A stretch of 64,000 bases of DNA. It comes from an uncultured Gammaproteobacteria bacterium. GTDB lineage: Bacteria > Pseudomonadota > Gammaproteobacteria > Pseudomonadales > Halieaceae. Both the position numbers and the translations under genes were made by a program. The stretch spans positions 26,104-90,103 of the forward strand of contig CABYJX010000003.1 in assembly GCA_902519405.1 (NCBI GenBank), in the 5' to 3' direction. Below are positions 1-64,000 of this stretch, piece after piece. The first letter of the stretch is position 1. Each line of letters begins with the position of its first letter. Under the pieces are notes generated by a model. The model had not been told where the DNA came from. It was given only the letters and a program-made list of their open reading frames with translations, and did no database searches.

Positions 1-861
1 ATGTAATTCATCAATGAAGAGGATTATCCTTTCTTGAGAATTTGATAATTCTGTCAATACAGATTTCAAACGTTCTTCAAAATCGCCTCGGAACTTAGCT
101 CCAGCTAATAAAGCGCCTAAATCGAGCGACAAGATACGGCTTTTCTTCAATCCCTCTGGAACCTCGTCATTAATTACTCTCTGAGCAAGGCCTTCTATAA
201 TTGCAGTCTTACCTACCCCGGGCTCTCCTATCAGAACCGGATTATTTTTAGTTCTTCTTTGAAGAACTTGAATGGTTCTTCGAATTTCGTCATCACGTCC
301 AATCACTGGATCCAATAAACCTGTCATAGCTTTTTCTGTGAGATCTACGGTATATCTATTGAGTACCTGACGAGCATCTTCTGCATTTGCCTCTGATATA
401 GTAGATCCATTCCTCATGCTAGATATCAGACCGCCTACTTGTTTTGAACTCAATCCAAAGCTTTGTAATATTTCTTTACAGGAGTTTGTATCTTCCATCA
501 GTGCCAGAAAAAATATTTCAGTAGAGACGTAAAGATCTCCTCTTTTTATCGCTAACTCTCTCGCTGAACTCAAAGATGTAACTATCTCAGGTGAAAGCTG
601 AACATCGACTGGAGCTTTAGCAAGAGACGGGAGTTTTTTAATTTTTTCATGGACTTCACGGACAAGATTTCCAATATTGATTTCTGCCTTTTCCAGCAAT
701 GAAACAACGGAAGATTTTGAATTATTCAGCAGAGCAAATAAAACGTGAAGCGACTCGACTCGACTATGATTTTTTGTAATGGCCATCGATTGACCATTCT
801 CCAATGCGATCCTAAGTTCATTTGTTAAATTATCAAATATCATCGCTTTATTACTTTCCAT
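1..861 (-). CDS. clpB: ATP-dependent disaggregase ClpB, N-terminal part (truncated by window edge)
   Basis: This is the first 287 codons of ClpB, the Hsp100 ring ATPase that rescues aggregated proteins with DnaK. I read it from ATG at 861 to base 1 without a stop. Residues 1 to about 145 form the double Clp N-terminal repeat. The first AAA+ module follows, with Walker A GEPGVGKT (Lys about 218), the pore-loop stretch around [12 protein letters not shown], and the start of Walker B (LFIDEL) at the window edge. Both motifs are intact. The upstream gap to pgeF carries a possible heat-shock promoter. ClpA or ClpC is less likely because the [12 protein letters not shown] segment and N-domain spacing fit ClpB. 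The carboxy half lies outside the window. Confidence 0.93.
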
Positions 862-892
862 TCACTCTCCCTGTGACAAAGCTTGCTGCCAT

Positions 893-926
893 ATTATACT
901 TTGGGACGGAAAGTCTCTTTTTCAAG
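893..926 (-). promoter_or_regulatory. putative sigma-32-like and sigma-70-like promoter of clpB
   Basis: On the minus strand, CTTGAAA (926..920) is followed after 14 bases by CCCAAAGT (905..898). This resembles the RpoH (sigma-32) pattern CTTGAAA-N11-16-CCCCATnT, with a weak -10 half. A perfect TATAAT also lies at 898..893, but no good -35 sits 16-18 bases in front of it. The site is in the 75-base gap between pgeF and clpB, the expected place for a clpB promoter. The assignment is by eye. Confidence 0.4.
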
Positions 927-936
927 TTCAACTTTG

Positions 937-1683
937 TTACGATCTTAACGCTATGACTGTTGCCATTCTTCCAGTGCGGCCTGAATCGCGGCGATGTGAA
1001 AAAAACATTTGCGACTGAGAGTAAGAGCAATAGCCTGAGTCGTATATTTTTGAAATACCAGCAACCGACATCGCAAATTTAGCTAATAGTGCCAAATCCG
1101 CCAGATAATAATTTTGTCTATATGAATGATCGTGAAAAAAATGTCCTGGTGATCCTCCTTTATTCAAAATCCAGCATGAAATTTCGTCCATGACTTTTTC
1201 TCCAACCTCAAACTCATTAGGTCCTATTCTAGGACCAAGCCAAGCCATCATTCTCGCTGAGCTAATAGGCGCTTCCATGATCAGATTACCTAAAATATCA
1301 CAGAGAAGCCCTCGCCAACCTACGTGGGCCGCTGCAATATAATTTGAATAAATATCGCAAAATAACACTGGGAGACAATCTGCTGTTTGAATGGCACATG
1401 CCCATCCAATTTGATCCGTCCAAGAAGCATCCGCTCTATCCAAATCTATTGAATCTGCTTTCGTGACCACACCACCATGCTCTTGTCGCAACCATTTTAT
1501 TTTTGTTCCCCGAGGTAATTCTTTTTCGATAACTTTTCTATTTTTCTTAACATCGAGAGGATCGTCACCTACATCCAATGAAAGATTTAAACTCTCAAAA
1601 TCTCCTTTGCTAATCCCACCTAATTTAGTAGTAGTAAACGCCACAATACCTTCAGGCGCCGGCCAATCTGGTCTAATAAACAT
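937..1683 (-). CDS. pgeF: peptidoglycan editing factor PgeF (YfiH/laccase-domain, multicopper polyphenol oxidoreductase fold)
   Basis: A 248-residue cytoplasmic protein of the YfiH/DUF152 family. In E. coli the homologue PgeF hydrolyses wrongly incorporated L-Ser from UDP-MurNAc precursors; older annotations call the family laccase. The metal-binding residues characteristic of the family are visible: a His in the RQEHGG motif, the Cys of QTADCLP, and the His of AAHVGWRG. The C-terminal FFSHRRD motif is also present. Length matches the family (about 240-250). Its start overlaps the end of rluD by 11 bases, and clpB follows 75 bases downstream. rluD-pgeF-clpB is the usual gammaproteobacterial order, so co-transcription with rluD is likely. 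Confidence 0.92.
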   Translation of the reverse strand: MFIRPDWPAPEGIVAFTTTKLGGISKGDFESLNLSLDVGDDPLDVKKNRKVIEKELPRGTKIKWLRQEHGGVVTKADSIDLDRADASWTDQIGWACAIQTADCLPVLFCDIYSNYIAAAHVGWRGLLCDILGNLIMEAPISSARMMAWLGPRIGPNEFEVGEKVMDEISCWILNKGGSPGHFFHDHSYRQNYYLADLALLAKFAMSVAGISKIYDSGYCSYSQSQMFFSHRRDSGRTGRMATVIALRS

Positions 1684-2650
1684 CGAGGTTTGATATATCT
1701 AAATCTTCCTTCTCCAATAAAGTAAGAAGATTCGATAAGTCCGAGGGAAGTGGTGCTTCAAATTGAACGATTTGAGCGTTATCTGGATGTCTAAAGGATA
1801 AACTTTTAGCATGAAGCGCCTGCCTATTAAACAGACTAATTTGTCTGATCAAGTTTTTTGAGGTGCCTGAAATAAATTTGTTTCTCCCACCGTACATTTT
1901 GTCTCCAACCAGCGGATGACGAAGATATTCCATATGCACTCTAATTTGATGCGTTCTACCGGTCTCCAACTGAACATTAATCTGGGTGAAATGTTTAAAC
2001 TTACGCGCGATTCTGTAATGAGTAATAGCTGTCTTTCCTTTCTCTGTTACCACTGCCATTTTTTTTCGATTTGCCGCGTGACGACCAATAGGTCGATTTA
2101 TTGTTCCACCACCTGTCATAACACCGACACAAACTGCACTATATCTCCGATCAATCTCTTTCTTCTGTATCTGGGTGACCAATGAATGATGCGCCTCTAG
2201 AGATTTCGCTACCACAAGCAGGCCTGTCGTATCCTGATCTAATCTATGAACAATACCTGCTCTGGGAATCTTTCCTAGCTCAGGAGAGTGATGTAGAAGA
2301 GCGTTGACCAAGGTTCCCTCTTTATGACCCGCCGCTGGATGCACAACCATTCCCGCTGGTTTATTAACAATAATTATCGAATTGTCCTCAGCAAGAATAT
2401 CCAAATCCATCGGCTGAGGGTACCAACGAATCTCTTCATCTAATCGCTCTTCTAAAGTAATTTCGCCGCCCGCAAAAACTTTATCCCGAGACCGCATAAT
2501 TTTATTCTCAAACCTTAGTGCCCCTTGCTCAATCCATTGCTGTAACCGATTCCTCGAAAACGTGGGGAAAAGGACCGCTGCTGCAACATCAAGTCGCTCA
2601 CCCTCCAGATTTTCTGGCACTGTAATTTCTTTATATTTTTTTAAAGTCAA
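1673..2650 (-). CDS. rluD: 23S rRNA pseudouridine(1911/1915/1917) synthase RluD
   Basis: A 325-residue RluA-family pseudouridine synthase. An S4 RNA-binding domain lies at about residues 14-80 (GERLDVAAAVL...FSRNRLQQWI), followed by the catalytic domain with the HRLDQDTTG motif that contains the nucleophilic Asp. The C-terminal GRTHQIRVHM motif is also intact. RluD modifies helix 69 of 23S rRNA during large-subunit assembly. Divergent placement next to bamD and overlap with pgeF are the conserved gammaproteobacterial context. These distinguish it from RluA and RluC, which lack this neighbourhood (RluA also lacks S4). Confidence 0.93.
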   Translation of the reverse strand: MTLKKYKEITVPENLEGERLDVAAAVLFPTFSRNRLQQWIEQGALRFENKIMRSRDKVFAGGEITLEERLDEEIRWYPQPMDLDILAEDNSIIIVNKPAGMVVHPAAGHKEGTLVNALLHHSPELGKIPRAGIVHRLDQDTTGLLVVAKSLEAHHSLVTQIQKKEIDRRYSAVCVGVMTGGGTINRPIGRHAANRKKMAVVTEKGKTAITHYRIARKFKHFTQINVQLETGRTHQIRVHMEYLRHPLVGDKMYGGRNKFISGTSKNLIRQISLFNRQALHAKSLSFRHPDNAQIVQFEAPLPSDLSNLLTLLEKEDLDISNLDVY

Positions 2651-2686
2651 TGTATTTTCCAGTTTCGGGCTAACTTAAGCTAAGGT

Positions 2687-2692
2687 TATAAT
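2687..2692 (+). promoter_or_regulatory. possible -10 element of bamD promoter
   Basis: A perfect TATAAT lies 22 bases before the first possible bamD start, in the 63-base divergent gap with rluD. I see no convincing -35 hexamer 16-18 bases upstream, so the call rests on the -10 and position only. Confidence 0.3.
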
Positions 2693-2713
2693 GTTCACTC
2701 ATATGGAATAATA

Positions 2714-3622
2714 TTGCTATGTCTAGGATTGCAAAAATTGTTTAAACTAATCAGAAGTTCCGCTATCGTTTGCCTGCTAATTTTATTCGCTGGATGTGCT
2801 GGCAAGGATAAAGGTGAAATAGCTGCCGATACCGGGGAGCAACAAATTTATAAGGAAGCTCAACGCTATTTAAATTCGAGAAGCTTTAGCCTAGCGGTGA
2901 GAACCCTACAGCTACTTGAGTCCCGCTATCCATTTGGTCGTTACGCAGAACAAGCGCAGTTAGAAATAATATATGCCCACTATGGAGCTTACGAGCGTGA
3001 GGCAGCGGTAGAAGCAGCCGATCGATTTATTCGACTGCATCCCCAACATCCTAATATAGACTATGCGCATTACATGAAGGGTCTTTCTGCCTATTCGGAA
3101 GGCGAAGATTTTTTAGCTAGATTTTTACCGATCGATAATACCAAGAGAGATACAAATTTCGCAAAAGAATCGTTTTCTGAGTTTTCTCAGGTGGTTTCCC
3201 GTTACCCCGATTCTCCTTATGCTGCGGATGCGAGGGCACGAATGCTACATTTACGAGATCTTTTAGCTAGGCATGAAATCAATGTGGCTAATTATTATCT
3301 TCGAAGAGGAGCTTACCTGGCCGCATTGAATCGTGGTCGCTATGTTATTGAGGGTATGCAGCGCACCTCTTCCGTTCCGGATGGACTTGCAATAGTTGCG
3401 CAAAGCTACATCCTACTTGGAATGGAAGATGTCGCTCAAGATACTATCGAAACACTTGCTCTCAACTATCCGGATCATCCCTCATTAGACCAAGACGGTA
3501 ACTTCATTACATCTTATTCTGTCGACGGATTTGAGCGTTCATGGTTAAATAAAATGTCTTTTGGTCTTTTTGATCCACCAAAACCGCCTCAATTTGATTA
3601 TCACCCCATGGCAGATCAATAG
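2714..3622 (+). CDS. bamD: outer membrane assembly lipoprotein BamD (ComL)
   Basis: BamD is the essential lipoprotein of the BAM complex, which inserts beta-barrel proteins into the outer membrane. The product has a hydrophobic signal and a lipobox ending LFAGC (Cys28 counted from 2714). Tetratricopeptide repeats follow (residues about 45-240, e.g. ALRTLQLLESRYPFGRYAEQ-like units with PFG and HPQHP turns). Length 302 is slightly above the E. coli protein. No ATG start is available in this frame: possible starts are TTG at 2714, 2729 or 2738. The 2738 start has AGGA nine bases upstream and leaves a standard 20-residue signal, so the true start may be there. It is divergent from rluD, as in other gammaproteobacteria. 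Confidence 0.92.
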   Translation: MLCLGLQKLFKLIRSSAIVCLLILFAGCAGKDKGEIAADTGEQQIYKEAQRYLNSRSFSLAVRTLQLLESRYPFGRYAEQAQLEIIYAHYGAYEREAAVEAADRFIRLHPQHPNIDYAHYMKGLSAYSEGEDFLARFLPIDNTKRDTNFAKESFSEFSQVVSRYPDSPYAADARARMLHLRDLLARHEINVANYYLRRGAYLAALNRGRYVIEGMQRTSSVPDGLAIVAQSYILLGMEDVAQDTIETLALNYPDHPSLDQDGNFITSYSVDGFERSWLNKMSFGLFDPPKPPQFDYHPMADQ

Positions 3623-3684
3623 TCGGATCCAATTAACCAATTAGCTGTGGAATAGAATGTTAAAATTAGTTTTTAAGGGGTCTA

Positions 3685-5295
3685 TTATCTAGTCCATTTG
3701 GAGGTTATTGGATAGCGTCGATCTCTGCCAAAACCCCTCTTGCTAATCCTTACCCCTACCGGGGCCTGCCTTCTCTTATATTCATTCTGATCAACTAACC
3801 GAATAGCTTTCTCCACATGTTCAGATACGTAACCTAAAGATACTATATTCTCCATACTCTGATCTTTCTCAATATATAGCTCTAGGATTTCATCCAAAAT
3901 TTGATATGGAGGGAGACTATCTTGATCCGTCTGATCTGGAGCAAGCTCAGCGGACGGAGGACGATCTAAAACACGCACTGGGATACACTCCGAGATCCCA
4001 TTACGATATTTGCAAAGCTCGTAAACTAACATTTTCGGCACGTCTTTTAATACATCGAACCCTCCCGCCATATCTCCATAAAGTGTAGAATAACCTACTG
4101 CAATCTCCGTCTTGTTTCCCGTAGTTAAAACGAGAGAACCCTTTTTATTTGATATTGACATCAAGATAACGCCTCTGCATCTAGCCTGAAGGTTTTCCTC
4201 CGTAATATCTGGAGACAAACCAGAAAATTCTTCAGATAGGCTGTCCACAAAAGCTTCATATACCGATTCAATCGATATTATCTTCAGCTTGATTCCCAAG
4301 TTATTAGCTTGTTCCTTTGCATCTTCAATACTTATTGGTGATGTATAACGAAAAGGCATCATGATAGCTTCCACCTTTTCTGCACCTAAAGCATCGACTG
4401 CAAGCGCAAAAGTTAATGCAGAATCTACCCCTCCAGATAGGCCAAGAATCACGCTCGGAAATCCATTTTTTTGGACATAATCTCTTAAACCTAAGACTAG
4501 CGCCTGCCAAATAGTCTCTATTGTGGGCATCGGCTCAGGTAAATCAAATGGAATGAAGTGAAGATCAGCTAAGGAATTATCAATTCTTGTCCAGTACAAA
4601 TCTTCTTCAAAAGTTTTTGCTGCCGATACTATCTCTCCTCGATTATTTACAGCAAACGAACCACCATCAAATACTAATTCGTCCTGAGCTCCGACTTGAT
4701 TCACGTAGACGATTGAGAGCCCTAATTCTTCTGCCCTGAAACTTACTAAATCATGACGCTCAATTTGCTTACCAACATGAAAAGGCGAAGAATTTATATT
4801 AATTAATAGTTTCGCACCGTGCAGAGCAGCTTGGGCAGTTGGGTTTGGGGCCCAGATATCTTCACAGATACTAAGTCCCACTGGAATATTTTCGATGGAA
4901 ATAACACAAGCTTTATTTTTTCCTGGTTTGAAATATCTTTTTTCGTCAAATACCTGATAATTTGGAAGCTCTTGTTTATGATATTCTGCGACTATTTTTC
5001 CCTCATGCAAAACCCCCATTGCGTTATACAATCCCTCCGCTTCGGCACGCGGATAACCTATAAATACCCACGCACCGGATGGGAGTTCTTTACATAAGCG
5101 ATTTAAATGACATTCAACTATGTCGGCTACGCTAGGCCTGAGCAGTAAGTCTTCAGGTGGATAGCCTATTAGTGTCAACTCAGGAAAAATTACCAATGGA
5201 TTGTCATATTGCGCACAAGCTTTTGTCACAACATCAATAATACGGGAGGTATTTCCAGCAAAATCACCAACCCGAGTATTTATCTGAGCCATCAA
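3685..5295 (-). CDS. nadE: glutamine-dependent NAD+ synthetase NadE
   Basis: Makes NAD+ from deamido-NAD+, ATP and glutamine in the cytoplasm. Residues 1 to about 250 are a nitrilase-type glutaminase with the Glu (FPELTLIGYPP), Lys (YHKQELPNY) and Cys (LSICEDIWAP) triad. Residues about 265-536 are the ammonia-dependent synthetase with the P-loop LSGGVDSAL and TTGNKTE motifs. Length 536 is typical of the two-domain bacterial enzyme. The start is odd. The annotated start is TTG/ATG at 5295/5292, but relatives usually have five to seven more residues (pattern M-x-hydrophobic-hydrophobic-x-AQIN). Reading upstream in frame gives I-N-L-L-M-A-Q-I-N from an ATT at 5304..5302, with GGAG six bases before it. 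Convergent with bamD. Confidence 0.93.
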   Translation of the reverse strand: MMAQINTRVGDFAGNTSRIIDVVTKACAQYDNPLVIFPELTLIGYPPEDLLLRPSVADIVECHLNRLCKELPSGAWVFIGYPRAEAEGLYNAMGVLHEGKIVAEYHKQELPNYQVFDEKRYFKPGKNKACVISIENIPVGLSICEDIWAPNPTAQAALHGAKLLININSSPFHVGKQIERHDLVSFRAEELGLSIVYVNQVGAQDELVFDGGSFAVNNRGEIVSAAKTFEEDLYWTRIDNSLADLHFIPFDLPEPMPTIETIWQALVLGLRDYVQKNGFPSVILGLSGGVDSALTFALAVDALGAEKVEAIMMPFRYTSPISIEDAKEQANNLGIKLKIISIESVYEAFVDSLSEEFSGLSPDITEENLQARCRGVILMSISNKKGSLVLTTGNKTEIAVGYSTLYGDMAGGFDVLKDVPKMLVYELCKYRNGISECIPVRVLDRPPSAELAPDQTDQDSLPPYQILDEILELYIEKDQSMENIVSLGYVSEHVEKAIRLVDQNEYKRRQAPVGVRISKRGFGRDRRYPITSKWTR

Positions 5296-5400
5296 TAAGT
5301 TAATTGGAGTCTCCCCACTGGTTAATAAAAAGAGAAATAAATTGGATAATCTCTGGACGACGACAACAACAGATAGTCTTCAGTTGGGTTACCGTTTTTT

Positions 5401-6351
5401 TTAATTCGCCAACTGCCTGACGCGTAGTTCCCTCGGTAAAGAAAACGAGATATTCTCTGGCTCACCTATTATCTCAATAGCATCTCCAAAACCCATTGAG
5501 CGCAATTCCTCTACAACCTCTTGCACTAAAACCTCCGGCGCGGAAGCTCCGGCAGTAATGCCGATACGCTCGTGTCCCTCTAGACAAGTCTTTTCAATTT
5601 CATCTACATGATCAATCAAATACGCTGTGGCGCCCATTCGCTCAGCAAGCTCTCTCAGCCGACTTGAATTTGAACTATTTGGCGAACCAACCACAAAGAC
5701 TAAAGTACAATCTTGCCCTAGCTTGCGCACTGCATCTTGTCTATTTTGCGTCGCATAACAGATATCATTTTTCTTAGGTCCGACAATATTAGGAAATTTG
5801 TTTCTAAGTGCATCAATGATACTTGCTGTATCGTCCATCGATAATGTAGTCTGAGTAACATAAGCTAGTTTATCAGGATTGACCACTTTCAATGAGGACA
5901 CTTGATCTAAATCCTCTACGAGATACATATTTCCACCATGAGATGAGTCATACTGACCCATAGTCCCCTCTACTTCGGGATGTCCATGATGCCCAATAAG
6001 CACACATTCTATTCCATTAATACTATATCGGGATACCTCGAAATGTACCTTCGTCACAAGCGGACAAGTCGCATCGAAAACTCTTAAATCACGTCGCTTC
6101 GCCTCAATCTGAACCTGCTTAGACACCCCATGTGCACTAAAAATCACTATTTGCCCGTCTGGAACTTCATCCAGTTCCTCCACAAAAACCGCTCCTCGAT
6201 TTTGCAGATCTTCTACGACATACTTGTTATGCACAACTTCATGACGAACGTAAATCGGCGAACCAAAAAGTTCTATAGCTCTATTGACGATATCAATTGC
6301 CCTGTCCACCCCGGCGCAAAATCCTCGAGGATTAGCTAAGTTTATTCCCAT
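5401..6351 (-). CDS. ispH: 4-hydroxy-3-methylbut-2-enyl diphosphate reductase IspH (LytB)
   Basis: The last enzyme of the MEP isoprenoid pathway, converting HMBPP to IPP and DMAPP with a [4Fe-4S] cluster. The three cluster cysteines are visible in the motifs [19 protein letters not shown] and ICYATQNRQ. The conserved SAHGVS and GSPNSSNS segments are also present. The reading frame extends up to a TTG at 6372. I chose the ATG at 6351 because the protein then begins [14 protein letters not shown], the standard N-terminus of the family. It lies 134 bases downstream of lspA in the same direction; the fkpB gene often found between these two is absent. Confidence 0.95.
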
Positions 6352-6485
6352 CACCTCAACTCTATTACTCAAAGCTCCAGAGACGAAAAGCTCTGGATCG
6401 AAAAACTAACTCTAAATATCTCCCACTACGCTACATAGCTTACAACGACTGAATGAAATTGTCTTGCTGATGTGGGTTGTGTTAG

Positions 6486-6962
6486 CTAATTTTTCGTCAG
6501 AACTCCGTCTAGTAAAATAAGACATACTCCGACAGAAATTGCCGCATCTGCAATATTAAACGTAGGAAAATACCAATCGTAGAGGTGTAAAGAAACAAAA
6601 TCCACTACATAACCAAGTTGAATTCTATCCCAAACATTTCCCAATGCGCCGCCTAGGATAAGAGATAGGCCAATTGGTAATATTCCTCTGTTACTACGAA
6701 TAGCATACAACCATCTTATCAGGATTCCACTCACCACTAACGCTACCGTACTTAGCACCCAACGCTGCCAACCACCTGCATCACTCAATATACTGAAAGC
6801 TGCACCACGATTATAATGGAGTGTGAAATCCAACCAAGAAAGCAACTCTAACGGCTCTGCATAATTCAGCATACTTTGAGCCAGCTTTTTGCTAATCTGA
6901 TCAAGACCAATTATGACTGCTGATAAGCAATAGACATAACCTAACCAGCGTCTATCAAGCAT
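6486..6962 (-). CDS. lspA: lipoprotein signal peptidase LspA
   Basis: An inner-membrane aspartyl peptidase that removes the signal peptide from diacylated prolipoproteins. The product has four predicted membrane helices and both catalytic Asp motifs: the [15 protein letters not shown] box and the FNIADAAIS box. The N-terminal LDQISKK motif and the NRGAAFS motif are intact. I chose ATG at 6962, which overlaps the ileS stop by eight bases (ATGCTTGA). Longer options are ATG at 6980 and TTG at 6986. ribF-ileS-lspA are in the order usual for proteobacteria and are probably one transcript. Confidence 0.94.
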
Positions 6963-9768
6963 AAAGTCGCCGCTCTCCATCGCCAAAGATATTCAATGTA
7001 CAACGACTGCAAAGCTCGGGATGTTCTAAATTATTACCAACATCTGATCGCTTATGCCAACATCGGATACATTTAGGGTACGAAGACGGGCATATATGCA
7101 ATTTAAGCTCATCAAGCTCTGTCTCCATCGCCTCATTATCAGCTTCGGATATCGGAACGACAACAACATCCGAAGTTATGAGAATAAATCTGAGTTCATC
7201 ACCGAGCTCGGCAAGAAGTTTAAGCAACCGAGACGACGCAAAAAGTGTTACTTCTGCATCTAAAGAACTGCGAAGCTTTCCAGAATTTCTCTGATTCTCT
7301 ATTTCGCGATATACCTCAGTTCTAACTTCTATAATTTCCCTCCAAAAATCTTGATTCATTGCAGACTTAGCATCATCTAGCTCTTCTAAATCTAAGCCCG
7401 TATACCATTTTGCTACAAAAACTGAACTCTCTTTTTCGCCCGGTATGTGTTCCCAGATCTCGTCAGCGGTATGACTCAGGATGGGAGCGATCCAACGACT
7501 GAATGCATGAACAATGTGATACATTACTGTTTGCGTAGATCTTCGTGCCTTAGAGTCAACGGCGGTCGTATACTGTCGATCTTTAATAATATCAAGATAA
7601 AAACCTCCAAGCTCTAACGAACAAAAGTTATGAAGTCGGTGATATATGTGATGAAACTGGTAGCTAGCATAAGCTTGTATAATTTCTTCCTGTAAAATCT
7701 GAGCCTGATGAATAATCCATCTATCGAGCGCTAATAAATCTTTCGATGCGACCAGATCTCTCGATACTTCAAATCCATTTAAGTTGGCTAGAAGAAAACG
7801 TGCTGTATTTCTAATTCGGCGATAGGCATCGGAAGTACGTTTGAGAATCTCATCAGATACAGAAAGTTCACCTCTGTAGTCAGTCGCGGCAACCCATAAC
7901 CTTATTATATCAGCACCATAGTCATTTATAGCTTTCTTCGCTAAAAGCACGTTGCCCAATGATTTAGACATTTTTCGGCCATCACCATCTACGGTAAATC
8001 CGTGTGTGAGCACTGTTTTATATGGTATCTCGCCAAAACCAGCTATTCCAGTCAACAAAGATGATTGGAACCAACCTCGATGTTGATCTGATCCTTCAAG
8101 ATATAAATCGGCCGGCACTCTATGTCGCGGCCTCTTACGAAGCACGCAAGCATGAGTGACTCCTGAATCAAACCAAACATCGAGCGTATCTTCAACTTTC
8201 TCGTACTTCAAAGCATCATCGCCTAGTAACTCTGCGGGATCTAGACTAAACCATGCCTCAATACCTTCTTTTTCTATCTTGTCCGCAATTTTCTTGAAAA
8301 ATTTCTCTGAGTTAGGATGTATCTCACCAGATTCTTTATGCACAAACAAGGTAATAGGTACTCCCCAAGTTCGTTGACGAGAAATACACCAATCAGGCCG
8401 ACTTTGCAGCATACTATCAATTCTTGCCTTCCCCCAGTCAGGTATCCAATCAACCTCATCAACCGCTTTAATCGCTGAAGGAAGCAAATTTGATTTATTC
8501 ATCCCAATAAACCACTGTGGCGCAGCATTAAATATAATGGGCGTTTTGTGGCGCCAGCAATGAGGATAAGAATGGATATAGGATTCTTGATTTAAAAGAA
8601 CCTGACGTCCATCTAATATAGATATTATATCCTTGTGCGCCTTCATAACGTGCTGACCGGCGACATGTTCGGTCCCTTCTTTAAAAACGCCATTCGCCAA
8701 TACAGGGTTATAAATATCGAGTCCATACTTTTTACCGACATTAAAATCGTCAACGCCATGTGCCGGAGCCGTATGCACACATCCGGTTCCTATTTCTGTA
8801 GTAACGTGATCTCCTAATACAACCGGGACCAATCTATGTACTAATGGATTTTTAAGGCTTAAACCTTCTAGGTCACGACCCGAACATCGCCCTAAAATTT
8901 CCACAGAATTGATACCATATCTAAGTGCGCAGTGGGCAACGAGATCGGATGCAATAATGAGCGAGAAATTGTCTCCAGAAATCAGTTGATATTCTAAGTC
9001 TGCCCTAACTGCTACCGCCATATTTGCTGGTAGAGTCCAGGGTGTAGTTGTCCAAATGGGGATCGCCGTCGCTAATCTAGACTCTGTACCAAAGATTCCA
9101 TTAATTTTTGAAGAATCTGAAACCATAAAAGCGACATCTATCGCAGTCGACTCTTTCTCTTTGTACTCTACCTCTGCTTCTGCCAATGCTGAAGCGCAAT
9201 CTGTACACCAATGTACCGGCTTAAAGCCTTTATACAAATGACCACGGTTGACAATTCTCCCTAATGCTCTGACTGTATCTGCTTCGAACTGATAATCCAT
9301 AGTCAGATAGGGTTTCTCCCATTCGCCTAAAATCCCCATGCGGATAAAGTCGCTACGTTGCGCTTCTACTTGTGAATCCGCATATTTACGACATTTTTCT
9401 CTAAATTCAGTAGCGGTAACTTTTGTGCCCGCTTTCCCAATCTTTTTTTCAACATTTAATTCAATGGGTAATCCATGACAGTCCCATCCAGGAACGTAAG
9501 GCGCATCAAATCCACTTAACGTTTTTGATTTTATAATGATGTCTTTTAAAATTTTATTTACCGCATGCCCAATATGAAGATCCCCGTTGGCGTAAGGTGG
9601 ACCGTCATGTAGCACAAATAACGGACAATCTTTTCTCTGGTGCCTGATTTCCTCGTAAAGCCTTGTCTCCCGCCATTTCTTCTGTCGCATCGGCTCCTTA
9701 TTAGCCAAATTTGCTTTCATTGGAAAATCTGTGGCAGGTAGGTTTAAGGTTGACTTATAGTCTTCCAT
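6955..9768 (-). CDS. ileS: isoleucyl-tRNA synthetase
   Basis: A 937-residue class I aminoacyl-tRNA synthetase charging tRNA-Ile. The HIGH motif reads DLHIGH (residues about 64-69), and the KMSKS loop is [10 protein letters not shown] (about 605). The CP1 editing domain lies between them, with [11 protein letters not shown]-terminal zinc-binding module carries two Cys pairs (CIRCW and CSRC), typical of the bacterial type that is sensitive to mupirocin. Length agrees with E. coli (938). It starts 11 bases after ribF. Confidence 0.97.
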
Positions 9769-9779
9769 CGATTCCTCTT

Positions 9780-10724
9780 CTAACTTAATAAAGGATTTGA
9801 CTCAAACCACTCGCGAGCAACTCGCAGATCGTTCGCTATATTAACTTTTAATTCATCTAATGATGAAAATTTCTTCTCTTCTCTTATCTTACTAAGAAAC
9901 GTAACTTCAATACGGTGACCATAAATTTGCGCATCAAAGTCAAACAGATGAACTTCTAGATTGGCTTGCATACTATCATTTACCGTGGGACGAACACCAA
10001 TATTAGCTACACCCAATACATTGCTCATAGTCGGGCCATCCACTTTGACGGCATAGACTCCGCACAGTGGTGAACTCAAGCGACGAAGGTTCACATTTGC
10101 AGTGGGTGCTCCAAGGGTACGCCCTATTTGTCTACCATAAACGACTCTTCCAGAGATTGAATACGCTCTTCCCAGAAGAGATTTTACGAGACCAAAATCA
10201 CTCACTGCTAGAGCTTGTCGGATTTTTGTACTACTTATCCGTTCGCCCCTAAATAATATACTCGGCGTCGGGACGACATCAAAATTATTAAGTTTGCCCA
10301 AGTTTTGAGTGAATTTAATGTCCCCTTCTCTGTTGTTGCCAAAACGAAAATCATCACCGAATACGAGATATTTGACACCCAGACCATTGACAAAAATCTC
10401 ATCAATAAATTGCTTTGCACTCATATTTTTAAGCTTCTCGTTGAAGTTTAGACGCAGTAAACGATCAATCCCCTGGCTATCGATAAAGCAAAATTTCTCT
10501 CGAAAGCTCATTAATCTAGCTGGTGCATGTGTTGGAGATAGGTATTCTGCGGGAAGAGGTTCAAAAACTATTACTATCGAGGGCACTTGTAACTCGAGAG
10601 ATTTATTCAACACCTGACGCAAAACAGCTTGATGACCTAGATGAATTCCATCAAAAGTCCCGATTGTTGCAACACAACCTTCATGATTGAGAATATTACC
10701 GCGTACGTCGCGAAAAAGTTCCAT
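9780..10724 (-). CDS. ribF: bifunctional riboflavin kinase / FAD synthetase RibF
   Basis: Makes FMN and then FAD. The N-terminal adenylyltransferase half (about 1-185) contains [10 protein letters not shown] and the [10 protein letters not shown] segment. The C-terminal riboflavin kinase half (about 186-310) contains [15 protein letters not shown] and GAPTANVN, the flavin and ATP binding motifs. Length 314 is normal. It sits between murJ and ileS; murJ-ribF-ileS-lspA is a conserved gammaproteobacterial row. FAD supply is relevant to the many flavoenzymes encoded further right, though no regulatory link is visible. Confidence 0.95.
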
Positions 10725-10792
10725 GTAAAAATCGCCAGAAAAACTGAATTATATCTAAATCTATTGCTTCATCCCAACTCTCATAATTTGTA

Positions 10793-12385
10793 TTAGCTTG
10801 CTTTCAATGGATTAGTAAATTGACTGGATCTTGTTCCAAGAATAAAACTTAAGACTAAATATGAAGAAAGACCAGCTAAACAAATATAACCTAGTTGACA
10901 AGCACGTTGGTCCCATCCCCATTTCAACCATTCATCCGTCTCTGCTTGCAATTGAGTTATAATGAAAAACATTCCACACGTAGACAGAAATATCCTAGCT
11001 AGAAAAGCTAACCAACCCGACTTAATGATAAATATCTCTCTATCGATAAGACCTTTAAAGAGGAGTATCGCATTTAGAATCGCTGCCATACTGGTTGCTA
11101 AGGCTAAGCCCACATGACCTGCATTCAAAAGCTTTAAGAAGCCCAAAACTAAGATGAGATTCATTATCATATTGGCAAGCATAGCTATGATACCAATTCG
11201 GACGGGCGTCGAAGCATCTTGACGAGAAAAATATCCGGTAACTAAAACTTTTATCAACATGAAAGCCACAAGTCCAATACTATAGGCTCTCAGACTGAGA
11301 GTTGCCATTGTAATATCTTGAGAACCCATAGCACCATATTGAAAGAGCGTGATAAGTATTGGTTCTGCCAATAATATGAGAGCGATCGATGCCGGTATCG
11401 AAATAAATAAAATTAGACGGATCGCCCAATCCAGAGTTGTCTGAAACAACTCTTTTTGCTGTGAAGTTTGATGGAGCGATAAAGTCGGGAGAATCACGGT
11501 CGCAATTGCCACTCCAAATACGCCCAATGGCAATTCAACTAAGCGATCCGAATAATATAACCATGAGACACTACCTTCCACTAAAAACGAGGCAATCACA
11601 GTATCGAGTAAAAGATTTACTTGACTAACGGAAACCCCAAATAAAAAAGGTAACATCAGTTTTAGTATCTTTCTAACTCCGGGATGAAGAATGTCCCAAG
11701 TTGGCTGAGGTAGTAAATTTAACTTATAAAGTTGGGGCAGTTGAAAAAGTAGCTGAAGCAGTCCCGCTATAAATACTCCCCAAGCTAATGCCATAACGGG
11801 TGTAGGAATCTTAGGCGAGAAATAAATCGCTGCTACAATGAGAGAGACATTGAGAAGTACGGGCGTAAAAGCTGGTATTGCAAAACGCTCATAGCTATTA
11901 AGGATCGCTCCGAAAAATCCAGTCATAGAGATTAAGAACAAATAAGGAAAGGTAATACGGACGAGTTCCACAGTAAGTTCAAATTTTTCGGGATAATTGA
12001 TAAATCCAGGAGCAAAGATTCCTGCAATTAAAGGAGCTGCTAATACAGCGACAGAAGTGACAAATAGGAGCACAGATGCTAATACTCCGCATACGCGATC
12101 TATAAAAGCTTTTAGTTCCGAAAAATTCATATGCTCACGATATTCCAAGAGCACAGGAACAAAAGCCTGAGTAAACGCACCTTCACCGAATAATCGTCGA
12201 AGAAAATTTGGTATTTTAAAAGCCACAAAAAATGCATCTGCGTTAGAGTTAGCACCAAAATAACTTGCAAATATTATGTCGCGAAAAAGTCCTAAAACTC
12301 GGGATAACATTGTCATAGCGCTGACTGTTAAACTAGATCTGAGCAGTTGTAGTCTTTTTCCAACCGAAGAACTATTCTCAATCAT
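10793..12385 (-). CDS. murJ: lipid II flippase MurJ (MviN)
   Basis: A polytopic membrane protein of the MOP exporter superfamily, moving lipid II across the inner membrane for peptidoglycan synthesis. Length is 530 residues. The N-terminus has the family signature (SAMTMLSRVLGLFRD, then FFVAFKIPNFLRRLFGEGAF). About 14 hydrophobic helices follow, and internal motifs such as AFTPVLLN are conserved. It starts at ATG 12385 and lies 68 bases before ribF. The rpsT gene that often flanks murJ is not in the 182-base upstream gap. Confidence 0.95.
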   Translation of the reverse strand: MIENSSSVGKRLQLLRSSLTVSAMTMLSRVLGLFRDIIFASYFGANSNADAFFVAFKIPNFLRRLFGEGAFTQAFVPVLLEYREHMNFSELKAFIDRVCGVLASVLLFVTSVAVLAAPLIAGIFAPGFINYPEKFELTVELVRITFPYLFLISMTGFFGAILNSYERFAIPAFTPVLLNVSLIVAAIYFSPKIPTPVMALAWGVFIAGLLQLLFQLPQLYKLNLLPQPTWDILHPGVRKILKLMLPFLFGVSVSQVNLLLDTVIASFLVEGSVSWLYYSDRLVELPLGVFGVAIATVILPTLSLHQTSQQKELFQTTLDWAIRLILFISIPASIALILLAEPILITLFQYGAMGSQDITMATLSLRAYSIGLVAFMLIKVLVTGYFSRQDASTPVRIGIIAMLANMIMNLILVLGFLKLLNAGHVGLALATSMAAILNAILLFKGLIDREIFIIKSGWLAFLARIFLSTCGMFFIITQLQAETDEWLKWGWDQRACQLGYICLAGLSSYLVLSFILGTRSSQFTNPLKAS

Positions 12386-12567
12386 TCAGATTCACTCCAC
12401 TTTGAACCATCGAAGTGTTTTAGTTGTCGGAGAAAACTCCGTGACCAGACTCTTTCGGTAATAGATTTGTCAAAATTCAGTTGACACTTATAGCTCTATA
12501 GATTTTTAACTCTAATCAAATATTCAAAGTCTTATGCTATAATGAAAGTACTCGCAATCCCTACTAT

Positions 12568-13584
12568 TCACAAAGACCTACCAGCCGTATACCAAATGGT
12601 ATCACGAGCGCTCGAATTAATTTCATGCTCTACATCTAATACTAGTGCAAATAATGCCATTCGAACTAGAACACCATTATCAGTTTGACGAAAAATGGCA
12701 AGATTAGGATTATCATTAAGATCGTCGTCCAATTCTCGAGCATGTTCTCGAGAATCTCGTGGTAGTGGATGCATTATCACAGTATTGGGTTCACAGTTAG
12801 CCGTATAAATCGTCTGATTTAGCCGAAAGCGTCCCCTGTATATATCAGCCTCTTCTTGAGATTTAAATCGTTCCTCTTGAATTCGAGTGCTATAGACTAT
12901 ATCAACATTGGATATGCTCTCCTCCAATGCATCGGACTCTATCACTTCTTGCCCTTGCTCTTTCAAATATTCTACAAGTTCACGAGGCATTTTTAATTCT
13001 TCTGGAGAGACAAGCACCACTCGAATATCTTTAAATAGTGCTAAGAGTTTACATAGAGAATGTACTGTTCTTCCAAACTTAAGATCTCCAACCATCGCAA
13101 TTCTGAGCCGATCAATATTACGTCCTCGGAAGGCCAATTCATTTTTTATGGTATAAAGATCCAATAACGCTTGGCTTGGATGCTCATTAGTGCCATCACC
13201 GCCATTTAAGACTGGCACTCTGCTAGCTTTAGAAAACTCCAGCACCGACCCATTCTCTGGATGACGCATAACTATCACGTCTGAATAACCGCTGAGTACT
13301 CTAGCGGTGTCATATAAAGACTCTCCTTTAGCAATAGCCGAGTGCTCGAATCCTGTAGTCTCTCTGACACTGCCACCAAGTAAATTAAAAGCACTTCCGA
13401 AGCTTATTCTTGTGCGCGTACTTGCTTCAAAAAACATTGATCCTAGAATAGCGCCATCTAGAACCTTAGTTATACTATCCCGTTTCGCAAATGGGGCCAT
13501 TTTATCAGCTACATTGAAAATGGTTTCTACATCACCCCGATCAAACTGATCTATAGATAAAATATGGCTACCAGAAAAATTCAC
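12568..13584 (-). CDS. pyrB: aspartate carbamoyltransferase (PyrB-type, about 338-residue subfamily)
   Basis: Condenses carbamoyl phosphate and aspartate in pyrimidine synthesis. The carbamoyl-phosphate binding motif STRTRISF and the aspartate-domain motif HPSQALLDLYTI are present, as is HPLPRDSRE near the C-terminus. The protein is about 30 residues longer than E. coli PyrB and begins MNFSGSHILSIDQFDR. This fits a recognised longer gammaproteobacterial subfamily that stands alone without pyrI or pyrC. Consistent with that, no regulatory subunit gene is adjacent. An ornithine carbamoyltransferase is less likely because the SMG-type loop is absent. The 182-base gap to murJ holds nothing I recognise beyond a short hairpin near 12427..12441. 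Confidence 0.85.
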   Translation of the reverse strand: MNFSGSHILSIDQFDRGDVETIFNVADKMAPFAKRDSITKVLDGAILGSMFFEASTRTRISFGSAFNLLGGSVRETTGFEHSAIAKGESLYDTARVLSGYSDVIVMRHPENGSVLEFSKASRVPVLNGGDGTNEHPSQALLDLYTIKNELAFRGRNIDRLRIAMVGDLKFGRTVHSLCKLLALFKDIRVVLVSPEELKMPRELVEYLKEQGQEVIESDALEESISNVDIVYSTRIQEERFKSQEEADIYRGRFRLNQTIYTANCEPNTVIMHPLPRDSREHARELDDDLNDNPNLAIFRQTDNGVLVRMALFALVLDVEHEINSSARDTIWYTAGRSL

Positions 13585-13673
13585 TACCAGAATCCTCCAA
13601 ATCTATCCAAATTTCGCGACAATTTCCTTCGCATATTATACGAGTGCTTACGCCTTTAACCACCCTAACAAAC

Positions 13674-15128
13674 TCAATTTAACAGTTCCTCTGCATAGGC
13701 TACGAGATCCTCTAAAATATCGATCTGCTCACTAGAATTGTTCAAACTTGCTTTTTTTATATCTATTAATTTCCGAAACTCATATAAAGAAATATTTGTT
13801 TCTGGCTCTGGATTCAAAATACGTTTTCTCCGAAAATCTTCCCATTCACGAGAAGCAATGTCAGAGAGTGTTTCTGGATAGTTTCTGGCCTGATATCTTT
13901 TAAACATCTCGGACAAACGAGCATCTTCAAAGGTAAATTTCGTTGTTATTAAATCGTAAGGTGGCGTTGTTCGAACTTTCGACATCATTCTCTTATCGGA
14001 GTCAGAAAAGAAACCACCGGAATAAAGCATCCCGTCTGTGTCTGAGATCGGTTTGAACTTTTGCTCTGAATACAACGCTCGACACTTATTCTCAAATTGC
14101 TTTTGATTACGGGAACGTGACGACTTCAACGTTAATGCATTATTAGCACTCTTTGTATAATCAATTCCTAATCTTTCTGTTAGTTCGGAATCAAGAATTT
14201 TAGGTGATACGAGTATGGGACTGCGATTTAAATAAATCTTTATTATGCCTATGGATCTGGCTCCACCATCTCTATCCTTATTTTCACTACAAAGTTTATC
14301 TACGAAAGTATCCAATTTTAAATTAATAAAATCTGTTGGGTCTGCACTAAGATCAAAACAGAGAACTTCATTTGGTTTTGTCTGATCGATCCACAACGGT
14401 AGAACAAGTCCCGCATTTTTTCTTTGAGTTCCAAAGATTGTAGATATAAATAATAGTGGACTGGGATTATCTAATTCAATTAACTTAACTACGTGTTTCT
14501 TAGACCTTAGCGATAGTGCGTAATTGAATAACCTGGGCTGCTTTTCAAGAAGTAGTCTCGCCAACGAAATTGTGGCGGTGACATCTGCTAGCGCATCATG
14601 CGCTCCAGAATGCTCAATTCCATTTGCTTTTGTTAAATCTTCCAGCCGAAAACTCGGATTTCCATCGTCATTTTTTGGCCATTCAATACCCTGAGGTCTT
14701 AGCGCTTCTGCCGCACGAAGCACACCGATTATATCCCATCGAGAATTTCCATTTTTCCATTCTCTCTCATAAGAATCAAAAAAATTCCTATACAACGTGA
14801 ACCTCGTTACTTCATCATCGAAGCGTATTGAGTTAAAACCTACGCTGCAGGTACCTGGAACAGAGAACTCTTCATTAATTCGCGCTATAAATTCACATTC
14901 GGGTATTCCCCTACTGATAATTTTTTGGGGAGTTAGTCCAGTTACCAAACAAGCGTCGGGATGCGGCAAAAAATCGTTCGCAGGTCGCGAATATAGAACT
15001 AGAGGCTCACCAATAATATTAAGATTACCATCAGTCCTTAATCCAGCGAATTGAGCTGGACGATCATAAATCGGATTTACACCAAAAGTTTCGTAATCGT
15101 GCCAATAAAAGTATTTAGGCAGGCTCAT
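13674..15128 (-). CDS. sbcB: exodeoxyribonuclease I
   Basis: A 3'-5' single-strand DNA exonuclease of the DEDDh family, acting in recombination and mismatch repair. The N-terminal exonuclease motif I is FYWHDYETFG, with further acidic residues at GFNSIRFDDEV and the HDALADVTATISLA motif III. The remaining two thirds are the SH3-like and C-terminal helical domains typical of ExoI. Length 484 is near the E. coli enzyme (475). It is followed downstream by pyrB and preceded by an unrelated coiled-coil protein with a 28-base gap. Confidence 0.93.
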   Translation of the reverse strand: MSLPKYFYWHDYETFGVNPIYDRPAQFAGLRTDGNLNIIGEPLVLYSRPANDFLPHPDACLVTGLTPQKIISRGIPECEFIARINEEFSVPGTCSVGFNSIRFDDEVTRFTLYRNFFDSYEREWKNGNSRWDIIGVLRAAEALRPQGIEWPKNDDGNPSFRLEDLTKANGIEHSGAHDALADVTATISLARLLLEKQPRLFNYALSLRSKKHVVKLIELDNPSPLLFISTIFGTQRKNAGLVLPLWIDQTKPNEVLCFDLSADPTDFINLKLDTFVDKLCSENKDRDGGARSIGIIKIYLNRSPILVSPKILDSELTERLGIDYTKSANNALTLKSSRSRNQKQFENKCRALYSEQKFKPISDTDGMLYSGGFFSDSDKRMMSKVRTTPPYDLITTKFTFEDARLSEMFKRYQARNYPETLSDIASREWEDFRRKRILNPEPETNISLYEFRKLIDIKKASLNNSSEQIDILEDLVAYAEELLN

Positions 15129-15156
15129 TTATACAGGAAGCCCTGCCTAGTGAACA

Positions 15157-15900
15157 TCAGTCAGAATTCGATCGAAAGTCAGATTCCTGTGCGGAGCGGA
15201 TAGAGTTTTCAAGTTGGGTTATTCTTCCATTAGTTGTACGACGAAAACCATTAATCGATTCAATCCAACCTTCATTTTCGCCGACACGTCTTTCAAGTTT
15301 TGCGTGATCCAAATCAATTCGATTAATTCCATCGGCGACTCGCTCTACTTCGACTTGATTTCTTTTTGCTGAGGTAGTCAAACTAGTCAGATCCTTGGCA
15401 AGGATTGTGAATCTAGACACTTCCTCTTGTAAAATTGGTAGCTGCTTTTTACTTTCGCTAGCCGATTGGTTTAGGCTAATGAGATTTTCACCTATCGAGC
15501 TCGAAGTTTCTTCTAACTTAGCAATCTTTTTGTTACTTGCTTTTCTAGCGTCCCATAGCTTTCGATTCTCCGTATCCAATCGTTTCAGCTGTACTCTCAT
15601 CGCCGTAGCTGACTCATTGACCGTCTCATCAGTATCCGACAACAGGTTCTCGAGATCACCTGTCCTGACTGAATAGCGCTCCAACATGTCTCTTGCTGTA
15701 TTAAGCTCTTGCTGAAGCTGCCAAACCCATGCAAGCGCTACCGTCGCGAACACAAAACTAATTGTAAGAAGTAGTCTGGGAAATACGCCAATCGATGTAG
15801 TCTCCTGATATCGCTTGGGAAGATCACGCGATATTACTCCAATATCTCCATCACGTGTAGCAGAGATGCTGGGAATAGCCGTCAAATCATCGTCATTCAT
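15157..15900 (-). CDS. membrane-anchored coiled-coil protein, unknown function
   Basis: I do not recognise this 247-residue protein. About 43 polar N-terminal residues come before one hydrophobic segment (LLLTISFVFATVALAWVW, about 44-62), so it is probably a single-pass inner-membrane protein with a periplasmic C-terminal part. Residues about 65-240 are charged, rich in Leu, Glu, Lys and Ser, have almost no Pro, and show heptad spacing, so a long coiled coil is likely. No enzyme motif is visible. It reads in the same direction as sbcB, 28 bases upstream of it. Confidence 0.75.
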   Translation of the reverse strand: MNDDDLTAIPSISATRDGDIGVISRDLPKRYQETTSIGVFPRLLLTISFVFATVALAWVWQLQQELNTARDMLERYSVRTGDLENLLSDTDETVNESATAMRVQLKRLDTENRKLWDARKASNKKIAKLEETSSSIGENLISLNQSASESKKQLPILQEEVSRFTILAKDLTSLTTSAKRNQVEVERVADGINRIDLDHAKLERRVGENEGWIESINGFRRTTNGRITQLENSIRSAQESDFRSNSD

Positions 15901-16013
15901 TTGTCAGCGCGAGATCTCTTCTCTCCTCCCAGGCGATAGGCACTTATTAAATTCCATCAATATCCGAACTCGAGACTAATCAAGCCATGCTAGAAGATAT
16001 CAAGGTGGTCATC

Positions 16014-16634
16014 TTAAACAAGTCCGAGTATAGCCCAAAGCCCAGCTGTCAAAAGGACGCTACTATGAATAACACCTTTCACGGTAGTTATGGGACCCAT
16101 TTTGCCAAATAAAGCATTAATTTCTAATAAAATAATGATGCCCAAGCAAATAAAGACGGCCGTTTCACTTGCATAATCCACTCCCAAATGCTTGCTACCA
16201 AGCATACCAAATAGCATAGGTCCTGAGAGCAAAGTATTTGTTCGAGACGCCAAACCAGCTTTAGCGGCTGCCTTGGGACCATCTCCGTCTTTTAGTCCCA
16301 GTACAATCTGTTGATTAGGCCATATTATCAACCATACATTCAGGAACATAATGATTCCTGCGAGTGCGCCCAACCAAATAATTCCAAACGTCACTAACCC
16401 ATTAAAAGCTCCTACCTTATGCAAGAGATAAAGCCCGGTGATAAACGTTAGCATCGCTCCCCATCTAAACCACCATAGCGCTCTTGGGGCCAGTTTCTCC
16501 ATTGCATCAGCTTTCGCCGAAGCTTCAGCTTCTTTAAAATATTCTGTTTGAACAAAATTGAAATAATATAGCATTCCAATCCAAACCATACCAAATAAGA
16601 CATGCGACCATCTAAAAATAAACTCTAGAATCAT
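16014..16634 (-). CDS. PuuD-like urate oxidase N-terminal membrane domain protein, without cytochrome c domain
   Basis: A 206-residue integral membrane protein with five to six hydrophobic helices. The start FIFRWSHVLFGMVWIGMLYYFNFVQ and the ALWWFRWGAMLTFITGLYLL region match the membrane domain of PuuD (urate oxidase N-terminal family). Full PuuD proteins have about 400 residues and end in a periplasmic cytochrome c with CxxCH. This protein stops before that, and no CxxCH is encoded in the flanking bases. Shortened forms are known in marine bacteria without a proven role, so urate oxidation should not be assumed. It stands alone between sbcB-side genes and groEL. Confidence 0.72.
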   Translation of the reverse strand: MILEFIFRWSHVLFGMVWIGMLYYFNFVQTEYFKEAEASAKADAMEKLAPRALWWFRWGAMLTFITGLYLLHKVGAFNGLVTFGIIWLGALAGIIMFLNVWLIIWPNQQIVLGLKDGDGPKAAAKAGLASRTNTLLSGPMLFGMLGSKHLGVDYASETAVFICLGIIILLEINALFGKMGPITTVKGVIHSSVLLTAGLWAILGLV

Positions 16635-16753
16635 TGCGAACTCCCATCTATCTGACTGCCAAACTTAATTGTACACCTTATCGGTGTTGATCAGGTACCC
16701 TAAACCCCATTTCTAGATTCTTTAATTCTATAGGATCGAAATAACACGGAAAT

Positions 16754-16789
16754 AAAAAAAGCCCAGAAAATCAGTTTTCTTGGGCTTTT
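16754..16789 (-). terminator. rho-independent terminator of groESL
   Basis: The arms 16760..16770 and 16775..16786 pair over 11 base pairs with one bulged base and a TCAG loop. On the minus strand the hairpin is followed by a run of T (A7 at 16754..16760 on the plus strand). It lies about 45 bases past the groEL stop. The plus-strand side has a short T run too, so it may work in both directions. Confidence 0.8.
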
Positions 16790-16831
16790 AAGACACACAT
16801 TAACTCCATGTGCTATCTAGCTCAGTTTAGG

Positions 16832-18496
<1,665 letters not shown>

Positions 18497-18535
18497 CTAT
18501 TTCGTTACCATTGTAAGAATTTATATTAAAAGTAT

Positions 18536-18826
18536 TTACTCGACGACCGCGAATATTTCACTCTCACCCATAATAATGAGTTCTTCGCCATCTATCTCTA
18601 TTGTATTGCTACCGGCATACTGGCCAAAAACCACCGTATCACCGACTTTTACTGCTAACGGTCGAACTTCTCCAGTATCAAGTACCTTACCTTCACCGAC
18701 AGAGATTACCTCCCCTTGATTCGGTTTTTCTTTTGCTGAACCAGGAAGAACAATACCACCGGCAGAAGTTTCTTCTTCTTCTTTTCGACGAACGACCACC
18801 CGGTCGTACAGCGGACGGATTTTCAT
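18536..18826 (-). CDS. groES: co-chaperonin GroES (Hsp10)
   Basis: The 96-residue lid of the chaperonin. It begins with the family signature [13 protein letters not shown]. It has the mobile loop [15 protein letters not shown], which contacts GroEL, and ends with the usual acidic strand. A strong GGAGAG ribosome site lies a few bases before the ATG at 18826. First gene of the groESL operon, with promoter and CIRCE operator about 95 bases upstream. Confidence 0.98.
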
Positions 18827-18918
18827 TTGCCTATCTCTCCAATATCATTGATGTTTATGGACGCCTCAAGGGCGATTCCACTAAGTTAGGGCTCCAATCA
18901 ACATTTTCAACGTTGAAA

Positions 18919-18945
18919 TTAGCACTCTCCCAAAAGGAGTGCTAA
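18919..18945 (-). promoter_or_regulatory. CIRCE operator (HrcA binding site) of groESL
   Basis: A perfect inverted repeat, TTAGCACTC, nine bases, GAGTGCTAA, identical to the CIRCE consensus bound by the heat-shock repressor HrcA. It touches the -10 box of the groES promoter, so repressor binding would block transcription directly. The mRNA 5' end would also carry the repeat. It predicts an hrcA gene elsewhere in this genome. Confidence 0.95.
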
Positions 18946-18972
18946 TTCTAGTGGCAAGTCAGCAAGAGTCAA
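18945..18972 (-). promoter_or_regulatory. sigma-70 promoter of groESL
   Basis: On the minus strand, TTGACT (18972..18967), 16 bases, then TAGAAT (18950..18945), both one mismatch from consensus. The -10 abuts the CIRCE repeat. This arrangement is standard for HrcA-controlled groE operons. Confidence 0.75.
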
Positions 18973-19022
18973 GACTAGAATAGAAAAAAAATGCCGTAAT
19001 ATTAATGTCCCGCAATGGATAT

Positions 19023-19451
19023 TTATTTGTCTTTTGGAGGGCGATCATCAACTCGAGTAAAAGAGCCATCTATGGTAAATCCAGTTTCCCTATTATCGTT
19101 AAACCCCGTCTGGCTAGACTGATTATGAACTTTCGGAATAAAATGGCGACGAATCGGTCCAATAAGAAGAATTAAGGCAATTAAATCAGAAAATAAACCT
19201 GGAATTAGGAAAAGCAACCCAGCGATTACTATTCGCAAATCATCTGCCAGAAAAATTGAGCGGATACCTCTATCTATCTCTCTCTGGTTCAACTCAGAAA
19301 GCAACGCTATTCCCTGACGGCGGATAAGTGCTAATCCGGCTAGAATCATAGTCACAACGTATACCAGCGCAAAGAATGCACTTGTCTCAATTCCCAATTG
19401 GATCAAAGACACCAATTCAATCCATGGATAGATCAAAATCAAATATTTCAC
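19023..19451 (-). CDS. fxsA: FxsA family membrane protein
   Basis: A 142-residue inner-membrane protein of the FxsA family, named in E. coli for suppressing F exclusion of phage T7; its normal role is not known. The N-terminal hydrophobic stretch begins YPWIELVSLIQLG, followed by a second helix, the family pattern ALIRRQGIALLSELNQ, and a third region LFLIPGLFSDLIALILLI. The C-terminal about 40 residues are polar. It lies next to groES, as in E. coli, but here upstream of it in the same direction. A separate promoter for groES sits between them. Confidence 0.88.
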   Translation of the reverse strand: MKYLILIYPWIELVSLIQLGIETSAFFALVYVVTMILAGLALIRRQGIALLSELNQREIDRGIRSIFLADDLRIVIAGLLFLIPGLFSDLIALILLIGPIRRHFIPKVHNQSSQTGFNDNRETGFTIDGSFTRVDDRPPKDK

Positions 19452-19575
19452 ATAAATTAGTATTGGGGGTACAGTGTGAGTTTACAAGACGGGCTTCAGA
19501 AAAAAATCTTCTATTTAATTACCGGGTAAGTGATTTCGGACAATTGCTTAAAGGTATTTTATTTCTCACCGCCAG

Positions 19576-20862
19576 TTAGGACTGCTTATCATTCCAAGGG
19601 GCTACCCAGATCAGAAGTAACATCCCAGGAGTGGCAAACAAAGTACATAAAAGAAAAAACTGATACCAACCAATTGTATCTACAATGAAGCCAGTACTGG
19701 CGCTAGCAACTGTTCGAGGAACAGAGGCCATGGCAGTGAAAAGAGCAAACTGAGTCGCCGCAAAGGCTCTGCTAGTCTCACGAGCAATAAATGCTGTAAA
19801 AGCCGCTGTGCCCAAGCCAACACCCAGATACTCAAAACCAACTACTATCGCAAGTAACCATAAGCTCGGCGTGTAATATGCCAAGGCTGCGAAGCCCAAA
19901 ATACTAACAAGTTGAACTACTCCAAAAATCCATAAAGCTCTATTAATACCTAACTTAATCATCAGAAGTCCACCAAAAAGTCCTCCAAATATTGCTGGCC
20001 AAAGAGCGGCATTTTTTGCTACCAAACCGATCTCTGTTTTTGTAAATCCAAGATCAATATAAAAGGGTGTGGATAGTGCTGTGGCCATATTATCTCCAAG
20101 CTTATACAGTACGATAAATACGACTACCAAAAATAATCCCCCGATCCCCTTCCTTAAGAGCAACTCCTCCAGGGGGGCTAGAATCATATCTCTGATTCCA
20201 GAGTGTTTAATTTTTTCACCACGTACCGGCTCAAAAATCAAAAGTGTCATGATAATACCAAACAGCATAAAGCCGCTCGTGACTAGAAATACTGATTCCC
20301 AACTCATCCTGTCAGCTAGAATTAGTGATAGGGATCCCGGAATTAAACTCGACAACCGGTAAGCTTGTACATGAACGGAATTTCCCAATCCCAACTCCTC
20401 GTCAGGAAGAATTTCACGTCTATACGCATCTAGCACAATATCTTGACTCGCACTAAAAAAGGCAACTAGCAGCGCTAATATAGCAATCGAGGATGTCTGG
20501 AGCACTGGATTAAACCATCCTAGCAAAGCAACGGAAAATAACAGAGACAACTGAAAAATAAACATCCAGCCTCGCCTGAGTCCCATAGGAAATGCAAATC
20601 TATCTATTAAAGGTGCCCAAAGAAATTTCCACGTATAGGGCATCTGAATAAGCGCGAATAGTCCTATATCAGACAGAGAAACTCCGCTATCACGCAACCA
20701 AGCTGGTATAAGCTGTATAAGAATATAGAGAGGCAGACCCGACGCAAATCCTGTGCCGACACAAATTAGCGTTCTGATATTCAATACGCTTGTGTAAAAG
20801 GATTTACTCAAGATCTGCCGAAACCTCCCACCTGAACATAATGGTAAACGTCTGCACGTCAA
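19576..20862 (-). CDS. ampG: AmpG-family muropeptide permease (MFS)
   Basis: A 12-helix major facilitator protein that imports GlcNAc-anhydroMurNAc peptides for cell-wall recycling. The motif TGFASGLPLYIL and the loop YTWKFLWAPLIDRF are characteristic of AmpG. The segment SASQDIVLDAYRREIL and the C-terminal GFEYLGVGLGTAAFTAF are also family features. The frame opens at a TTG (20862). A TTG nearer the first helix (about codon 18), behind GGGAGG, would match the usual N-terminus better. Length of about 410-428 residues is close to the shorter AmpG proteins. No beta-lactamase or ampD gene is adjacent. Confidence 0.87.
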   Translation of the reverse strand: MTCRRLPLCSGGRFRQILSKSFYTSVLNIRTLICVGTGFASGLPLYILIQLIPAWLRDSGVSLSDIGLFALIQMPYTWKFLWAPLIDRFAFPMGLRRGWMFIFQLSLLFSVALLGWFNPVLQTSSIAILALLVAFFSASQDIVLDAYRREILPDEELGLGNSVHVQAYRLSSLIPGSLSLILADRMSWESVFLVTSGFMLFGIIMTLLIFEPVRGEKIKHSGIRDMILAPLEELLLRKGIGGLFLVVVFIVLYKLGDNMATALSTPFYIDLGFTKTEIGLVAKNAALWPAIFGGLFGGLLMIKLGINRALWIFGVVQLVSILGFAALAYYTPSLWLLAIVVGFEYLGVGLGTAAFTAFIARETSRAFAATQFALFTAMASVPRTVASASTGFIVDTIGWYQFFLLCTLFATPGMLLLIWVAPWNDKQS

Positions 20863-20941
20863 ACAGTATCACATGGCAAGATCGGATACAGACAGCATAA
20901 TGTATACTTTTTCGTTAGATTAAAATCTTCCAAGTGAATAG

Positions 20942-21619
20942 CTATAACCGTTTTAATCTAAGTGCCAAAGCATGCTCGTAAAGCACCATATCCTTACGAT
21001 GAAACATCTCTATTTCTTTTTTTAACCTATCATCTATCGAGTAACTGTTTTCACGTTGATCCGGATTTATATTAGCTGAGACAAATTTTTGATTAGAACC
21101 GAACATTTCTCGTGACAAGAAGTTCATATCTTCTTCGAAAAATTCAGTTATTCCAATAAAATTGAAGCGCTTTAAGGGGAAACCCCATAAAAACTTTGAA
21201 TATATATTACGTACCTCTTCGCCAAGACAAAAACGTCTCAAACTCCACTTCTCTCGGATGAACCGTTCTCTCAGAGTTTCCTTCTTAGAAAATGACGTCT
21301 CGCGGGTCCAATAGTGATAGTGTGAAAGCAAGCGTTCCACAGGATGACGAAACCAGGTGAGGAAAAATGTATCTTCAGAGTAAATAAATCTATATTTCAA
21401 CGGCATGAAATGGCCATGTATACACTCAATATTTTTATAAACAGAGAGATTCAGCGCATTTTTGGACATAGAAAAGATTGCATCTTTCCTTTTTAAATAT
21501 TTTGATTCGTGGAGGATTTTATCCTCGTAGTCTCTTACTAACTTTGCACCATACATTTTTTCAAATAGATGCAGACATGTAGTGCCAGCGGCCTTTGGCA
21601 TATGAACAGAGATCAACAT
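20942..21619 (-). CDS. sulfotransferase family protein (PAPS-dependent, Sulfotransfer_2 type)
   Basis: A 225-residue protein with the two PAPS-binding motifs of carbohydrate sulfotransferases. The 5'-phosphosulfate loop is PKAAGTTC at residues 8-15, and the 3'-phosphate site is WFRHPVERLLSHYHYW at about 89-104. It has no signal peptide or membrane segment, so it should act in the cytoplasm, probably on a sugar acceptor. The acceptor cannot be read from the sequence. It lies 219 bases downstream of the large sulfotransferase/glycosyltransferase fusion in the same direction, which suggests a shared sulfated-glycan product. The 219-base gap contains no gene I can support. Confidence 0.78.
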   Translation of the reverse strand: MLISVHMPKAAGTTCLHLFEKMYGAKLVRDYEDKILHESKYLKRKDAIFSMSKNALNLSVYKNIECIHGHFMPLKYRFIYSEDTFFLTWFRHPVERLLSHYHYWTRETSFSKKETLRERFIREKWSLRRFCLGEEVRNIYSKFLWGFPLKRFNFIGITEFFEEDMNFLSREMFGSNQKFVSANINPDQRENSYSIDDRLKKEIEMFHRKDMVLYEHALALRLKRL

Positions 21620-21838
21620 CTATTATGCCTCCTAATTTGACACTTAAAATTATAGCTAGAGAGCGTCGATACCATTCTCAGCTAATACCTCTCTTATTGT
21701 TATCTGATAGTACCTCAGTTAGCTTAAAAGTTATTGGCCGCGCAATTACAAAGACTCCTCTATTTTTAATAAAAATCTTTGCATAATCCATTACATGACT
21801 CATCTATCCCTAAAGTTATTTTTCCGGATGAATAATAA

Positions 21839-24800
21839 TTAGGAGAGAGATGTATCACTTTTTTCTGGACTTCCGAAATCTTCTAATATAATTTTTCTTG
21901 CTACTTCCTTACCAAAATGAGACTTCAGCCACCCAGAATAATTATCTGTTAATTCTTTTACCTTTAAGGGATTTGAGTGCAGTTCAATTATTTTGCTTGC
22001 AAACTCGAAAGCATTATCTGAGACCTCCATTACTCGATCCGATCCCGGAATACCCTCCACACCAATGGAAGTAGATACTATGGGAACGTTCTGTTGCACG
22101 GACTCTATCACTTTCCCTTTAACCCCAGCCCCAAATCTTAGAGGGACAACGGCCACTTTAATCAAGGAATATCTCGTCGTTAATTCCTCATCAGATAAAA
22201 ATCCCAGGACTTCCACATTGGGCCCGTCCAATACTTCAATAGTTTCAGGAATATTTGAACCAACAATATAAAGGATCACGTCAGGAATCTGTTCTACTAC
22301 GTGCGGTAGGATATCGCGAACAAACCAGGTCATAGCATCAACGTTAGGTGGATGATTAAATCCTCCTACAAATAACAAACCCGATCTTGAACCAAAATCA
22401 TAAGTAGGCATCTTTTCTAAAGATAGCGCGTAAAGTGGTATAGCTCGGGCTCTTACTAATGGATTTTTAGATCGCACCTCCTCAACTTCTACGTTAGACG
22501 GATAGTAGGTAATATCAGTACGTTCAAAAATTTCCTGCTCACGCTTTTCCCAAGAATTTGCCTCATCTTCTAGTTTCTGGGATTTTTTAACCTGAGCTTC
22601 CCTTTTTTTTCTAAGATAGTGAAGATCGTGACCAAAATAGACTATGAGAGGTTTCGGATCTAATTTTTCAATAATATCCAAAAACTGTTCTGCGACATGT
22701 GGTCGCTGAATATAAATAACATCGATATATATGGCATTGGCCTTAAACCAAGCTTTAATATCTCGGGCAATATCCTCACCGAAAATCACTTCTACTCCTT
22801 GGCGCTGAAGGATATCTGTGTAGGGTTGATGAGGAAAGTAGTTTGCTCCCAAGAATATGACCCTGTATCCAAGCTCTATTAATAACAAAATATATTGATA
22901 AGTAGATTTCCCTCCTGCATCTTTATCAAAATGGGGGACATAATGATCTATTACTAGAATAGTTCTTTTGTTACCACTCCGCTCTCTGGCGTAGCTGATA
23001 TTCGTACCATTTTCATAGTGATTTTCTTCAAGCAAGGCTGCCCATTTTTTTCTGAAGATTTCCTTATTTCTTGACTGATATTTTTTAACTCCAGTACTTA
23101 AATCTTTACCATTTGTGACGCCCTCGTAGTGAATTACTCTGGCCTTTGGTTGATAGACTACTTTGTATCCTGCCTCTCGAATTGTAAATGCAAGATCTGT
23201 ATCCTCGTAATACGCTGGAGAAAATCGTTCATCAAAACCACCTACGCTATCCCACAATGCTTTTCTGAGCAATAAACAAGCGCCAGATATATAGTCTACC
23301 TCTTTGCAGTAATTGAATTGCGGTGCGTGTGGCGACTCGTCCCTGCCATAATTCCATCCAGATCCATCTTTCCAAATAATACCACCTGCCTCCTGCAATC
23401 TACCATTTGGAAAGACAAGCTTTGGACCCACCATTCCCACTGATGGGTCCTTTTTCAAGGTCTCAAGCAATTCAGCCAACCAACCAGCTTCTACAGACGT
23501 ATCATTATTGAGTAATACCAGAAAGCGGCTCTTTACCTCTCTGACTGCGATATTACAATTTCGTAAAAAACCTATATTACTTTTTTGATGGACTACTTTT
23601 ATCCCTTCTATTCGCTCTTCAATATTTTTGGTTAAGTCAGTTGAATGATCATCGCCTACAACGATTTGATATGAAATTTCTTTTGTATTCTCATAAATCG
23701 ACCGAAGACATGTCAAGGTAGTACTGTATTCATTGTAAACCGGCACTATGATGGTAACTTCAGGTTCCATGTGAACATCAAACTGCATCCGATAATTTTC
23801 AATCTCCGTAGCAGCTATGCTCTTCACATTAATAGACTGGTCTTGCTCGTCCTCTGGAAATCGCGAGTGGGTCCAGGTCGCTAGATTTTGAGCACTCATT
23901 CGAAAACATATTTTAAATAACTTCCCTAACCTGTTCCAACTGAGACTTCGAATAGAACTGGCCGGGTGAAGTATAATATAACGACAAATTCGAAGTATTG
24001 ACGCCAGTCGTCTGACAGGCGCCTGAGGGGGTTCAAAATCAAACTGAGTAAAGTGTTGGCTAGCTCGCATAATCAGCTCAAGATACGGCGTAGTGCGATC
24101 TCTTTGAAAACTAATAAACCTATATAAGCGACTCATAATACGACTGAGTTTTGCTTGGAAAGATGTCTCATACAGTAATAAGTTACGATAAACATCGGTC
24201 AATTCATGAAAAAGATAGTTAGCCTTATCGTCTAGATCTCGAACTTTCGCTTCTAGATCTCGAACTTTCACTTCTAGATTTTTTCTTGTCCTTACCTCTA
24301 GATGATGGGCCTCAGATAAGCTTTGATGCTCAATATTTAGAGATGAATATTTGGCCTCTAGCTCCTCATTATTTTTTTTGTCCAGCTGGTACGCTCGTCC
24401 GAGATCCATGTGATCACTTTCAAGTACCTTATAATGGCTAAGCAAATCAGTATGTTTTTCTTTCTCTGCCTCGTGCGCTAACGCAAGTTCTTTCTGGTCA
24501 TTTTCAAGCGTCTTGTAGTGTGCCAGTAAATCAGTATGTTTCTCCTTCTCTGCCTCGTGCGCATTGACCAATGCCACATACCTGCTTTCCTGAGATTTTA
24601 GCTCTGAAAAAACATGATCGCGCTCCTCTGACACCTCATCTAATCGATTAAGATTCTCCAGAGCTTTTGAAAGCGGCGCTAATGTTTGAGAAAAATCTTG
24701 TATTCGTGCACCTAAAGCGGGATCTACTCGTAGTGATTCATGGTGATCACTTTTAGATATTTTACTCCTTGCACTAAGAAGATTAAGGTAGTTCTCCACA

Positions 24801-25507
24801 GAGATCTGAGAAGGCGTCATTATTTTCTCAATATCTTCTTCTTGAGAAATTTTAGAAGTAACCAAAGATGGACTAAATGCGGCAAGGGCGCCGGTCAAAT
24901 CTGCATCAGATTTTTCTAAAACACCTAATTTTATTAGTCCCTGATACAACAGTTTAATCTCATGTTCAGGATCGAGAATAAAATGATCATAAGAGAGGAA
25001 TAAGCTGTCGCCTGGGTTTGGAAACGCGGCTAGATACTGACGGTTATAGTATTCCCAGAGATCCAATCCAAAACTAATTGGAAACTCATGCCGATTTCTA
25101 AGTGATTGTGCCACGGCTAGCGGAGATCTATAAATTATTATAGGTACAACGCTATCGAGCACCTCCTTCCATAGGGGCCAGGTTAATAAAAATCGGGGGT
25201 CTTTAATTAGCCAACGTGACCCACTGGAGGATAGCATCTCCAAGATAGACATCATACTCGACGTATAATCTCTTTCGAAAGAGGAAGTAGGTGGGTTAAA
25301 CCAACTTCCCCCAGCCTCCTCTAGGATTAAATCGTTTAGCTGAACAACATCTCGACGTTCCCAGAACCCCTTAGGATTATCTACTTGCGGTTCTAAAAGT
25401 TCTTCAGCCTTGCCAGCATAGAACCCAAGCTTAGTCAGCACATCAGCTAGCATGGATGTGCCAGATCGATGCATACCTAATACAGCGATATTTTTTTTCT
25501 TTATCAA
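21839..25507 (-). CDS. giant fusion: sulfotransferase - coiled coil - GT2 - GT4 glycosyltransferase
   Basis: A 1222-residue protein with four parts. Residues 1 to about 215 are a sulfotransferase-like P-loop domain (GMHRSGTS at 11-18; YRSPLAVAQSLRNR at 126-139). Residues about 285-440 are a coiled coil with internal repeats. Residues about 583-800 are a GT-A family 2 glycosyltransferase: TIIVPVYNE at 585-593, DDHSTD at 619-624, the NND nucleotide-sugar site at 667-669, and the EDTD acid at 768-771. Residues about 847-1215 are a GT-B family 4 domain, with FVGGF at 1046-1050 and FGAGVKGKVIE at 1125-1135. All four motif sets look intact. The start appears to be TTG. It probably builds and sulfates a surface polysaccharide; substrates are unknown. 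GT2-GT4 fusions are known from capsule and O-antigen loci, and the sulfotransferase head is the unusual part. Confidence 0.85.
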   Translation of the reverse strand: MIKKKNIAVLGMHRSGTSMLADVLTKLGFYAGKAEELLEPQVDNPKGFWERRDVVQLNDLILEEAGGSWFNPPTSSFERDYTSSMMSILEMLSSSGSRWLIKDPRFLLTWPLWKEVLDSVVPIIIYRSPLAVAQSLRNRHEFPISFGLDLWEYYNRQYLAAFPNPGDSLFLSYDHFILDPEHEIKLLYQGLIKLGVLEKSDADLTGALAAFSPSLVTSKISQEEDIEKIMTPSQISVENYLNLLSARSKISKSDHHESLRVDPALGARIQDFSQTLAPLSKALENLNRLDEVSEERDHVFSELKSQESRYVALVNAHEAEKEKHTDLLAHYKTLENDQKELALAHEAEKEKHTDLLSHYKVLESDHMDLGRAYQLDKKNNEELEAKYSSLNIEHQSLSEAHHLEVRTRKNLEVKVRDLEAKVRDLDDKANYLFHELTDVYRNLLLYETSFQAKLSRIMSRLYRFISFQRDRTTPYLELIMRASQHFTQFDFEPPQAPVRRLASILRICRYIILHPASSIRSLSWNRLGKLFKICFRMSAQNLATWTHSRFPEDEQDQSINVKSIAATEIENYRMQFDVHMEPEVTIIVPVYNEYSTTLTCLRSIYENTKEISYQIVVGDDHSTDLTKNIEERIEGIKVVHQKSNIGFLRNCNIAVREVKSRFLVLLNNDTSVEAGWLAELLETLKKDPSVGMVGPKLVFPNGRLQEAGGIIWKDGSGWNYGRDESPHAPQFNYCKEVDYISGACLLLRKALWDSVGGFDERFSPAYYEDTDLAFTIREAGYKVVYQPKARVIHYEGVTNGKDLSTGVKKYQSRNKEIFRKKWAALLEENHYENGTNISYARERSGNKRTILVIDHYVPHFDKDAGGKSTYQYILLLIELGYRVIFLGANYFPHQPYTDILQRQGVEVIFGEDIARDIKAWFKANAIYIDVIYIQRPHVAEQFLDIIEKLDPKPLIVYFGHDLHYLRKKREAQVKKSQKLEDEANSWEKREQEIFERTDITYYPSNVEVEEVRSKNPLVRARAIPLYALSLEKMPTYDFGSRSGLLFVGGFNHPPNVDAMTWFVRDILPHVVEQIPDVILYIVGSNIPETIEVLDGPNVEVLGFLSDEELTTRYSLIKVAVVPLRFGAGVKGKVIESVQQNVPIVSTSIGVEGIPGSDRVMEVSDNAFEFASKIIELHSNPLKVKELTDNYSGWLKSHFGKEVARKIILEDFGSPEKSDTSLS
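24233..24277 (-). repeat. two 21-base in-frame repeats in coiled coil
   Basis: Two nearly identical 21-base units encode the heptads LEVKVRD and LEAKVRD, followed by a degenerate third (LDDKANY). A seven-residue repeat is a clean coiled-coil register. The near identity at the DNA level indicates recent slippage or duplication rather than old divergence. Confidence 0.7.
24416..24559 (-). repeat. 81-base in-frame tandem repeat in coiled coil
   Basis: Residues 317-337 and 344-364 of the fusion protein are almost the same: AHEAEKEKHTDLL, then A/S, HYK, T/V, LE and N/S-D. The period is 27 residues (81 bases), with high DNA identity between copies. The period is one residue short of four heptads, so the second copy shifts coiled-coil register. 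Confidence 0.75.
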
Positions 25508-25558
25508 ACTTTATTTAACCAAGAGCATCTTAAGGCTCCCTAAGGCAGGGCCATTGAT

Positions 25559-26449
25559 TTAATAGGCATTTATCACTTTCTTTAACGCCTTTGGATAAAT
25601 TTTCGTATTCTCTCCTAGCGAAAATGTATCTCGGTACTGAGCTAATTTCGCTTGCTTATACTCTTGTTCCAGTTGTTTAATGAGGCCTTTCTTCATTTCA
25701 TTGAATGGTCGATATCCTTCTCTAATTCTATCCAGTCGAATAATGTGAACTCCGAATTTACTCAACACAATTTTTGAATAATCACCCACCTTTTCGATAG
25801 AATATAGGCCTTTGACATATTCTCTAACGAACCTGTTATCTAAACGCTCTATCCAAGCCTCTATTTTTCCTTTGTTATTTCTGCTTCCAGGGTCATTCGA
25901 ATATTCTATTACGAGCGCTTCAAAATTTTCACCGGAAACGAGTCGCTCACGCAATTTACGTCCTTCGGCAATTTTGTCCATCGGATCACAAGCTTCGTTG
26001 CATGAGAGAAGAATATGCGAAGATTGACGACCTTCTGGAATTTTCGCGATTTTATCTTTATTTCCATCATATCTCTCGCGGGCTAATTTCGAAAAATTAG
26101 GCATCTTAAGATCATTTAGAAATTTTTTTTCCATAAAAGTTAAACGGGCTGTTTGTAACGATAACACTAGCCTCCAATAGTCGAACCCATCTTCATCATA
26201 CGATAATGTCTCAGCTTCTGCGGCGATTCGCTTATTTTTGATTACCTCATTTAAAAACTCCCAAGTTGCCTCGGGACCACCTTGTTTGAGTTGCTCAATA
26301 ATATCCGGATGTAAGGTATCTAGAAGAGCCTCAAGTTCGATATCACTTATAGTAGTATCCCCATCTTCGACCACCGATGATGCAACGGTTGGTAGCGCTA
26401 AAAATAGCCAAAGATAAGCAACGCAACAAAGAATTGAAATTTCTCTCAT
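25559..26449 (-). CDS. periplasmic parvulin-type peptidyl-prolyl isomerase
   Basis: A 296-residue exported protein. A signal peptide (ISILCCVAYLWLFLALPTVAS) is followed by a helical region. The rotamase domain is at about residues 145-245, beginning QSSHILLSC and including FEALVIEYSNDPGSRNNKG and the final FGVHIIRLD motif typical of PpiC/SurA parvulins. The C-terminal 45 residues are charged and helical. It probably helps fold or protect exported proteins in the periplasm. It is directly downstream of the gene for the 634-residue exported protein, separated by a strong terminator, so it needs its own promoter or read-through. SurA is unlikely, since only one parvulin domain is present. Confidence 0.85.
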   Translation of the reverse strand: MREISILCCVAYLWLFLALPTVASSVVEDGDTTISDIELEALLDTLHPDIIEQLKQGGPEATWEFLNEVIKNKRIAAEAETLSYDEDGFDYWRLVLSLQTARLTFMEKKFLNDLKMPNFSKLARERYDGNKDKIAKIPEGRQSSHILLSCNEACDPMDKIAEGRKLRERLVSGENFEALVIEYSNDPGSRNNKGKIEAWIERLDNRFVREYVKGLYSIEKVGDYSKIVLSKFGVHIIRLDRIREGYRPFNEMKKGLIKQLEQEYKQAKLAQYRDTFSLGENTKIYPKALKKVINAY

Positions 26450-26477
26450 ATCACTTCCTGTCTAGTTTTGTTACAGA

Positions 26478-26506
26478 TAAAAAAAAACCGGCGCCCTAAG
26501 CGCCGG
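26478..26506 (-). terminator. rho-independent terminator after the 634-residue protein gene
   Basis: The stem CCGGCGC (26488..26494) pairs perfectly with GCGCCGG (26500..26506), with a five-base loop, followed on the minus strand by about ten T (A run 26478..26487). It is the strongest terminator in the window. It lies about 33 bases past the stop of the upstream gene, as expected for a highly transcribed unit. Confidence 0.92.
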
Positions 26507-26538
26507 CTTTAAACACTAACTTAAGTTAGTTGTACTTC

Positions 26539-28443
26539 TTACCAACCACCAGACGATTGTCCGTATGAGTGGTCGATTGCTCGTCCAAAGTTCATGGCAG
26601 CATCAGCTGTAATATTACGCTCCCATACTGCGAAGCCAACTACCGGCGCTTTAGTGTTCTGCCACCCTGTTGGGGCCGCACCCTTACCGCTAACACCGTT
26701 CTGACCAGTAGGACTAGGGAAGAAAAGCTCCCTGTCAGAGGTTTGCGCAGTGAAGGCCATATTAGCCCAACCACTTTCAGCTCCAGTCAACGCCCAGTTT
26801 GCAACGAGAACGCTACTATTAAGCACGCCCAATCCTGCACCCTGACCAGCATCGTGTGTAGAGCCACCAAATGAAAGCACGTTCACTTCATTTGATAACG
26901 ACTTAGCTGCTGGAGTTGCAGCCGAGGCACAGTCATCAGTAGATGGCGATACTGTAATACCACCAGCGGCACAGGAAGATACCTCACTAGTCTCGCTAGT
27001 TTCTTCCCTATCATACATAGTCATGGTGTATGTGAGAGGCAAGTCGTCAGCACTGGACTTAGTCTGGTTAGTTGCTGCGATGGTTCCAGAAGCGTTACTT
27101 GGAGGCAATGGCCGCCAATCCTGCATCACGTACTGACCAGGCAGAGTCACGACCCAATCGGTAGTAACTGTACGGGTAGTACTGGAAACAGCAGCCCACT
27201 CATTCTTGAGCGCCTCTTTACCCCACAAGTTGTTAGCGCGGAGCTTAGAGAACTTACCGAACAAGTTCTGACTTGCTGTTATTAGGCTGTCTGAACAGAG
27301 TGCGCCAAGACCAACACCACCTCTTGTGGTAACAGTGGTATTGTCTCTAGTCTCACATACTGAATCAGCTGCAGCACTTCCGTCTGCGATTGTTGTTCCT
27401 GCGCCCCAAGGACCACCGTCAAGGTTCGGCAATTCAAAGTTAAGAGGGTCAAACTGAATTGCACCATCTTGCTTAATGATCTTTTCCTGGTTTGTCATCA
27501 TTGGGGAGTCAGCAAACTTGCTAATGTGAGCCGCGTCACCACCAAATTCCAACGCTCTTGCGGTATCTCTGACGAACCATGAAACTTTCAACGCCTCATC
27601 TGGAGTATCGGTCCAGGTGGTCAAAGTTCCACCTGTTACACCATCTGCAGTTTCGTCGAAGTCACACGTACCGTAACCACCAGTTGCCTTAGAGGTGTTA
27701 TCGCCACAGTATCGCTGGTTGGCAGCAGTGTTCTCACTAGTATCAGTATTCATGTTTCGATAGAAATTCTTCTCTACAGTCGCACAATCTAGTGGAACTC
27801 CTTTAGCGTGCTTGGCATTTTTTCCAACAGCAGTAGTCTGTGCCGCTTCGCCCATACCGATAATCTCTACGTAACCCTCACGGGCATCAGTGGAATCAGG
27901 CATAGTAAATGTCTTATTACCGCTGGCATCAGCAGCCGCATTAGGAACGGTACATGAAGTGTCGCTAGTGCTGACAATGACACTGCCAGAAGCATCGGCG
28001 TGAATAGCACCTGCCCACACATCCGCTGGAGACATCACGACGTTAAAGTCGAGTGCATCAGCAGAATCCGTGGCACGTCTGAGACGTACTTTAACGGCCT
28101 GTGTCGCTGCTGTAGTGTTCACAATGTGCACACCAGTTACAAAAGTTCCTACAGTTGTGTAGTAAGGGACAATTGCCGCATCGCCACGAACGTTATAAGC
28201 ACTTAACGTACCAGCTTCACCACGCGCCTGACAAGTTGCCTGAAGTTCACCTGGGTCACCGGCAGGGGTAAGGGCCGGACAATCGCCGGAGGCCTGACTT
28301 GCCGCGTTTGTGTTGTCGTTAGACTCGAATACATCGAGGTTATTACCCGATGCAGCTGCACCGTATACTTGCACTGTACCAACCATGGTGGCCGTTGCGC
28401 CAGCAACGCCAATGGCAAGTCCAATCTTTCTAAAGTTACTCAT
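26539..28443 (-). CDS. large exported Ala/Thr/Asp-rich protein of unknown family
   Basis: I do not recognise this 634-residue protein. Residues 1 to about 30 form a signal peptide (FRKIGLAIGVAGATATMVG) with a likely cleavage after VYGAA or nearby. No further membrane segment is evident. The mature part is rich in Ala, Thr, Ser, Asp and Gly and contains about a dozen Cys. It ends SYGQSSGGW, not the Phe-terminated strand of an outer-membrane barrel. Base composition is clearly higher in G+C than its neighbours (bases 26641..26700 are 37 of 60 G+C). With the AGGAG site and strong terminator, this suggests high expression. It lies between a periplasmic foldase and a type II secretion operon, so it could be an abundant surface-layer or secreted protein. 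No adhesin, S-layer homology or enzyme motif is visible. Confidence 0.8.
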   Translation of the reverse strand: MSNFRKIGLAIGVAGATATMVGTVQVYGAAASGNNLDVFESNDNTNAASQASGDCPALTPAGDPGELQATCQARGEAGTLSAYNVRGDAAIVPYYTTVGTFVTGVHIVNTTAATQAVKVRLRRATDSADALDFNVVMSPADVWAGAIHADASGSVIVSTSDTSCTVPNAAADASGNKTFTMPDSTDAREGYVEIIGMGEAAQTTAVGKNAKHAKGVPLDCATVEKNFYRNMNTDTSENTAANQRYCGDNTSKATGGYGTCDFDETADGVTGGTLTTWTDTPDEALKVSWFVRDTARALEFGGDAAHISKFADSPMMTNQEKIIKQDGAIQFDPLNFELPNLDGGPWGAGTTIADGSAAADSVCETRDNTTVTTRGGVGLGALCSDSLITASQNLFGKFSKLRANNLWGKEALKNEWAAVSSTTRTVTTDWVVTLPGQYVMQDWRPLPPSNASGTIAATNQTKSSADDLPLTYTMTMYDREETSETSEVSSCAAGGITVSPSTDDCASAATPAAKSLSNEVNVLSFGGSTHDAGQGAGLGVLNSSVLVANWALTGAESGWANMAFTAQTSDRELFFPSPTGQNGVSGKGAAPTGWQNTKAPVVGFAVWERNITADAAMNFGRAIDHSYGQSSGGW

Positions 28444-28445
28444 AA

Positions 28446-28458
28446 TAGGAGACTCCTA
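28446..28458 (-). promoter_or_regulatory. ribosome binding site inside a 13-base inverted repeat
   Basis: The AGGAG Shine-Dalgarno of the 634-residue protein gene lies in TAGGAGTCTCCTA, a perfect inverted repeat around its central base, three bases before the ATG. A second hairpin, 28515..28530 (six-base stem, four-base loop), sits just after the stop of the preceding lipoprotein gene. The stems are short, so a control role is only a possibility. Confidence 0.35.
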
Positions 28459-28535
28459 AATTTAAATATCACATAAAGCTTCATTGTATTTTTTGCTAGC
28501 GCTTTACTAGCCGCGGCTTGCCTTCAAGCCTCTAA

Positions 28536-28967
28536 CTACTTCACCCTGTCGACGTAATACCAACTACCGCCCACCAGTTTCCAACTTTCATCGATCGTGG
28601 TCGGCGACTTGCCTAACGCGAGCGAAGCGGCTGGAGCACCCGGCCTCGATGAGATCATGACTCTCACCGCGACACTAGCCACAGCTGCATCCGCATCATA
28701 GGCAAGCAATTGTACTCCTGTCAACTCATACTCAAGTAAACCATAAAAGTTTTTGTAATAACTTTCTCGAGGAAATATCCTTTTATACTCAGGCGTGGAG
28801 AACTCCCAGGTACCAGAATAGTCCCTCGCAGAGTAAAAATCCCATCTCCGCTCTACTCGCTCTACCAACAGCTGCTTTAACTCGTCCGTTATGACGGGCT
28901 GCCCGGCACAGCCCACAAAAATCAAGGCTAGCGATAGAGAAGTTACAAAGAAAGCCTTTCTAAACAT
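28536..28967 (-). CDS. small outer-membrane-type lipoprotein, unknown function
   Basis: A 143-residue protein with an unmistakable lipoprotein signal: positively charged start, hydrophobic core and the lipobox FVGC at 17-20. Residue +2 is Ala, so it should be sorted to the outer membrane. The mature part has the look of a small alpha-plus-beta NTF2-like fold (WDFYSARDYSGTWEFSTPEYKR..., closing ESWKLVGGSWYYVD), but I cannot assign a family. It is 92 bases before the 634-residue exported protein gene and in the same direction, so it could belong to the same unit. Confidence 0.78.
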   Translation of the reverse strand: MFRKAFFVTSLSLALIFVGCAGQPVITDELKQLLVERVERRWDFYSARDYSGTWEFSTPEYKRIFPRESYYKNFYGLLEYELTGVQLLAYDADAAVASVAVRVMISSRPGAPAASLALGKSPTTIDESWKLVGGSWYYVDRVK

Positions 28968-28991
28968 GAAATAATTGATTAACCTACTGTT

Positions 28992-29267
28992 TTATATATA
29001 CTTTTTATCTGAAGATCTGGTTTGTGTTAAACTATAAATCATCGTTCCTGAGTAAAACGTCGTTAATTTTGCCAAAGCCATATCCATAAAAAAAGAAAAG
29101 GTAGTAACAAGCAAAACGATCTTATGTTGGTAGCTTGATGTATCATGGTACTCAACACTAAATCTCATCTGAATACTGCCGGCAGAGTCAAATAACGATA
29201 GATACATCCTGAAAGCCTTACTGACCCTAAAATCTAATAGAAACGTGAAAATTACCAATATAGTCAT
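28992..29267 (-). CDS. possible 91-residue hydrophobic protein overlapping the end of gspD
   Basis: An open frame whose ATG overlaps the gspD stop by four bases (ATGA), the arrangement of translational coupling. The product has two hydrophobic stretches (TILVIFTFLLDF and IVLLVTTFSFFMDMALA) but no family signature I recognise. Codon use is AT-rich and the residue mix is not convincing. If it is not real, 28968..29263 (296 bases) is an empty stretch after the secretion operon. It may be the remnant of a former last gene of the operon. Confidence 0.3.
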   Translation of the reverse strand: MTILVIFTFLLDFRVSKAFRMYLSLFDSAGSIQMRFSVEYHDTSSYQHKIVLLVTTFSFFMDMALAKLTTFYSGTMIYSLTQTRSSDKKYI

Positions 29268-31396
29268 TTTTCTATCAATTTCATTTCTCTAACTCGAGCA
29301 CGCATATCTTTACTGACCTCTCTTAGCTGGTTGTCATCATACAATGCTCTAGGGGTGATAATCACGACGAGCTCTGTGCGGATACCAGATTTAATGCCTT
29401 TACCAAAAGCCGCTCCCAAAACAGGAATCTTGTGAAGCCAAGGAACACCCTCTCCACTTTTTGACGCATTGTCGCGAATGAGTCCACCCAACACCACAGA
29501 CTCGCCAGAGCGAACCGAGACCTTACTCTGAATCTCTCGGTTCATGAAACTACGCTGCCCAGTAGCAGCATCCTCTAACCCTACGTCAGTAACCGATTGA
29601 GAAACCTCCATCGTTACCAAACCTCCAGCGTTTACAGAGGGGGTCACTGTTAACTGAACACCAGTATCCCTATACTCAATACTCTGGATAGAATTACCCC
29701 CATCCGTAAAAGCGGTCCCCGTAAGGATAGGCACTTGGTCACCCACCTGAATAGTAGCCGTGCTATTGTCTAGCACCATGACGGAGGGAGAAGAGATCAC
29801 GTTAACCAATGATTCACTTGACAGCATATTTAACACACCACTGATCCCTCCACTGGAATTTGCGACGGTATAATTAAAACCGGGGTAGGTACCGGATGGA
29901 GTTCCGGAAGAACTCAAACCACCGAAACCTGAATAATCAGAGCCACCCAGCCCCCCACTTCTGAAGGCCCATTCCAATCCGTATCGTAATTTATCCGTGA
30001 GCGTGACTTCCAAAATACTGGCCTCAATCAAAATCTGTGTGGCGGCTACGTCGAGTTTTTCTAACGCCGCCTCTATCTTTCGAAACTGCATCCCAGTGGA
30101 GTAAATCATTAACGAGTTATTTTCCTCATCTGCTACCACACGCACATCGTCGATAATTGAATTATAATTAGCGCTGTTAGACACAACCGAGACACCCTCT
30201 GCAGCTGCAGCACTCTGTCCTGTTCCAATATTCTCGGGTTTCATCCCTGGAGCAACTCCACCATTGCTACTCCCTCTTCGCCCATTTCCACTGGAGGAAC
30301 TGGTAGCACCGCGAGAATATATTTTTGTCAAAAGTACTGCCAAGCGCTCCGACGTCGTATTCTGAACGGGGTAGACGTAAAGCCTTTTTTCACCAAAACT
30401 TGTCTCCGGATTATCAAGTCTCTCTATCCACTTGCGTACGGTATCTAGATAGTGAGCCCTGGGAGTAACCACGAGAATACTTGCAAGGCGAGCAAACGGT
30501 ATAATTCTGACCATCGGCGCGAGGTCTTCGACCATTTCTTGACTACCTGTCATACCCGACTTTGCATCCGATCCCGAGGACTTTCCCAACAAAACATTTA
30601 GTGCTTCGGCCGTCTCTTCTACCCCACTATTTCGAATGGGGAATAATCCAACCGACATTCCCGCCATTCGATCCACATCGAATGTTTGTACTATATCTAA
30701 CCAGCCTGAGAGCTGCGCACGGGTTCCTGCCAACATCAATAAGTTTCGAACATTATCCACGCGTACAAAAGCTGTTTCGTCAGCTAGAGGCCTAAGAATC
30801 TCTTCCATATCTGAGGCGCCAATATATTCCAACGAGACGATGACGGTGCTGTAACCGGCATCTGCGTCCTTTGGATTGCCCACCGATGGATAAAGCTTAG
30901 ATCCTCGTCCGGACTCTGTTATCAAATATCTGTTGTCCTCATCTTTGATCATCATAACGCCATTGGCGTTTAGTAGGGATTCCAACACAAACAGCAATTT
31001 ACTCCTTGAGATCGGTGCCTTTGTTCTCAAAGTGACGTTGCCACTAACAGACCCATCCACCACGTAATCTAACTTCAAAATATCAGACATCACCGCATGC
31101 ATCACCTCAGCAAGAGGTGCATTTTCAAAATTAAGTGACACATCGTCTCCCACAAATTGGAGAGGACTTCGAACCTCGGGCATTTTAATCTGTCTGTCAG
31201 TACCCATGTAGATAATAGGTTGATCCTTTCTATCTTTTGTCGACTCCAACTCTTTGACTAGCGATACGGAATTTCTATTTCCCACTTTCCTGTCCAAGAG
31301 AACATTCTCCGATTCACCTTGAAGTAAATTCGAACAGCCACTACACGCCAGATTAACGACCAAGAACAGCCAACAACTACGGCCTATAAAATTCAT
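29264..31396 (-). CDS. gspD: type II secretion system secretin GspD, lipoprotein type
   Basis: The outer-membrane channel of the type II secretion system. Residues about 1-21 are a signal ending in a lipobox (ACSGC, Cys21), so this is a liposecretin. The N0 domain (LNFENAPLAEVMHAVM) and N1-N3 domains (ASDMEEILRPL, then ETAEALNVLLGKS, then SERLAVLLTKIY) follow. The secretin core includes VGDQVPILTG, VLGGLIRD and the closing VPWLHKIPVLGAAFG...LVVIITPRAL. A Gly/Ser/Asn-rich stretch in the N3 region (about 360-400) is normal for the family. It is the last canonical gene of the operon. A lipid anchor would let the secretin reach the outer membrane without a separate pilotin (inference, by analogy with HxcQ of Pseudomonas). 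Confidence 0.95.
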   Translation of the reverse strand: MNFIGRSCWLFLVVNLACSGCSNLLQGESENVLLDRKVGNRNSVSLVKELESTKDRKDQPIIYMGTDRQIKMPEVRSPLQFVGDDVSLNFENAPLAEVMHAVMSDILKLDYVVDGSVSGNVTLRTKAPISRSKLLFVLESLLNANGVMMIKDEDNRYLITESGRGSKLYPSVGNPKDADAGYSTVIVSLEYIGASDMEEILRPLADETAFVRVDNVRNLLMLAGTRAQLSGWLDIVQTFDVDRMAGMSVGLFPIRNSGVEETAEALNVLLGKSSGSDAKSGMTGSQEMVEDLAPMVRIIPFARLASILVVTPRAHYLDTVRKWIERLDNPETSFGEKRLYVYPVQNTTSERLAVLLTKIYSRGATSSSSGNGRRGSSNGGVAPGMKPENIGTGQSAAAAEGVSVVSNSANYNSIIDDVRVVADEENNSLMIYSTGMQFRKIEAALEKLDVAATQILIEASILEVTLTDKLRYGLEWAFRSGGLGGSDYSGFGGLSSSGTPSGTYPGFNYTVANSSGGISGVLNMLSSESLVNVISSPSVMVLDNSTATIQVGDQVPILTGTAFTDGGNSIQSIEYRDTGVQLTVTPSVNAGGLVTMEVSQSVTDVGLEDAATGQRSFMNREIQSKVSVRSGESVVLGGLIRDNASKSGEGVPWLHKIPVLGAAFGKGIKSGIRTELVVIITPRALYDDNQLREVSKDMRARVREMKLIEK

Positions 31397-31415
31397 AAAA
31401 TATTCCCTGAGTTCA

Positions 31416-32078
31416 TTATTTAGCCCAACTACCGACAGTTATTTCACTTACAAAGTTACTTTTTTTACGACAGATACTGGGATCCATTTTACAGGCGAGT
31501 GGATTGGCTCGTCTAAGATGACGATCATCTTTGTGGGATCCATATGTGAATACCACCTTCTCCTCATCTACCTCAGATAACGTCCAGCCATCGAGTATAG
31601 ACTCTCCTATTAAAAGGCGAACTTCCTTACCATCCATATTAAGAATCGCCCCACCTGTATCACCTCCACCAAAAATTCCCACTACATTCACGTGCTGCGA
31701 TATCTTTTTGGGAGGCTTTGGTGCTGCGGCTACCACTTTTGGTTTAGGACTTTGTTTTTCTTCTACTACTTGTGGCTTTGGCTCTAAATCGATAGCCTCT
31801 CGTTTTCGCGTTTCCCAAAACAAAGGCCTCTCAATCAACTCTCGCAATAAATCGGGAGAGATGTCAGCATTGTCGACGGCGCTTATCACCTCCAAAATTT
31901 CGGACAGAGGAGGCTTTGGTTTTGGCGAGGAATCAGCAAAAATTTGAAAAGCTCCAACTATTATCTGTATACACAAAATTGCTAAAAAAAAGATCAGACA
32001 CAGCTCAATGCGACGCTCGAAACAAAGAGGTGCATCTTTAACACGATATCTCTCTAAAACAATATCAATTGAAATCAC
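31416..32078 (-). CDS. gspC: type II secretion system protein GspC (XpsN-like, no PDZ domain)
   Basis: The inner-membrane clamp linking the secretin to the inner-membrane platform. One membrane helix lies at about residues 27-48 (IFFLAILCIQIIVGAF). A Pro/Lys-rich linker (about 95-130) leads to the homology-region domain, VNVVGIFGGGDTGGAILNMDGKEVRLLIGESI. It ends at 220 residues after a short tail with two Cys (LACKMDPSIC), without PDZ or coiled-coil domain. This matches the XpsN/GspC type located just before gspD. It overlaps gspM by four bases and precedes gspD by 19. Confidence 0.82.
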   Translation of the reverse strand: MISIDIVLERYRVKDAPLCFERRIELCLIFFLAILCIQIIVGAFQIFADSSPKPKPPLSEILEVISAVDNADISPDLLRELIERPLFWETRKREAIDLEPKPQVVEEKQSPKPKVVAAAPKPPKKISQHVNVVGIFGGGDTGGAILNMDGKEVRLLIGESILDGWTLSEVDEEKVVFTYGSHKDDRHLRRANPLACKMDPSICRKKSNFVSEITVGSWAK

Positions 32079-32641
32079 TGAACCACCCTAAGCGAGGTTA
32101 GTTTGAATCTTGCCGTCACGGTCTGCCGATAGTTAGTTTGAGCAGCACTCTTTCTACGATTGGGATAAACATTTAATGACTCTATCAATACTAACGGGCG
32201 ATAGGCATCTAACCCTGTCAAAGCAAGATCTAATTCTTGAATAGTACCTACGGAAGTTACATTCAAGCCAATAAGATCAAATCTTCCTTCTCTCCGTATT
32301 TTTTGTAACTGACTATTAGATACAGTCAATCCTGCTTCTATCATAATTCTTCTCAACTCCGCTTGAAGAGCCGCTGAAATAACAGACTCCTGCTCCGTAG
32401 ACGGATAAACAAGTGATTTACTTCCATCACTAACTATCAAAAGCGATTCCTTCATCTTCTCCTCAGACTCAATGAGCCCAAGCAGTCGAGAAATTCTGGG
32501 AGTTATATTCGCTATTTCATCTCGCGATTCTATAGAATGCCCTACTAGAATAGTGGCTAAATGGATAAATGCATATATCGGCAATAAAAAAGTAAACGCA
32601 ATTACCAATGCATCTTTGCGGTAAAAACGAACCCACCTCAT
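32075..32641 (-). CDS. gspM: type II secretion system protein GspM
   Basis: A 188-residue inner-membrane protein with one N-terminal helix (ALVIAFTFLLPIYAFIHLATILVG). A short coiled region and a ferredoxin-like periplasmic domain (about 85-185) follow, as in GspM/PilO-type platform proteins. Identification rests mainly on topology and position between gspL and gspC, since sequence conservation in this family is low. Four-base overlaps on both sides indicate translational coupling. Confidence 0.8.
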   Translation of the reverse strand: MRWVRFYRKDALVIAFTFLLPIYAFIHLATILVGHSIESRDEIANITPRISRLLGLIESEEKMKESLLIVSDGSKSLVYPSTEQESVISAALQAELRRIMIEAGLTVSNSQLQKIRREGRFDLIGLNVTSVGTIQELDLALTGLDAYRPLVLIESLNVYPNRRKSAAQTNYRQTVTARFKLTSLRVVQ

Positions 32642-33657
32642 CGTACGGCCTCATCCTGGATTTCGATATCTAGATTAAACTGCTCCATTCCAGAGTTCCC
32701 TAGCCGGATAATTGCTTGAGGTGCCGTGACGTTTGCGTAATTCTTCTCGTCAGCCAGCTGTCGCATGAGCTTTGCCGCATCTTTAGATTTTCCCCGGAGA
32801 CGAATTTGATTACCTGTTATTCTAAACTCTTGCAAAAAGGCGTCGTCACCCAAGAGCGCGGTCAGTTGCACTAATTGCGCTCGCGGGCTCGGATACTTAC
32901 TCATGAGATCATTCACCGCGTTAACGGTGCGGTTTGCCTCACCAAGCCTTTTACGAAAAACCATCGCCCTTGATGCCTGCTCTCTGACCAACTTTTCTTC
33001 GTTATGTAACTGATCTAATCTAATCTTTTTAACAGCGGCATCGATCCCAATAGAAAGCAACACTCCAGTAAAAAGGAAAAAAGTTAACATAGAGACACGA
33101 ATCAATCTGCGGGTATAACGAGACATACGCAACCTCTCTCCAAAACCTTGAAAGACTACCCAGTGTCCATCTACTCGTGCCCACACCTCGGCTTGGGTTA
33201 AATCTAAAGCATCATACCTAGATCGCAGATAGTCATTGATATCTGAATTGGAAGCAAGAGCCAATCTGACAATAAATTGCCCTGTATCAGACAGTTCACG
33301 CATCCATCCCCAGCTAGTGTCTTCTTGAGCAAATGGGCTACTCGCTATAACCTCATTAACTAGAATAGTTTTAAGCTCTCCCAAACTCATGATTGGTAAA
33401 ATCAGTTTTCTTTCCAAGAATAAAGAATCCGGAAGAGCAATAGCTTCTAGGTCTGCCCCCCCTTCATCGACCTTATTACCGGATTGGTAAATTTCAATAC
33501 TGCTCTCTGAAATTAATTTAATTTTTTCGTCGAAAGGCTTCCTAATGGGAGAATCTTCTCCCCAGAGAAACTCAGTCCAAGACGCTTTCCAGACGCGCAC
33601 AAACTCGCGAGTGTCAATACCAAAAAGCATCCAGTTTTGATTTTTTACCGCCATCAA
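32638..33657 (-). CDS. gspL: type II secretion system protein GspL
   Basis: A 339-residue bitopic protein joining the cytoplasmic ATPase GspE to the platform. The cytoplasmic actin-like part (about 1-190) has the conserved LPIMSLGELKTILVNEVIASSPF stretch, in which most of the family's recognisable sequence lies. One membrane helix follows at about 195-215 (VSMLTFFLFTGVLLSIGI). The periplasmic ferredoxin-like domain ends near 335. It is at the short end of the family (about 340-400). Start is TTG or ATG at 33657/33654. It lies 16 bases after gspK and overlaps gspM. Confidence 0.85.
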   Translation of the reverse strand: MMAVKNQNWMLFGIDTREFVRVWKASWTEFLWGEDSPIRKPFDEKIKLISESSIEIYQSGNKVDEGGADLEAIALPDSLFLERKLILPIMSLGELKTILVNEVIASSPFAQEDTSWGWMRELSDTGQFIVRLALASNSDINDYLRSRYDALDLTQAEVWARVDGHWVVFQGFGERLRMSRYTRRLIRVSMLTFFLFTGVLLSIGIDAAVKKIRLDQLHNEEKLVREQASRAMVFRKRLGEANRTVNAVNDLMSKYPSPRAQLVQLTALLGDDAFLQEFRITGNQIRLRGKSKDAAKLMRQLADEKNYANVTAPQAIIRLGNSGMEQFNLDIEIQDEAVR

Positions 33658-33673
33658 TCTTCCTTATCCTTTA

Positions 33674-34519
33674 TCAAAGCGCTTGGTCAAGATATATTCT
33701 GGCAGGCTCAACACGCCAAGATTTCCACCTAATGGCGGAACCCGTCCTCGCGCCTCGCTTGATCCATTGCCGGCGCAGCCATTTCTTGCCCGAATGTTCT
33801 ATTATTGCATCTACTCTCAGGCTTCGACTAGATGACAAAAGTACGGTATCCAGAGGGACTAGATTAAGTTCCTCTTCGGTGAAACGATTTGCTTCTATCA
33901 AAATATCTTTTATAAATCGCGGCATAAAAATACTGGGGGGCTCACCTCTATTTTGTGTTACAGGACCAACATATATATGATCTCGAAAAGCATCATATAT
34001 TCTCCTATCCACCCCTGGTGCCAAGAGGATATCCTCTAATGTCCTTAGAACGGAATCACGTCTGCCCTCAGACTTCAATTCGTTTCTCCAAGAGCCAATA
34101 TCTGCAGAAACAGTCTCGGCCTCTAGTACGTTAATCCCCCGCTTCATTAGAAGGTTCTGGAGAACATCAACAGATACGGTTCGAAGATTGAGTAACGCTT
34201 CGCTAGGTAGTGCCGTTAGGACTACTCGTTTGAAACCCACCTGATAGGTATTAGAATGCTCCAAAATAAATTGACCGTCAGATTCCTCTTCCCTAATCAG
34301 ATCTGCTAGAAATAATAGCGTAGCTCCATCTCCAGCGGCCACAGCTACTGATTGTGCTGCATGAACCTGGGCAAGCTTCAGATCGACTCTCGCGTGCGAG
34401 ACAATCCCTGCCACCAGTAAGGACATCGCAGCAACAAACCAGAGCACTAGTGCTAAGGCTATCCCATGTTCATATCTGAGATTTCTCAACCACTTACCCT
34501 CATAACTAGATCGGGCCAA
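33674..34519 (-). CDS. gspK: type II secretion minor pseudopilin GspK
   Basis: A tip pseudopilin, 281 residues. The N-terminal hydrophobic helix EHGIALALVLWFVAAMSLLVAGI follows a short basic leader, and residues 18-19 (HG before IALAL) fit a prepilin peptidase site. The globular region includes the helix-rich insert typical of GspK (LLAPGVDRRIYDAF, and later FTEEELNLVPLDTVLL, a SAM-like fold). GspK lacks the canonical Glu5 in most species; the corresponding residue here is also not Glu. It starts inside the end of gspJ (34-base overlap). Confidence 0.85.
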   Translation of the reverse strand: MARSSYEGKWLRNLRYEHGIALALVLWFVAAMSLLVAGIVSHARVDLKLAQVHAAQSVAVAAGDGATLLFLADLIREEESDGQFILEHSNTYQVGFKRVVLTALPSEALLNLRTVSVDVLQNLLMKRGINVLEAETVSADIGSWRNELKSEGRRDSVLRTLEDILLAPGVDRRIYDAFRDHIYVGPVTQNRGEPPSIFMPRFIKDILIEANRFTEEELNLVPLDTVLLSSSRSLRVDAIIEHSGKKWLRRQWIKRGARTGSAIRWKSWRVEPARIYLDQAL

Positions 34520-35115
34520 TATCTCTGAGAGGAGCGAATTACAAATTTGACTTTATCAGGGATATTTCCAGAGCTATTCCAGACATTTCTCCACTTTCCA
34601 TCAACTTGAGACCAACAACTCATATTAAAAATTTCAAGATTTTCTACGAGCACTCGAGATGGTTTGTTTTGCCATTTGTCTGGCGTGCGACTATCGGCCA
34701 GCTGCCACTGCAGAAATAACTTATTTTCCGTCTCATAAACTCTAAAAAAATAACTACCCCCGTAATCCTCACCAAATTTAGCTGTTGAACGCCATTCCAC
34801 TTCGGAGCGCCCTTTCATCAGAAAATAACCTCCGTCGACGCCACCTCCGTCTCCTGATCCAAGAGTCATTGTACTCATTTCAGAGACAACTGTTCCTGCA
34901 AAAGCATTACGCAAAAAAGTACTAACAGCTCGAATTTCATCTACTCGACTAATAACGCGCTGTAATGAGTTTTGTGTATTGCCGAAGGTTCGCAACGCAC
35001 TGACAGTCGCAGAGAGGATGAGAGTCATTAGTGTAATTGCAATTAACACTTCAACTAGGGTGAATCCCTTTTGCGCGGAGTCTCCCGATATGATGGAGGA
35101 CTGAATTTCAGACAT
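34486..35115 (-). CDS. gspJ: type II secretion minor pseudopilin GspJ
   Basis: A 209-residue type IV pilin-like protein. The leader ends AQKG and the mature part starts FTLVEVLIAITLMTLIL, a classic prepilin peptidase site with Glu5. The body is a single beta-rich domain with the LFLQWQLAD and NLEIFNMSCW strands, and the length fits GspJ. It follows gspI without a gap (35115/35116). GspJ joins GspI and GspK at the pseudopilus tip. Confidence 0.88.
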   Translation of the reverse strand: MSEIQSSIISGDSAQKGFTLVEVLIAITLMTLILSATVSALRTFGNTQNSLQRVISRVDEIRAVSTFLRNAFAGTVVSEMSTMTLGSGDGGGVDGGYFLMKGRSEVEWRSTAKFGEDYGGSYFFRVYETENKLFLQWQLADSRTPDKWQNKPSRVLVENLEIFNMSCWSQVDGKWRNVWNSSGNIPDKVKFVIRSSQRYWPDLVMRVSG

Positions 35116-35541
35116 TTAGGGAATAATCTCTTCTTGAAAAGTTCGAGTTCGAACGCCCTCAACAACTGACGATAATTCAAACTTCCTTTCCCGCCGCCCA
35201 TCAATCCAACCGACCTCAATATCAATACTCTGGATTGCTCCAGGAAATAGAATATCAAATGGAATATCAATCGGTGATGCAGCCACCTTCCAAGAAAAAC
35301 CACCCTCTGTCTCCCCTTTCCAACTACCACCCTCCGTAGGTACTTGGCCATATTCAACTAGTAAAGATCTAGCAAGCTCAACACTAAATACATAGCGCTC
35401 GTCGGTTCTTACATTGCGAGTCGCACCGGAGACCGCCTGATAAAGCACTCCTAAAGTCATTGATAAGATGGAAAGCGCAACCAACATTTCTAATAAAGAA
35501 AAACCGCAATGACGTATTTTTGATGGAAAATTAGTCCACAT
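35116..35541 (-). CDS. gspI: type II secretion minor pseudopilin GspI
   Basis: A 141-residue protein with a prepilin signature: a basic leader ending CG, then FSLLEMLVALSILSMTLGVLYQ with Glu5. The remainder is a short beta domain. Position between gspH and gspJ and the small size give the assignment. The start overlaps the end of gspH by 11 bases. Confidence 0.88.
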   Translation of the reverse strand: MWTNFPSKIRHCGFSLLEMLVALSILSMTLGVLYQAVSGATRNVRTDERYVFSVELARSLLVEYGQVPTEGGSWKGETEGGFSWKVAASPIDIPFDILFPGAIQSIDIEVGWIDGRRERKFELSSVVEGVRTRTFQEEIIP

Positions 35542-35989
35542 TTAATAGACTCTGACTAACCCGACCTAAAAGCCAATCTACCGTTAGTCTTACCCCTCTG
35601 GATTTTCCAATGATATCGATCTGTCCACCACTACTATCCCCTTGTGGGTAAAATCTTATTACTCCCAAGCCGTTCTGGTTCACTTCACGCGCTGTCTTTC
35701 CAGATAAATTTACTGACTCTGGAAAAACAACAAAATTATCTTTCAAGGAAACTTTTCTGGTTTTCAAATCAAAAACCACATCCTGAGAGACACCAGTCAC
35801 AATGGCGGCATAACGAGCAGATACCAACAGTGAAATCGTTTCTCTGATAGCAGATCTGTACTGCATACCCTCGTAGAATCGAGAGCCATAGGGAACTGAC
35901 GCGACCAGCAACATGGATACAATAACTAAAACTATCAAAAGCTCTAGGAGAGAAAAACCTCGTTCTCTTGAAGTTGAGCAAACTTTCAT
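35531..35989 (-). CDS. gspH: type II secretion minor pseudopilin GspH
   Basis: A 152-residue pseudopilin with the peptidase site RG/FSLLELLIVLVIVSMLL and Glu5, followed by the ETISLLVSARYAAIVTG helix and beta strands typical of GspH. It lies 52 bases after gspG. Overlap with gspI suggests coupled translation. Confidence 0.88.
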   Translation of the reverse strand: MKVCSTSRERGFSLLELLIVLVIVSMLLVASVPYGSRFYEGMQYRSAIRETISLLVSARYAAIVTGVSQDVVFDLKTRKVSLKDNFVVFPESVNLSGKTAREVNQNGLGVIRFYPQGDSSGGQIDIIGKSRGVRLTVDWLLGRVSQSLLNVD

Positions 35990-36041
35990 ACTTGGCCTGC
36001 CTAGCGCCTCCTGTAATTTCAGTTATGACTCCGAAAAATTT

Positions 36042-36479
36042 CTAATTCCAATTCTTAATATCAGTATCTTCTTTGTCTCCACCGGGCGTTCCATTTTTTC
36101 CATAGCTTGTAATATCGAATTCCGCATGCTCACCCGGAAACTTGTAAAAATATTCCTTTTTCCAGGGGTCCTTGGGTATATCACCCTTCAAGTAGGGCCC
36201 ATTCCAACCATCTGCGCCACTGGGTTTTTTAATCAATGCTTCAAGACCATCCATAGTGGACGGATAATTACCAACATCCAGACTATACATCTCTAGGGCT
36301 TGCTCAAAGTCCTTTATTTGGATCATTGCGGTTTTACTTTTAGCACCTCCTAATTGATTTAAAACTTGCGGACCAACCAGACTCATTAGTAATCCCATTA
36401 TGGCCAAAACTACTAACAGTTCTAGAAGTGAAAATCCCAGCTGGCGCCGCTGAGGGCCGGTGTACCGAATTTTAATCAT
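36042..36479 (-). CDS. gspG: type II secretion major pseudopilin GspG
   Basis: The main subunit of the pseudopilus, 145 residues. The leader ends QLG, followed by FSLLELLVVLAIMGLLMSLVGP. The conserved GspG C-terminal part is clear: DVGNYPSTMDGLEALI, WNGPYLKGDIPKDPWK and the calcium-site loop region FDITSYGKNGTPGG. Complete and standard length. Confidence 0.96.
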   Translation of the reverse strand: MIKIRYTGPQRRQLGFSLLELLVVLAIMGLLMSLVGPQVLNQLGGAKSKTAMIQIKDFEQALEMYSLDVGNYPSTMDGLEALIKKPSGADGWNGPYLKGDIPKDPWKKEYFYKFPGEHAEFDITSYGKNGTPGGDKEDTDIKNWN

Positions 36480-36525
36480 GAGTTATTTCCCTTTCTAAAA
36501 TACTTCAAATACTTCGACGCATAAA

Positions 36526-37725
36526 TCAGATTGCCAAATCATTTACAGACATAATTCCCATCAAGATAGCAATAATAATAGACGCGATCATAGCGCCCAT
36601 CATAAGGATCAATACTGGCTCCAAGAAAGCGAGGCCTCTTTTAACTCCAGATTGGACATGATCATCAAAAACTTTAGCCAACTCGAGCATCATTTTATCT
36701 AAGTTACCGGACTCCTCGCCAACACGAATCATTTGTATGACCATGGGAGTAAAGAGTTTATTTTGATCTAATGCAGCAGAAATCCGCTGTCCCGCCTTAA
36801 CCGTTGGACCCAGTACCTGGAGGGATTCTCGAATAATTTGATTGTCTACTGTATCGACTGATATGGAAATTGCTTTTAACATCGATACCCCATTCACTAA
36901 TAACGTGCCCAGCGCACGAGCAAATTTTGCGATCTCAAACTCAAACAAAATATTCCCAATTAGCGGCAGCTCTAACAACTTACGATGGAGGGTTTCTCTA
37001 CCTTGATCACCGGCCAGCCATTGCTTTAAAATCCAGCCCATAGCAAACATCAAAAAAAGCAGGAGCCAACCCCAGGAGGCCATAAAATCTCCTAGATTAA
37101 TTACTACTCTGGTTATCGCTGGCAAAGCCTCTCCCATGTCTGCAAAAAGGGCTTCAAATTGAGGCACCACAAAACCCAGCATAAAGGCAACCGAAAGTAC
37201 GGCAACAAATAACAAGATGGCCGGATAAATCAGAGCAGAAACAACCGTATCCCGATTAGCTTTGGCTTGCTCGAGATATTCTACCAAACGATCAAGTATC
37301 TCGGACATTTGTCCACTAGCTTCTCCTGCACGAATCATACTGATATAAAATCCACCAAAGGTGTCTTGATAGTTTTCAAGAGATACGCTGAGAGACTTCC
37401 CGCCTTTCACCGACTTCAATAGATCACTTAGAAGAAAACGGCTTGTCGGTTGATTTGCCATATCTATGAGTACTTTCAGCGATTTATCCAAAGGTAGGCC
37501 CGCTCTGAGCATGACCGCGAGCTCTGTGGTGAAAGATAATAATTCTGCTCTGCTTAAAACACCACTAGCTTCATCGAGCTCTTGCTCTGAATCTTCCTGC
37601 AGTTTTAGTAGTGTCAGTCCCTGCGCGCGCAAATGTGTCGCCACAAACTCGGGTCCAGGGGCATCGATAACCCCATCGCGTGGCTTTCCATCCTGACCGA
37701 TTGCTTTATAGTGAAACTCAGCCAC
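36526..37725 (-). CDS. gspF: type II secretion inner-membrane platform protein GspF
   Basis: A polytopic platform protein with two homologous cytoplasmic domains of the T2SSF family. The first has the GLPLDKSLKVLIDMA stretch, the second the GVSMLKAISISVDTV stretch, and three membrane helices lie around 165-190, 220-240 and 370-395. The signature FGGFYISMIRAGEASGQMSEIL is intact. The frame is open back to 37773, inside gspE. I prefer the GTG at 37725 because the protein then begins with the family-typical (M)AEFHYKAIGQDG and clears the gspE stop by ten bases. Confidence 0.93.
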   Translation of the reverse strand: MAEFHYKAIGQDGKPRDGVIDAPGPEFVATHLRAQGLTLLKLQEDSEQELDEASGVLSRAELLSFTTELAVMLRAGLPLDKSLKVLIDMANQPTSRFLLSDLLKSVKGGKSLSVSLENYQDTFGGFYISMIRAGEASGQMSEILDRLVEYLEQAKANRDTVVSALIYPAILLFVAVLSVAFMLGFVVPQFEALFADMGEALPAITRVVINLGDFMASWGWLLLFLMFAMGWILKQWLAGDQGRETLHRKLLELPLIGNILFEFEIAKFARALGTLLVNGVSMLKAISISVDTVDNQIIRESLQVLGPTVKAGQRISAALDQNKLFTPMVIQMIRVGEESGNLDKMMLELAKVFDDHVQSGVKRGLAFLEPVLILMMGAMIASIIIAILMGIMSVNDLAI

Positions 37726-37735
37726 TTTGCTTAAC

Positions 37736-39484
37736 TTATATAGATGCTGATGAAATTTTAGCGAGATCTTCATCGCTGGTTAGCTGATCAACTTCAATCT
37801 GATCCTGAGTGACACGCAGGACCTCTTCTAGCGAAGTCTGTCCAGTAACCACCTTACGAAGCCCGTCCTCAAATAACGTAATCATACCTTGCTCTCGGGC
37901 AATCGCATGCAGGGTGGTTGCATCCGAACCCTCCATGACGGCGCGCTGCATGACATCATCGAGTAGAAAAAGCTCGTGTATCGATGTTCTTCCTAAATAT
38001 CCGGTATTAATACATTCAGCGCATCCTCGAGCCGAAAAAATCGTCCTGGTGTCCTTGAGAAGAAAACGTTCCAATCCGTGTTTACGTATCTCATGCGGTG
38101 TGAGCTGATAGGGCTCTCTGCAAGTTTTACAGAGAGTTCTCACCAAACGCTGAGCTAATACTCCATTTACGGAGGAATTTATGAGATAACGTTCAACACC
38201 CATATCTTCTAGCCGGGTGATAGCTCCTGCAGCAGTATTTGTGTGGAGAGTAGACAACACTAGGTGCCCAGTTAAAGCCGATTGAACACCTATTTGGGCA
38301 GTTTCAGTATCGCGCATCTCTCCAATCATAATTATATCTGGATCTTGCCTTAATATTGCTCTTAACGCGCGTGCAAAGGTAAGTTCAATTTGTGCTTGTA
38401 CCTGTATCTGATTTACACCTTGCAGTTGATATTCAACCGGATCTTCTACGGTTATAATCTTTAAAGCGTCAGCATCGATAGACGAAAGAGAGGCATAAAG
38501 TGTAGTCGTCTTGCCAGATCCAGTTGGTCCAGTGACCAAAAGCACTCCATGGGGCCTTGCCAAAAGACTTTGGTAACGTTGTAATGTGTCCTCGCTAAAT
38601 CCCATATCAGTAAGACTTAGACGGATGCTTCCCCTATCTAAAACACGCATGACGACACTCTCACCGTGCACAGTAGGAATAGTAGAAACTCTAAGATCCA
38701 GCTCATGCCCTTTAACGCGAGTCATAATTCGACCATCTTGTGGCAATCGCTGTTCAGCTATATTCATATGAGACAAAAGCTTTACTCGGGATGCAATTGC
38801 TGGAGCCAAGCTTAAAATTGGAGGATCGGGATAATCTTGCAAAACGCCATCAACTCTGTAGCGAAGGTGCAGACTTTCTTCAAAAGGCTCTATGTGTATA
38901 TCAGATGCACCCATATCGACTGCGCGATGTATTATTTGGTTTACTAATCTTATTACAGGGGCTTCACTCGCTAAGTCTTTTAGATGCTCTATAAACTCGT
39001 CGTCAGATTGTCCCGCAAAACGATCTGCAATATCCTCACTATCGACTTCATCGACCTCCTCTCTAGCATACATTTGCAGTGCTTTGTTGATATCAGTTTC
39101 CAATCCTAAAACTAGTTTCAGTTTCAAGGCACCGCCTAAAGCCATATTCAAAGCTTTAGATAAAAATGGGTCTTGAGGCGCCGCTGCTGAAAAACAGATT
39201 TCTTTATCGCTGACGGAAATAGGTACAGCCATATTACTCAAGAGAAAGTCTAGAGAAATCTTATCTACTTGGATTGCTTCCGTCGGATAGTCAGAGGAAA
39301 GGACAAGAGGAATTTCATGCTGCTCAGCAAGGGCGCTAGCAAAATCGAGTTCAGAAACTAATCCTAATTTGATAAGTACTTGACCAAACTTCTCGCCCAT
39401 TTCATTTTGAGCAAGAAGGGCACGCTCTACATCCCGCGCGGAAAGCTTACCCTGCTCTACAAGTATTTCTCCAATCTTTTTCAT
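37736..39484 (-). CDS. gspE: type II secretion ATPase GspE
   Basis: The 582-residue cytoplasmic hexameric ATPase that powers the pseudopilus. An N-terminal MshEN-type domain (1 to about 140) is followed by the ATPase core with Walker A GPTGSGKTTTLYASL (about 330-344), the Asp box IITVEDPVEYQL, Walker B (DPDIIMIGEMRD) and the His box. A four-Cys zinc element has CKTC near 457 and CAEC about 30 residues later. Everything looks functional. First gene of the operon, preceded by a 129-base gap. Confidence 0.96.
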   Translation of the reverse strand: MKKIGEILVEQGKLSARDVERALLAQNEMGEKFGQVLIKLGLVSELDFASALAEQHEIPLVLSSDYPTEAIQVDKISLDFLLSNMAVPISVSDKEICFSAAAPQDPFLSKALNMALGGALKLKLVLGLETDINKALQMYAREEVDEVDSEDIADRFAGQSDDEFIEHLKDLASEAPVIRLVNQIIHRAVDMGASDIHIEPFEESLHLRYRVDGVLQDYPDPPILSLAPAIASRVKLLSHMNIAEQRLPQDGRIMTRVKGHELDLRVSTIPTVHGESVVMRVLDRGSIRLSLTDMGFSEDTLQRYQSLLARPHGVLLVTGPTGSGKTTTLYASLSSIDADALKIITVEDPVEYQLQGVNQIQVQAQIELTFARALRAILRQDPDIIMIGEMRDTETAQIGVQSALTGHLVLSTLHTNTAAGAITRLEDMGVERYLINSSVNGVLAQRLVRTLCKTCREPYQLTPHEIRKHGLERFLLKDTRTIFSARGCAECINTGYLGRTSIHELFLLDDVMQRAVMEGSDATTLHAIAREQGMITLFEDGLRKVVTGQTSLEEVLRVTQDQIEVDQLTSDEDLAKISSASI

Positions 39485-39535
39485 GCACCTATTCTCATGA
39501 AAAGGTTAATAACGGCAAACACTTAGCCTTCATAG

Positions 39536-39541
39536 TTGAGT
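39536..39541 (-). promoter_or_regulatory. possible -10 element of the gsp operon
   Basis: In the 129-base gap between ipdF and gspE the minus strand contains TATACT, one mismatch from TATAAT, about 55 bases before the gspE start. No good -35 lies at standard spacing (TTGGCA is 14 bases away), so it could be an activator-dependent or weak promoter. Confidence 0.25.
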
Positions 39542-39613
39542 ATAGCATAAGCAAAATCTGCCAACTCCACCGCGAACTACAAGCCTGATAATTCTCCTTT
39601 ATAGCCCTCATTT

Positions 39614-40399
39614 TTAGGCTCTCTGACTTGATACTGACACTACTTCACCAGTCATATAACTAGAATATTTCGAGGACAGAAAAATAATCACATTAGCAAC
39701 CTCCCACACTTCTGCCGCGCGCCCAAACGCTTCTTTTTCAGCAAGCTCTTGCAAAAGTTCTCTAGAAGTGGTCTTTTCAAGAAATTCATGTATTGCGATC
39801 GATGGCGCTACCGCGTTAATACGCACTCCAAAATCCGCTGCTTCGACGGCCGCGCACCTAGTTAACGCCATTACACCTGCTTTCGCTGCTGCGTAGTGAG
39901 ATTGATCTCGTTGAGCACGCCAGCCAAGCACGGAAGAATTGTTTACTATAACTCCGCTCCCTCGCGGTTGCATAAAACTCAGCATTCCCCGAGTCATTCG
40001 CATAGTTCCTGTTAGAGTGACATCCATAACTTTAAACCACTCCTCGTCGGACATATCTACCAGCGATCGACTACCCCCTAAACCAGCATTATTAATCAAC
40101 ACATCTACACCAGAAAAATGTGATTCCGCCGTCTGAATAAGCTCCTGAACAGATTCTTCGCTTGTGACATCACATATATATCCCTCTATCTTAGTATCCC
40201 CCTTAAGGCTTGTTAACGATTCAACCGCCATATCTAAGCGAGTCGCATGGATATCACTAATCATTAACGCTCTAGCACCTTCTTCGACAGCCCGCTTTGC
40301 TGTCGCAAAGCCAATACCAGCGCCTGCCGCCGCCGTAATCAGCACACTCTTGTCCTGCAAAAGATTGTGCCCCTCTACATATTCAGGTACTACCGCCAT
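39614..40399 (-). CDS. ipdF: short-chain dehydrogenase, IpdF-like (5-hydroxy-HIC-CoA dehydrogenase)
   Basis: A 261-residue SDR with the nucleotide loop TAAAGAGIGFATA, the NNAG motif (LINNAGLGG) and the catalytic YAAAK. The N-terminus EYVEGHNLLQDKSVLITAAAG and the position directly beside a FadE30-like dehydrogenase match IpdF of the KstR2 regulon (Rv3559c next to fadE30). In actinobacteria IpdF oxidises the 5-hydroxyl of the bicyclic steroid remnant 5-OH-HIC-CoA to the ketone. The specific substrate here is inferred from context. Last gene of the operon, 18 bases after fadE30. Confidence 0.78.
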   Translation of the reverse strand: MAVVPEYVEGHNLLQDKSVLITAAAGAGIGFATAKRAVEEGARALMISDIHATRLDMAVESLTSLKGDTKIEGYICDVTSEESVQELIQTAESHFSGVDVLINNAGLGGSRSLVDMSDEEWFKVMDVTLTGTMRMTRGMLSFMQPRGSGVIVNNSSVLGWRAQRDQSHYAAAKAGVMALTRCAAVEAADFGVRINAVAPSIAIHEFLEKTTSRELLQELAEKEAFGRAAEVWEVANVIIFLSSKYSSYMTGEVVSVSSQRA

Positions 40400-40417
40400 A
40401 GTTTGCTCCCTAATTAG

Positions 40418-41608
40418 CTAACCTCTAGGTTCTCGAGGCATCTTTAAAGCACGTTCTGCTATGATATTGCGCTGAATTTGATTGGTACCGCCATAGATAG
40501 TATCTGCGCGAGTAAACAAAAAAAGTGATTGAAGCCTTCCAAGTTCATACGGAGTATCGATCAAAAACTCCCCTTCAGGACCCATAACATCCATCGCCAA
40601 CTTGCCTAAATTACGATGCCACTTTGCCCAATAAAGTTTAGATATTAAAGCCGCAGGCTGTAGTTCACCCGCATCCGAAAATCCCGAGAGGACGCGCATG
40701 ATATTGTATCTCATAATCTTTAAACCGATGTGCGCCTCTGCGATTCGTGTTCTCAACTCCGGGATCTTTGCCGATCCATTTTCCTTTGCCAAGGAAACAA
40801 CGGCATCAAACTCATTTTGAAAGAGCATTTGTTGTCCCAAGGTAGAGATTCCTCGCTCAAAGCCTAATAAGCCCATCGCCACCTTCCAACCCTCTTCCGG
40901 AGGTCCAACCACATTCTCTGCATTACAAACGGCCTCATTAAAAAAAATTTCATTAAATTCCGCGGTGCCGGTCATCTGACGAATTGGACGAATTTCAATT
41001 CCGGGTTGTTGTAGTTTTACCAAAAAAAAACCTAAGCCTTTATGCAGGGAGGACTCTGGGTTGGTGCGCGCAACCACAAAGCTATAATCGGATTCTTGGG
41101 CTAAGGAAGTCCATACTTTTTGACCGGTGAGCAACCAACGATTAGTCGATTGATCAAAAACTGCCTTAGTTTTTATATTCGCTAAATCGGAACCTGCATT
41201 TGGTTCAGAATATCCCTGGCACCAAAATTCACGGCCTTCTAGAATGCCCGGCAAAAATCTCTCGCACTGACTGCGTGTTCCAAACTCATATAAAGTTGGA
41301 CCAAGCAGTGTTTCTCCAATGTGTCCGATCCTCCCGGGACCTCCTGCACGAGCATATTCCTCATGGAAAATTACCTGCCGCTCGATTGACGCTCCTCGTC
41401 CACCAAATTCAATAGGCCAGCCAATACCAATCCATCCTCCGTCAGCTAAAGTCGCCTCCCAAGACTTACGCTCATCAATAAAGGCGTTCTCATCCCCGGG
41501 GCCACCCCTATATTTAATTTTGGAGAATTCGCCAGATAATTTCTCGTTCAGCCAACTCGCTACTTCCTCTCTAAAACGTTCGTCTGATTTATCGAAAGTA
41601 AGTCTCAT
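40418..41608 (-). CDS. fadE30: acyl-CoA dehydrogenase, FadE30-like (HIP-CoA dehydrogenation)
   Basis: A 396-residue flavin acyl-CoA dehydrogenase. The central motif WCQGYSEPNAGSDLA, the FAD-contacting WTSLAQESDY and the C-terminal IYGGTNQIQRNIIAERAL are present. The C-terminal box has Gly where many homologues carry the catalytic Glu, as is common in steroid-type enzymes. It pairs with ipdF exactly as fadE30 does in mycobacteria, where it starts beta-oxidation of the propionyl side chain of 5-hydroxy-HIP-CoA. It may be homomeric, because the other three dehydrogenases in the operon appear to form mixed pairs. The FadE30 label rests on gene order and length. Confidence 0.75.
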   Translation of the reverse strand: MRLTFDKSDERFREEVASWLNEKLSGEFSKIKYRGGPGDENAFIDERKSWEATLADGGWIGIGWPIEFGGRGASIERQVIFHEEYARAGGPGRIGHIGETLLGPTLYEFGTRSQCERFLPGILEGREFWCQGYSEPNAGSDLANIKTKAVFDQSTNRWLLTGQKVWTSLAQESDYSFVVARTNPESSLHKGLGFFLVKLQQPGIEIRPIRQMTGTAEFNEIFFNEAVCNAENVVGPPEEGWKVAMGLLGFERGISTLGQQMLFQNEFDAVVSLAKENGSAKIPELRTRIAEAHIGLKIMRYNIMRVLSGFSDAGELQPAALISKLYWAKWHRNLGKLAMDVMGPEGEFLIDTPYELGRLQSLFLFTRADTIYGGTNQIQRNIIAERALKMPREPRG

Positions 41609-41611
41609 CTA

Positions 41612-42760
41612 TTAAACATCCAAAAGAAGCTTGGCTAGTTGATCTCTATGCCAGATAGCACTACCTAAAAACGTTTCGGTAGATTTAGCACGCTTGAAAT
41701 AGAGCTGTATATCATATTCCTCTGTAAATCCTACCCCTCCGTGAATCTGAATCGCGCTTCCTGTAACAAAAAAATACGCGTCACTGCAGTAAGCTTTTGC
41801 AATACTCGCCGCCTCTTTAAGCTGTTCATAGTCAGCCTCTCCTTTTAATACTTGATCCGCAATACATGCAGCATAATAGAGAGCCGAACGTGCTGACTCT
41901 ACCCTAAGCATCATCTCTGCTGCCTTATGCTTAATCGCCTGAAATGAACCTATTTTTCGACCAAACTGAATACGATCTAGTGAGAAAGCAACCGCAAGAT
42001 CGAGCGCTTTCTGGGCACCACCAACCTGATCAGCTGCTATCCCGATAGTAGCAAGATTCAGAATAGCATTTAGTCGTTCAGCTGAACTCTCAGCCTCACC
42101 AAGTATAGAATTTAATGGTGTTCTTACTGCTTTTAGCTCAACACTTGCCTGTCTTCTGGTTTGATCTAGGCTAGGCTGCCATTTTTTTATGACGCCATCC
42201 TGATTACTATTTATCATGAACAATCCTAAGCGACTCCCCTGATATTCTCGCGCGGCGACAACAAGCAAATCTGCAGTATGTCCGTCTGCGACTAATGAAT
42301 ACTCACCATTTAAAATAAAGTCGTCTTGTTTTTTTTCAAATATTGCATTGACCGCGGTTGAATCCCAACGGTTGCCGCCACTGGAATAGGCTAACGTTCC
42401 TGTTTCACCTTTTGCTAGCCTGCCAAGATATTTAGATTTTTGCGATTCTGTACCTGCGATTAGCACCGTATTTTGAGCTAAACAGACAGAGGAAAAAAAA
42501 GGGGAACATAGCAGATGCTTACCCATTTGTTCGAGAATAATGATCAGTTCTATATAACCAAGAGAAAGTCCTCCAAAAAGTTCAGGTATGTGAGTGCCGG
42601 TCCACCCCATCTCCCCAACAATACGATTCCAAACAGCCTCGTCATAACCGCGCTCAGTAGTCATGATATTGCGTACTGCTTGAATACTCGAAACTTCTGA
42701 AAGAAACGCACTAGCGGTATCACCGATCATAATCTGATCATCAGTGAGGCGAAACTGCAT
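41612..42760 (-). CDS. fadE32: acyl-CoA dehydrogenase subunit, FadE32-like
   Basis: An acyl-CoA dehydrogenase family protein of 382 residues. The segment FSLDRIQFGRKIGSFQAIKHKAAEMM and the IHGGVGFTEEYDIQLYFKRAK box are conserved. The SEPNAGSD motif and the C-terminal YxGT box are lacking, so it looks like the second subunit of an alpha2-beta2 enzyme. The open frame extends to 42847, but I chose ATG 42760 (MQFRLTDDQI), the normal family N-terminus, five bases after the upstream SDR stop. In mycobacteria FadE31-FadE32 and FadE31-FadE33 pairs act late in C/D-ring degradation. Assignment between 32 and 33 is by length. Confidence 0.7.
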   Translation of the reverse strand: MQFRLTDDQIMIGDTASAFLSEVSSIQAVRNIMTTERGYDEAVWNRIVGEMGWTGTHIPELFGGLSLGYIELIIILEQMGKHLLCSPFFSSVCLAQNTVLIAGTESQKSKYLGRLAKGETGTLAYSSGGNRWDSTAVNAIFEKKQDDFILNGEYSLVADGHTADLLVVAAREYQGSRLGLFMINSNQDGVIKKWQPSLDQTRRQASVELKAVRTPLNSILGEAESSAERLNAILNLATIGIAADQVGGAQKALDLAVAFSLDRIQFGRKIGSFQAIKHKAAEMMLRVESARSALYYAACIADQVLKGEADYEQLKEAASIAKAYCSDAYFFVTGSAIQIHGGVGFTEEYDIQLYFKRAKSTETFLGSAIWHRDQLAKLLLDV

Positions 42761-42765
42761 AAAGT

Positions 42766-43653
42766 TTATGTCCCCCAGACCTTTTGGGCAGGCACAGCGC
42801 TGTCTATCAAATGTCCAATTTTTGTGCCCAGCTCGTCGATTTGCCAACGATCACCCTTGTCGATAGGTTCGGTAGAACGCCAACCATCACATATTGAAAG
42901 TCGCCCACCTTCTATCTCAAACGCCTTACCAGTGATGTGCCTAGAATCAATCGAAACTAGGTATGCTACTACGGGAGATACATTCCCTGGCGACCAATAA
43001 TCAAAACTTCCATCCTCGGGTTTTTTCATCCTCTCGGCCATTTCTGCCACGGCAGTGGTCATTCCAGTTCTAGCGGCGGGAACAATCGTATTTGCTGTGA
43101 TGCCGTACCGTGACAGCTCAGCCGCCTGATTTAATGTCAATGCAGCAATACCAGCTTTAGCGGCTGCGTAATTTGACTGACCGATGGAACCCTGTAATCC
43201 AGCTCCAGAACTAGTATTGATGATCCGCGCATTAATTTCAGCTCCCTCCTTTGATTTACCCCTCCAGTAGTGAACAGCATGCGAGGTTATGCAAAAATGC
43301 CCCTTCAAATGAACTGAAATAATCATGTCCCAATCGTCCTCGGTCATGGAGGCAAACATGCGGTCACGATTGATTCCCGCATTATTAACTACCCCATGGA
43401 GATCACCAAAAGTATTGATTGCTTGTTCCACGACATCGAAACTTTCGTCGTAACTTGTAATATCGGAGGTATTCACGATGGCCTGACCACCCCCAGCAAA
43501 AATCTGCTCTACTACCTGATGTGCCGCTGCCTCATTCACATCATTCACTACTACTTTCGCACCCTCAGAAGCCAACAACTTGGCATGAGCTGCGCCTAAG
43601 CCGCCTCCTGCCCCAGTTATTATTACAACTCGATCGTCACAATGTTTTGCCAT
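42766..43653 (-). CDS. short-chain dehydrogenase of the Rv3548c type (putative 3-hydroxyacyl-CoA dehydrogenase)
   Basis: A 295-residue SDR with the TGAGGGLGAAHA loop, VVNNAG and catalytic SNYAAAKAG. A C-terminal extension (FDYWSPGNVSPVVAYLVS... and EIEGGRLSICDGWRS) resembles 17-beta-hydroxysteroid dehydrogenase type 4 and the Rv3548c protein of the KstR2 regulon. A role as 3-hydroxyacyl-CoA dehydrogenase during removal of the propionyl chain is plausible and would fill a step otherwise unassigned in this operon. This is inference from family and location. Confidence 0.75.
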   Translation of the reverse strand: MAKHCDDRVVIITGAGGGLGAAHAKLLASEGAKVVVNDVNEAAAHQVVEQIFAGGGQAIVNTSDITSYDESFDVVEQAINTFGDLHGVVNNAGINRDRMFASMTEDDWDMIISVHLKGHFCITSHAVHYWRGKSKEGAEINARIINTSSGAGLQGSIGQSNYAAAKAGIAALTLNQAAELSRYGITANTIVPAARTGMTTAVAEMAERMKKPEDGSFDYWSPGNVSPVVAYLVSIDSRHITGKAFEIEGGRLSICDGWRSTEPIDKGDRWQIDELGTKIGHLIDSAVPAQKVWGT

Positions 43654-43660
43654 AAAAAAT

Positions 43661-44809
43661 CTACAACCTCTCTATAATGGTAACGTTAGCTTGCCCCCCA
43701 CCTTCACACATAGTCTGCAAGCCATAGCGACCTCCTATACGCTCAAGCTCGTGAAGAAGAGTAGTCATAAGTTTTGTACCGGTAGCTCCCAGTGGATGCC
43801 CCAAAGCTATTGCCCCGCCATTGACATTAGTTTTCTCATGTGGAAATTCAGTTTCGTGCATCCATGCCATAGGCACACTTGCAAACGCTTCGTTAATCTC
43901 AACTAGGTCAATATCCTCAAGACGCATACCTGACCGCTTCATAGCATATTCAGTAGCTGGAATTGGGGCTGTTAGCATCCAGATGGGATCTTCTGCCCGA
44001 ACACTCATGTGTACTATTTTAGCGCGAGGAGTCAAATTGTACCGTCGTAAAGCCTCCTCAGAGACAATTAAAATTCCTGAGGCGCCGTCACAAGTTTGAC
44101 TAGATACTGCGGCTGTAATTGTCCCTCCTTCTGCCAAGGGATCCAACTCAGCCATTTTTTCCATTGAGGTGTTTCTGGGTGTCTCATCCATATGTAATTC
44201 TTCCAGAGGCTGAATTTCTCGAGAGAAAAAACCTTGCTGTATCGCCGAGAGTGCTCTGCGATGACTCTCCAGTGCAAAGGACTCCATTGCCTCACGAGAA
44301 AGTTTCCATTTATCCGCTATCATTTGAGCAGCATTATATTGGGATACTTCTGCATCCCCGTAGCGAGAAACCCATCCTAGACTGCCAGAAAAAGGATCAT
44401 TAAACCCAAGCGGCTGCCCAGCAAGCATGGAAGAGCCGATAGGGATCTGACTCATCGTTTGTACACCGCCTGCAATCACAACGTCATTTACACCAGCCAT
44501 AACCGCTTGCGAGGCAAAGTGCACAGCTTGTTGAGATGAACCGCATTGCCGATCAACTGTCGTGCCAGGGACTTGATCTGACAATCCAGCAGCTAACCAA
44601 GATGTTCTGGCGATATCACCAGCTAGCGGGCCAATCGTGTCCACGCAGCCAAAGATTACGTCATCATAATCAACGTCTGGTATGTTATTTCGATCAACTA
44701 ATGTTTTTAAAATATGGGCACCCAGATCTGCTGCGTGAATATTTGAAAGTCCACCTCTACGCCTGCCTGTAGGTGTTCGAACCGCATCCAAGATATAGGC
44801 GTCAGTCAT
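43661..44809 (-). CDS. fadA6: acetyl-CoA acetyltransferase (thiolase), FadA6-like
   Basis: A 382-residue thiolase with all three catalytic motifs: nucleophile Cys in TVDRQCGSSQQA (about residue 90), His in AIALGHPLGATG, and the second Cys in TMCEGGGQA near the C-terminus. In the actinobacterial pathway FadA6 cleaves the beta-keto acyl-CoA chain formed after the last ring is opened. Its place in the operon, between SDR and dehydrogenase genes, agrees. Other beta-oxidation thiolases cannot be excluded from sequence alone. Confidence 0.82.
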   Translation of the reverse strand: MTDAYILDAVRTPTGRRRGGLSNIHAADLGAHILKTLVDRNNIPDVDYDDVIFGCVDTIGPLAGDIARTSWLAAGLSDQVPGTTVDRQCGSSQQAVHFASQAVMAGVNDVVIAGGVQTMSQIPIGSSMLAGQPLGFNDPFSGSLGWVSRYGDAEVSQYNAAQMIADKWKLSREAMESFALESHRRALSAIQQGFFSREIQPLEELHMDETPRNTSMEKMAELDPLAEGGTITAAVSSQTCDGASGILIVSEEALRRYNLTPRAKIVHMSVRAEDPIWMLTAPIPATEYAMKRSGMRLEDIDLVEINEAFASVPMAWMHETEFPHEKTNVNGGAIALGHPLGATGTKLMTTLLHELERIGGRYGLQTMCEGGGQANVTIIERL

Positions 44810-44818
44810 ATTAATCTC

Positions 44819-45871
44819 CTATGAGAATGTCGCTGTAGGTCCTAATTGAAAGTCATCTGAAAATAACGAATCCAAAAGACGCGCCTTATGAAATCCTAAG
44901 TCACCACCGGTAGCAGACAAAACTAATGATCGCTTGCTAAAGATGTGTAAATCATACTCCCAGGTATAACCCATTGCACCGTGAGCTTGAAGAGAGTTTT
45001 TTGCAGCTAAACTTGCCGCTTCGCAAGCCGCAATCTTTGCATGCGATATATGAAGTGATCTTTTTGGTGCTCCATGGTGTAACGAGTGAGCCGCGCGATA
45101 TACAGAGGGTTTGGCAAACTCAAGTTTAATAGCCACATTCGCCAAAAGATGTTTGACCGCCTGGAAACTACCTATCGGCTTCTTGAATTGATGTCTGTCT
45201 TTAGAATAGTTTACCGCCAAATCTAACATTCGTTGGGTCAAACCGAGCGATTGAGCAGCATTTGCAAATGCCATCGAATTAATTAGAAACTCATGGAGAA
45301 ACTCGAAACGATTGTTTCCCATCAATACTTTTCCCGACTCGCACTCTTTAAGACTAAACACACGTCTACCAGGATCGATTGATCTAATCTGAGACAGCTC
45401 TGCGTCAGTCACGGAACACGCTACCAGCTCTTTATTAGAATTAAATTTCAGAACAAATGCTGATGTATCAGCGTCTTCCACAAGACCCGTGAAGGGACAT
45501 GCTACGGAAATCCTGTAATCACCTCTCACCAATCCGGAAAGTAGTTCTCTTGGAAAATCACCCTCCAATTCACACAGAAGTGGAACTACGACAAGCGCCG
45601 TATATACAACTGGCTCGAGTAGTGCCACATAACCACACTCCTCCGCCAATAATACAAAATCGACAGAATTTAAACCTGAACCACCCAACTCTTCTGGAAT
45701 CGTTGCAGAAATAATACCCATGTCCAACATTTTTTCCCACAAATCATTATCTGCAACATCATGGGATTTCCATCGCTCACGCAACCGCGAAGGTGTCACC
45801 TCAGCTGTTAAAAAGTTCCGAGTTGAATCCCGCAGCAGTAACTGTTCTTCGGTAAAAGTAAAATCCACCAA
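44819..45871 (-). CDS. fadE33: acyl-CoA dehydrogenase subunit, FadE33-like
   Basis: A short acyl-CoA dehydrogenase (350 residues). It keeps the helical domains (VNYSKDRHQFKKPIGSFQAVKHLLANV; HGAMGYTWEYDLHIFSKR) but has a degenerate central beta domain without the SEPxxGSD motif and no C-terminal YxGT box. Such shortened proteins are second subunits of heterotetrameric steroid dehydrogenases. FadE33 of mycobacteria is likewise the shortest of the set. It directly abuts the upstream FadE31-like gene (45871/45872), which favours co-assembly with that protein. Confidence 0.7.
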   Translation of the reverse strand: MVDFTFTEEQLLLRDSTRNFLTAEVTPSRLRERWKSHDVADNDLWEKMLDMGIISATIPEELGGSGLNSVDFVLLAEECGYVALLEPVVYTALVVVPLLCELEGDFPRELLSGLVRGDYRISVACPFTGLVEDADTSAFVLKFNSNKELVACSVTDAELSQIRSIDPGRRVFSLKECESGKVLMGNNRFEFLHEFLINSMAFANAAQSLGLTQRMLDLAVNYSKDRHQFKKPIGSFQAVKHLLANVAIKLEFAKPSVYRAAHSLHHGAPKRSLHISHAKIAACEAASLAAKNSLQAHGAMGYTWEYDLHIFSKRSLVLSATGGDLGFHKARLLDSLFSDDFQLGPTATFS

Positions 45872-47035
45872 CTACCTCGGCATACCTAGCATCCGCTCGG
45901 AAATGATATTGCGTTGCACTTCGTTAGTACCAGCATAAATTGGTCCCGATTGAGCGAACAACCAACCATCAAGCCATTCTGCAGTTAATCCGGCACCTTT
46001 TATCCCAGACATTAAATCAGCTCGAGCACCAATAATGCTCATGGCAGTCGAGTGCATTGATTGATCCAGCTCCGACCAAAATACTTTGTTTGTTGAGGAT
46101 TCAGGACCTATATGACCGCCATTGACAAGTCGACTTGCCGTTTGATAGGTCAACAAACAGTAGCTTTCCGCGTCTAAATAGGCCCTAAGTACAGCCTCTA
46201 GAATAGATGGATCATTGTCTGCCTGCTGCTTATTCTCTTTATATAAATCAACCAAACGACGGGCGGTTTCTTGGAATCGGGCGGGAGAACGAAGCATAAG
46301 ACCACGTTCAAAACCAGCGGTTGCCATCGCCACCTTCCAACCATCTCCTTCCTCCCCCAGAAGGCAGTGGGTAGGAACCTCTACCTCATCGAAAAACACC
46401 TCTGCAAATCCTGTCAGCCCGTTTAATTGAGCGATAGGTCTAATGGTCACACCTTTTGAGTTAAGGGGGACTAGTATGAAGGATAATCCATGATGTCTCT
46501 CTGACTTCGGATCGGTTCGAAACATACCAAATATCCAATCTGCCCATACAGCTCTCGTTGACCAAATCTTCTGACCGGTCACTACATATTTATCGCCCTT
46601 TCGAATCGCTTTAGTCTGAATTGCTGCCATATCCGACCCGGCATTAGGCTCTGACCATCCTTGCGCCCAAATTTCTTCACCCAATGCCATCTTCGGCAAA
46701 AACTTCTCTTTCTGCTCCTTAGAACCAAATTCCATAAGCGTGGGGCCAAGCAAGAAAAGCCCATTTTGATTTACTCGCAATGGTGCTTTTGCTCGATAAT
46801 ACTCTTCCTCAAAGATTAGCCACTCAATTAATGAACAACCTCTGCCGCCGTATTCTTTTGGCCAAGTAACCATTCCCCAATTTCCTGCGTACAACGTTTT
46901 TTCCCAACCACGATGCTGATGAAATCCAAGCTCGGTATCAAAACTTTCAAGCGGCTCATCTGGCACATTTTCACGGAGCCAACTTCGAATTTCTTTTCGA
47001 AATTCTAGCTCCACTTTAGAAAAGCTAAGATCCAT
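45872..47035 (-). CDS. fadE31: acyl-CoA dehydrogenase, FadE31-like
   Basis: A 387-residue acyl-CoA dehydrogenase with the full motif set: WAQGWSEPNAGSDMA, WSTRAVWADWIFG and IYAGTNEVQRNIISER. The last box has Ala in place of the usual Glu. This subunit would provide FAD and adenine contacts, with partners FadE32-like and FadE33-like. In mycobacteria FadE31 is the shared partner of both. It begins one base after echA20 ends and touches the FadE33-like gene downstream. Confidence 0.72.
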   Translation of the reverse strand: MDLSFSKVELEFRKEIRSWLRENVPDEPLESFDTELGFHQHRGWEKTLYAGNWGMVTWPKEYGGRGCSLIEWLIFEEEYYRAKAPLRVNQNGLFLLGPTLMEFGSKEQKEKFLPKMALGEEIWAQGWSEPNAGSDMAAIQTKAIRKGDKYVVTGQKIWSTRAVWADWIFGMFRTDPKSERHHGLSFILVPLNSKGVTIRPIAQLNGLTGFAEVFFDEVEVPTHCLLGEEGDGWKVAMATAGFERGLMLRSPARFQETARRLVDLYKENKQQADNDPSILEAVLRAYLDAESYCLLTYQTASRLVNGGHIGPESSTNKVFWSELDQSMHSTAMSIIGARADLMSGIKGAGLTAEWLDGWLFAQSGPIYAGTNEVQRNIISERMLGMPR

Positions 47036-47036
47036 A

Positions 47037-47801
47037 TTAACTTTGCCCTGAAAATTTAGCGTCTCGTTTGTCTACGAAGGCTTCTCTTGATTCGGCGGAG
47101 TCGTTTGTAGTGTAAGCTTGCAGAGTAAACCCCTGTTCCCATCGGTATTTGTCTTCAAGACATCCATCTTCTATACCATTGAGCGATTCCTTTGCGAGCG
47201 ATACCATTTGAGGTGACTTCGCTGCTATTTTCGCGGCAAACTCCCTCGCAGTGGGCATTAACTTGTCTCGAGTAACCACCCTCTCTACAGCACCCAAGCG
47301 ATATGCCTCATGCGCATCGATAAATTCTCCTGTAAAATACATATAACGAACCTTTTGAACTGGGAACATTCTTTGAAGGTGCGCCCCGCCTCCCATTGCC
47401 CCACGATCAATCTCTGGTAGACCGAATCGCGTACATTCAGAAGCCACCAAAATATCACTTGCTCCAGCCATACCAATCCCACCTCCCAATACGTAACCAT
47501 GAAGTGCAAGGATTACTGGTTTAGAATTTCTATGAATGGCCTCAAATGTCTCATAATTACCCCTGTTAACCTCGACAATTAGATTGGGGTCTTCCGCCAA
47601 TTCTTTGATATCTACTCCTGCGCAAAAACCTTTACCCTCAGCACCGATCACAATCGCACGAACTTCGTGATTATTTCCTAAATCGGAAATCTCGTTCGCA
47701 ATGGACAACCACCCTTGGCATTTAAATGCATTGACTGGTGGTTGCTCTAAAATCATTTCAGCGATCCCCTCTGAAATTGTCGTTGTAAATGGTTTTGCCA
47801 T
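47037..47801 (-). CDS. echA20: enoyl-CoA hydratase family ring-opening hydrolase, EchA20-like
   Basis: A 254-residue crotonase-fold protein. The oxyanion-hole segments GKGFCAGVDIKEL and GYVLGGGIGMAGASDIL are present, along with the LPEIDRGAMGGGAHLQRM stretch. The usual hydratase Glu pair is not obvious. In actinobacteria EchA20 is not a hydratase: it hydrolyses ring D of HIEC-CoA. Length (247 in M. tuberculosis) and adjacency to ipdC and ipdAB agree. A generic 6-oxocamphor-hydrolase-like C-C hydrolase activity is the sensible alternative description. Confidence 0.8.
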   Translation of the reverse strand: MAKPFTTTISEGIAEMILEQPPVNAFKCQGWLSIANEISDLGNNHEVRAIVIGAEGKGFCAGVDIKELAEDPNLIVEVNRGNYETFEAIHRNSKPVILALHGYVLGGGIGMAGASDILVASECTRFGLPEIDRGAMGGGAHLQRMFPVQKVRYMYFTGEFIDAHEAYRLGAVERVVTRDKLMPTAREFAAKIAAKSPQMVSLAKESLNGIEDGCLEDKYRWEQGFTLQAYTTNDSAESREAFVDKRDAKFSGQS

Positions 47802-47818
47802 AAACGGTTCGCCCTCCT

Positions 47819-48889
47819 TTATCCAGATGATGCTCTAAGAGAAAATTCTGCAAGTATCTGCTCCGCTTCGGAAACAATTTCTCTAACCAGATCCTCGCAG
47901 CTTAATAATTCATCGATCAATCCTGCGACCTGACCGCTAGGTAGAACGCCGTTAGCCGGATCACCATCAACCATGGCCCGCTGAATAATCATAGGCGCAT
48001 TTGCGGCCATCATAGATTGAACAACCGTCAAGTCATTTCCTAAACTCATTTTTAGAGCAGATCGAAATAATTCCATAATGGAAAGACCAGTAAACTTTCG
48101 ATAAGCCAAACCACTTTTGATCGCAATAACCCATTTTTTTAATACTCCAGCTTCCTCAAGCGTTGAAAGCATCTCATTTAAAATCATACGCTGAGGAATT
48201 CCATCAATTGCATGTGATACCACAATTTCTGCCGGGTTATTACAGCTTAAATATCTGTCCAAAGTTTCGCGCGGCGTAGGGCTGTCTTTCGTCATCATAA
48301 ATCGAGTACCCATGGCTATACCATCGGCTCCATTAGCCAAAGCAGAGACCAGTCCACGACCATCATGGAACCCGCCCGCCGCAATCACCGGCACATCCTT
48401 ACCAACTAGGTCCACCACCGCTGGTAACAAAAGTGATGTCGGAATTGGTCCGGTATGTCCTCCACCCTCTGCTCCTTGAATAGTCACTGCGTCGGCACCC
48501 AGTTCCACCGCCTTTAAAGCATGCTTAGGCAAACCTACGGTAGGCATACACACTACGTTCGCTTTTTTAAGACGCCTTACCATATCTTTACCAGGAGATC
48601 GTGAGTAACTGACTGCCGCGATGTTATAGCTCACCACCAAATCAACTATATCTTCCGCATTAGCCTGGTACATATGGAAATTTATACCAAATGGGCGATC
48701 CGTTAATGACTTCAACTCCTGAATATTTGCCTCTAACTCATCCGAAGGAATAGTCGCTCCAGCAAGAAATCCAATGGCACCAGCGTTACAACTCGCGCTG
48801 ACCAGCTTCGGATCAGCAACCCATCCCATTGCTGTTTGTACGATCGGATATCGACATCCCAATAGTTTTGTTAACCGAGTTTCGAGCAC
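47819..48889 (-). CDS. ipdC: flavin-dependent IpdC-like enzyme (HIC-CoA desaturation), nitronate monooxygenase family fold
   Basis: A 356-residue TIM-barrel flavoprotein of the NPD/FabK family. The N-terminal RYPIVQTAMGWVADP, the phosphate-binding VIAAGGFHDGRGL and ALANGADGIAMGTRFM, and the QGAEGGGHTG loop are all visible. Automated pipelines would call it nitronate monooxygenase, but length (355 in M. tuberculosis) and gene order echA20-ipdC-ipdB-ipdA identify IpdC. There it introduces the double bond needed before ring D is opened. Its start codon directly follows the ipdB stop. Confidence 0.83.
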   Translation of the reverse strand: MLETRLTKLLGCRYPIVQTAMGWVADPKLVSASCNAGAIGFLAGATIPSDELEANIQELKSLTDRPFGINFHMYQANAEDIVDLVVSYNIAAVSYSRSPGKDMVRRLKKANVVCMPTVGLPKHALKAVELGADAVTIQGAEGGGHTGPIPTSLLLPAVVDLVGKDVPVIAAGGFHDGRGLVSALANGADGIAMGTRFMMTKDSPTPRETLDRYLSCNNPAEIVVSHAIDGIPQRMILNEMLSTLEEAGVLKKWVIAIKSGLAYRKFTGLSIMELFRSALKMSLGNDLTVVQSMMAANAPMIIQRAMVDGDPANGVLPSGQVAGLIDELLSCEDLVREIVSEAEQILAEFSLRASSG

Positions 48890-49684
48890 TTAAATACCAC
48901 TCCCTGGTGGATCACCCTTGATCTGGGTTGCACGCAAATTATGCGGATCAAGCGAAGCGATGATATCTAGCTGCAGCGCAGTAGGAATAGCGGTCTCTGG
49001 CACAGGATCTGGCAAAAAAAGCTCGAAACCCGTATTTTCAAGGACCGTATCAAGCTTAACACCGGGGTGCAAAGACCTTAATCTGGGTTGATGATCTGGT
49101 GCGCCAAAGTCCATGACACAGAGATTAGTCACAATGCGATGAATATCTATTTCCTCCAAAGAATATCCGCGAGGTAACCGAGACGGGTTATAGCCCACAG
49201 AGGAAACGAAGTCACATTCGCCAGTGACAAATACTCTTTTCGTATGGGAAGGACAGAAAAAGCTATTTCGATGAGAAATAGAGTTTCCAGGAAAACCGCG
49301 CGAACCCAGCATCATAACCTTTGGTTTTCGATAGTCTTCACCCAGTGCTGAGATATTTGTCTGCCCAAAACGATCTATTTGCGATGGGCCCACCATAGCA
49401 TGACGCCTGCCACTCCATACATTATCAAAAATTCTTGAAAACCCCATCCAACTTTCATTTTCCTGCATAAAATTTGCGTCGCGAGATCCTATAGGATTGG
49501 GCTCAGCTAACATGAAACTTTCTGAGTCGGTCATCATTAAATCTCTGTTACAAGTCTTCATTGCAAGGCTGGCCGCCAAGCGAGGAATAATTCCTATACC
49601 GGTCGCCAAAGACTCTCCATCTTCTTCAAAGGCTTCGCTGGCAGATGCAATACAAAGTTCAGCCAACGTAAATTCAATACCCAT
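48890..49684 (-). CDS. ipdB: IpdB-like subunit of COCHEA-CoA hydrolase (CoA-transferase fold, beta)
   Basis: A 264-residue protein with the family I CoA-transferase beta-subunit fold, beginning FTLAELCIASASEAFEEDGE. It contains the MVGPSQIDRFGQTNIS stretch, VTGECDFVSSVGY and VTNLCVMDF. The canonical catalytic EN-G loop of CoA transferases is not evident, which fits IpdB. In actinobacteria IpdAB is a retro-Claisen ring hydrolase opening the last steroid ring, not a transferase. Nine bases separate it from ipdA. Confidence 0.83.
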   Translation of the reverse strand: MGIEFTLAELCIASASEAFEEDGESLATGIGIIPRLAASLAMKTCNRDLMMTDSESFMLAEPNPIGSRDANFMQENESWMGFSRIFDNVWSGRRHAMVGPSQIDRFGQTNISALGEDYRKPKVMMLGSRGFPGNSISHRNSFFCPSHTKRVFVTGECDFVSSVGYNPSRLPRGYSLEEIDIHRIVTNLCVMDFGAPDHQPRLRSLHPGVKLDTVLENTGFELFLPDPVPETAIPTALQLDIIASLDPHNLRATQIKGDPPGSGI

Positions 49685-49693
49685 AAAACGCTC

Positions 49694-50566
49694 CTAGTAA
49701 GTAGGCAAGGGCAAATCAAGTATGACCTCTAATCCGCCAACTTTACTTTGGTAATCATTTTCGTCCCTACCCAAGTAGGCTTCCAAATAGCTATCTATCC
49801 CGTCAGTTTTAGCAAATTCTGCATAAGACCGAAAATGTTCCGAATCAAAGCCATATAATGGTGCACACGAACTGGGGTGCGCACCACCGGTAATTAAAAC
49901 AACTGAGTCAGTGACAGCCCTTTCCCAGAACACCTTCCGTGCAGCATTTTCGTCATTAAAGAAGCTCTCAGGTACTAGTTCATCACAGGATACAATCGTG
50001 TTCTGAGCTGCGCGCGCGAACCAATCATCCATGTAGTGATCTGGTCCACTTATCTGACAAACTCCCCTGCAATCAGCGTGATCAACGTGAATCAAGGCGG
50101 CATCAAGATCTAGCGCAGGCATCGCGACCCATTCTTTATTATCATATGGGCTATTTGTCATTTTTATTTCCGAAGTTTTTTCGATTATATCCGTACCCAG
50201 CCCTACCGCTGTCGGAATAAACGGGATTTTCCAGGCAGCCGCACGAAGTCCCTGTAGCATCATACCTTCATCTATCTCAAGTACATCCAGCTTACCGCTT
50301 TGCCTTGCCTGGCGAAAGAAAGGCTCTAACGGAATAAAATCCAGCGAAACAAAGGCAAAAATAAGCTTAGCCACGCGCCCAGCCGCACAAAGCATACCGA
50401 CATCTGCACCACCATAAGAGACCAAGGTTAGATCATTTAAATTGGTGCGAAGGATTTCCCGAACCAATGCCATCGGCTTTCGTCTGGGACCCCAGCCACC
50501 AATACCTATCGTCATACCATCTTCAAGCTGGGCAATCGCTTCGCTAGCACTTTTTACTTTATTCAT
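49694..50566 (-). CDS. ipdA: IpdA-like subunit of COCHEA-CoA hydrolase (CoA-transferase fold, alpha)
   Basis: A 290-residue alpha subunit of the same fold. The glycine loop TIGIGGWGPRRKPMALV is near the N-terminus, with YGGADVGML and HVDHADCRGVCQ further on. The segment LDVLEIDEGMM carries Glu97 and Glu100. One of these probably corresponds to the active-site Glu described for mycobacterial IpdA, though I could not align it. Length matches (292 in M. tuberculosis). First gene of the tight eleven-gene run; AGGA precedes the ATG. A 162-base gap with an inverted repeat separates it from fadD3. Confidence 0.84.
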   Translation of the reverse strand: MNKVKSASEAIAQLEDGMTIGIGGWGPRRKPMALVREILRTNLNDLTLVSYGGADVGMLCAAGRVAKLIFAFVSLDFIPLEPFFRQARQSGKLDVLEIDEGMMLQGLRAAAWKIPFIPTAVGLGTDIIEKTSEIKMTNSPYDNKEWVAMPALDLDAALIHVDHADCRGVCQISGPDHYMDDWFARAAQNTIVSCDELVPESFFNDENAARKVFWERAVTDSVVLITGGAHPSSCAPLYGFDSEHFRSYAEFAKTDGIDSYLEAYLGRDENDYQSKVGGLEVILDLPLPTY

Positions 50567-50588
50567 TCAAAGATCCTTTTACCTGTAC

Positions 50589-50631
50589 TGAATCTAACTG
50601 ATGAATATAATAATTTTGAATTTTAGATTCA
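50589..50631. repeat. inverted repeat upstream of ipdA, possible operator or leader hairpin
   Basis: Perfect nine-base arms TGAATCTAA (50589..50597) and TTAGATTCA (50623..50631) are separated by 25 bases, 23-65 bases in front of the ipdA start. It does not match the KstR2 motif AnCAAGnnCTTGnT. It could be a two-site operator for an unknown regulator or an RNA hairpin. No T run follows, so it is not a terminator. Confidence 0.4.
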
Positions 50632-50728
50632 TCGTCAATTCCTACTATCAACATCACAGGGATTGAAACACTGGTTCATCCATGAAATCCATTCCCCTAA
50701 TGAAATAGTTATATGACAGAAACACAGT

Positions 50729-52312
50729 TTATCCTAGAAAATCTGAGTATATAGCTCGAAGCTGAGTTTTTAGAACCTTACCACTAGCATTAACAGGAAG
50801 ATCTTCAACAATTTCTATCTTTCTTGGGATCTTGTAGTTGGCCATATTTTCCTTAGTCCACGCCAAGATGTCATCTGTGTCTAAAAATATATTAGAATCT
50901 GCGACAACAAAAGCAAAGGGAACCTCACCCAATCGTTCATCTGGAACTCCAATCACTGCCGCTCTGCTAACCCCTGGGAACTCACATAGCTGGGACTCAA
51001 TTTCCGCTGGGTAACAATTAAATCCACCTACGATAAACATATCTTTCAAACGATCAGTAATTTTTAAATATCCGTCTTCCCCAAGAATACCTATGTCCCC
51101 TGTCTTAAGCCAACCATCAGATGTAATGGTCTCTTTAGTTGCCTCAGGATCATTGTAATAACCTTTCATAACATTGAACCCTCGACACCAAACTTCACCC
51201 GGAAGTCCTGGAGCTACAGGCACTCCTTGAGAATCAACACATTTGATCTCTACACCATCCATCGCACAACCAGAGGACCTAGATATTAATTCTGGAGAAT
51301 CACCTTCGCGACAGATCGACACGACACCACAAGTTTCCGTCAAACCATACGCTGTTAAAACAACATCAAAACCAAGCTGAGCCTTCATTTTTCTTATTAG
51401 CTCTGGCGGGACAGGAGCCGCTCCGGTTACCGCAAGTCTAAGACTTGAAAGATCATGTCGATCTCTTAAGGAACTTTCGAGTAACGAGTAATAGATAGTA
51501 GGTGGACCGGGAAGAACAGTAATCTTTTCGGATGCGATTTTTTCAATTACTGACGAAACATCAAAACTGCGCGCCGGTAGAATAAGAGAACCGCGCATTA
51601 AGCAAGCTAACCAACCGGCTTTATACCCGAAAGTATGAAAAAAAGGGTTAATGATCAGATAACGATCTTTTTCACTTAGTCCAATAGTTCTGCTCCAAGT
51701 CGCGAACGTTCTTAACGTTTGACCATGGGTCGTAACTACTCCTTTGGGACGCCCAGTAGTGCCAGAAGTAAACATTATATCTAGGGGACTTTCGGCGGTT
51801 ACAGCGTGCTCGGATTGCTGCAATGTTTCATTAGAAACTGTCGAACCTCTATTTAAGAATTTCTCCCAAGAGCTGCCATTAGAGTCTTCTGCATCTAAGC
51901 AAATTATCTCTCGGAGAGTTGGTATTTCTTTATCACTTATTAACTGTTGGTAGTCGATTCCCAGGAATTCTTTAACAGTGAATAATAATTTGGTCTCAGC
52001 TTGGTTTAAAATAAAGGCCGCCTCAGAACCTTTGAGTCTTGTATTAAGAGGAACCAAGAGTGCACCAACGGTCTGAATCGCCAGAGAAGCTATGATCCAA
52101 TTTATTATGTTGGGAGCCCAAATGCCAACAGTATCGCCTAAGCCAATATCGCTAGCAATCAGTGCTCGTGCTCCTCTAACCCTTGCTGCATCAAGCTCCA
52201 TAAAGCTCAAGCCGATGCCCTGATCAATCAAAACGGATCTATCACCATAGGTTTTTGCCGCAAGACTAGAAAGTTCTGGGATCGTATTAGCTTTTGACGG
52301 ATCTATATCCAT
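50729..52312 (-). CDS. fadD3: acyl-CoA synthetase, FadD3-like (HIP-CoA ligase)
   Basis: A 527-residue member of the AMP-forming acyl-CoA ligase family. Visible motifs are A3 (FTSGTTGRPKGV), A5 (LTAYGLTETCG), the A7/A8 region (WLKTGDIG... and ITDRLKDMFIVGGFN) and the A10 Lys (ASGKVLK). N-terminal features LVPLNTRLKGSEAAFIL resemble FadD3. In actinobacteria FadD3 activates HIP, the bicyclic propanoate left after rings A and B are gone. Context (next gene ipdA) supports the assignment, but a ligase for another short carboxylic acid cannot be ruled out. Length is close to FadD3 (about 500). Confidence 0.77.
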   Translation of the reverse strand: MDIDPSKANTIPELSSLAAKTYGDRSVLIDQGIGLSFMELDAARVRGARALIASDIGLGDTVGIWAPNIINWIIASLAIQTVGALLVPLNTRLKGSEAAFILNQAETKLLFTVKEFLGIDYQQLISDKEIPTLREIICLDAEDSNGSSWEKFLNRGSTVSNETLQQSEHAVTAESPLDIMFTSGTTGRPKGVVTTHGQTLRTFATWSRTIGLSEKDRYLIINPFFHTFGYKAGWLACLMRGSLILPARSFDVSSVIEKIASEKITVLPGPPTIYYSLLESSLRDRHDLSSLRLAVTGAAPVPPELIRKMKAQLGFDVVLTAYGLTETCGVVSICREGDSPELISRSSGCAMDGVEIKCVDSQGVPVAPGLPGEVWCRGFNVMKGYYNDPEATKETITSDGWLKTGDIGILGEDGYLKITDRLKDMFIVGGFNCYPAEIESQLCEFPGVSRAAVIGVPDERLGEVPFAFVVADSNIFLDTDDILAWTKENMANYKIPRKIEIVEDLPVNASGKVLKTQLRAIYSDFLG

Positions 52313-52380
52313 TTACGTTACTCGATAACACTCAACTAATATCAAAGACAAAATCCTGAGGAAGACCAAAAGCATAGATC

Positions 52381-53103
52381 TCAGCCATACAGCCCTTGCT
52401 CTATTTTTGAACGCGTTTTGAAATATATTGACGGGTCTGCTAGGCCAAGGCTCTCCCGCACATTATCAATAGGCAAATGCAACTTTTTCTCCCACCAAAC
52501 ACCCGGCAACCAAGCGCTATTTTTAGCGAGTATCCTCGCCTCACCAAGACACGCATCAATAGGAATGTGAGGATGATCACGCCTATACTGTCGTCTACCC
52601 ATAAAAAGAATCAGGGCAATACCTCGGTTAAAATGCAACGTATTTGTATAGGCAAGTAAACATAATTCACCGAGTTCATCTCTGCCGTAACGTGTGACCA
52701 CATGAAACAAATCGTGAATATCTCGCAAACGCTCACCCATCCATCTCTCATCCAGAGTTTTATAAGGTATGTAAGTACTTACTTTGCTTTCATTTATCAG
52801 TTCTTTGGCACTAATTGATTCCGAATGAATAAATTCTCTATAAAAAGAGCCAAGCGAATTACCAGAAGAGAACTCAAGATTACTTAATTCATTTACTATG
52901 CTGGGCTTTTCAAGTAAGAGGGCTCTACCCTCTTCACCCTTAGATAATCGATCCACAGCTCGCTTAACGCTATTACCCTTCAAGGCATCAATAATTATAA
53001 AAACTTCTTCTGTTCTAGTAGGATCAGAAATCAATCTCTTAACTGACTTCCAGGCTACATAGGGTCGAATTTTGTCTTCTGAAGCAATCAAAGCACTAAT
53101 CAT
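52381..53103 (-). CDS. Coq4-family protein
   Basis: A 240-residue protein with the Coq4 signature HDxxH-x11-E, seen as RDIHDLFHVVTRYGRDELGE at about residues 129-148, a metal-binding site. In eukaryotes Coq4 is a ubiquinone-biosynthesis protein recently linked to removal of the C1 carboxyl of the ring precursor. Bacterial relatives are scattered and mostly unstudied. Here it sits between two acyl-CoA ligase genes (34 and 68 bases away) at the head of a steroid-ring pathway, and no ubi genes are near. A local role in processing a cyclic or keto-acid intermediate is possible, as is ordinary quinone synthesis. Confidence 0.82.
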   Translation of the reverse strand: MISALIASEDKIRPYVAWKSVKRLISDPTRTEEVFIIIDALKGNSVKRAVDRLSKGEEGRALLLEKPSIVNELSNLEFSSGNSLGSFYREFIHSESISAKELINESKVSTYIPYKTLDERWMGERLRDIHDLFHVVTRYGRDELGELCLLAYTNTLHFNRGIALILFMGRRQYRRDHPHIPIDACLGEARILAKNSAWLPGVWWEKKLHLPIDNVRESLGLADPSIYFKTRSKIEQGLYG

Positions 53104-53137
53104 GGGTTCATCAAATACTTGGGCTTATTGACTCTCT

Positions 53138-54766
53138 TTATTCGGGAAAGACATAATCTTTAAAGATATCTCTTAACTTTGTTTTCTGAATCTTGCCTGT
53201 CGCGGTGTGAGGTATTTCGGCAACAAACTTAACATCATCTGGAATCCACCACTTGGCTATCTTCCCTTCAAAATAGGACTTCAATTCCCCTACGGGCAAT
53301 TCTTCGCCTTCTCCTAAGGTAACAACTATCAAGAGTGGGCGCTCTCCCCATTTTGGATGGGGCCGCCCAATTACTGCAGCCTCTGCAACTTGAGGATGGC
53401 CTGTAGCACAATTTTCAACTTCAATTGATGATATCCATTCCCCTCCAGACTTAATAACATCTTTTGTTCGATCGGTGATAGCGACAAAACCTTGGGCATC
53501 TATGGTTGCCACATCTCCTGTTTCAAACCAACCGTCTTCCGAATGAGCCTCAGAGTTAGCTACCTCGTAATAACCTGAACAGATCCAAGGTCCTCTAACT
53601 TTTAGCGCGCCAAAGGCGTCTCCATCCCAAGGCAACTCTAATCCCTGATCATCTACGATTTTTACATCAACACCATAAATCGGTCGACCTACATTAGTTC
53701 GAATTGCTGAAAAAGCATCTGGACTATATTGCTCTCTATGTGCGCCCGTCGGATTAGAAGTCCCAAGAGGGCTCATTTCTGTCATACCCCATGCGTGTCG
53801 AGTATCAACACCATAGCTATCGAATTCTTCCATTATGGATAAGGGGCAGGCAGAACCACCAACGGTAACACGCTTGAGACTATCAACTGTTTCTCCACTT
53901 GCTCTAAGATGATTGAGCAAATTAAGCCAAACCGTAGGAACACCAGCTGAAGTTGTTACCTTCTCTTCATTAATAAGTGCTGCCAAAGTGGGTCCATCAC
54001 CCATCTTATTACCAGGCATTACCATCTTCGCGCCAGCCGCCGGACAGCAATAGGGTGTCCCCCAAGCGTTAACGTGAAACATTGGGACTATAGGCAGAAC
54101 AACATCAGATGAGGAAACATTCAAAGCGTCCGGCATCATCGCTCCATAGGTGTGCAAAACTGTAGATCTATGGCTATACAGTACACCTTTTGGATTTCCC
54201 GTGGTTCCAGAGGTGTAGCAAAGAGCACAGGCCGAGTTTTCGTCTAATTCGGGCCAGAAAAACTCGTCACTATTTTCCTCTATAAGAGTTTCATAGCAAA
54301 TAACGTTACTCATGTTTGTCTTGGGCATGAGTTCTGAACTGGTCATCACTATCCAACCCCTGACATGTGCGCATTGATCAGAGACATCCTCTATCAAGCT
54401 CAAGAAGTCAGGATCTAAAAAAACGTAGGAATCAGCAGCATGGTTAATTATATAAATAATTTGCTCTGGAAAGAGGCGAGGATTGATTGTGTGACAAACA
54501 TATCCTGCACACGACGTAGCATAATAAGTTTCCAGATGACGATGATCGTTCCAGGCTAAAGTCGCAACGCGGTCTCCTTGAATCAACTTCCAACCTTGAA
54601 AGGCATTTGCCAAACATCGCACACGCCTAAAGGCCTCCTTATAGTTATATTTGTGTCGAGGATTATCGTTACTGACGGAGACTATCTCTGTCTTACCGCT
54701 GAACCGCTCTGCATGGTGCATAATCGAAGTCACGGTCAGAGGGATATCCATCATTAAACCTTTCAT
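53138..54766 (-). CDS. AlkK/DmdB-type acyl-CoA ligase
   Basis: A 542-residue AMP-forming CoA ligase with [51 protein letters not shown] and the C-terminal Lys of ATGKIQK. The N-terminus ([26 protein letters not shown]) and [18 protein letters not shown] place it with the medium-chain AlkK and DmdB (3-methylmercaptopropionyl-CoA ligase) group, which is abundant in marine bacteria. The position suggests a carboxylic acid connected with the neighbouring pathway. DMSP demethylation is unlikely from context, because no dmdA, dmdC or dmdD is visible here. Confidence 0.82.
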
Positions 54767-54821
54767 CTAATGTCTCCTAAATAATATTTAAACGAAAAAT
54801 AGCTAGTCATTAGACCATCAA

Positions 54822-55652
54822 CTAACGTTTAAAAATCCAGCGATCTTTTTTGTCCTTAAAGACATGTCCCTCTCGCTCAAGTTTTATCAAGTGTGCGGTC
54901 ATTGAAAGCTTTGCCCACTCGTGGAGTGATGAGTCTACGTCGGAGTAAACGATCAAAACAAGTTCATCAAGATCAGCAGGTGAAATTTTTTCTAGCCCAG
55001 CTAAAACTTTTTTTTCTCTGCCAAGCCGATGCGCCACTAACTTATCGACCTCCTCTTTACAATTGGCGATTAAATCGCCGTGTCCGGGGGCTATTTGTCT
55101 AATATCGTAGTCTAGAAGACGTCTGAGTGAATTGATATAGTCAGCCATGTCGCCACCAGGAGGCACAATTACCACGGTTGATCCATTCATTATATGATCA
55201 CCGGCAAATATGATTCCTTCCTGTTCGAGCAGATAGCAATAATGGTTGCTCACATGTCCTGGAGTCCAGATTGCGCGCAAATCCCAACCATCACCGTGGA
55301 TAATCTCGTCATCACTAATCTCTAAATCTGGAGAAAAGCTCACGTCTTGATGAAGTCCGTCATTTGCAAATGCACCAACAACTTTGGCTCCAGTCTCTTC
55401 TTTTAACAAGGCCGCGCCAGGAGAATGATCAGGATGCGTATGAGTACAAAGTATCCATCGGATCCTCTGTTGTCCAGATTTTAGCAATGCATCGATATGC
55501 TCTGGAATAGCCGGGCCTGGATCTATCACCGCCAACTCGCGTTGGCCGACAAGATATGTGTTCGTACCATCACCCGTCATCGGTCCAGGATTAGGTGCTA
55601 TGATCCTGCTTATTAAAGAAGTTAATTGCTCTGCATTACCGTATACTGACAT
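54822..55652 (-). CDS. metallo-beta-lactamase-fold hydrolase (LACTB2/glyoxalase II-like)
   Basis: A 276-residue MBL-fold protein. The zinc motif THTHPDHSPGA is at about residues 71-81, with GHVSNHYCY and IFAGDHIMNGST downstream and the GHG of IAPGHGD. The N-terminal SLISRIIAPNPGPMTGDGTNTYLVG and the C-terminal winged-helix part (from about 215) match LACTB2-like proteins often found near fatty-acid or steroid catabolic genes. A thioesterase-like activity on CoA or other thioesters would suit the position, but this is inference. Confidence 0.82.
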   Translation of the reverse strand: MSVYGNAEQLTSLISRIIAPNPGPMTGDGTNTYLVGQRELAVIDPGPAIPEHIDALLKSGQQRIRWILCTHTHPDHSPGAALLKEETGAKVVGAFANDGLHQDVSFSPDLEISDDEIIHGDGWDLRAIWTPGHVSNHYCYLLEQEGIIFAGDHIMNGSTVVIVPPGGDMADYINSLRRLLDYDIRQIAPGHGDLIANCKEEVDKLVAHRLGREKKVLAGLEKISPADLDELVLIVYSDVDSSLHEWAKLSMTAHLIKLEREGHVFKDKKDRWIFKR

Positions 55653-55661
55653 AACTAAAAA

Positions 55662-56855
55662 TCACACCTCAAGCCCTGGAATGACAACTTGTGGGTTGAC
55701 ATCAGCCTCGTAATCTACGCCATCAACCTCGAAACCAAATAACTGCATAAATTCTCTTTGATAACCCATAAAATCAGATAGCTCGTGAAGATTTTCAGTA
55801 GAAATACATTCCCAAATAGCTGCTACCTCGCGTTGAACTTCAGATTCTAACTCTCGTTCGTCTACACGCAGCCGACCTTCCTTGTCTACCGACGGATGAC
55901 CACCATATAGAGAACTCCGAAACAGCCTCTCTATCTGCTCGATACATCCTTCATGGGAACCTCGAGCTTTCATTACTTTGAACAAGATGGCGAGATAGAT
56001 AGGCATTGCTGGTATCGCAGTACTAGCTTGTGTTACTACAGCCTTCAGTACTGAAACTCTCGCATCCAGATCGAGATGCGCAGATCTCTTACGTATCTGC
56101 AGAACCTTTTTATCTAGATCTTTTTTTGCAGCACCGATAGTTCCATGCCAATAAATATCCCAGGTAATTTTTTCACCGATGTAAGTATACGCTGTCGTCT
56201 TCGCTCCGGTGGCTAAAACACCCGCAGAATCAAGACATTCCATCCACATCTGCCAATCTTCTCCACCCATAACCATTACCGTTTGGTCAATTTCTTCTTG
56301 AGTAGCAGCCTCTAGATAATAATCCTGTATTTCCTCTTTATCAGTGTTGACTCCCTTCTGAGTAGTCGCGCTCCCGATTGGCTTGAGAGAGGAGTTATAT
56401 ATTTTTCCATCTAGTGGATGAATTCGACGAGGCGCTGCCAGGCTATAAATAACCAGGTCAACCTGACCAAGATCTTTGGCGATAACATCAATAGTCTGAC
56501 GCTTTACCTCTCCGCTAAAAGCATCTCCATTAATACTGCGGGCGTATAGACCATCACTATGGGCTAATCGATGAAACGCCGCCGAGTTATACCAACCAGC
56601 ACTTCCTGTTTTTTTCTCGCTACCAGGTTTTTCAAAAAAAACACCGAGTGTGGAGGCTTCGCATCCATAAGCAGCAGCTATACGAGAAGCAAGACCGTAA
56701 CCAGTAGATGCGCCGATTACTAAGACACGCGCCGGCCCACCTGCTATTTTATCTTTTGCTTTAACGTAGTCTATTTGACGTCGAACATTTTCTTCACAAC
56801 CCAAGGGATGCGATGTTGTGCACAAGAATCCACGTACTCTAGGTCTAATTATCAT
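55662..56855 (-). CDS. fabV: trans-2-enoyl-CoA/ACP reductase FabV
   Basis: A monomeric NADH-dependent enoyl reductase, 397 residues from ATG 56855. The frame opens at TTG 56876, but [20 protein letters not shown] is the usual N-terminus. The nucleotide loop [13 protein letters not shown] and the FabV catalytic pair Y-x8-K ([12 protein letters not shown]) are present. FabV reduces enoyl thioesters in fatty acid synthesis and confers triclosan resistance. Next to catabolic genes it may also act on CoA esters. It is divergent from miaE, with an 86- to 140-base shared upstream region depending on the miaE start. Confidence 0.93.
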
Positions 56856-56995
56856 AACCAAATCACTATAATTCAACTTTTGCGATTTTTAACTAATAAA
56901 GTCTAGCACAAGCCTAATAACAATTTCGCTGATCACTTGTATTGTTGGACCACATAAAGTTCAATGCAAAAACCCGTATCAATGACGCTGACATT

Positions 56996-57574
56996 ATGCA
57001 AGAAACACCATTACTGGTTAAAACATCTAACAATTGGGTTCAAGCGGTCTTGGGAAACTTTGATAGCTTTCTTCTGGATCATGCTGCTGCAGAAAAGAAA
57101 GCCTCTGGAATGGCAATATCTATGCTTTCTCATTATCCCGACCGAACAAGACTTGTTACTAAGATGACTGATTTAGCCATCGAGGAACTTACTCATTATC
57201 GAGAAGTTTTAAGATGGATACACTCGCGGGGTTTGGTCACTGTAGCAGATACTAAAGACCAGTATGTGATCCTTCTTCGACAAGCCATACGCAAGGAAAC
57301 GGACGCCTACTTTTTAGACAGACTGCTTATAGCAAGTGTGATCGAGGCCCGTGGTGCAGAACGTTTCGCCTTGATTGCCGACGCACTTCAAATGCTTCCT
57401 ATGAAAAAATTTTACCAATCTCTTGCTAAATCTGAAGCAAGACACTATGAGCTATTTTTAGATTTGGCAGCAGTATATTTTGATAGTTCTACGATAGAAT
57501 CGAGATGGAGGCAGATCCTAAAAATTGAAGCGGAGATTCTGTCTGTCCTTCCCGTTCGTGCGGCACTTCATTGA
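56996..57574 (+). CDS. miaE: tRNA-(ms2io6A37) hydroxylase MiaE
   Basis: A diiron ferritin-like monooxygenase hydroxylating the isopentenyl group of ms2i6A37 in tRNA. The iron ligands are visible as LLDHAAAEKKA, IEELTHYREV, IEARGAERF and SEARHYELF, the E...ExxH pairs. I chose ATG 56996 (192 residues) because MQETPLLVKTSNNWVQ fits the short MiaE type. An in-frame TTG at 56942 would give 210 residues; neither has a strong ribosome site. The stop overlaps the next gene by one base (TGATG). Confidence 0.9.
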   Translation: MQETPLLVKTSNNWVQAVLGNFDSFLLDHAAAEKKASGMAISMLSHYPDRTRLVTKMTDLAIEELTHYREVLRWIHSRGLVTVADTKDQYVILLRQAIRKETDAYFLDRLLIASVIEARGAERFALIADALQMLPMKKFYQSLAKSEARHYELFLDLAAVYFDSSTIESRWRQILKIEAEILSVLPVRAALH

Positions 57575-58893
57575 TGCGAAAAGATGCTGTAAAAAAATAT
57601 CTCTGCAATTTCTCAGAATCTTTTAGAATAAACGCCCCGATCAACCAAAGATGGCGACATACCCTTATTATCCCTGTATATCGAGAGTTTGAGCCTCTCC
57701 TCAATAATCTTAAATCTTTGCCAACACCTTCAGGAGACTTGTTAGTGGTGCTTGTGATAAATAAACCTCTATGGGAGCAAAAGAACGATAGTAATCAGGA
57801 AATTAGAAACTTCGTTAATAATCTGAATGAATCTTTCAAAAAAAATAACGAAGCTAAAATAAAACGTTTAAAAGATGGAATCGATATTCTAGTTATCGAT
57901 CTCGAAAAATTATTCGGATCTAACGCAGCATGTGGCGTAGGATTGGCGCGCAAAATAGGATGTGACCTTGCCTTAGCTTGGCATTCTGCAGGGGCTATAG
58001 AGAGCGATTGGCTGTCTTCAACAGATGCAGACGCTATTTTACCTCCAGATTACTTTGATCGTTTAGAAAGCATCGACTCCATTAATAAAATCATATGCTG
58101 GCCATTTGCCCATATGCCCTCAAAAAATAATTCCCTAAATGTAGCGTGCAAAATGTATGTCTTGCAGCTGCATCAATACACGCTAGGACTGACCTACGCC
58201 AAATCTCCCTATAACTATCATAGCTTAGGTAGTTGTATTAGTGTAAAGGCTAGACCCTACGCGGAGGTTCGCGGATTTCCTAAAAGGGATGCTGGCGAGG
58301 ATTTTTATATGCTAAATAAACTCCGAAAAGTTGGAAATATAAAGTGTTTAACTGGGCAATGCATTTCGATTGTTACCAGAGAGTCAGACCGCGTGCCTTT
58401 TGGAACGGGTCCCGCAACCTCTAAGATAATTAAATCCCAAGTAACTCCAAAAGAATATAAGCTTTACAACCCTCAATCCTTCGTGGTTTTAAAAAAGGTA
58501 ATAAACTCGATACCTTATTTATCGAACCGTACAAAAGAACCATTGCGAGATGTCCTCCAGAAACAAGATTTGTCAAAGGATTTGGCGGTTGCAGCAGAAG
58601 AATCGTTAATCAAACTTGGTATTAATAAGGCAGTTATCCATTGTCGAAAACACACTTCATCTGAAACCGCTTTTTTAAATCAATTCTTAACCTGGTTTGA
58701 TGCTTTCCGCACCTTAAAATTCATTCATTACTTAGAAAATAGTCACCTCCCTAAAATTTCGATTAAAAACTATCACAATTACGTACCTTCAAATTGGCCG
58801 CTAAATATTGAAGAGATGTCTTCTTTGGACGATTTACTGTCTGCACACAGGAAGTATCTGGACTGGAGAACTATGGATTCATCCCATTGGTAA
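57574..58893 (+). CDS. GT-A fold glycosyltransferase of unknown specificity
   Basis: A 439-residue soluble protein. The start of the GT-A fold is LIIPVYREFEPLLNNL (about 31-46). The metal/nucleotide-sugar DxD is DAD at 151-153 in a STDADAILPPDYF stretch. The acid ED at 242-243 lies in RDAGEDFYMLNKL. These are family-2-like features, but the N-terminal 25 and C-terminal about 170 residues match nothing I recognise. There is no signal peptide or membrane segment. It is translationally coupled to miaE by a one-base overlap, an uncommon partner for a glycosyltransferase. The acceptor is unknown. Confidence 0.75.
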   Translation: MRKDAVKKYLCNFSESFRINAPINQRWRHTLIIPVYREFEPLLNNLKSLPTPSGDLLVVLVINKPLWEQKNDSNQEIRNFVNNLNESFKKNNEAKIKRLKDGIDILVIDLEKLFGSNAACGVGLARKIGCDLALAWHSAGAIESDWLSSTDADAILPPDYFDRLESIDSINKIICWPFAHMPSKNNSLNVACKMYVLQLHQYTLGLTYAKSPYNYHSLGSCISVKARPYAEVRGFPKRDAGEDFYMLNKLRKVGNIKCLTGQCISIVTRESDRVPFGTGPATSKIIKSQVTPKEYKLYNPQSFVVLKKVINSIPYLSNRTKEPLRDVLQKQDLSKDLAVAAEESLIKLGINKAVIHCRKHTSSETAFLNQFLTWFDAFRTLKFIHYLENSHLPKISIKNYHNYVPSNWPLNIEEMSSLDDLLSAHRKYLDWRTMDSSHW

Positions 58894-58937
58894 TCGACCA
58901 GAATCGATGCCCAAATTATATTTATTCGCACGAAGCA

Positions 58938-59873
58938 CTAGTTGTCCACAACACCTCGGCTCTCCCAAATCCTCTGCGAATACGTCGTTTCCAAGACACT
59001 GCGGTTCTGATCTAATGCATAGAGAAAATCAACCTTCTCAGGGAGGCTTGCAAGACAACCAACTGTAATCCGCTCAAAATGTTGGATGAACCTCAGAATC
59101 TGAGTATCATTCATTAAGAAACCACTCCCAGCCCTTTTACTCAAGCCCAACTTTTGCTCTTGTTCCAATCGCCAGGAAAAAACAGATTCAAATGAGGGGG
59201 CCTTTAACATGATCCATATATCAAACCGTGAGTAGATCGGCATATAACGACATTTTAGCTGCTCATTAACATATGTACGCCAAGTAAGTTCTCGATCTTC
59301 AGATCTCTCTAGCTCATTAATTGGCTCAATTAGGCACGCATTATCTGCTGGCTCAGCTCCAAGACACCAACCTTCGAGAAAAATAATGTCCGGCTTTCGA
59401 ACTACTACTGACCATTGAGCCTTCGGCTTCCTGTCATCGGTGCTTTTATCAAATCTTGGAATTAATGTTCCAGTTGCCTTACGTTTATCGATCAATCGAT
59501 CAAGAGTCTCATTTAAAAAAGTAATATCATGTGTTCCTGGAACACCTCGAGTTGCTAAAAGCGGATGGATATCTCGAGAAAGCTCGCCCCGAGACTCATG
59601 ACCGAGGTAAAAATCATCTAGCGATATTGTCTCAACCACAGTTCCAAAGTTATCACTCAAGTACGTAGCCAAATAGTCTGCTAAAGTTGACTTGCCAGAT
59701 CCTTGGCAACCATTAAGTGCGACTAAAATAGGATTAGAGGAAGCATTCGCGCAGTGAGAAAGATATTCAATTAGCGGTAGATAACATTTTTCGGCATCAT
59801 CTAAGTAGATCTTACTTAGATGATTACGATCTAAGAAGTCACACCATATCATTGAATCGTAATTTACCGACAT
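58938..59873 (-). CDS. D-glycerate 3-kinase (GLYK-type P-loop kinase)
   Basis: A cytoplasmic P-loop kinase. Walker A is LNGCQGSGKST; the SLDDFYLGHESR motif, RGVPGTHDI and the FLEGWCLG segment characterise the plant-type glycerate kinase / YggC family that makes 3-phosphoglycerate from glycerate. The frame is open to TTG 59912; ATG 59873 (311 residues) begins closer to the conserved part. It lies 66 bases after aceF in the same direction, where many bacteria have lpdA. Convergent with the glycosyltransferase gene; the 44-base gap between them has no clear terminator. Confidence 0.83.
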   Translation of the reverse strand: MSVNYDSMIWCDFLDRNHLSKIYLDDAEKCYLPLIEYLSHCANASSNPILVALNGCQGSGKSTLADYLATYLSDNFGTVVETISLDDFYLGHESRGELSRDIHPLLATRGVPGTHDITFLNETLDRLIDKRKATGTLIPRFDKSTDDRKPKAQWSVVVRKPDIIFLEGWCLGAEPADNACLIEPINELERSEDRELTWRTYVNEQLKCRYMPIYSRFDIWIMLKAPSFESVFSWRLEQEQKLGLSKRAGSGFLMNDTQILRFIQHFERITVGCLASLPEKVDFLYALDQNRSVLETTYSQRIWESRGVVDN

Positions 59874-59939
59874 AACTTCAAAACGATCTCGACGAATTTC
59901 ACTAGACCACAAGCGTGATAAAAGACATAGAAAAAATAC

Positions 59940-61277
59940 TCAAAGAATTAGTCTCCTGATATCAGTCAGGATATCGACCAGACCACTGCAAAAACGACCT
60001 GCTTCACCACCGTTTATCACCCTATGATCATAAGACAGTGATATCGGTAACATAGTGCGCGGATCGAACGATGATCCATCCCAAACAGGTCTCATTTGGG
60101 ATCTACCTATGCCTAAAATCGCTACTTCTGGTGAGTTGATAATGGGCGTGAAACCATTACCCCCTATCTTTCCAAGACTTGAAATAGTAAAGGAGCCACC
60201 TTGCATATCATCTAGACGCAAACCACGACTCCGCGCTTTATCAGCTAGCTCTTCAACTTCATGTGCTAGCTCCCATAATGTTTTTTGATCCACATCTCTT
60301 ATGACTGGTACAAAAAGTCCCTGTGGTGTATCCACTGCCATTCCAATATTGATATATTTCTTTTTGATTAAAAATTCTCCTGAAACCGAGAGTGAGGCAT
60401 TGAAATTTGGATACTCCCTAAGTTGGACGGCCACCGCTTTTAGCAAAAAAGCCATTAAGGTCAATTTAGTTTTTCTGCGCTCAGATTCGTCTTTTAGCTT
60501 ATTACGAAATCCCTCTAATTCTGTTATGTCCGCATCATCAAACTGTGTAACATGAGGTACATTTAACCAGCTTCGACGCATATTTTCGGCGGTTATTACT
60601 TCAACTTTGTTTCGTTGAACTCGTTCTACTGCTCCCCATTTTGAGAAATCTATGTCAGCATCTTCTGATGCGAGTGGCAATCCCTTTATCGGTGAGAGGT
60701 TGTTCTTTACGAATCCATGAAGGTCCTCCTTAACAATTCTTCCTCCGGGCCCCGTCCCAGATATCTGCGCCAGATCAATCCCAAATTGCCGTGCCAATTT
60801 TCGTACAGCAGGCCCTGCGTAAACATGACTTTCTTTTCCTAATCTTTCTTTACTAGCGGCACTAGCGGCGTTATCGTCAATACTATCGATGGGCGAACTA
60901 AATGAGGATTTTGTGTCGACAGATTGAGCATCGGCACTGATATCATTTCCTGTGGCACCGTCTTCCTCGACACACGTAATATCAAAGGTTCTCTCGTCCT
61001 CATCTACCTTATCTACTATATTTGTACCGAGTTTCGCCCCAGAGTTTTCTAGATCGGCTATTTTCGAACCCTCGGAAAGTAGATCTCCCAAAGATACATA
61101 CAACTCCTTAACAATACCGGTCGTCTCGGCAGGAATCTCCATAGACGCCTTATCAGATTCCAAAACAAGCAGCCCCTGACCCGATTCAACTTCGTCTCCA
61201 ACACTCACTAAAAGCTCGATGACTTCCGCGTCTTCAGCACCGCCGATATCCGGAACCTTTACCGTTACTATAGTCAT
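59940..61277 (-). CDS. aceF: pyruvate dehydrogenase E2, dihydrolipoamide acetyltransferase
   Basis: The core of the pyruvate dehydrogenase complex. There is one lipoyl domain (Lys in ESDKAS, residue about 43 from ATG 61277), an acidic Ser/Asp-rich linker (about 80-150), a peripheral-subunit-binding domain (AGPAVRKLARQFGIDLAQISGTGPGG, about 155-190) and the catalytic domain ending SYDHRVINGG. The usual HRxxxD is HRVIN here. Asn at this position also occurs in the well-studied Azotobacter enzyme, so it should be active. A single lipoyl domain is fewer than the three of E. coli. TTG 61283 is an alternative start. Confidence 0.95.
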   Translation of the reverse strand: MTIVTVKVPDIGGAEDAEVIELLVSVGDEVESGQGLLVLESDKASMEIPAETTGIVKELYVSLGDLLSEGSKIADLENSGAKLGTNIVDKVDEDERTFDITCVEEDGATGNDISADAQSVDTKSSFSSPIDSIDDNAASAASKERLGKESHVYAGPAVRKLARQFGIDLAQISGTGPGGRIVKEDLHGFVKNNLSPIKGLPLASEDADIDFSKWGAVERVQRNKVEVITAENMRRSWLNVPHVTQFDDADITELEGFRNKLKDESERRKTKLTLMAFLLKAVAVQLREYPNFNASLSVSGEFLIKKKYINIGMAVDTPQGLFVPVIRDVDQKTLWELAHEVEELADKARSRGLRLDDMQGGSFTISSLGKIGGNGFTPIINSPEVAILGIGRSQMRPVWDGSSFDPRTMLPISLSYDHRVINGGEAGRFCSGLVDILTDIRRLIL

Positions 61278-61310
61278 CTGCAAAATCTCATAGGCACATA
61301 TTATATTTAG

Positions 61311-63989
61311 TTATACAGATAGAGGGTTTGGTTTCTCTGAATCCACGCCAAAATCCTTAATTGCGTCAGTTAATATTTGCTCTTTAATTTGCTTTTTATC
61401 AAATAAATGCTTGAGCGCAGAAAGAATTATGAACTCTCTACTAATCTCAAAAAACTTTCGTAGATTAGTTCTCGTATCACTTCTACCAAAGCCGTCAGTA
61501 CCTAAAACTGTAACAGGTGCTGGAATAAATTCTCTAAGCTGATCCGCATGCGCTTTTACGTAATCTGTGGCGATAATTACAGGCGATTCGTCATTACCTA
61601 GGCATTCTGTTACGTAAGGCACTTTAGGTGCTGATGTGGGGTGTAGGAGATTCCATCTGACTGTCTCCTTACCATCTCTCTGTAACTGTACAACGCTGGT
61701 TAAGCTCCAAATATCTACCGCTACTTCATATTTCGTTTCAAGAACTTTTGCGGCATGTTTTACTTCCTCTAGTATACTACCAGAACCAATTAGTCTAACC
61801 CTTAAAGCACTTTTCAATGCAGAACGCTGAATTCTGTAAAGCCCTTTAACAATTGCTTCCTCGGTGCCTGTTGGTAGCGCTGGTTGACAATAATTTTCGT
61901 TTACAGTTGTTATATAGTAGAAACAGTTTTCTCCAAGCTCTAACATGCGTCGCAACCCGTCTTGAATTATTATTGCGAGCTCGTACCCATAAGCAGGATC
62001 ATAAGCAATACAATTTGGAATAGTACTCGCGACTAGATGACTGTGTCCGTCCTGATGCTGAAGACCTTCACCATTTAACGCTGTGCGCCCAGAGGTTGCA
62101 CCAATTAGGAATCCACGTGCTTGGCTATCACCTGCTGCCCATGCAAGATCTCCTGTTCTCTGAAAACCAAACATTGAATAGAAAATGTAAAAAGGAATCA
62201 TCGGAAAGTTACTTACCGAGTAAGAGGTAGCTGCTGCCAGCCAGGCTGAGAATGCTCCTGCCTCATTGATTCCTTCTTCAAGAATCTGACCATCTTTACC
62301 CTCTTTATAGTAAAGAATTTGATCAGCATCATGTGGGGTGTACCTCTGACCAACTGAAGAATAAATTCCCAGCTGTCTGAACATACCTTCCATACCAAAC
62401 GTACGTGCCTCGTCTGGTACAATTGGCACTACTCGCTCACCTAAAGGCTTATGCTTTACTAAGTCTGCCAACAATCTCACTAACACCATTGTGGTGGATA
62501 TTTTCCTCTTACCTGAGCCTGTTAGTCTAGAAGAAAAAAAGTCTAGCTTTGGAACAGTTAAGGCAGTGGTTTTCGTTCGTCGCTTCGGTATAAATCCACC
62601 TAATTCTTCCCTACGCTTTTTCAAATAACGAATCTCAGGACTATCTTCAGCTGGTTTATAGTAAGGAACAGATTTTAATTCTCTGTCGGATATTGGTATC
62701 CCGAATCGATCTCTAAAAGATTTCAGACTTTTATGATCAAGCTTTTTAAGCGAGTGCGTCTCATTACTCGCCTCTCCCGCCTCTCCGGTTCCGTAACCTT
62801 TAACGGTCATTGCTAATATTGCCGTTGGTTTCTCACTCTGCGCGACAGCTTGAGCATAAGCTGCATAAATCTTAAAAGGATCGTGGCCACCTCGATTTAA
62901 ATACATGATCTCTTCATCACTTAAGTCAGCCACGAGCTCGAGTAATTCTGGATACTTACCAAAAAAGTGCTCTCTTGTGTAAGCGCCGCCATTGAATTTA
63001 TAGTTCTGTAATTCGCCGTCGCATACTTCATCCATTCTCTTTTGCAATAAACCCGTCTTATCCTTCTCCAGTAACTGATCCCAAAGGCGTCCCCAAATTA
63101 CTTTAATCACATTCCAACCAGCGCCCCGAAAAATACCTTCAAGCTCTTGAATAATCTTGCCATTACCTCTGACGGGGCCATCTAGGCGTTGAAGATTGCA
63201 ATTTACTATAAACTGCAAATTTCCAAGTTCTTCTCGACCGGCTAGAGATATAGCCCCGAGTGATTCAGGTTCATCACACTCTCCATCACCGAGAAAACAC
63301 CAAATATTTCGATCACCCTGATCGATAAGTCCTCGACTCAACTGATATTTCATCACATGCGCTTGATAAATAGCCTGAATAGGACCAAGACCCATTGATA
63401 CTGTTGGAAATTGCCAGTAATCGGGCAACAGCCACGGGTGGGGGTAAGACGATAAGCCATCGCCCCCAACTTCTCGCCGGAATTTGTCAAGCTGAGATTC
63501 CGTCAAACGTCCTTCCAAGAAGGATCTGGCATAAATACCTGGCGCACTGTGCCCCTGAAAAAAAATTAGATCACCTAAGTGTTCTGAATCTGAGCCACGG
63601 AAAAAATAATTGAATCCAATGTCATAGAGGGTCGCACTAGATGAGAAACTAGAAATATGGCCACCGAGCCCCTCATCGTTGTCGTTTGCACGCATCACCA
63701 TAGCGAGCGCATTCCAACGCATTAAGGAGCGGATCCGACGCTCCATAAATACATCACCGGGCATCGGCTTTTCGTCAATTGGTTGAATTGTATTCCTAAA
63801 TGGACTATTCAGAGAAACCGGCGGCCCGAGGCCACAATTTACTGAATGACGTGTCAATTCTTCAATAATTTGGCGCGCTCTCTCTGCCCCGCGCTCACGA
63901 ACCACGCTATCAAGGGCATCAAGCCACTCCTGAATCTCTGAAGGATCTGACTCCGAGTTGGTTTGCTGGTTTCGCAATTTGCCTCCCAT
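61311..63989 (-). CDS. aceE: pyruvate dehydrogenase E1 component (homodimeric)
   Basis: An 892-residue thiamine-diphosphate enzyme that decarboxylates pyruvate and acetylates E2. The thiamine motif GDGECDEPESLG...NCNLQRLDG, the N-terminal SYPHPWLLPDYWQFPTVSMGLGP and the C-terminal TLGTDGFGRSDTR are all clear. Length matches E. coli AceE (887). The complete gene is present: ATG at 63989 is 11 bases inside the right edge. aceF follows after 33 bases. The upstream promoter and any pdhR are outside the window. Confidence 0.97.
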   Translation of the reverse strand: MGGKLRNQQTNSESDPSEIQEWLDALDSVVRERGAERARQIIEELTRHSVNCGLGPPVSLNSPFRNTIQPIDEKPMPGDVFMERRIRSLMRWNALAMVMRANDNDEGLGGHISSFSSSATLYDIGFNYFFRGSDSEHLGDLIFFQGHSAPGIYARSFLEGRLTESQLDKFRREVGGDGLSSYPHPWLLPDYWQFPTVSMGLGPIQAIYQAHVMKYQLSRGLIDQGDRNIWCFLGDGECDEPESLGAISLAGREELGNLQFIVNCNLQRLDGPVRGNGKIIQELEGIFRGAGWNVIKVIWGRLWDQLLEKDKTGLLQKRMDEVCDGELQNYKFNGGAYTREHFFGKYPELLELVADLSDEEIMYLNRGGHDPFKIYAAYAQAVAQSEKPTAILAMTVKGYGTGEAGEASNETHSLKKLDHKSLKSFRDRFGIPISDRELKSVPYYKPAEDSPEIRYLKKRREELGGFIPKRRTKTTALTVPKLDFFSSRLTGSGKRKISTTMVLVRLLADLVKHKPLGERVVPIVPDEARTFGMEGMFRQLGIYSSVGQRYTPHDADQILYYKEGKDGQILEEGINEAGAFSAWLAAATSYSVSNFPMIPFYIFYSMFGFQRTGDLAWAAGDSQARGFLIGATSGRTALNGEGLQHQDGHSHLVASTIPNCIAYDPAYGYELAIIIQDGLRRMLELGENCFYYITTVNENYCQPALPTGTEEAIVKGLYRIQRSALKSALRVRLIGSGSILEEVKHAAKVLETKYEVAVDIWSLTSVVQLQRDGKETVRWNLLHPTSAPKVPYVTECLGNDESPVIIATDYVKAHADQLREFIPAPVTVLGTDGFGRSDTRTNLRKFFEISREFIILSALKHLFDKKQIKEQILTDAIKDFGVDSEKPNPLSV

Positions 63990-64000
63990 TTAGTTCTATT

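Follow-up and report, generated by a model that had tools for sequence, protein, structure and literature searches.

Organization of the locus

The DNA analysed here (the window) is a 64,000-nt stretch from a marine member of the Halieaceae (GCA_902519405.1, contig CABYJX010000003.1, positions 26,104-90,103 of the forward strand). One of its open frames encodes, without interruption, a protein of 1,222 aa in which a sulfotransferase (ST) head is followed by a coiled coil and two glycosyltransferase (GT) modules. The gene lies at the end of a series running from type II secretion (T2SS) genes through a lipoprotein, an NpdA-family protein and a peptidyl-prolyl isomerase (PPIase) to the enzyme and another ST. 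The features are as follows.

20942..21619, reverse strand: second sulfotransferase-like gene, 225 aa, HMPKAAGTT motif; its own Pfam matches lie below the cut-off
21839..25507, reverse strand: ST-coiled coil-GT2-GT4 protein, single open frame, TTG start, 1,222 aa
21842..22972, reverse strand: GT4 domain (GT-B fold), residues 846-1222, from Pfam and structural match
22973..23827, reverse strand: GT2 domain (GT-A fold), residues 561-845, with D619/D620, NND667-669 and ED768/769
23828..24160, reverse strand: basic amphipathic linker, residues 450-560, a possible membrane-binding or docking element
24167..24715, reverse strand: coiled coil, residues 265-447, from AlphaFold2 helices 265-359 and 369-447
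24231..24272, reverse strand: tandem 21-nt (7-residue) repeat in the coil, from sequence
24395..24562, reverse strand: two 84-nt (28-residue) coil repeats (24479-24562 and 24395-24478), from sequence
24728..25507, reverse strand: sulfotransferase domain, residues 1-260, with GMHRSGTS (5'-PSB) and R127 and S135 of the 3'-phosphate site
25559..26449, reverse strand: PpiC-type peptidyl-prolyl isomerase, a conserved NpdA neighbour
26539..28443, reverse strand: predicted NpdA-family S-layer protein, 634 aa, secreted, by homology via Comamonas odontotermitis (PMC10765051)
28536..28967, reverse strand: small lipoprotein-like protein with an invariant N-terminal Cys, conserved between gspD and npdA
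29264..39484, reverse strand: type II secretion operon; GspD, T2SSF and T2SSE identified with Pfam, its other genes from sequence and gene order

The window gene sits in a predicted S-layer locus. The assignment of the 634-aa protein to the NpdA family, and with it the predicted surface lattice, runs via the homologue of C. odontotermitis: a Halieaceae NpdA homologue (locus L040) is 25% identical over 72% to a 'cell surface protein' of that species (2e-11), whose gene is preceded by a gsp cluster and followed by a PPIase gene. Carriers of npdA are known to include C. odontotermitis and several Halieaceae genera, and a conserved gsp neighbourhood of the gene has been described (PMC10765051). 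The AlphaFold2 model of the surface protein was poor (pLDDT 40), its sole beta-rich region spanning residues ~89-230. A preliminary description of this DNA, made from its letters and open reading frames, had overlooked the S-layer context; the separate second ST gene that it placed at 20942 is present, and orthologues of this gene occupy the equivalent locus in other genera. Further ST-like genes were seen in most Halieaceae loci, among them L036, L039, L061, L066 and L069; for several of these genes a P-loop motif close to the N-terminus is the sole identifying feature.

Domain architecture of the enzyme

Along the 1,222-aa chain the order is ST (residues ~1-260), coiled coil (265-447), basic amphipathic link, GT2 (~561-845) and GT4 (846-1222). 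The preliminary description had read the frame as one 1222-residue chain with P-loop sulfotransferase motifs, a repeat-bearing coiled coil and two glycosyltransferases of different folds, and both Pfam and an AlphaFold2 model bear this out. All three Pfam families were found above their curated cut-offs in the order ST-GT2-GT4, and the model displays a confident N-terminal alpha/beta domain, the two long helices of the coil, a helical linker, and a GT-A-like followed by a GT-B-like domain. Its pTM is low (0.38), so that the relative placement of the domains is not predicted. No transmembrane segment was found in the protein.

The head matches Pfam Sulfotransfer_3 (PF13469) at residues 7-189 (8.6e-9; 36.4 bits versus a curated cut-off of 27). 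In an alignment of 20 such heads the residues of both phosphosulfate-binding motifs (G11, HRSGTS13-18, R127 and S135) were invariant, and the R and S of the 3'-phosphate site align with residues of CurM and the SULT enzymes. When the PDB was searched with the 20-head profile, mostly sulfotransferases were retrieved (CurM at 1.2e-5, SULT1A1 and tyrosylprotein sulfotransferases); the remaining names were few and weak, and some of them were sulfotransferase-fold proteins. The structural matches listed for the AlphaFold2 model were taken up by the GT domains, with no ST among them, so that the fold of the head is assigned from sequence. The head is predicted to be a PAPS-dependent sulfotransferase of the Sulfotransfer_3 type. 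A kinase-like or other P-loop head was considered and ruled out, given the PAPS motifs and the PDB matches to sulfotransferases. As for the PAPS pathway, to which the preliminary description had drawn attention, APS kinase (cysC) was found in 32 of the 34 genomes searched, both genus-mates included; it was not found in the genome of the window itself, which is 60% complete.

Each 28-residue repeat of the coil comprises four heptads; the copies start at residues 316 and 344 and are 71% identical. Among homologues, P-loop and GT2 lie between 473 and 611 residues apart, and this variation comes from the coil. The linker that follows carries 17 K/R versus 8 D/E and has its top amphipathic moment at residues 449-466, a composition that would suit an element for membrane binding or docking.

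The GT2 module was recognised by Pfam at residues 585-753 (2e-21, above the curated cut-off) and keeps D619/D620, D669 and E768/D769 of the DXD-like and ED motifs. With VIA-align, residues 556-846 match GT-A GalNAc-Ts (Z ~23); the domain also matches MftF and chondroitin polymerase. The GT4 module (PF13692) was found at residues 1043-1179 (1.9e-18, 67.5 bits, above the curated cut-off), and residues 846-1195 match GT-B enzymes of family GT4 (VIA-align, Z ~24). In its EX7E motif (A1127-x7-E1135) the first Glu is replaced by Ala and the second is invariant; a motif with both Glu residues is common in GT4, and is no condition of family membership.

Distribution of the architecture and its linkage to npdA

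The fusion of ST, coil, GT2 and GT4 is old. A full-length copy, 68% identical, is present in another Halieaceae assembly, and the same order recurs across the Halieaceae and elsewhere in the Gammaproteobacteria, either fused or split into an ST-coil protein and a GT2-GT4 protein. Because full-length homologues exist, a fusion created by an assembly or frame error was ruled out. Three forms are distinguished within the Halieaceae: form A (the window type), form B (fused, divergent) and form C (split), in which one gene encodes an ST-coil protein (~400 aa) and the next a GT2-GT4 protein (~730 aa). Phage matches to the protein involved the GT modules only, with identities of 32% or less among the matches listed.

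The order T2SS-lipoprotein-NpdA-PPIase-enzyme is common to many Halieaceae genera. Linkage was examined by profile searches with NpdA and ST in 120 Halieaceae genomes, which gave matches in 65 and 74 genomes, respectively. For 38 of the 48 near-full npdA genes, an ST of this family was located no more than 6 kb away; the ORF holding it is long, of fused size, in 26 cases and of split size in 12. The ten exceptions comprise five contig ends, one second copy, two cases (genomes G013 and G682) in which other STs fill the slot, and two copies in G683. On a GspD tree of 17 loci, forms A, B and C change six times, indicating that the slot beside npdA has been kept while the form of its occupant was exchanged. 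With the effect of GspD distance taken out, divergence of the surface protein showed no correlation with the form of the enzyme (p = 0.30; the control with PPIase gave 0.48).

Export genes and exchange of the head domain

No Wzm/Wzt genes were found beside the window gene, nor in most Halieaceae loci of this arrangement; the Halieaceae locus L044 does have them, with a GT2-GT4 gene adjoining. The preliminary description had pointed to polysaccharide export genes elsewhere in the genome as a check; the genome of the window (60% complete) yielded no match to Wzt_C or Wza. A Wzt_C domain was likewise absent genome-wide from G004, G015, G019, G021, G022 and G024, which are 91-99% complete and carry the fused enzyme, and Wza had no match in G015, which carries the locus.

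Outside the Halieaceae, Wzm and Wzt were present in 7 of 15 loci obtained with the npdA profile. The npdA locus of C. odontotermitis continues with Wzm, Wzt (with Wzt_C) and a 1,236-aa methyltransferase-GT2-GT4 protein. In locus L114, a coil-GT2-GT4 protein, Wzm and Wzt stand beside the PPIase and NpdA; that protein is cut at the locus edge and its head gave no Pfam identification. Locus L123, from a member of the same taxonomic order as the Halieaceae, unites Wzm, Wzt with Wzt_C, small STs, lipoprotein, NpdA, PPIase, ST-coil and GT2-GT4. The enzyme found with Wzt_C is of the ST form in L123; in L093 and L109 it is a methyltransferase form.

A tree of the GT2-GT4 modules places the enzymes of Comamonas and L114, with support 1.0, as the sister group of form C, the split form linked to ST. 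Fused form A falls close to enzymes with methyltransferase heads, including that of L093, whose gene adjoins Wzm/Wzt_C. These placements show that ST and methyltransferase heads have been interchanged on homologous GT2-GT4 modules.

Proposed role of the enzyme

Three known cases led us to propose that the protein is a polymerase carrying an ST in the terminator position: the analogous ORF6 of Klebsiella pneumoniae O7; the Aeromonas salmonicida locus, whose O-antigen cluster contains wbbB and has an S-layer gene and a T2SS placed between its wzm and wzt (PMC4483657); and Delftia NpdA, whose self-assembly requires LPS (Engelhardt et al., cited in PMC3110197). According to this proposal, the GT2 and GT4 modules would build a sugar chain at the membrane, where the soluble enzyme is perhaps held by its basic amphipathic linker. 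The coiled coil would place the ST at the far end from the GTs, its length possibly acting as a ruler, and the ST would sulfate the growing end of the chain, most likely the non-reducing one, and thereby cap it, in parallel with the methyltransferase or Kdo-transferase heads of WbdD, WbbB and O7 ORF6. The sulfated glycan would serve the neighbouring NpdA S-layer, most likely as the LPS chain for assembly of NpdA, itself presumably secreted by the adjacent T2SS. The sulfate cap, the acceptor and, in the Halieaceae, the exporter are inferences. As a whole, this scheme (an O-polysaccharide polymerase with the ST as capping terminator and a sulfated glycan serving the S-layer) is our favoured reading and may well be correct, though we would put it at a little less than an even chance. 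Its most specific part, namely that sulfation is a chain-terminating cap in place of methyl- or Kdo-transfer and that the sulfate-capped LPS is a dedicated assembly partner of NpdA, is more doubtful. In favour of the scheme are the occurrence of the modules both fused and split, the variable length of the coil, the linkage to npdA, the Wzm/Wzt genes of npdA loci outside the Halieaceae and the interchange of heads. Against it stand the lack of Wzm/Wzt beside the fused enzyme in the Halieaceae, the absence of Wzt_C from the six genomes of 91-99% completeness, the missing correlation between surface-protein divergence and enzyme form, and the low pTM of the model.

The coupling of sugar transfer and sulfation that the preliminary description envisaged in one assembly is well supported, the parts being either fused (in two divergent forms) or encoded by neighbouring genes in the same slot; its suggestion that few genes suffice for the glycan found no support.

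One alternative keeps the same pathway and the link to the S-layer, but has the ST sulfate internal sugars of the repeat unit, the coil being a mere tether and no cap being formed. Internal sulfation fits the sequence equally well as capping; marine capsules with sulfated repeat units have been described (PMC11641403, PMC11766843), and the further ST genes of most loci suggest several sulfated positions. These extra STs could, however, themselves serve the internal positions and leave the fused ST as the terminator. An N-terminal head at the far end of the coil is, moreover, the hallmark of a terminator, and on homologous GT2-GT4 modules this place is taken by methyltransferase heads. We therefore consider internal sulfation unlikely, albeit a serious contender.

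A second scenario, which we regard as improbable, is that the sulfated glycan is built directly on NpdA, or on another exported protein, in the cytosol before export by Sec and the T2SS. The gene adjoins that of NpdA, the enzyme has no membrane-spanning part, and genome G015 has the locus and neither Wzt_C nor Wza. In addition, NpdA runs at >150 kDa versus the 52 kDa expected, which its authors read as an oligomer (PMC10765051). The GT2 module is structurally nearest to polypeptide GalNAc-transferases and matches MftF, but the former resemblance reflects the common GT-A fold, and chondroitin polymerase is matched as well; homologous modules, furthermore, stand beside Wzm/Wzt in many genomes, npdA loci included.

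A role of the enzyme in the synthesis of some unrelated capsule or exopolysaccharide, its npdA/T2SS neighbourhood being mere conserved synteny, is very improbable: the architecture does also occur away from any detected npdA (L032, L035, L038, L042 and L089-L091), but the slot has stayed filled with ST and GT modules through six form changes, extra STs accumulate there, and the link between npdA and the polymerase recurs in Comamonas and other lineages.

Were the proposed sulfate-capping polymerase confirmed, NpdA loci would be combined S-layer and O-polysaccharide loci, and the NpdA S-layer family would be tied to a specific glycan pathway of its own locus. A direct genetic test of S-layer anchoring would become possible, and the family could supply enzymes that make sulfated glycans as single proteins.

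Comparison with known systems

The preliminary description considered the architecture unfamiliar, and this holds in part. Chains of the type terminator-coil-GT-GT with methyltransferase heads have been characterised (PMC11231755), whereas neither an ST-glycosyltransferase fusion nor an ST terminator was found described in the open-access literature, and no assayed enzyme of the ST-coil-GT2-GT4 architecture was found in the literature.

With respect to the locus, the npdA genes of Paracidovorax and Delftia (PMC10765051, PMC3110197) likewise place the S-layer gene directly beside gsp genes. The main text of PMC10765051 makes no mention of neighbouring glycan genes, whereas here ST and GT modules form part of the locus. 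The vapA/sps A-layer and wbsalmo locus of A. salmonicida also brings together a T2SS, an S-layer gene, a wbbB polymerase and a small ST-domain ORF; it differs in that its S-layer protein is another one, its WbbB lacks a sulfotransferase head and no sulfate is known in that O-antigen.

With respect to the enzyme, the nearest layout is that of K. pneumoniae O7 ORF6, in which a methyltransferase-kinase head is followed by a coiled coil and two GT modules (PMC11231755). The two share an N-terminal modifying head, a central coil and two C-terminal GTs in one chain, and similar layouts occur in ABC-dependent O-antigen loci. In ORF6, however, the head is accompanied by a CBM and both GTs are GT2, whereas the window protein has an ST head with GT2 and GT4, and Wzm/Wzt do not flank the window gene. 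The likeness is one of domain layout.

In WbdD/WbdA (E. coli O9a, K. pneumoniae O3/O5) and in WbbB (K. pneumoniae O12), too, a coiled-coil ruler parts the terminator from the polymerase: the terminator sits at the distal end of the coiled-coil protein, and in O9a/O3 and O12 the coil serves as the ruler (PMC11231755). Split and fused versions both exist, as in the family of the window enzyme, and the division into ST-coil and GT2-GT4 proteins mirrors that between WbdD and WbdA (PMC11231755). The difference lies in the cap, which in these systems is methyl, phosphomethyl or Kdo and is added by head enzymes of other families. Length control by terminator, coil and polymerase is known with these three caps, sulfate not being mentioned in PMC11231755, and the ST head, if the proposal is correct, would represent a new terminating chemistry for the control of glycan length.

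Variant npdA loci and their neighbourhoods

One stretch of genome G296 (L121) holds several NpdA-like proteins of 700-900 aa as well as an A5-type sulfotransferase, which suggests a paralogous expansion. The slot that holds sulfotransferase and glycosyltransferase modules in other npdA loci is occupied by sulfotransferases only, without GT2-GT4, in the npdA loci L127 and L128 (G013 and G682, members of one genus). Immediately after the separate sulfotransferase in the npdA locus of G014 lies a sulfatase-fold protein (L044:3722-6313; PF00884, 4e-20), which may act in remodelling or may resemble phosphoethanolamine transferases. The fused (form A) locus of G033 (L034) is complete apart from its sulfotransferase part, which is divided over two frames of 111 and 1,375 aa (G033:C1:3139329-3140398); this division is a frameshift or a sequencing error.

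The type II secretion operon of the window is adjoined by a block of enzyme genes:

39614-54766, short-chain dehydrogenases, acyl-CoA dehydrogenases and AMP-binding enzymes

Part of this block also adjoins the split sulfotransferase and glycosyltransferase genes of locus L068.

A methyltransferase-headed enzyme was found on a Pseudodesulfovibrio plasmid (L129:5312-8941), within a polysaccharide cluster that also has a sulfotransferase. Besides the head it has GT2-GT4 and a long coil of repetitive sequence, with which a Bactofilin match in Pfam overlaps.

Follow-up and report, generated by a model that had tools for sequence, protein, structure and literature searches.

NpdA was discovered in Delftia as a protein of both the S-layer and the nanopods. 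It forms an SDS-resistant oligomer above 150 kDa whose assembly is dependent on lipopolysaccharide (LPS), and reassembly of the S-layer protein requires the addition of LPS (PMC3110197). In 2023 it was described as the S-layer protein of Paracidovorax citrulli (PMC10765051), and deletion of npdA leads to the loss of the regular surface layer in both Delftia and P. citrulli (PMC3110197, PMC10765051). Orthologues of npdA, which adjoin gsp clusters, have been reported from 62 betaproteobacterial and 49 gammaproteobacterial species, among them Halieaceae, and npdA itself has been found beside a 12-gene gsp cluster (PMC10765051). The ortholog table of that study lists Haliea salexigens, Pseudohaliea rubra, Parahaliea mediterranea and Comamonas odontotermitis, and the strains imaged by cryo-EM include H. 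salexigens DSM 19537 and Congregibacter litoralis. A bead-like layer was clear in most of the imaged cultures, with two named exceptions, neither of which belongs to the Halieaceae (PMC10765051). Two further systems bear comparison. Slr4 of Pseudoalteromonas is also a marine gammaproteobacterial S-layer protein whose gene adjoins a type II secretion system (T2SS) operon (PMC7821379); however, PMC10765051 regards the two as distinct S-layer proteins. The S-layer gene vapA of Aeromonas likewise lies beside a T2SS that is essential for VapA, as cited in PMC10765051.

The 64,000-nucleotide stretch analysed here (the window) comes from the 60% complete genome (1.71 Mb) of an uncultured marine member of the Halieaceae. 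One of its genes is very probably an npdA ortholog, judging by homology and gene order, with a product that belongs to the NpdA family and has a surface-layer role (Table 1). A genomic orphan would thereby join a family whose S-layer function is proven, and an S-layer is predicted for uncultured marine Halieaceae. The mature protein would have a mass of around 62.6 kDa, assuming cleavage near residue 30, and a pI of 4.5.

Table 1. Features of the predicted npdA locus and its surroundings, with positions counted from the first letter of the window.
Feature	Position	Strand	Evidence
Putative sulfotransferase	20942..21619	-	Weak Pfam matches under cut-off; recurs near npdA in Halieaceae
Sulfotransferase with two glycosyltransferase domains; possible surface-glycan enzyme	21839..25507	-	PF13469, PF00535, PF13692
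Parvulin-type peptidyl-prolyl isomerase with signal peptide; putative foldase	25559..26449	-	PF00639 (E 9e-14); conserved 3' of npdA
npdA intrinsic terminator, 12-pair stem (7 GC), 9-T tail	26484..26510 (hairpin 26510-26484)	-	Folding energy
Probable npdA ortholog, predicted exported S-layer protein, 634 aa, ATG start	26539..28443	-	Translation, homology, composition
npdA ribosome-binding site AGGAG, 9 nt 5' of ATG	28453..28457 (minus strand 28457-28453)	-	Sequence reading
Predicted NTF2-like lipoprotein, 143 aa, lipobox Cys20	28536..28967	-	Model, fold match, co-occurrence with npdA
gspD secretin	29264..31396	-	TIGR02517, 422 bits vs cut-off 351
gspC-like	31416..32078	-	Operon position; weak NCBIfam matches under cut-off
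gspM, Xps type (XpsM)	32075..32641	-	NF040576, 76 bits vs cut-off 60
gspL-like	32638..33657	-	Position, conserved synteny; counterpart in locus L226 annotated PilN domain
gspK-like minor pseudopilin	33674..34519	-	NF037980 (E 4e-4), under cut-off; synteny
gspJ, gspI, gspH pseudopilins	34486-35115, 35116-35541, 35531-35989	-	Prepilin-type N-termini; synteny
gspG, gspF, gspE	36042..39484	-	Synteny with annotated Comamonas odontotermitis genes

The gene had been singled out in the sequence-only reading by its base composition, a good ribosome site, a signal peptide and the strongest terminator in the window, all of which were recovered. Its GC content (50.3%, against an ORF mean of 43.2%) is the highest of the 53 ORFs in the window (z = +2.5) and amounts to 54.6%, 54.3% and 42.0% at codon positions 1, 2 and 3 respectively. 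The excess at positions 1 and 2 points to amino-acid composition (Ala, Gly and Thr) and not to codon choice; on this ground, and given the syntenic locus, a foreign origin of the gene was rejected. The family alignment shows the signal peptide clearly, and no other T-run candidate in the window folds with as low an energy as the terminator (-18.2 kcal/mol, against -13.7 for the next). That the protein is probably abundant, as was also claimed, found no support in codon use. The codon adaptation index was 0.686 against the 0.699 +/- 0.013 expected from codon use in the window, with groEL/groES as the only reference because the incomplete assembly yielded neither ribosomal L14 nor L7/L12, and there was no signal of high expression.

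No Pfam or NCBIfam model was matched by the window protein, a PDB sequence search gave no credible relative and a single-sequence search of named genomes gave zero matches. An alignment search of named genomes retrieved 337 related stretches, the best 80 of which came from Halieaceae, Thiothrix, Methylococcales, Lysobacterales, Rhodocyclaceae and others; the nearest named relative is a Halieaceae genome, with 76% identity at this protein. Members of the family were found in 16 of 38 related genomes. The connection to the described protein was made through a Delftia genome (G557) recognised by its Omp32, in which few positions differ from PDB 1e54, and the link rests on that recognition of the genome and not on a deposited NpdA accession. 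This genome contains one family member, located beside gspD, and as NpdA is single copy in Delftia genomes (PMC3110197) this was counted in favour of its identity as NpdA. A Halieaceae profile aligned over 455 columns to a Burkholderiales profile with the Delftia protein at its head (hhalign, Prob 100, E = 6.7e-73), and the window protein alone matched the Delftia protein in phmmer (E = 4.7e-21). Whilst the profile homology is full-length, a direct comparison with the Delftia protein shows clear similarity in the N-terminal domain alone (40% identity over 143 residues). In common with NpdA of Delftia acidovorans and P. citrulli, the window protein carries an N-terminal export signal and otherwise no conserved domain, as seen in the alignment and in Pfam and NCBIfam, and its gene follows a gsp T2SS cluster; the protein also retains the family's invariant columns. 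Species of the published ortholog table were also found here to carry the family, with a single copy in Halieaceae: H. salexigens, P. rubra and P. mediterranea have exactly one member each, and the npdA locus of H. salexigens DSM 19537 (L093) was recovered. Going by these alignments, the NpdA S-layer family gains a new and divergent member in the window protein. The description of the protein as unknown therefore gives way to membership of a published family, albeit one with no Pfam or NCBIfam model, so that members are still easily annotated as hypothetical.

The window protein also has an N-terminal extension of around 55 residues (residues 30-84) with two extra cysteines (Cys55 and Cys71), which sets it apart from Delftia NpdA. 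Among 16 aligned proteins this extension is limited to one genus, represented by the window and locus L031.

Upstream of npdA is a T2SS cluster of 11 genes, from gspD to gspE (29264-39484). It is of the Xps type, with both GspM (XpsM) and GspD above their curated cut-offs. A 91-aa ORF at 28992-29267 lacks conservation in the congener and was taken as a chance occurrence. Across the 38 related genomes, XpsM was over its cut-off in all 16 npdA-positive genomes and in one of the 22 others (G023). A closer inspection of the latter reveals that its contig breaks off within gspD, ahead of where npdA would be expected, and as a counter-example it cannot decide the matter. In named genomes, gspD precedes npdA in 61 of 68 loci; the remaining seven have no gspD close by, showing that the link between npdA and the T2SS is not universal. 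The best reading of this co-occurrence is that the T2SS would be a dedicated S-layer exporter. For VapA, as cited in PMC10765051, dedication of the T2SS was established by genetics, whereas for npdA it is suggested by co-occurrence only.

T2SS clusters commonly export many enzymes, and the cluster could instead be a general enzyme exporter with NpdA as merely one adjacent cargo, a reading that is also favoured by npdA loci without a nearby gspD, such as those of Methylococcales. However, apart from the contig that ends inside gspD, the XpsM-type T2SS was found, among the 38 related genomes, only in those with npdA, and a general exporter is considered somewhat unlikely.

The lipoprotein encoded between npdA and gspD had no Pfam or NCBIfam match. 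Its structural model is confident (pLDDT 90.7) and has a predicted NTF2-like alpha+beta fold (Z 12.0, rmsd 3.3, 104 residues aligned; best Foldseek E = 1.3e-4). The gene is directly upstream of npdA in 72 of the 73 named loci with enough flank, and is present in exactly those 16 of the 38 related genomes that contain npdA. The chance of such a match is 4.5e-11 for the 38 genomes and 4.9e-7 for the 25 of the family, figures whose strength is overstated as the genomes are related. The position of the lipoprotein directly after gspD in most loci would also suit a pilotin of the T2SS secretin rather than a partner of NpdA. However, it remains directly upstream of npdA in loci without a nearby gspD (L096, L131, L134, L137 and L151), which favours a role in the assembly or docking of NpdA. 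Furthermore, the pilotins GspS and AspS are not known to share the predicted NTF2-like fold. A pilotin is thus quite unlikely, and the lipoprotein may rather be an assembly or docking factor for NpdA at the outer membrane, a role that is less certain than the family membership of NpdA itself.

At the level of the class, the tie between the lipoprotein family and NpdA is not exclusive, as family members occur without NpdA. In two genomes (G093 and G301) the lipoprotein is found beside another exported protein. At loci L237 and L240 its neighbour is an exported protein of around 300 aa that has no match to the NpdA profile, and the lipoprotein may serve several surface proteins. Three further loci (L244, L246 and L256) have a parvulin directly upstream of a weak lipoprotein homologue, again without NpdA; a general lipoprotein-foldase pair is possible.

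On the other side of npdA, the parvulin contains a PpiC-type rotamase domain (PF00639, 52.7 bits against a Pfam cut-off of 21.7), and a parvulin occurs within 3 kb downstream of npdA in 64 of 68 named loci. All 10 Burkholderiales loci contain the lipoprotein, the parvulin and gspD alongside npdA. Comamonas odontotermitis has the order rfb, gsp, lipoprotein, npdA, PPIase, ABC transporter and glycosyltransferases, in which the cluster genes are annotated as gsp genes, hypothetical protein, 'cell surface protein' and peptidylprolyl isomerase; on either side of this cluster are genes for rhamnose and glycans, and in the window the flanking genes encode sulfotransferases and glycosyltransferases. 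In some Halieaceae, a gene of the type found at 21839..25507 adjoins the npdA cluster. The lipoprotein, the parvulin and the T2SS are conserved partners of npdA across beta- and gammaproteobacteria. The sequence-only reading had set the gene between a parvulin gene, a lipoprotein gene and a T2SS operon, and had proposed that it encodes a surface-layer-like protein or a major type II substrate, served by a foldase and a lipoprotein of its own. The neighbours were found as described, the proposed identity is supported by the homology to NpdA and the partnership by its conservation; of that interpretation, only 'unknown' and 'probably abundant' fell away. As conserved partner genes of npdA, the lipoprotein and parvulin seem unreported, as neither is mentioned in the main text of PMC10765051, the supplementary figures of which may show both. 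The surprise is modest, and this conserved partnership with the T2SS is the part of specialist interest.

Many loci outside the main Halieaceae group have an extra secreted gene between npdA and the parvulin (e.g. L128:11667-12395, L134:11313-13172, L136:11560-12267, L139:11525-12721 and L143:11616-12575). These genes share a C-terminal Y-Y/F-x-N ... C ... C motif, and two copies have bacterial Ig/cadherin-like domains. The extra gene may encode a second surface protein of the npdA cluster.

Structure prediction was informative for part of NpdA only. The full-length model was poor (mean pLDDT 55), with confidence restricted to residues ~85-230. The best match to this N-terminal domain was TM1070 (PDB 1nc7; Z 9.1, rmsd 2.5, 106 of 117 residues aligned), a beta-sandwich of the ASRT/ASRAH superfamily, which is predicted to bind sugars (PMC2739507). 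The likeness is one of fold, from a model of modest quality and with no sequence match. In Foldseek, galectins were ranked first, but these matches were weak (E about 0.01) and no galectin identity is claimed. That the predicted beta-sandwich of NpdA may bind an LPS sugar is a lead suggested by the model.

The best reading of the npdA locus is a dedicated cluster for S-layer secretion and assembly, in which the roles of the partners are less certain than the family membership of NpdA. NpdA would be exported via Sec, as its signal peptide suggests, and its folding in the periplasm may be aided by the neighbouring parvulin, as their linkage suggests. The folded protein would then cross the outer membrane through the neighbouring Xps-type T2SS, to which linkage and co-occurrence point, and would assemble into a paracrystalline layer on outer-membrane LPS, in keeping with the LPS dependence reported for the Delftia protein. 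The predicted N-terminal beta-sandwich could bind sugar in this last step, with the NTF2-like lipoprotein as a putative assembly or docking factor at the outer membrane. With the balance of probability somewhat against it, we tentatively propose that these genes constitute an unrecognised conserved NpdA module, comprising an NTF2-like outer-membrane lipoprotein, a client-specific parvulin and a T2SS with one cargo, with docking to LPS through a sugar-binding beta-sandwich, and that relatives of the lipoprotein and the parvulin act on behalf of other exported surface proteins. The strict linkage of the lipoprotein, parvulin and T2SS provides candidates for how S-layer proteins exported by a T2SS fold, cross the outer membrane and attach.

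The window protein could also be an NpdA-family protein, exported by the T2SS to a surface or extracellular location, that has lost the lattice in this genus, for example as part of a loose coat, a vesicle or a biofilm matrix. The genus-specific extension with its two cysteines and the large divergence from the Delftia protein are in line with such a loss, as is the case of Paracidovorax valerianellae, an imaged npdA bearer without a clear lattice (PMC10765051). However, the invariant columns and the entire set of partner genes are kept, making loss of the lattice improbable. A periplasmic enzyme, as might be suggested by the signal peptide and soluble neighbours, can be dismissed as highly improbable, since a match to such a family was looked for in Pfam and NCBIfam and none was found, and the homologues are demonstrated S-layer proteins.

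Three Nitratiruptor plasmids (NZ_AP023066.1, NZ_AP023064.1 and NZ_AP023060.1) carry weak matches to the Delftia protein, in its N-terminal domain, with 31-38% identity over 26% of the query. Elsewhere in the window, a 440-aa ORF without a Pfam match (57571-58893) adjoins a MiaE-like gene. Past the T2SS operon, on the same strand, is a long cluster for acyl-CoA and fatty-acid metabolism (39614-56876), containing acyl-CoA dehydrogenases, a thiolase, a CoA transferase and AMP-binding ligases.
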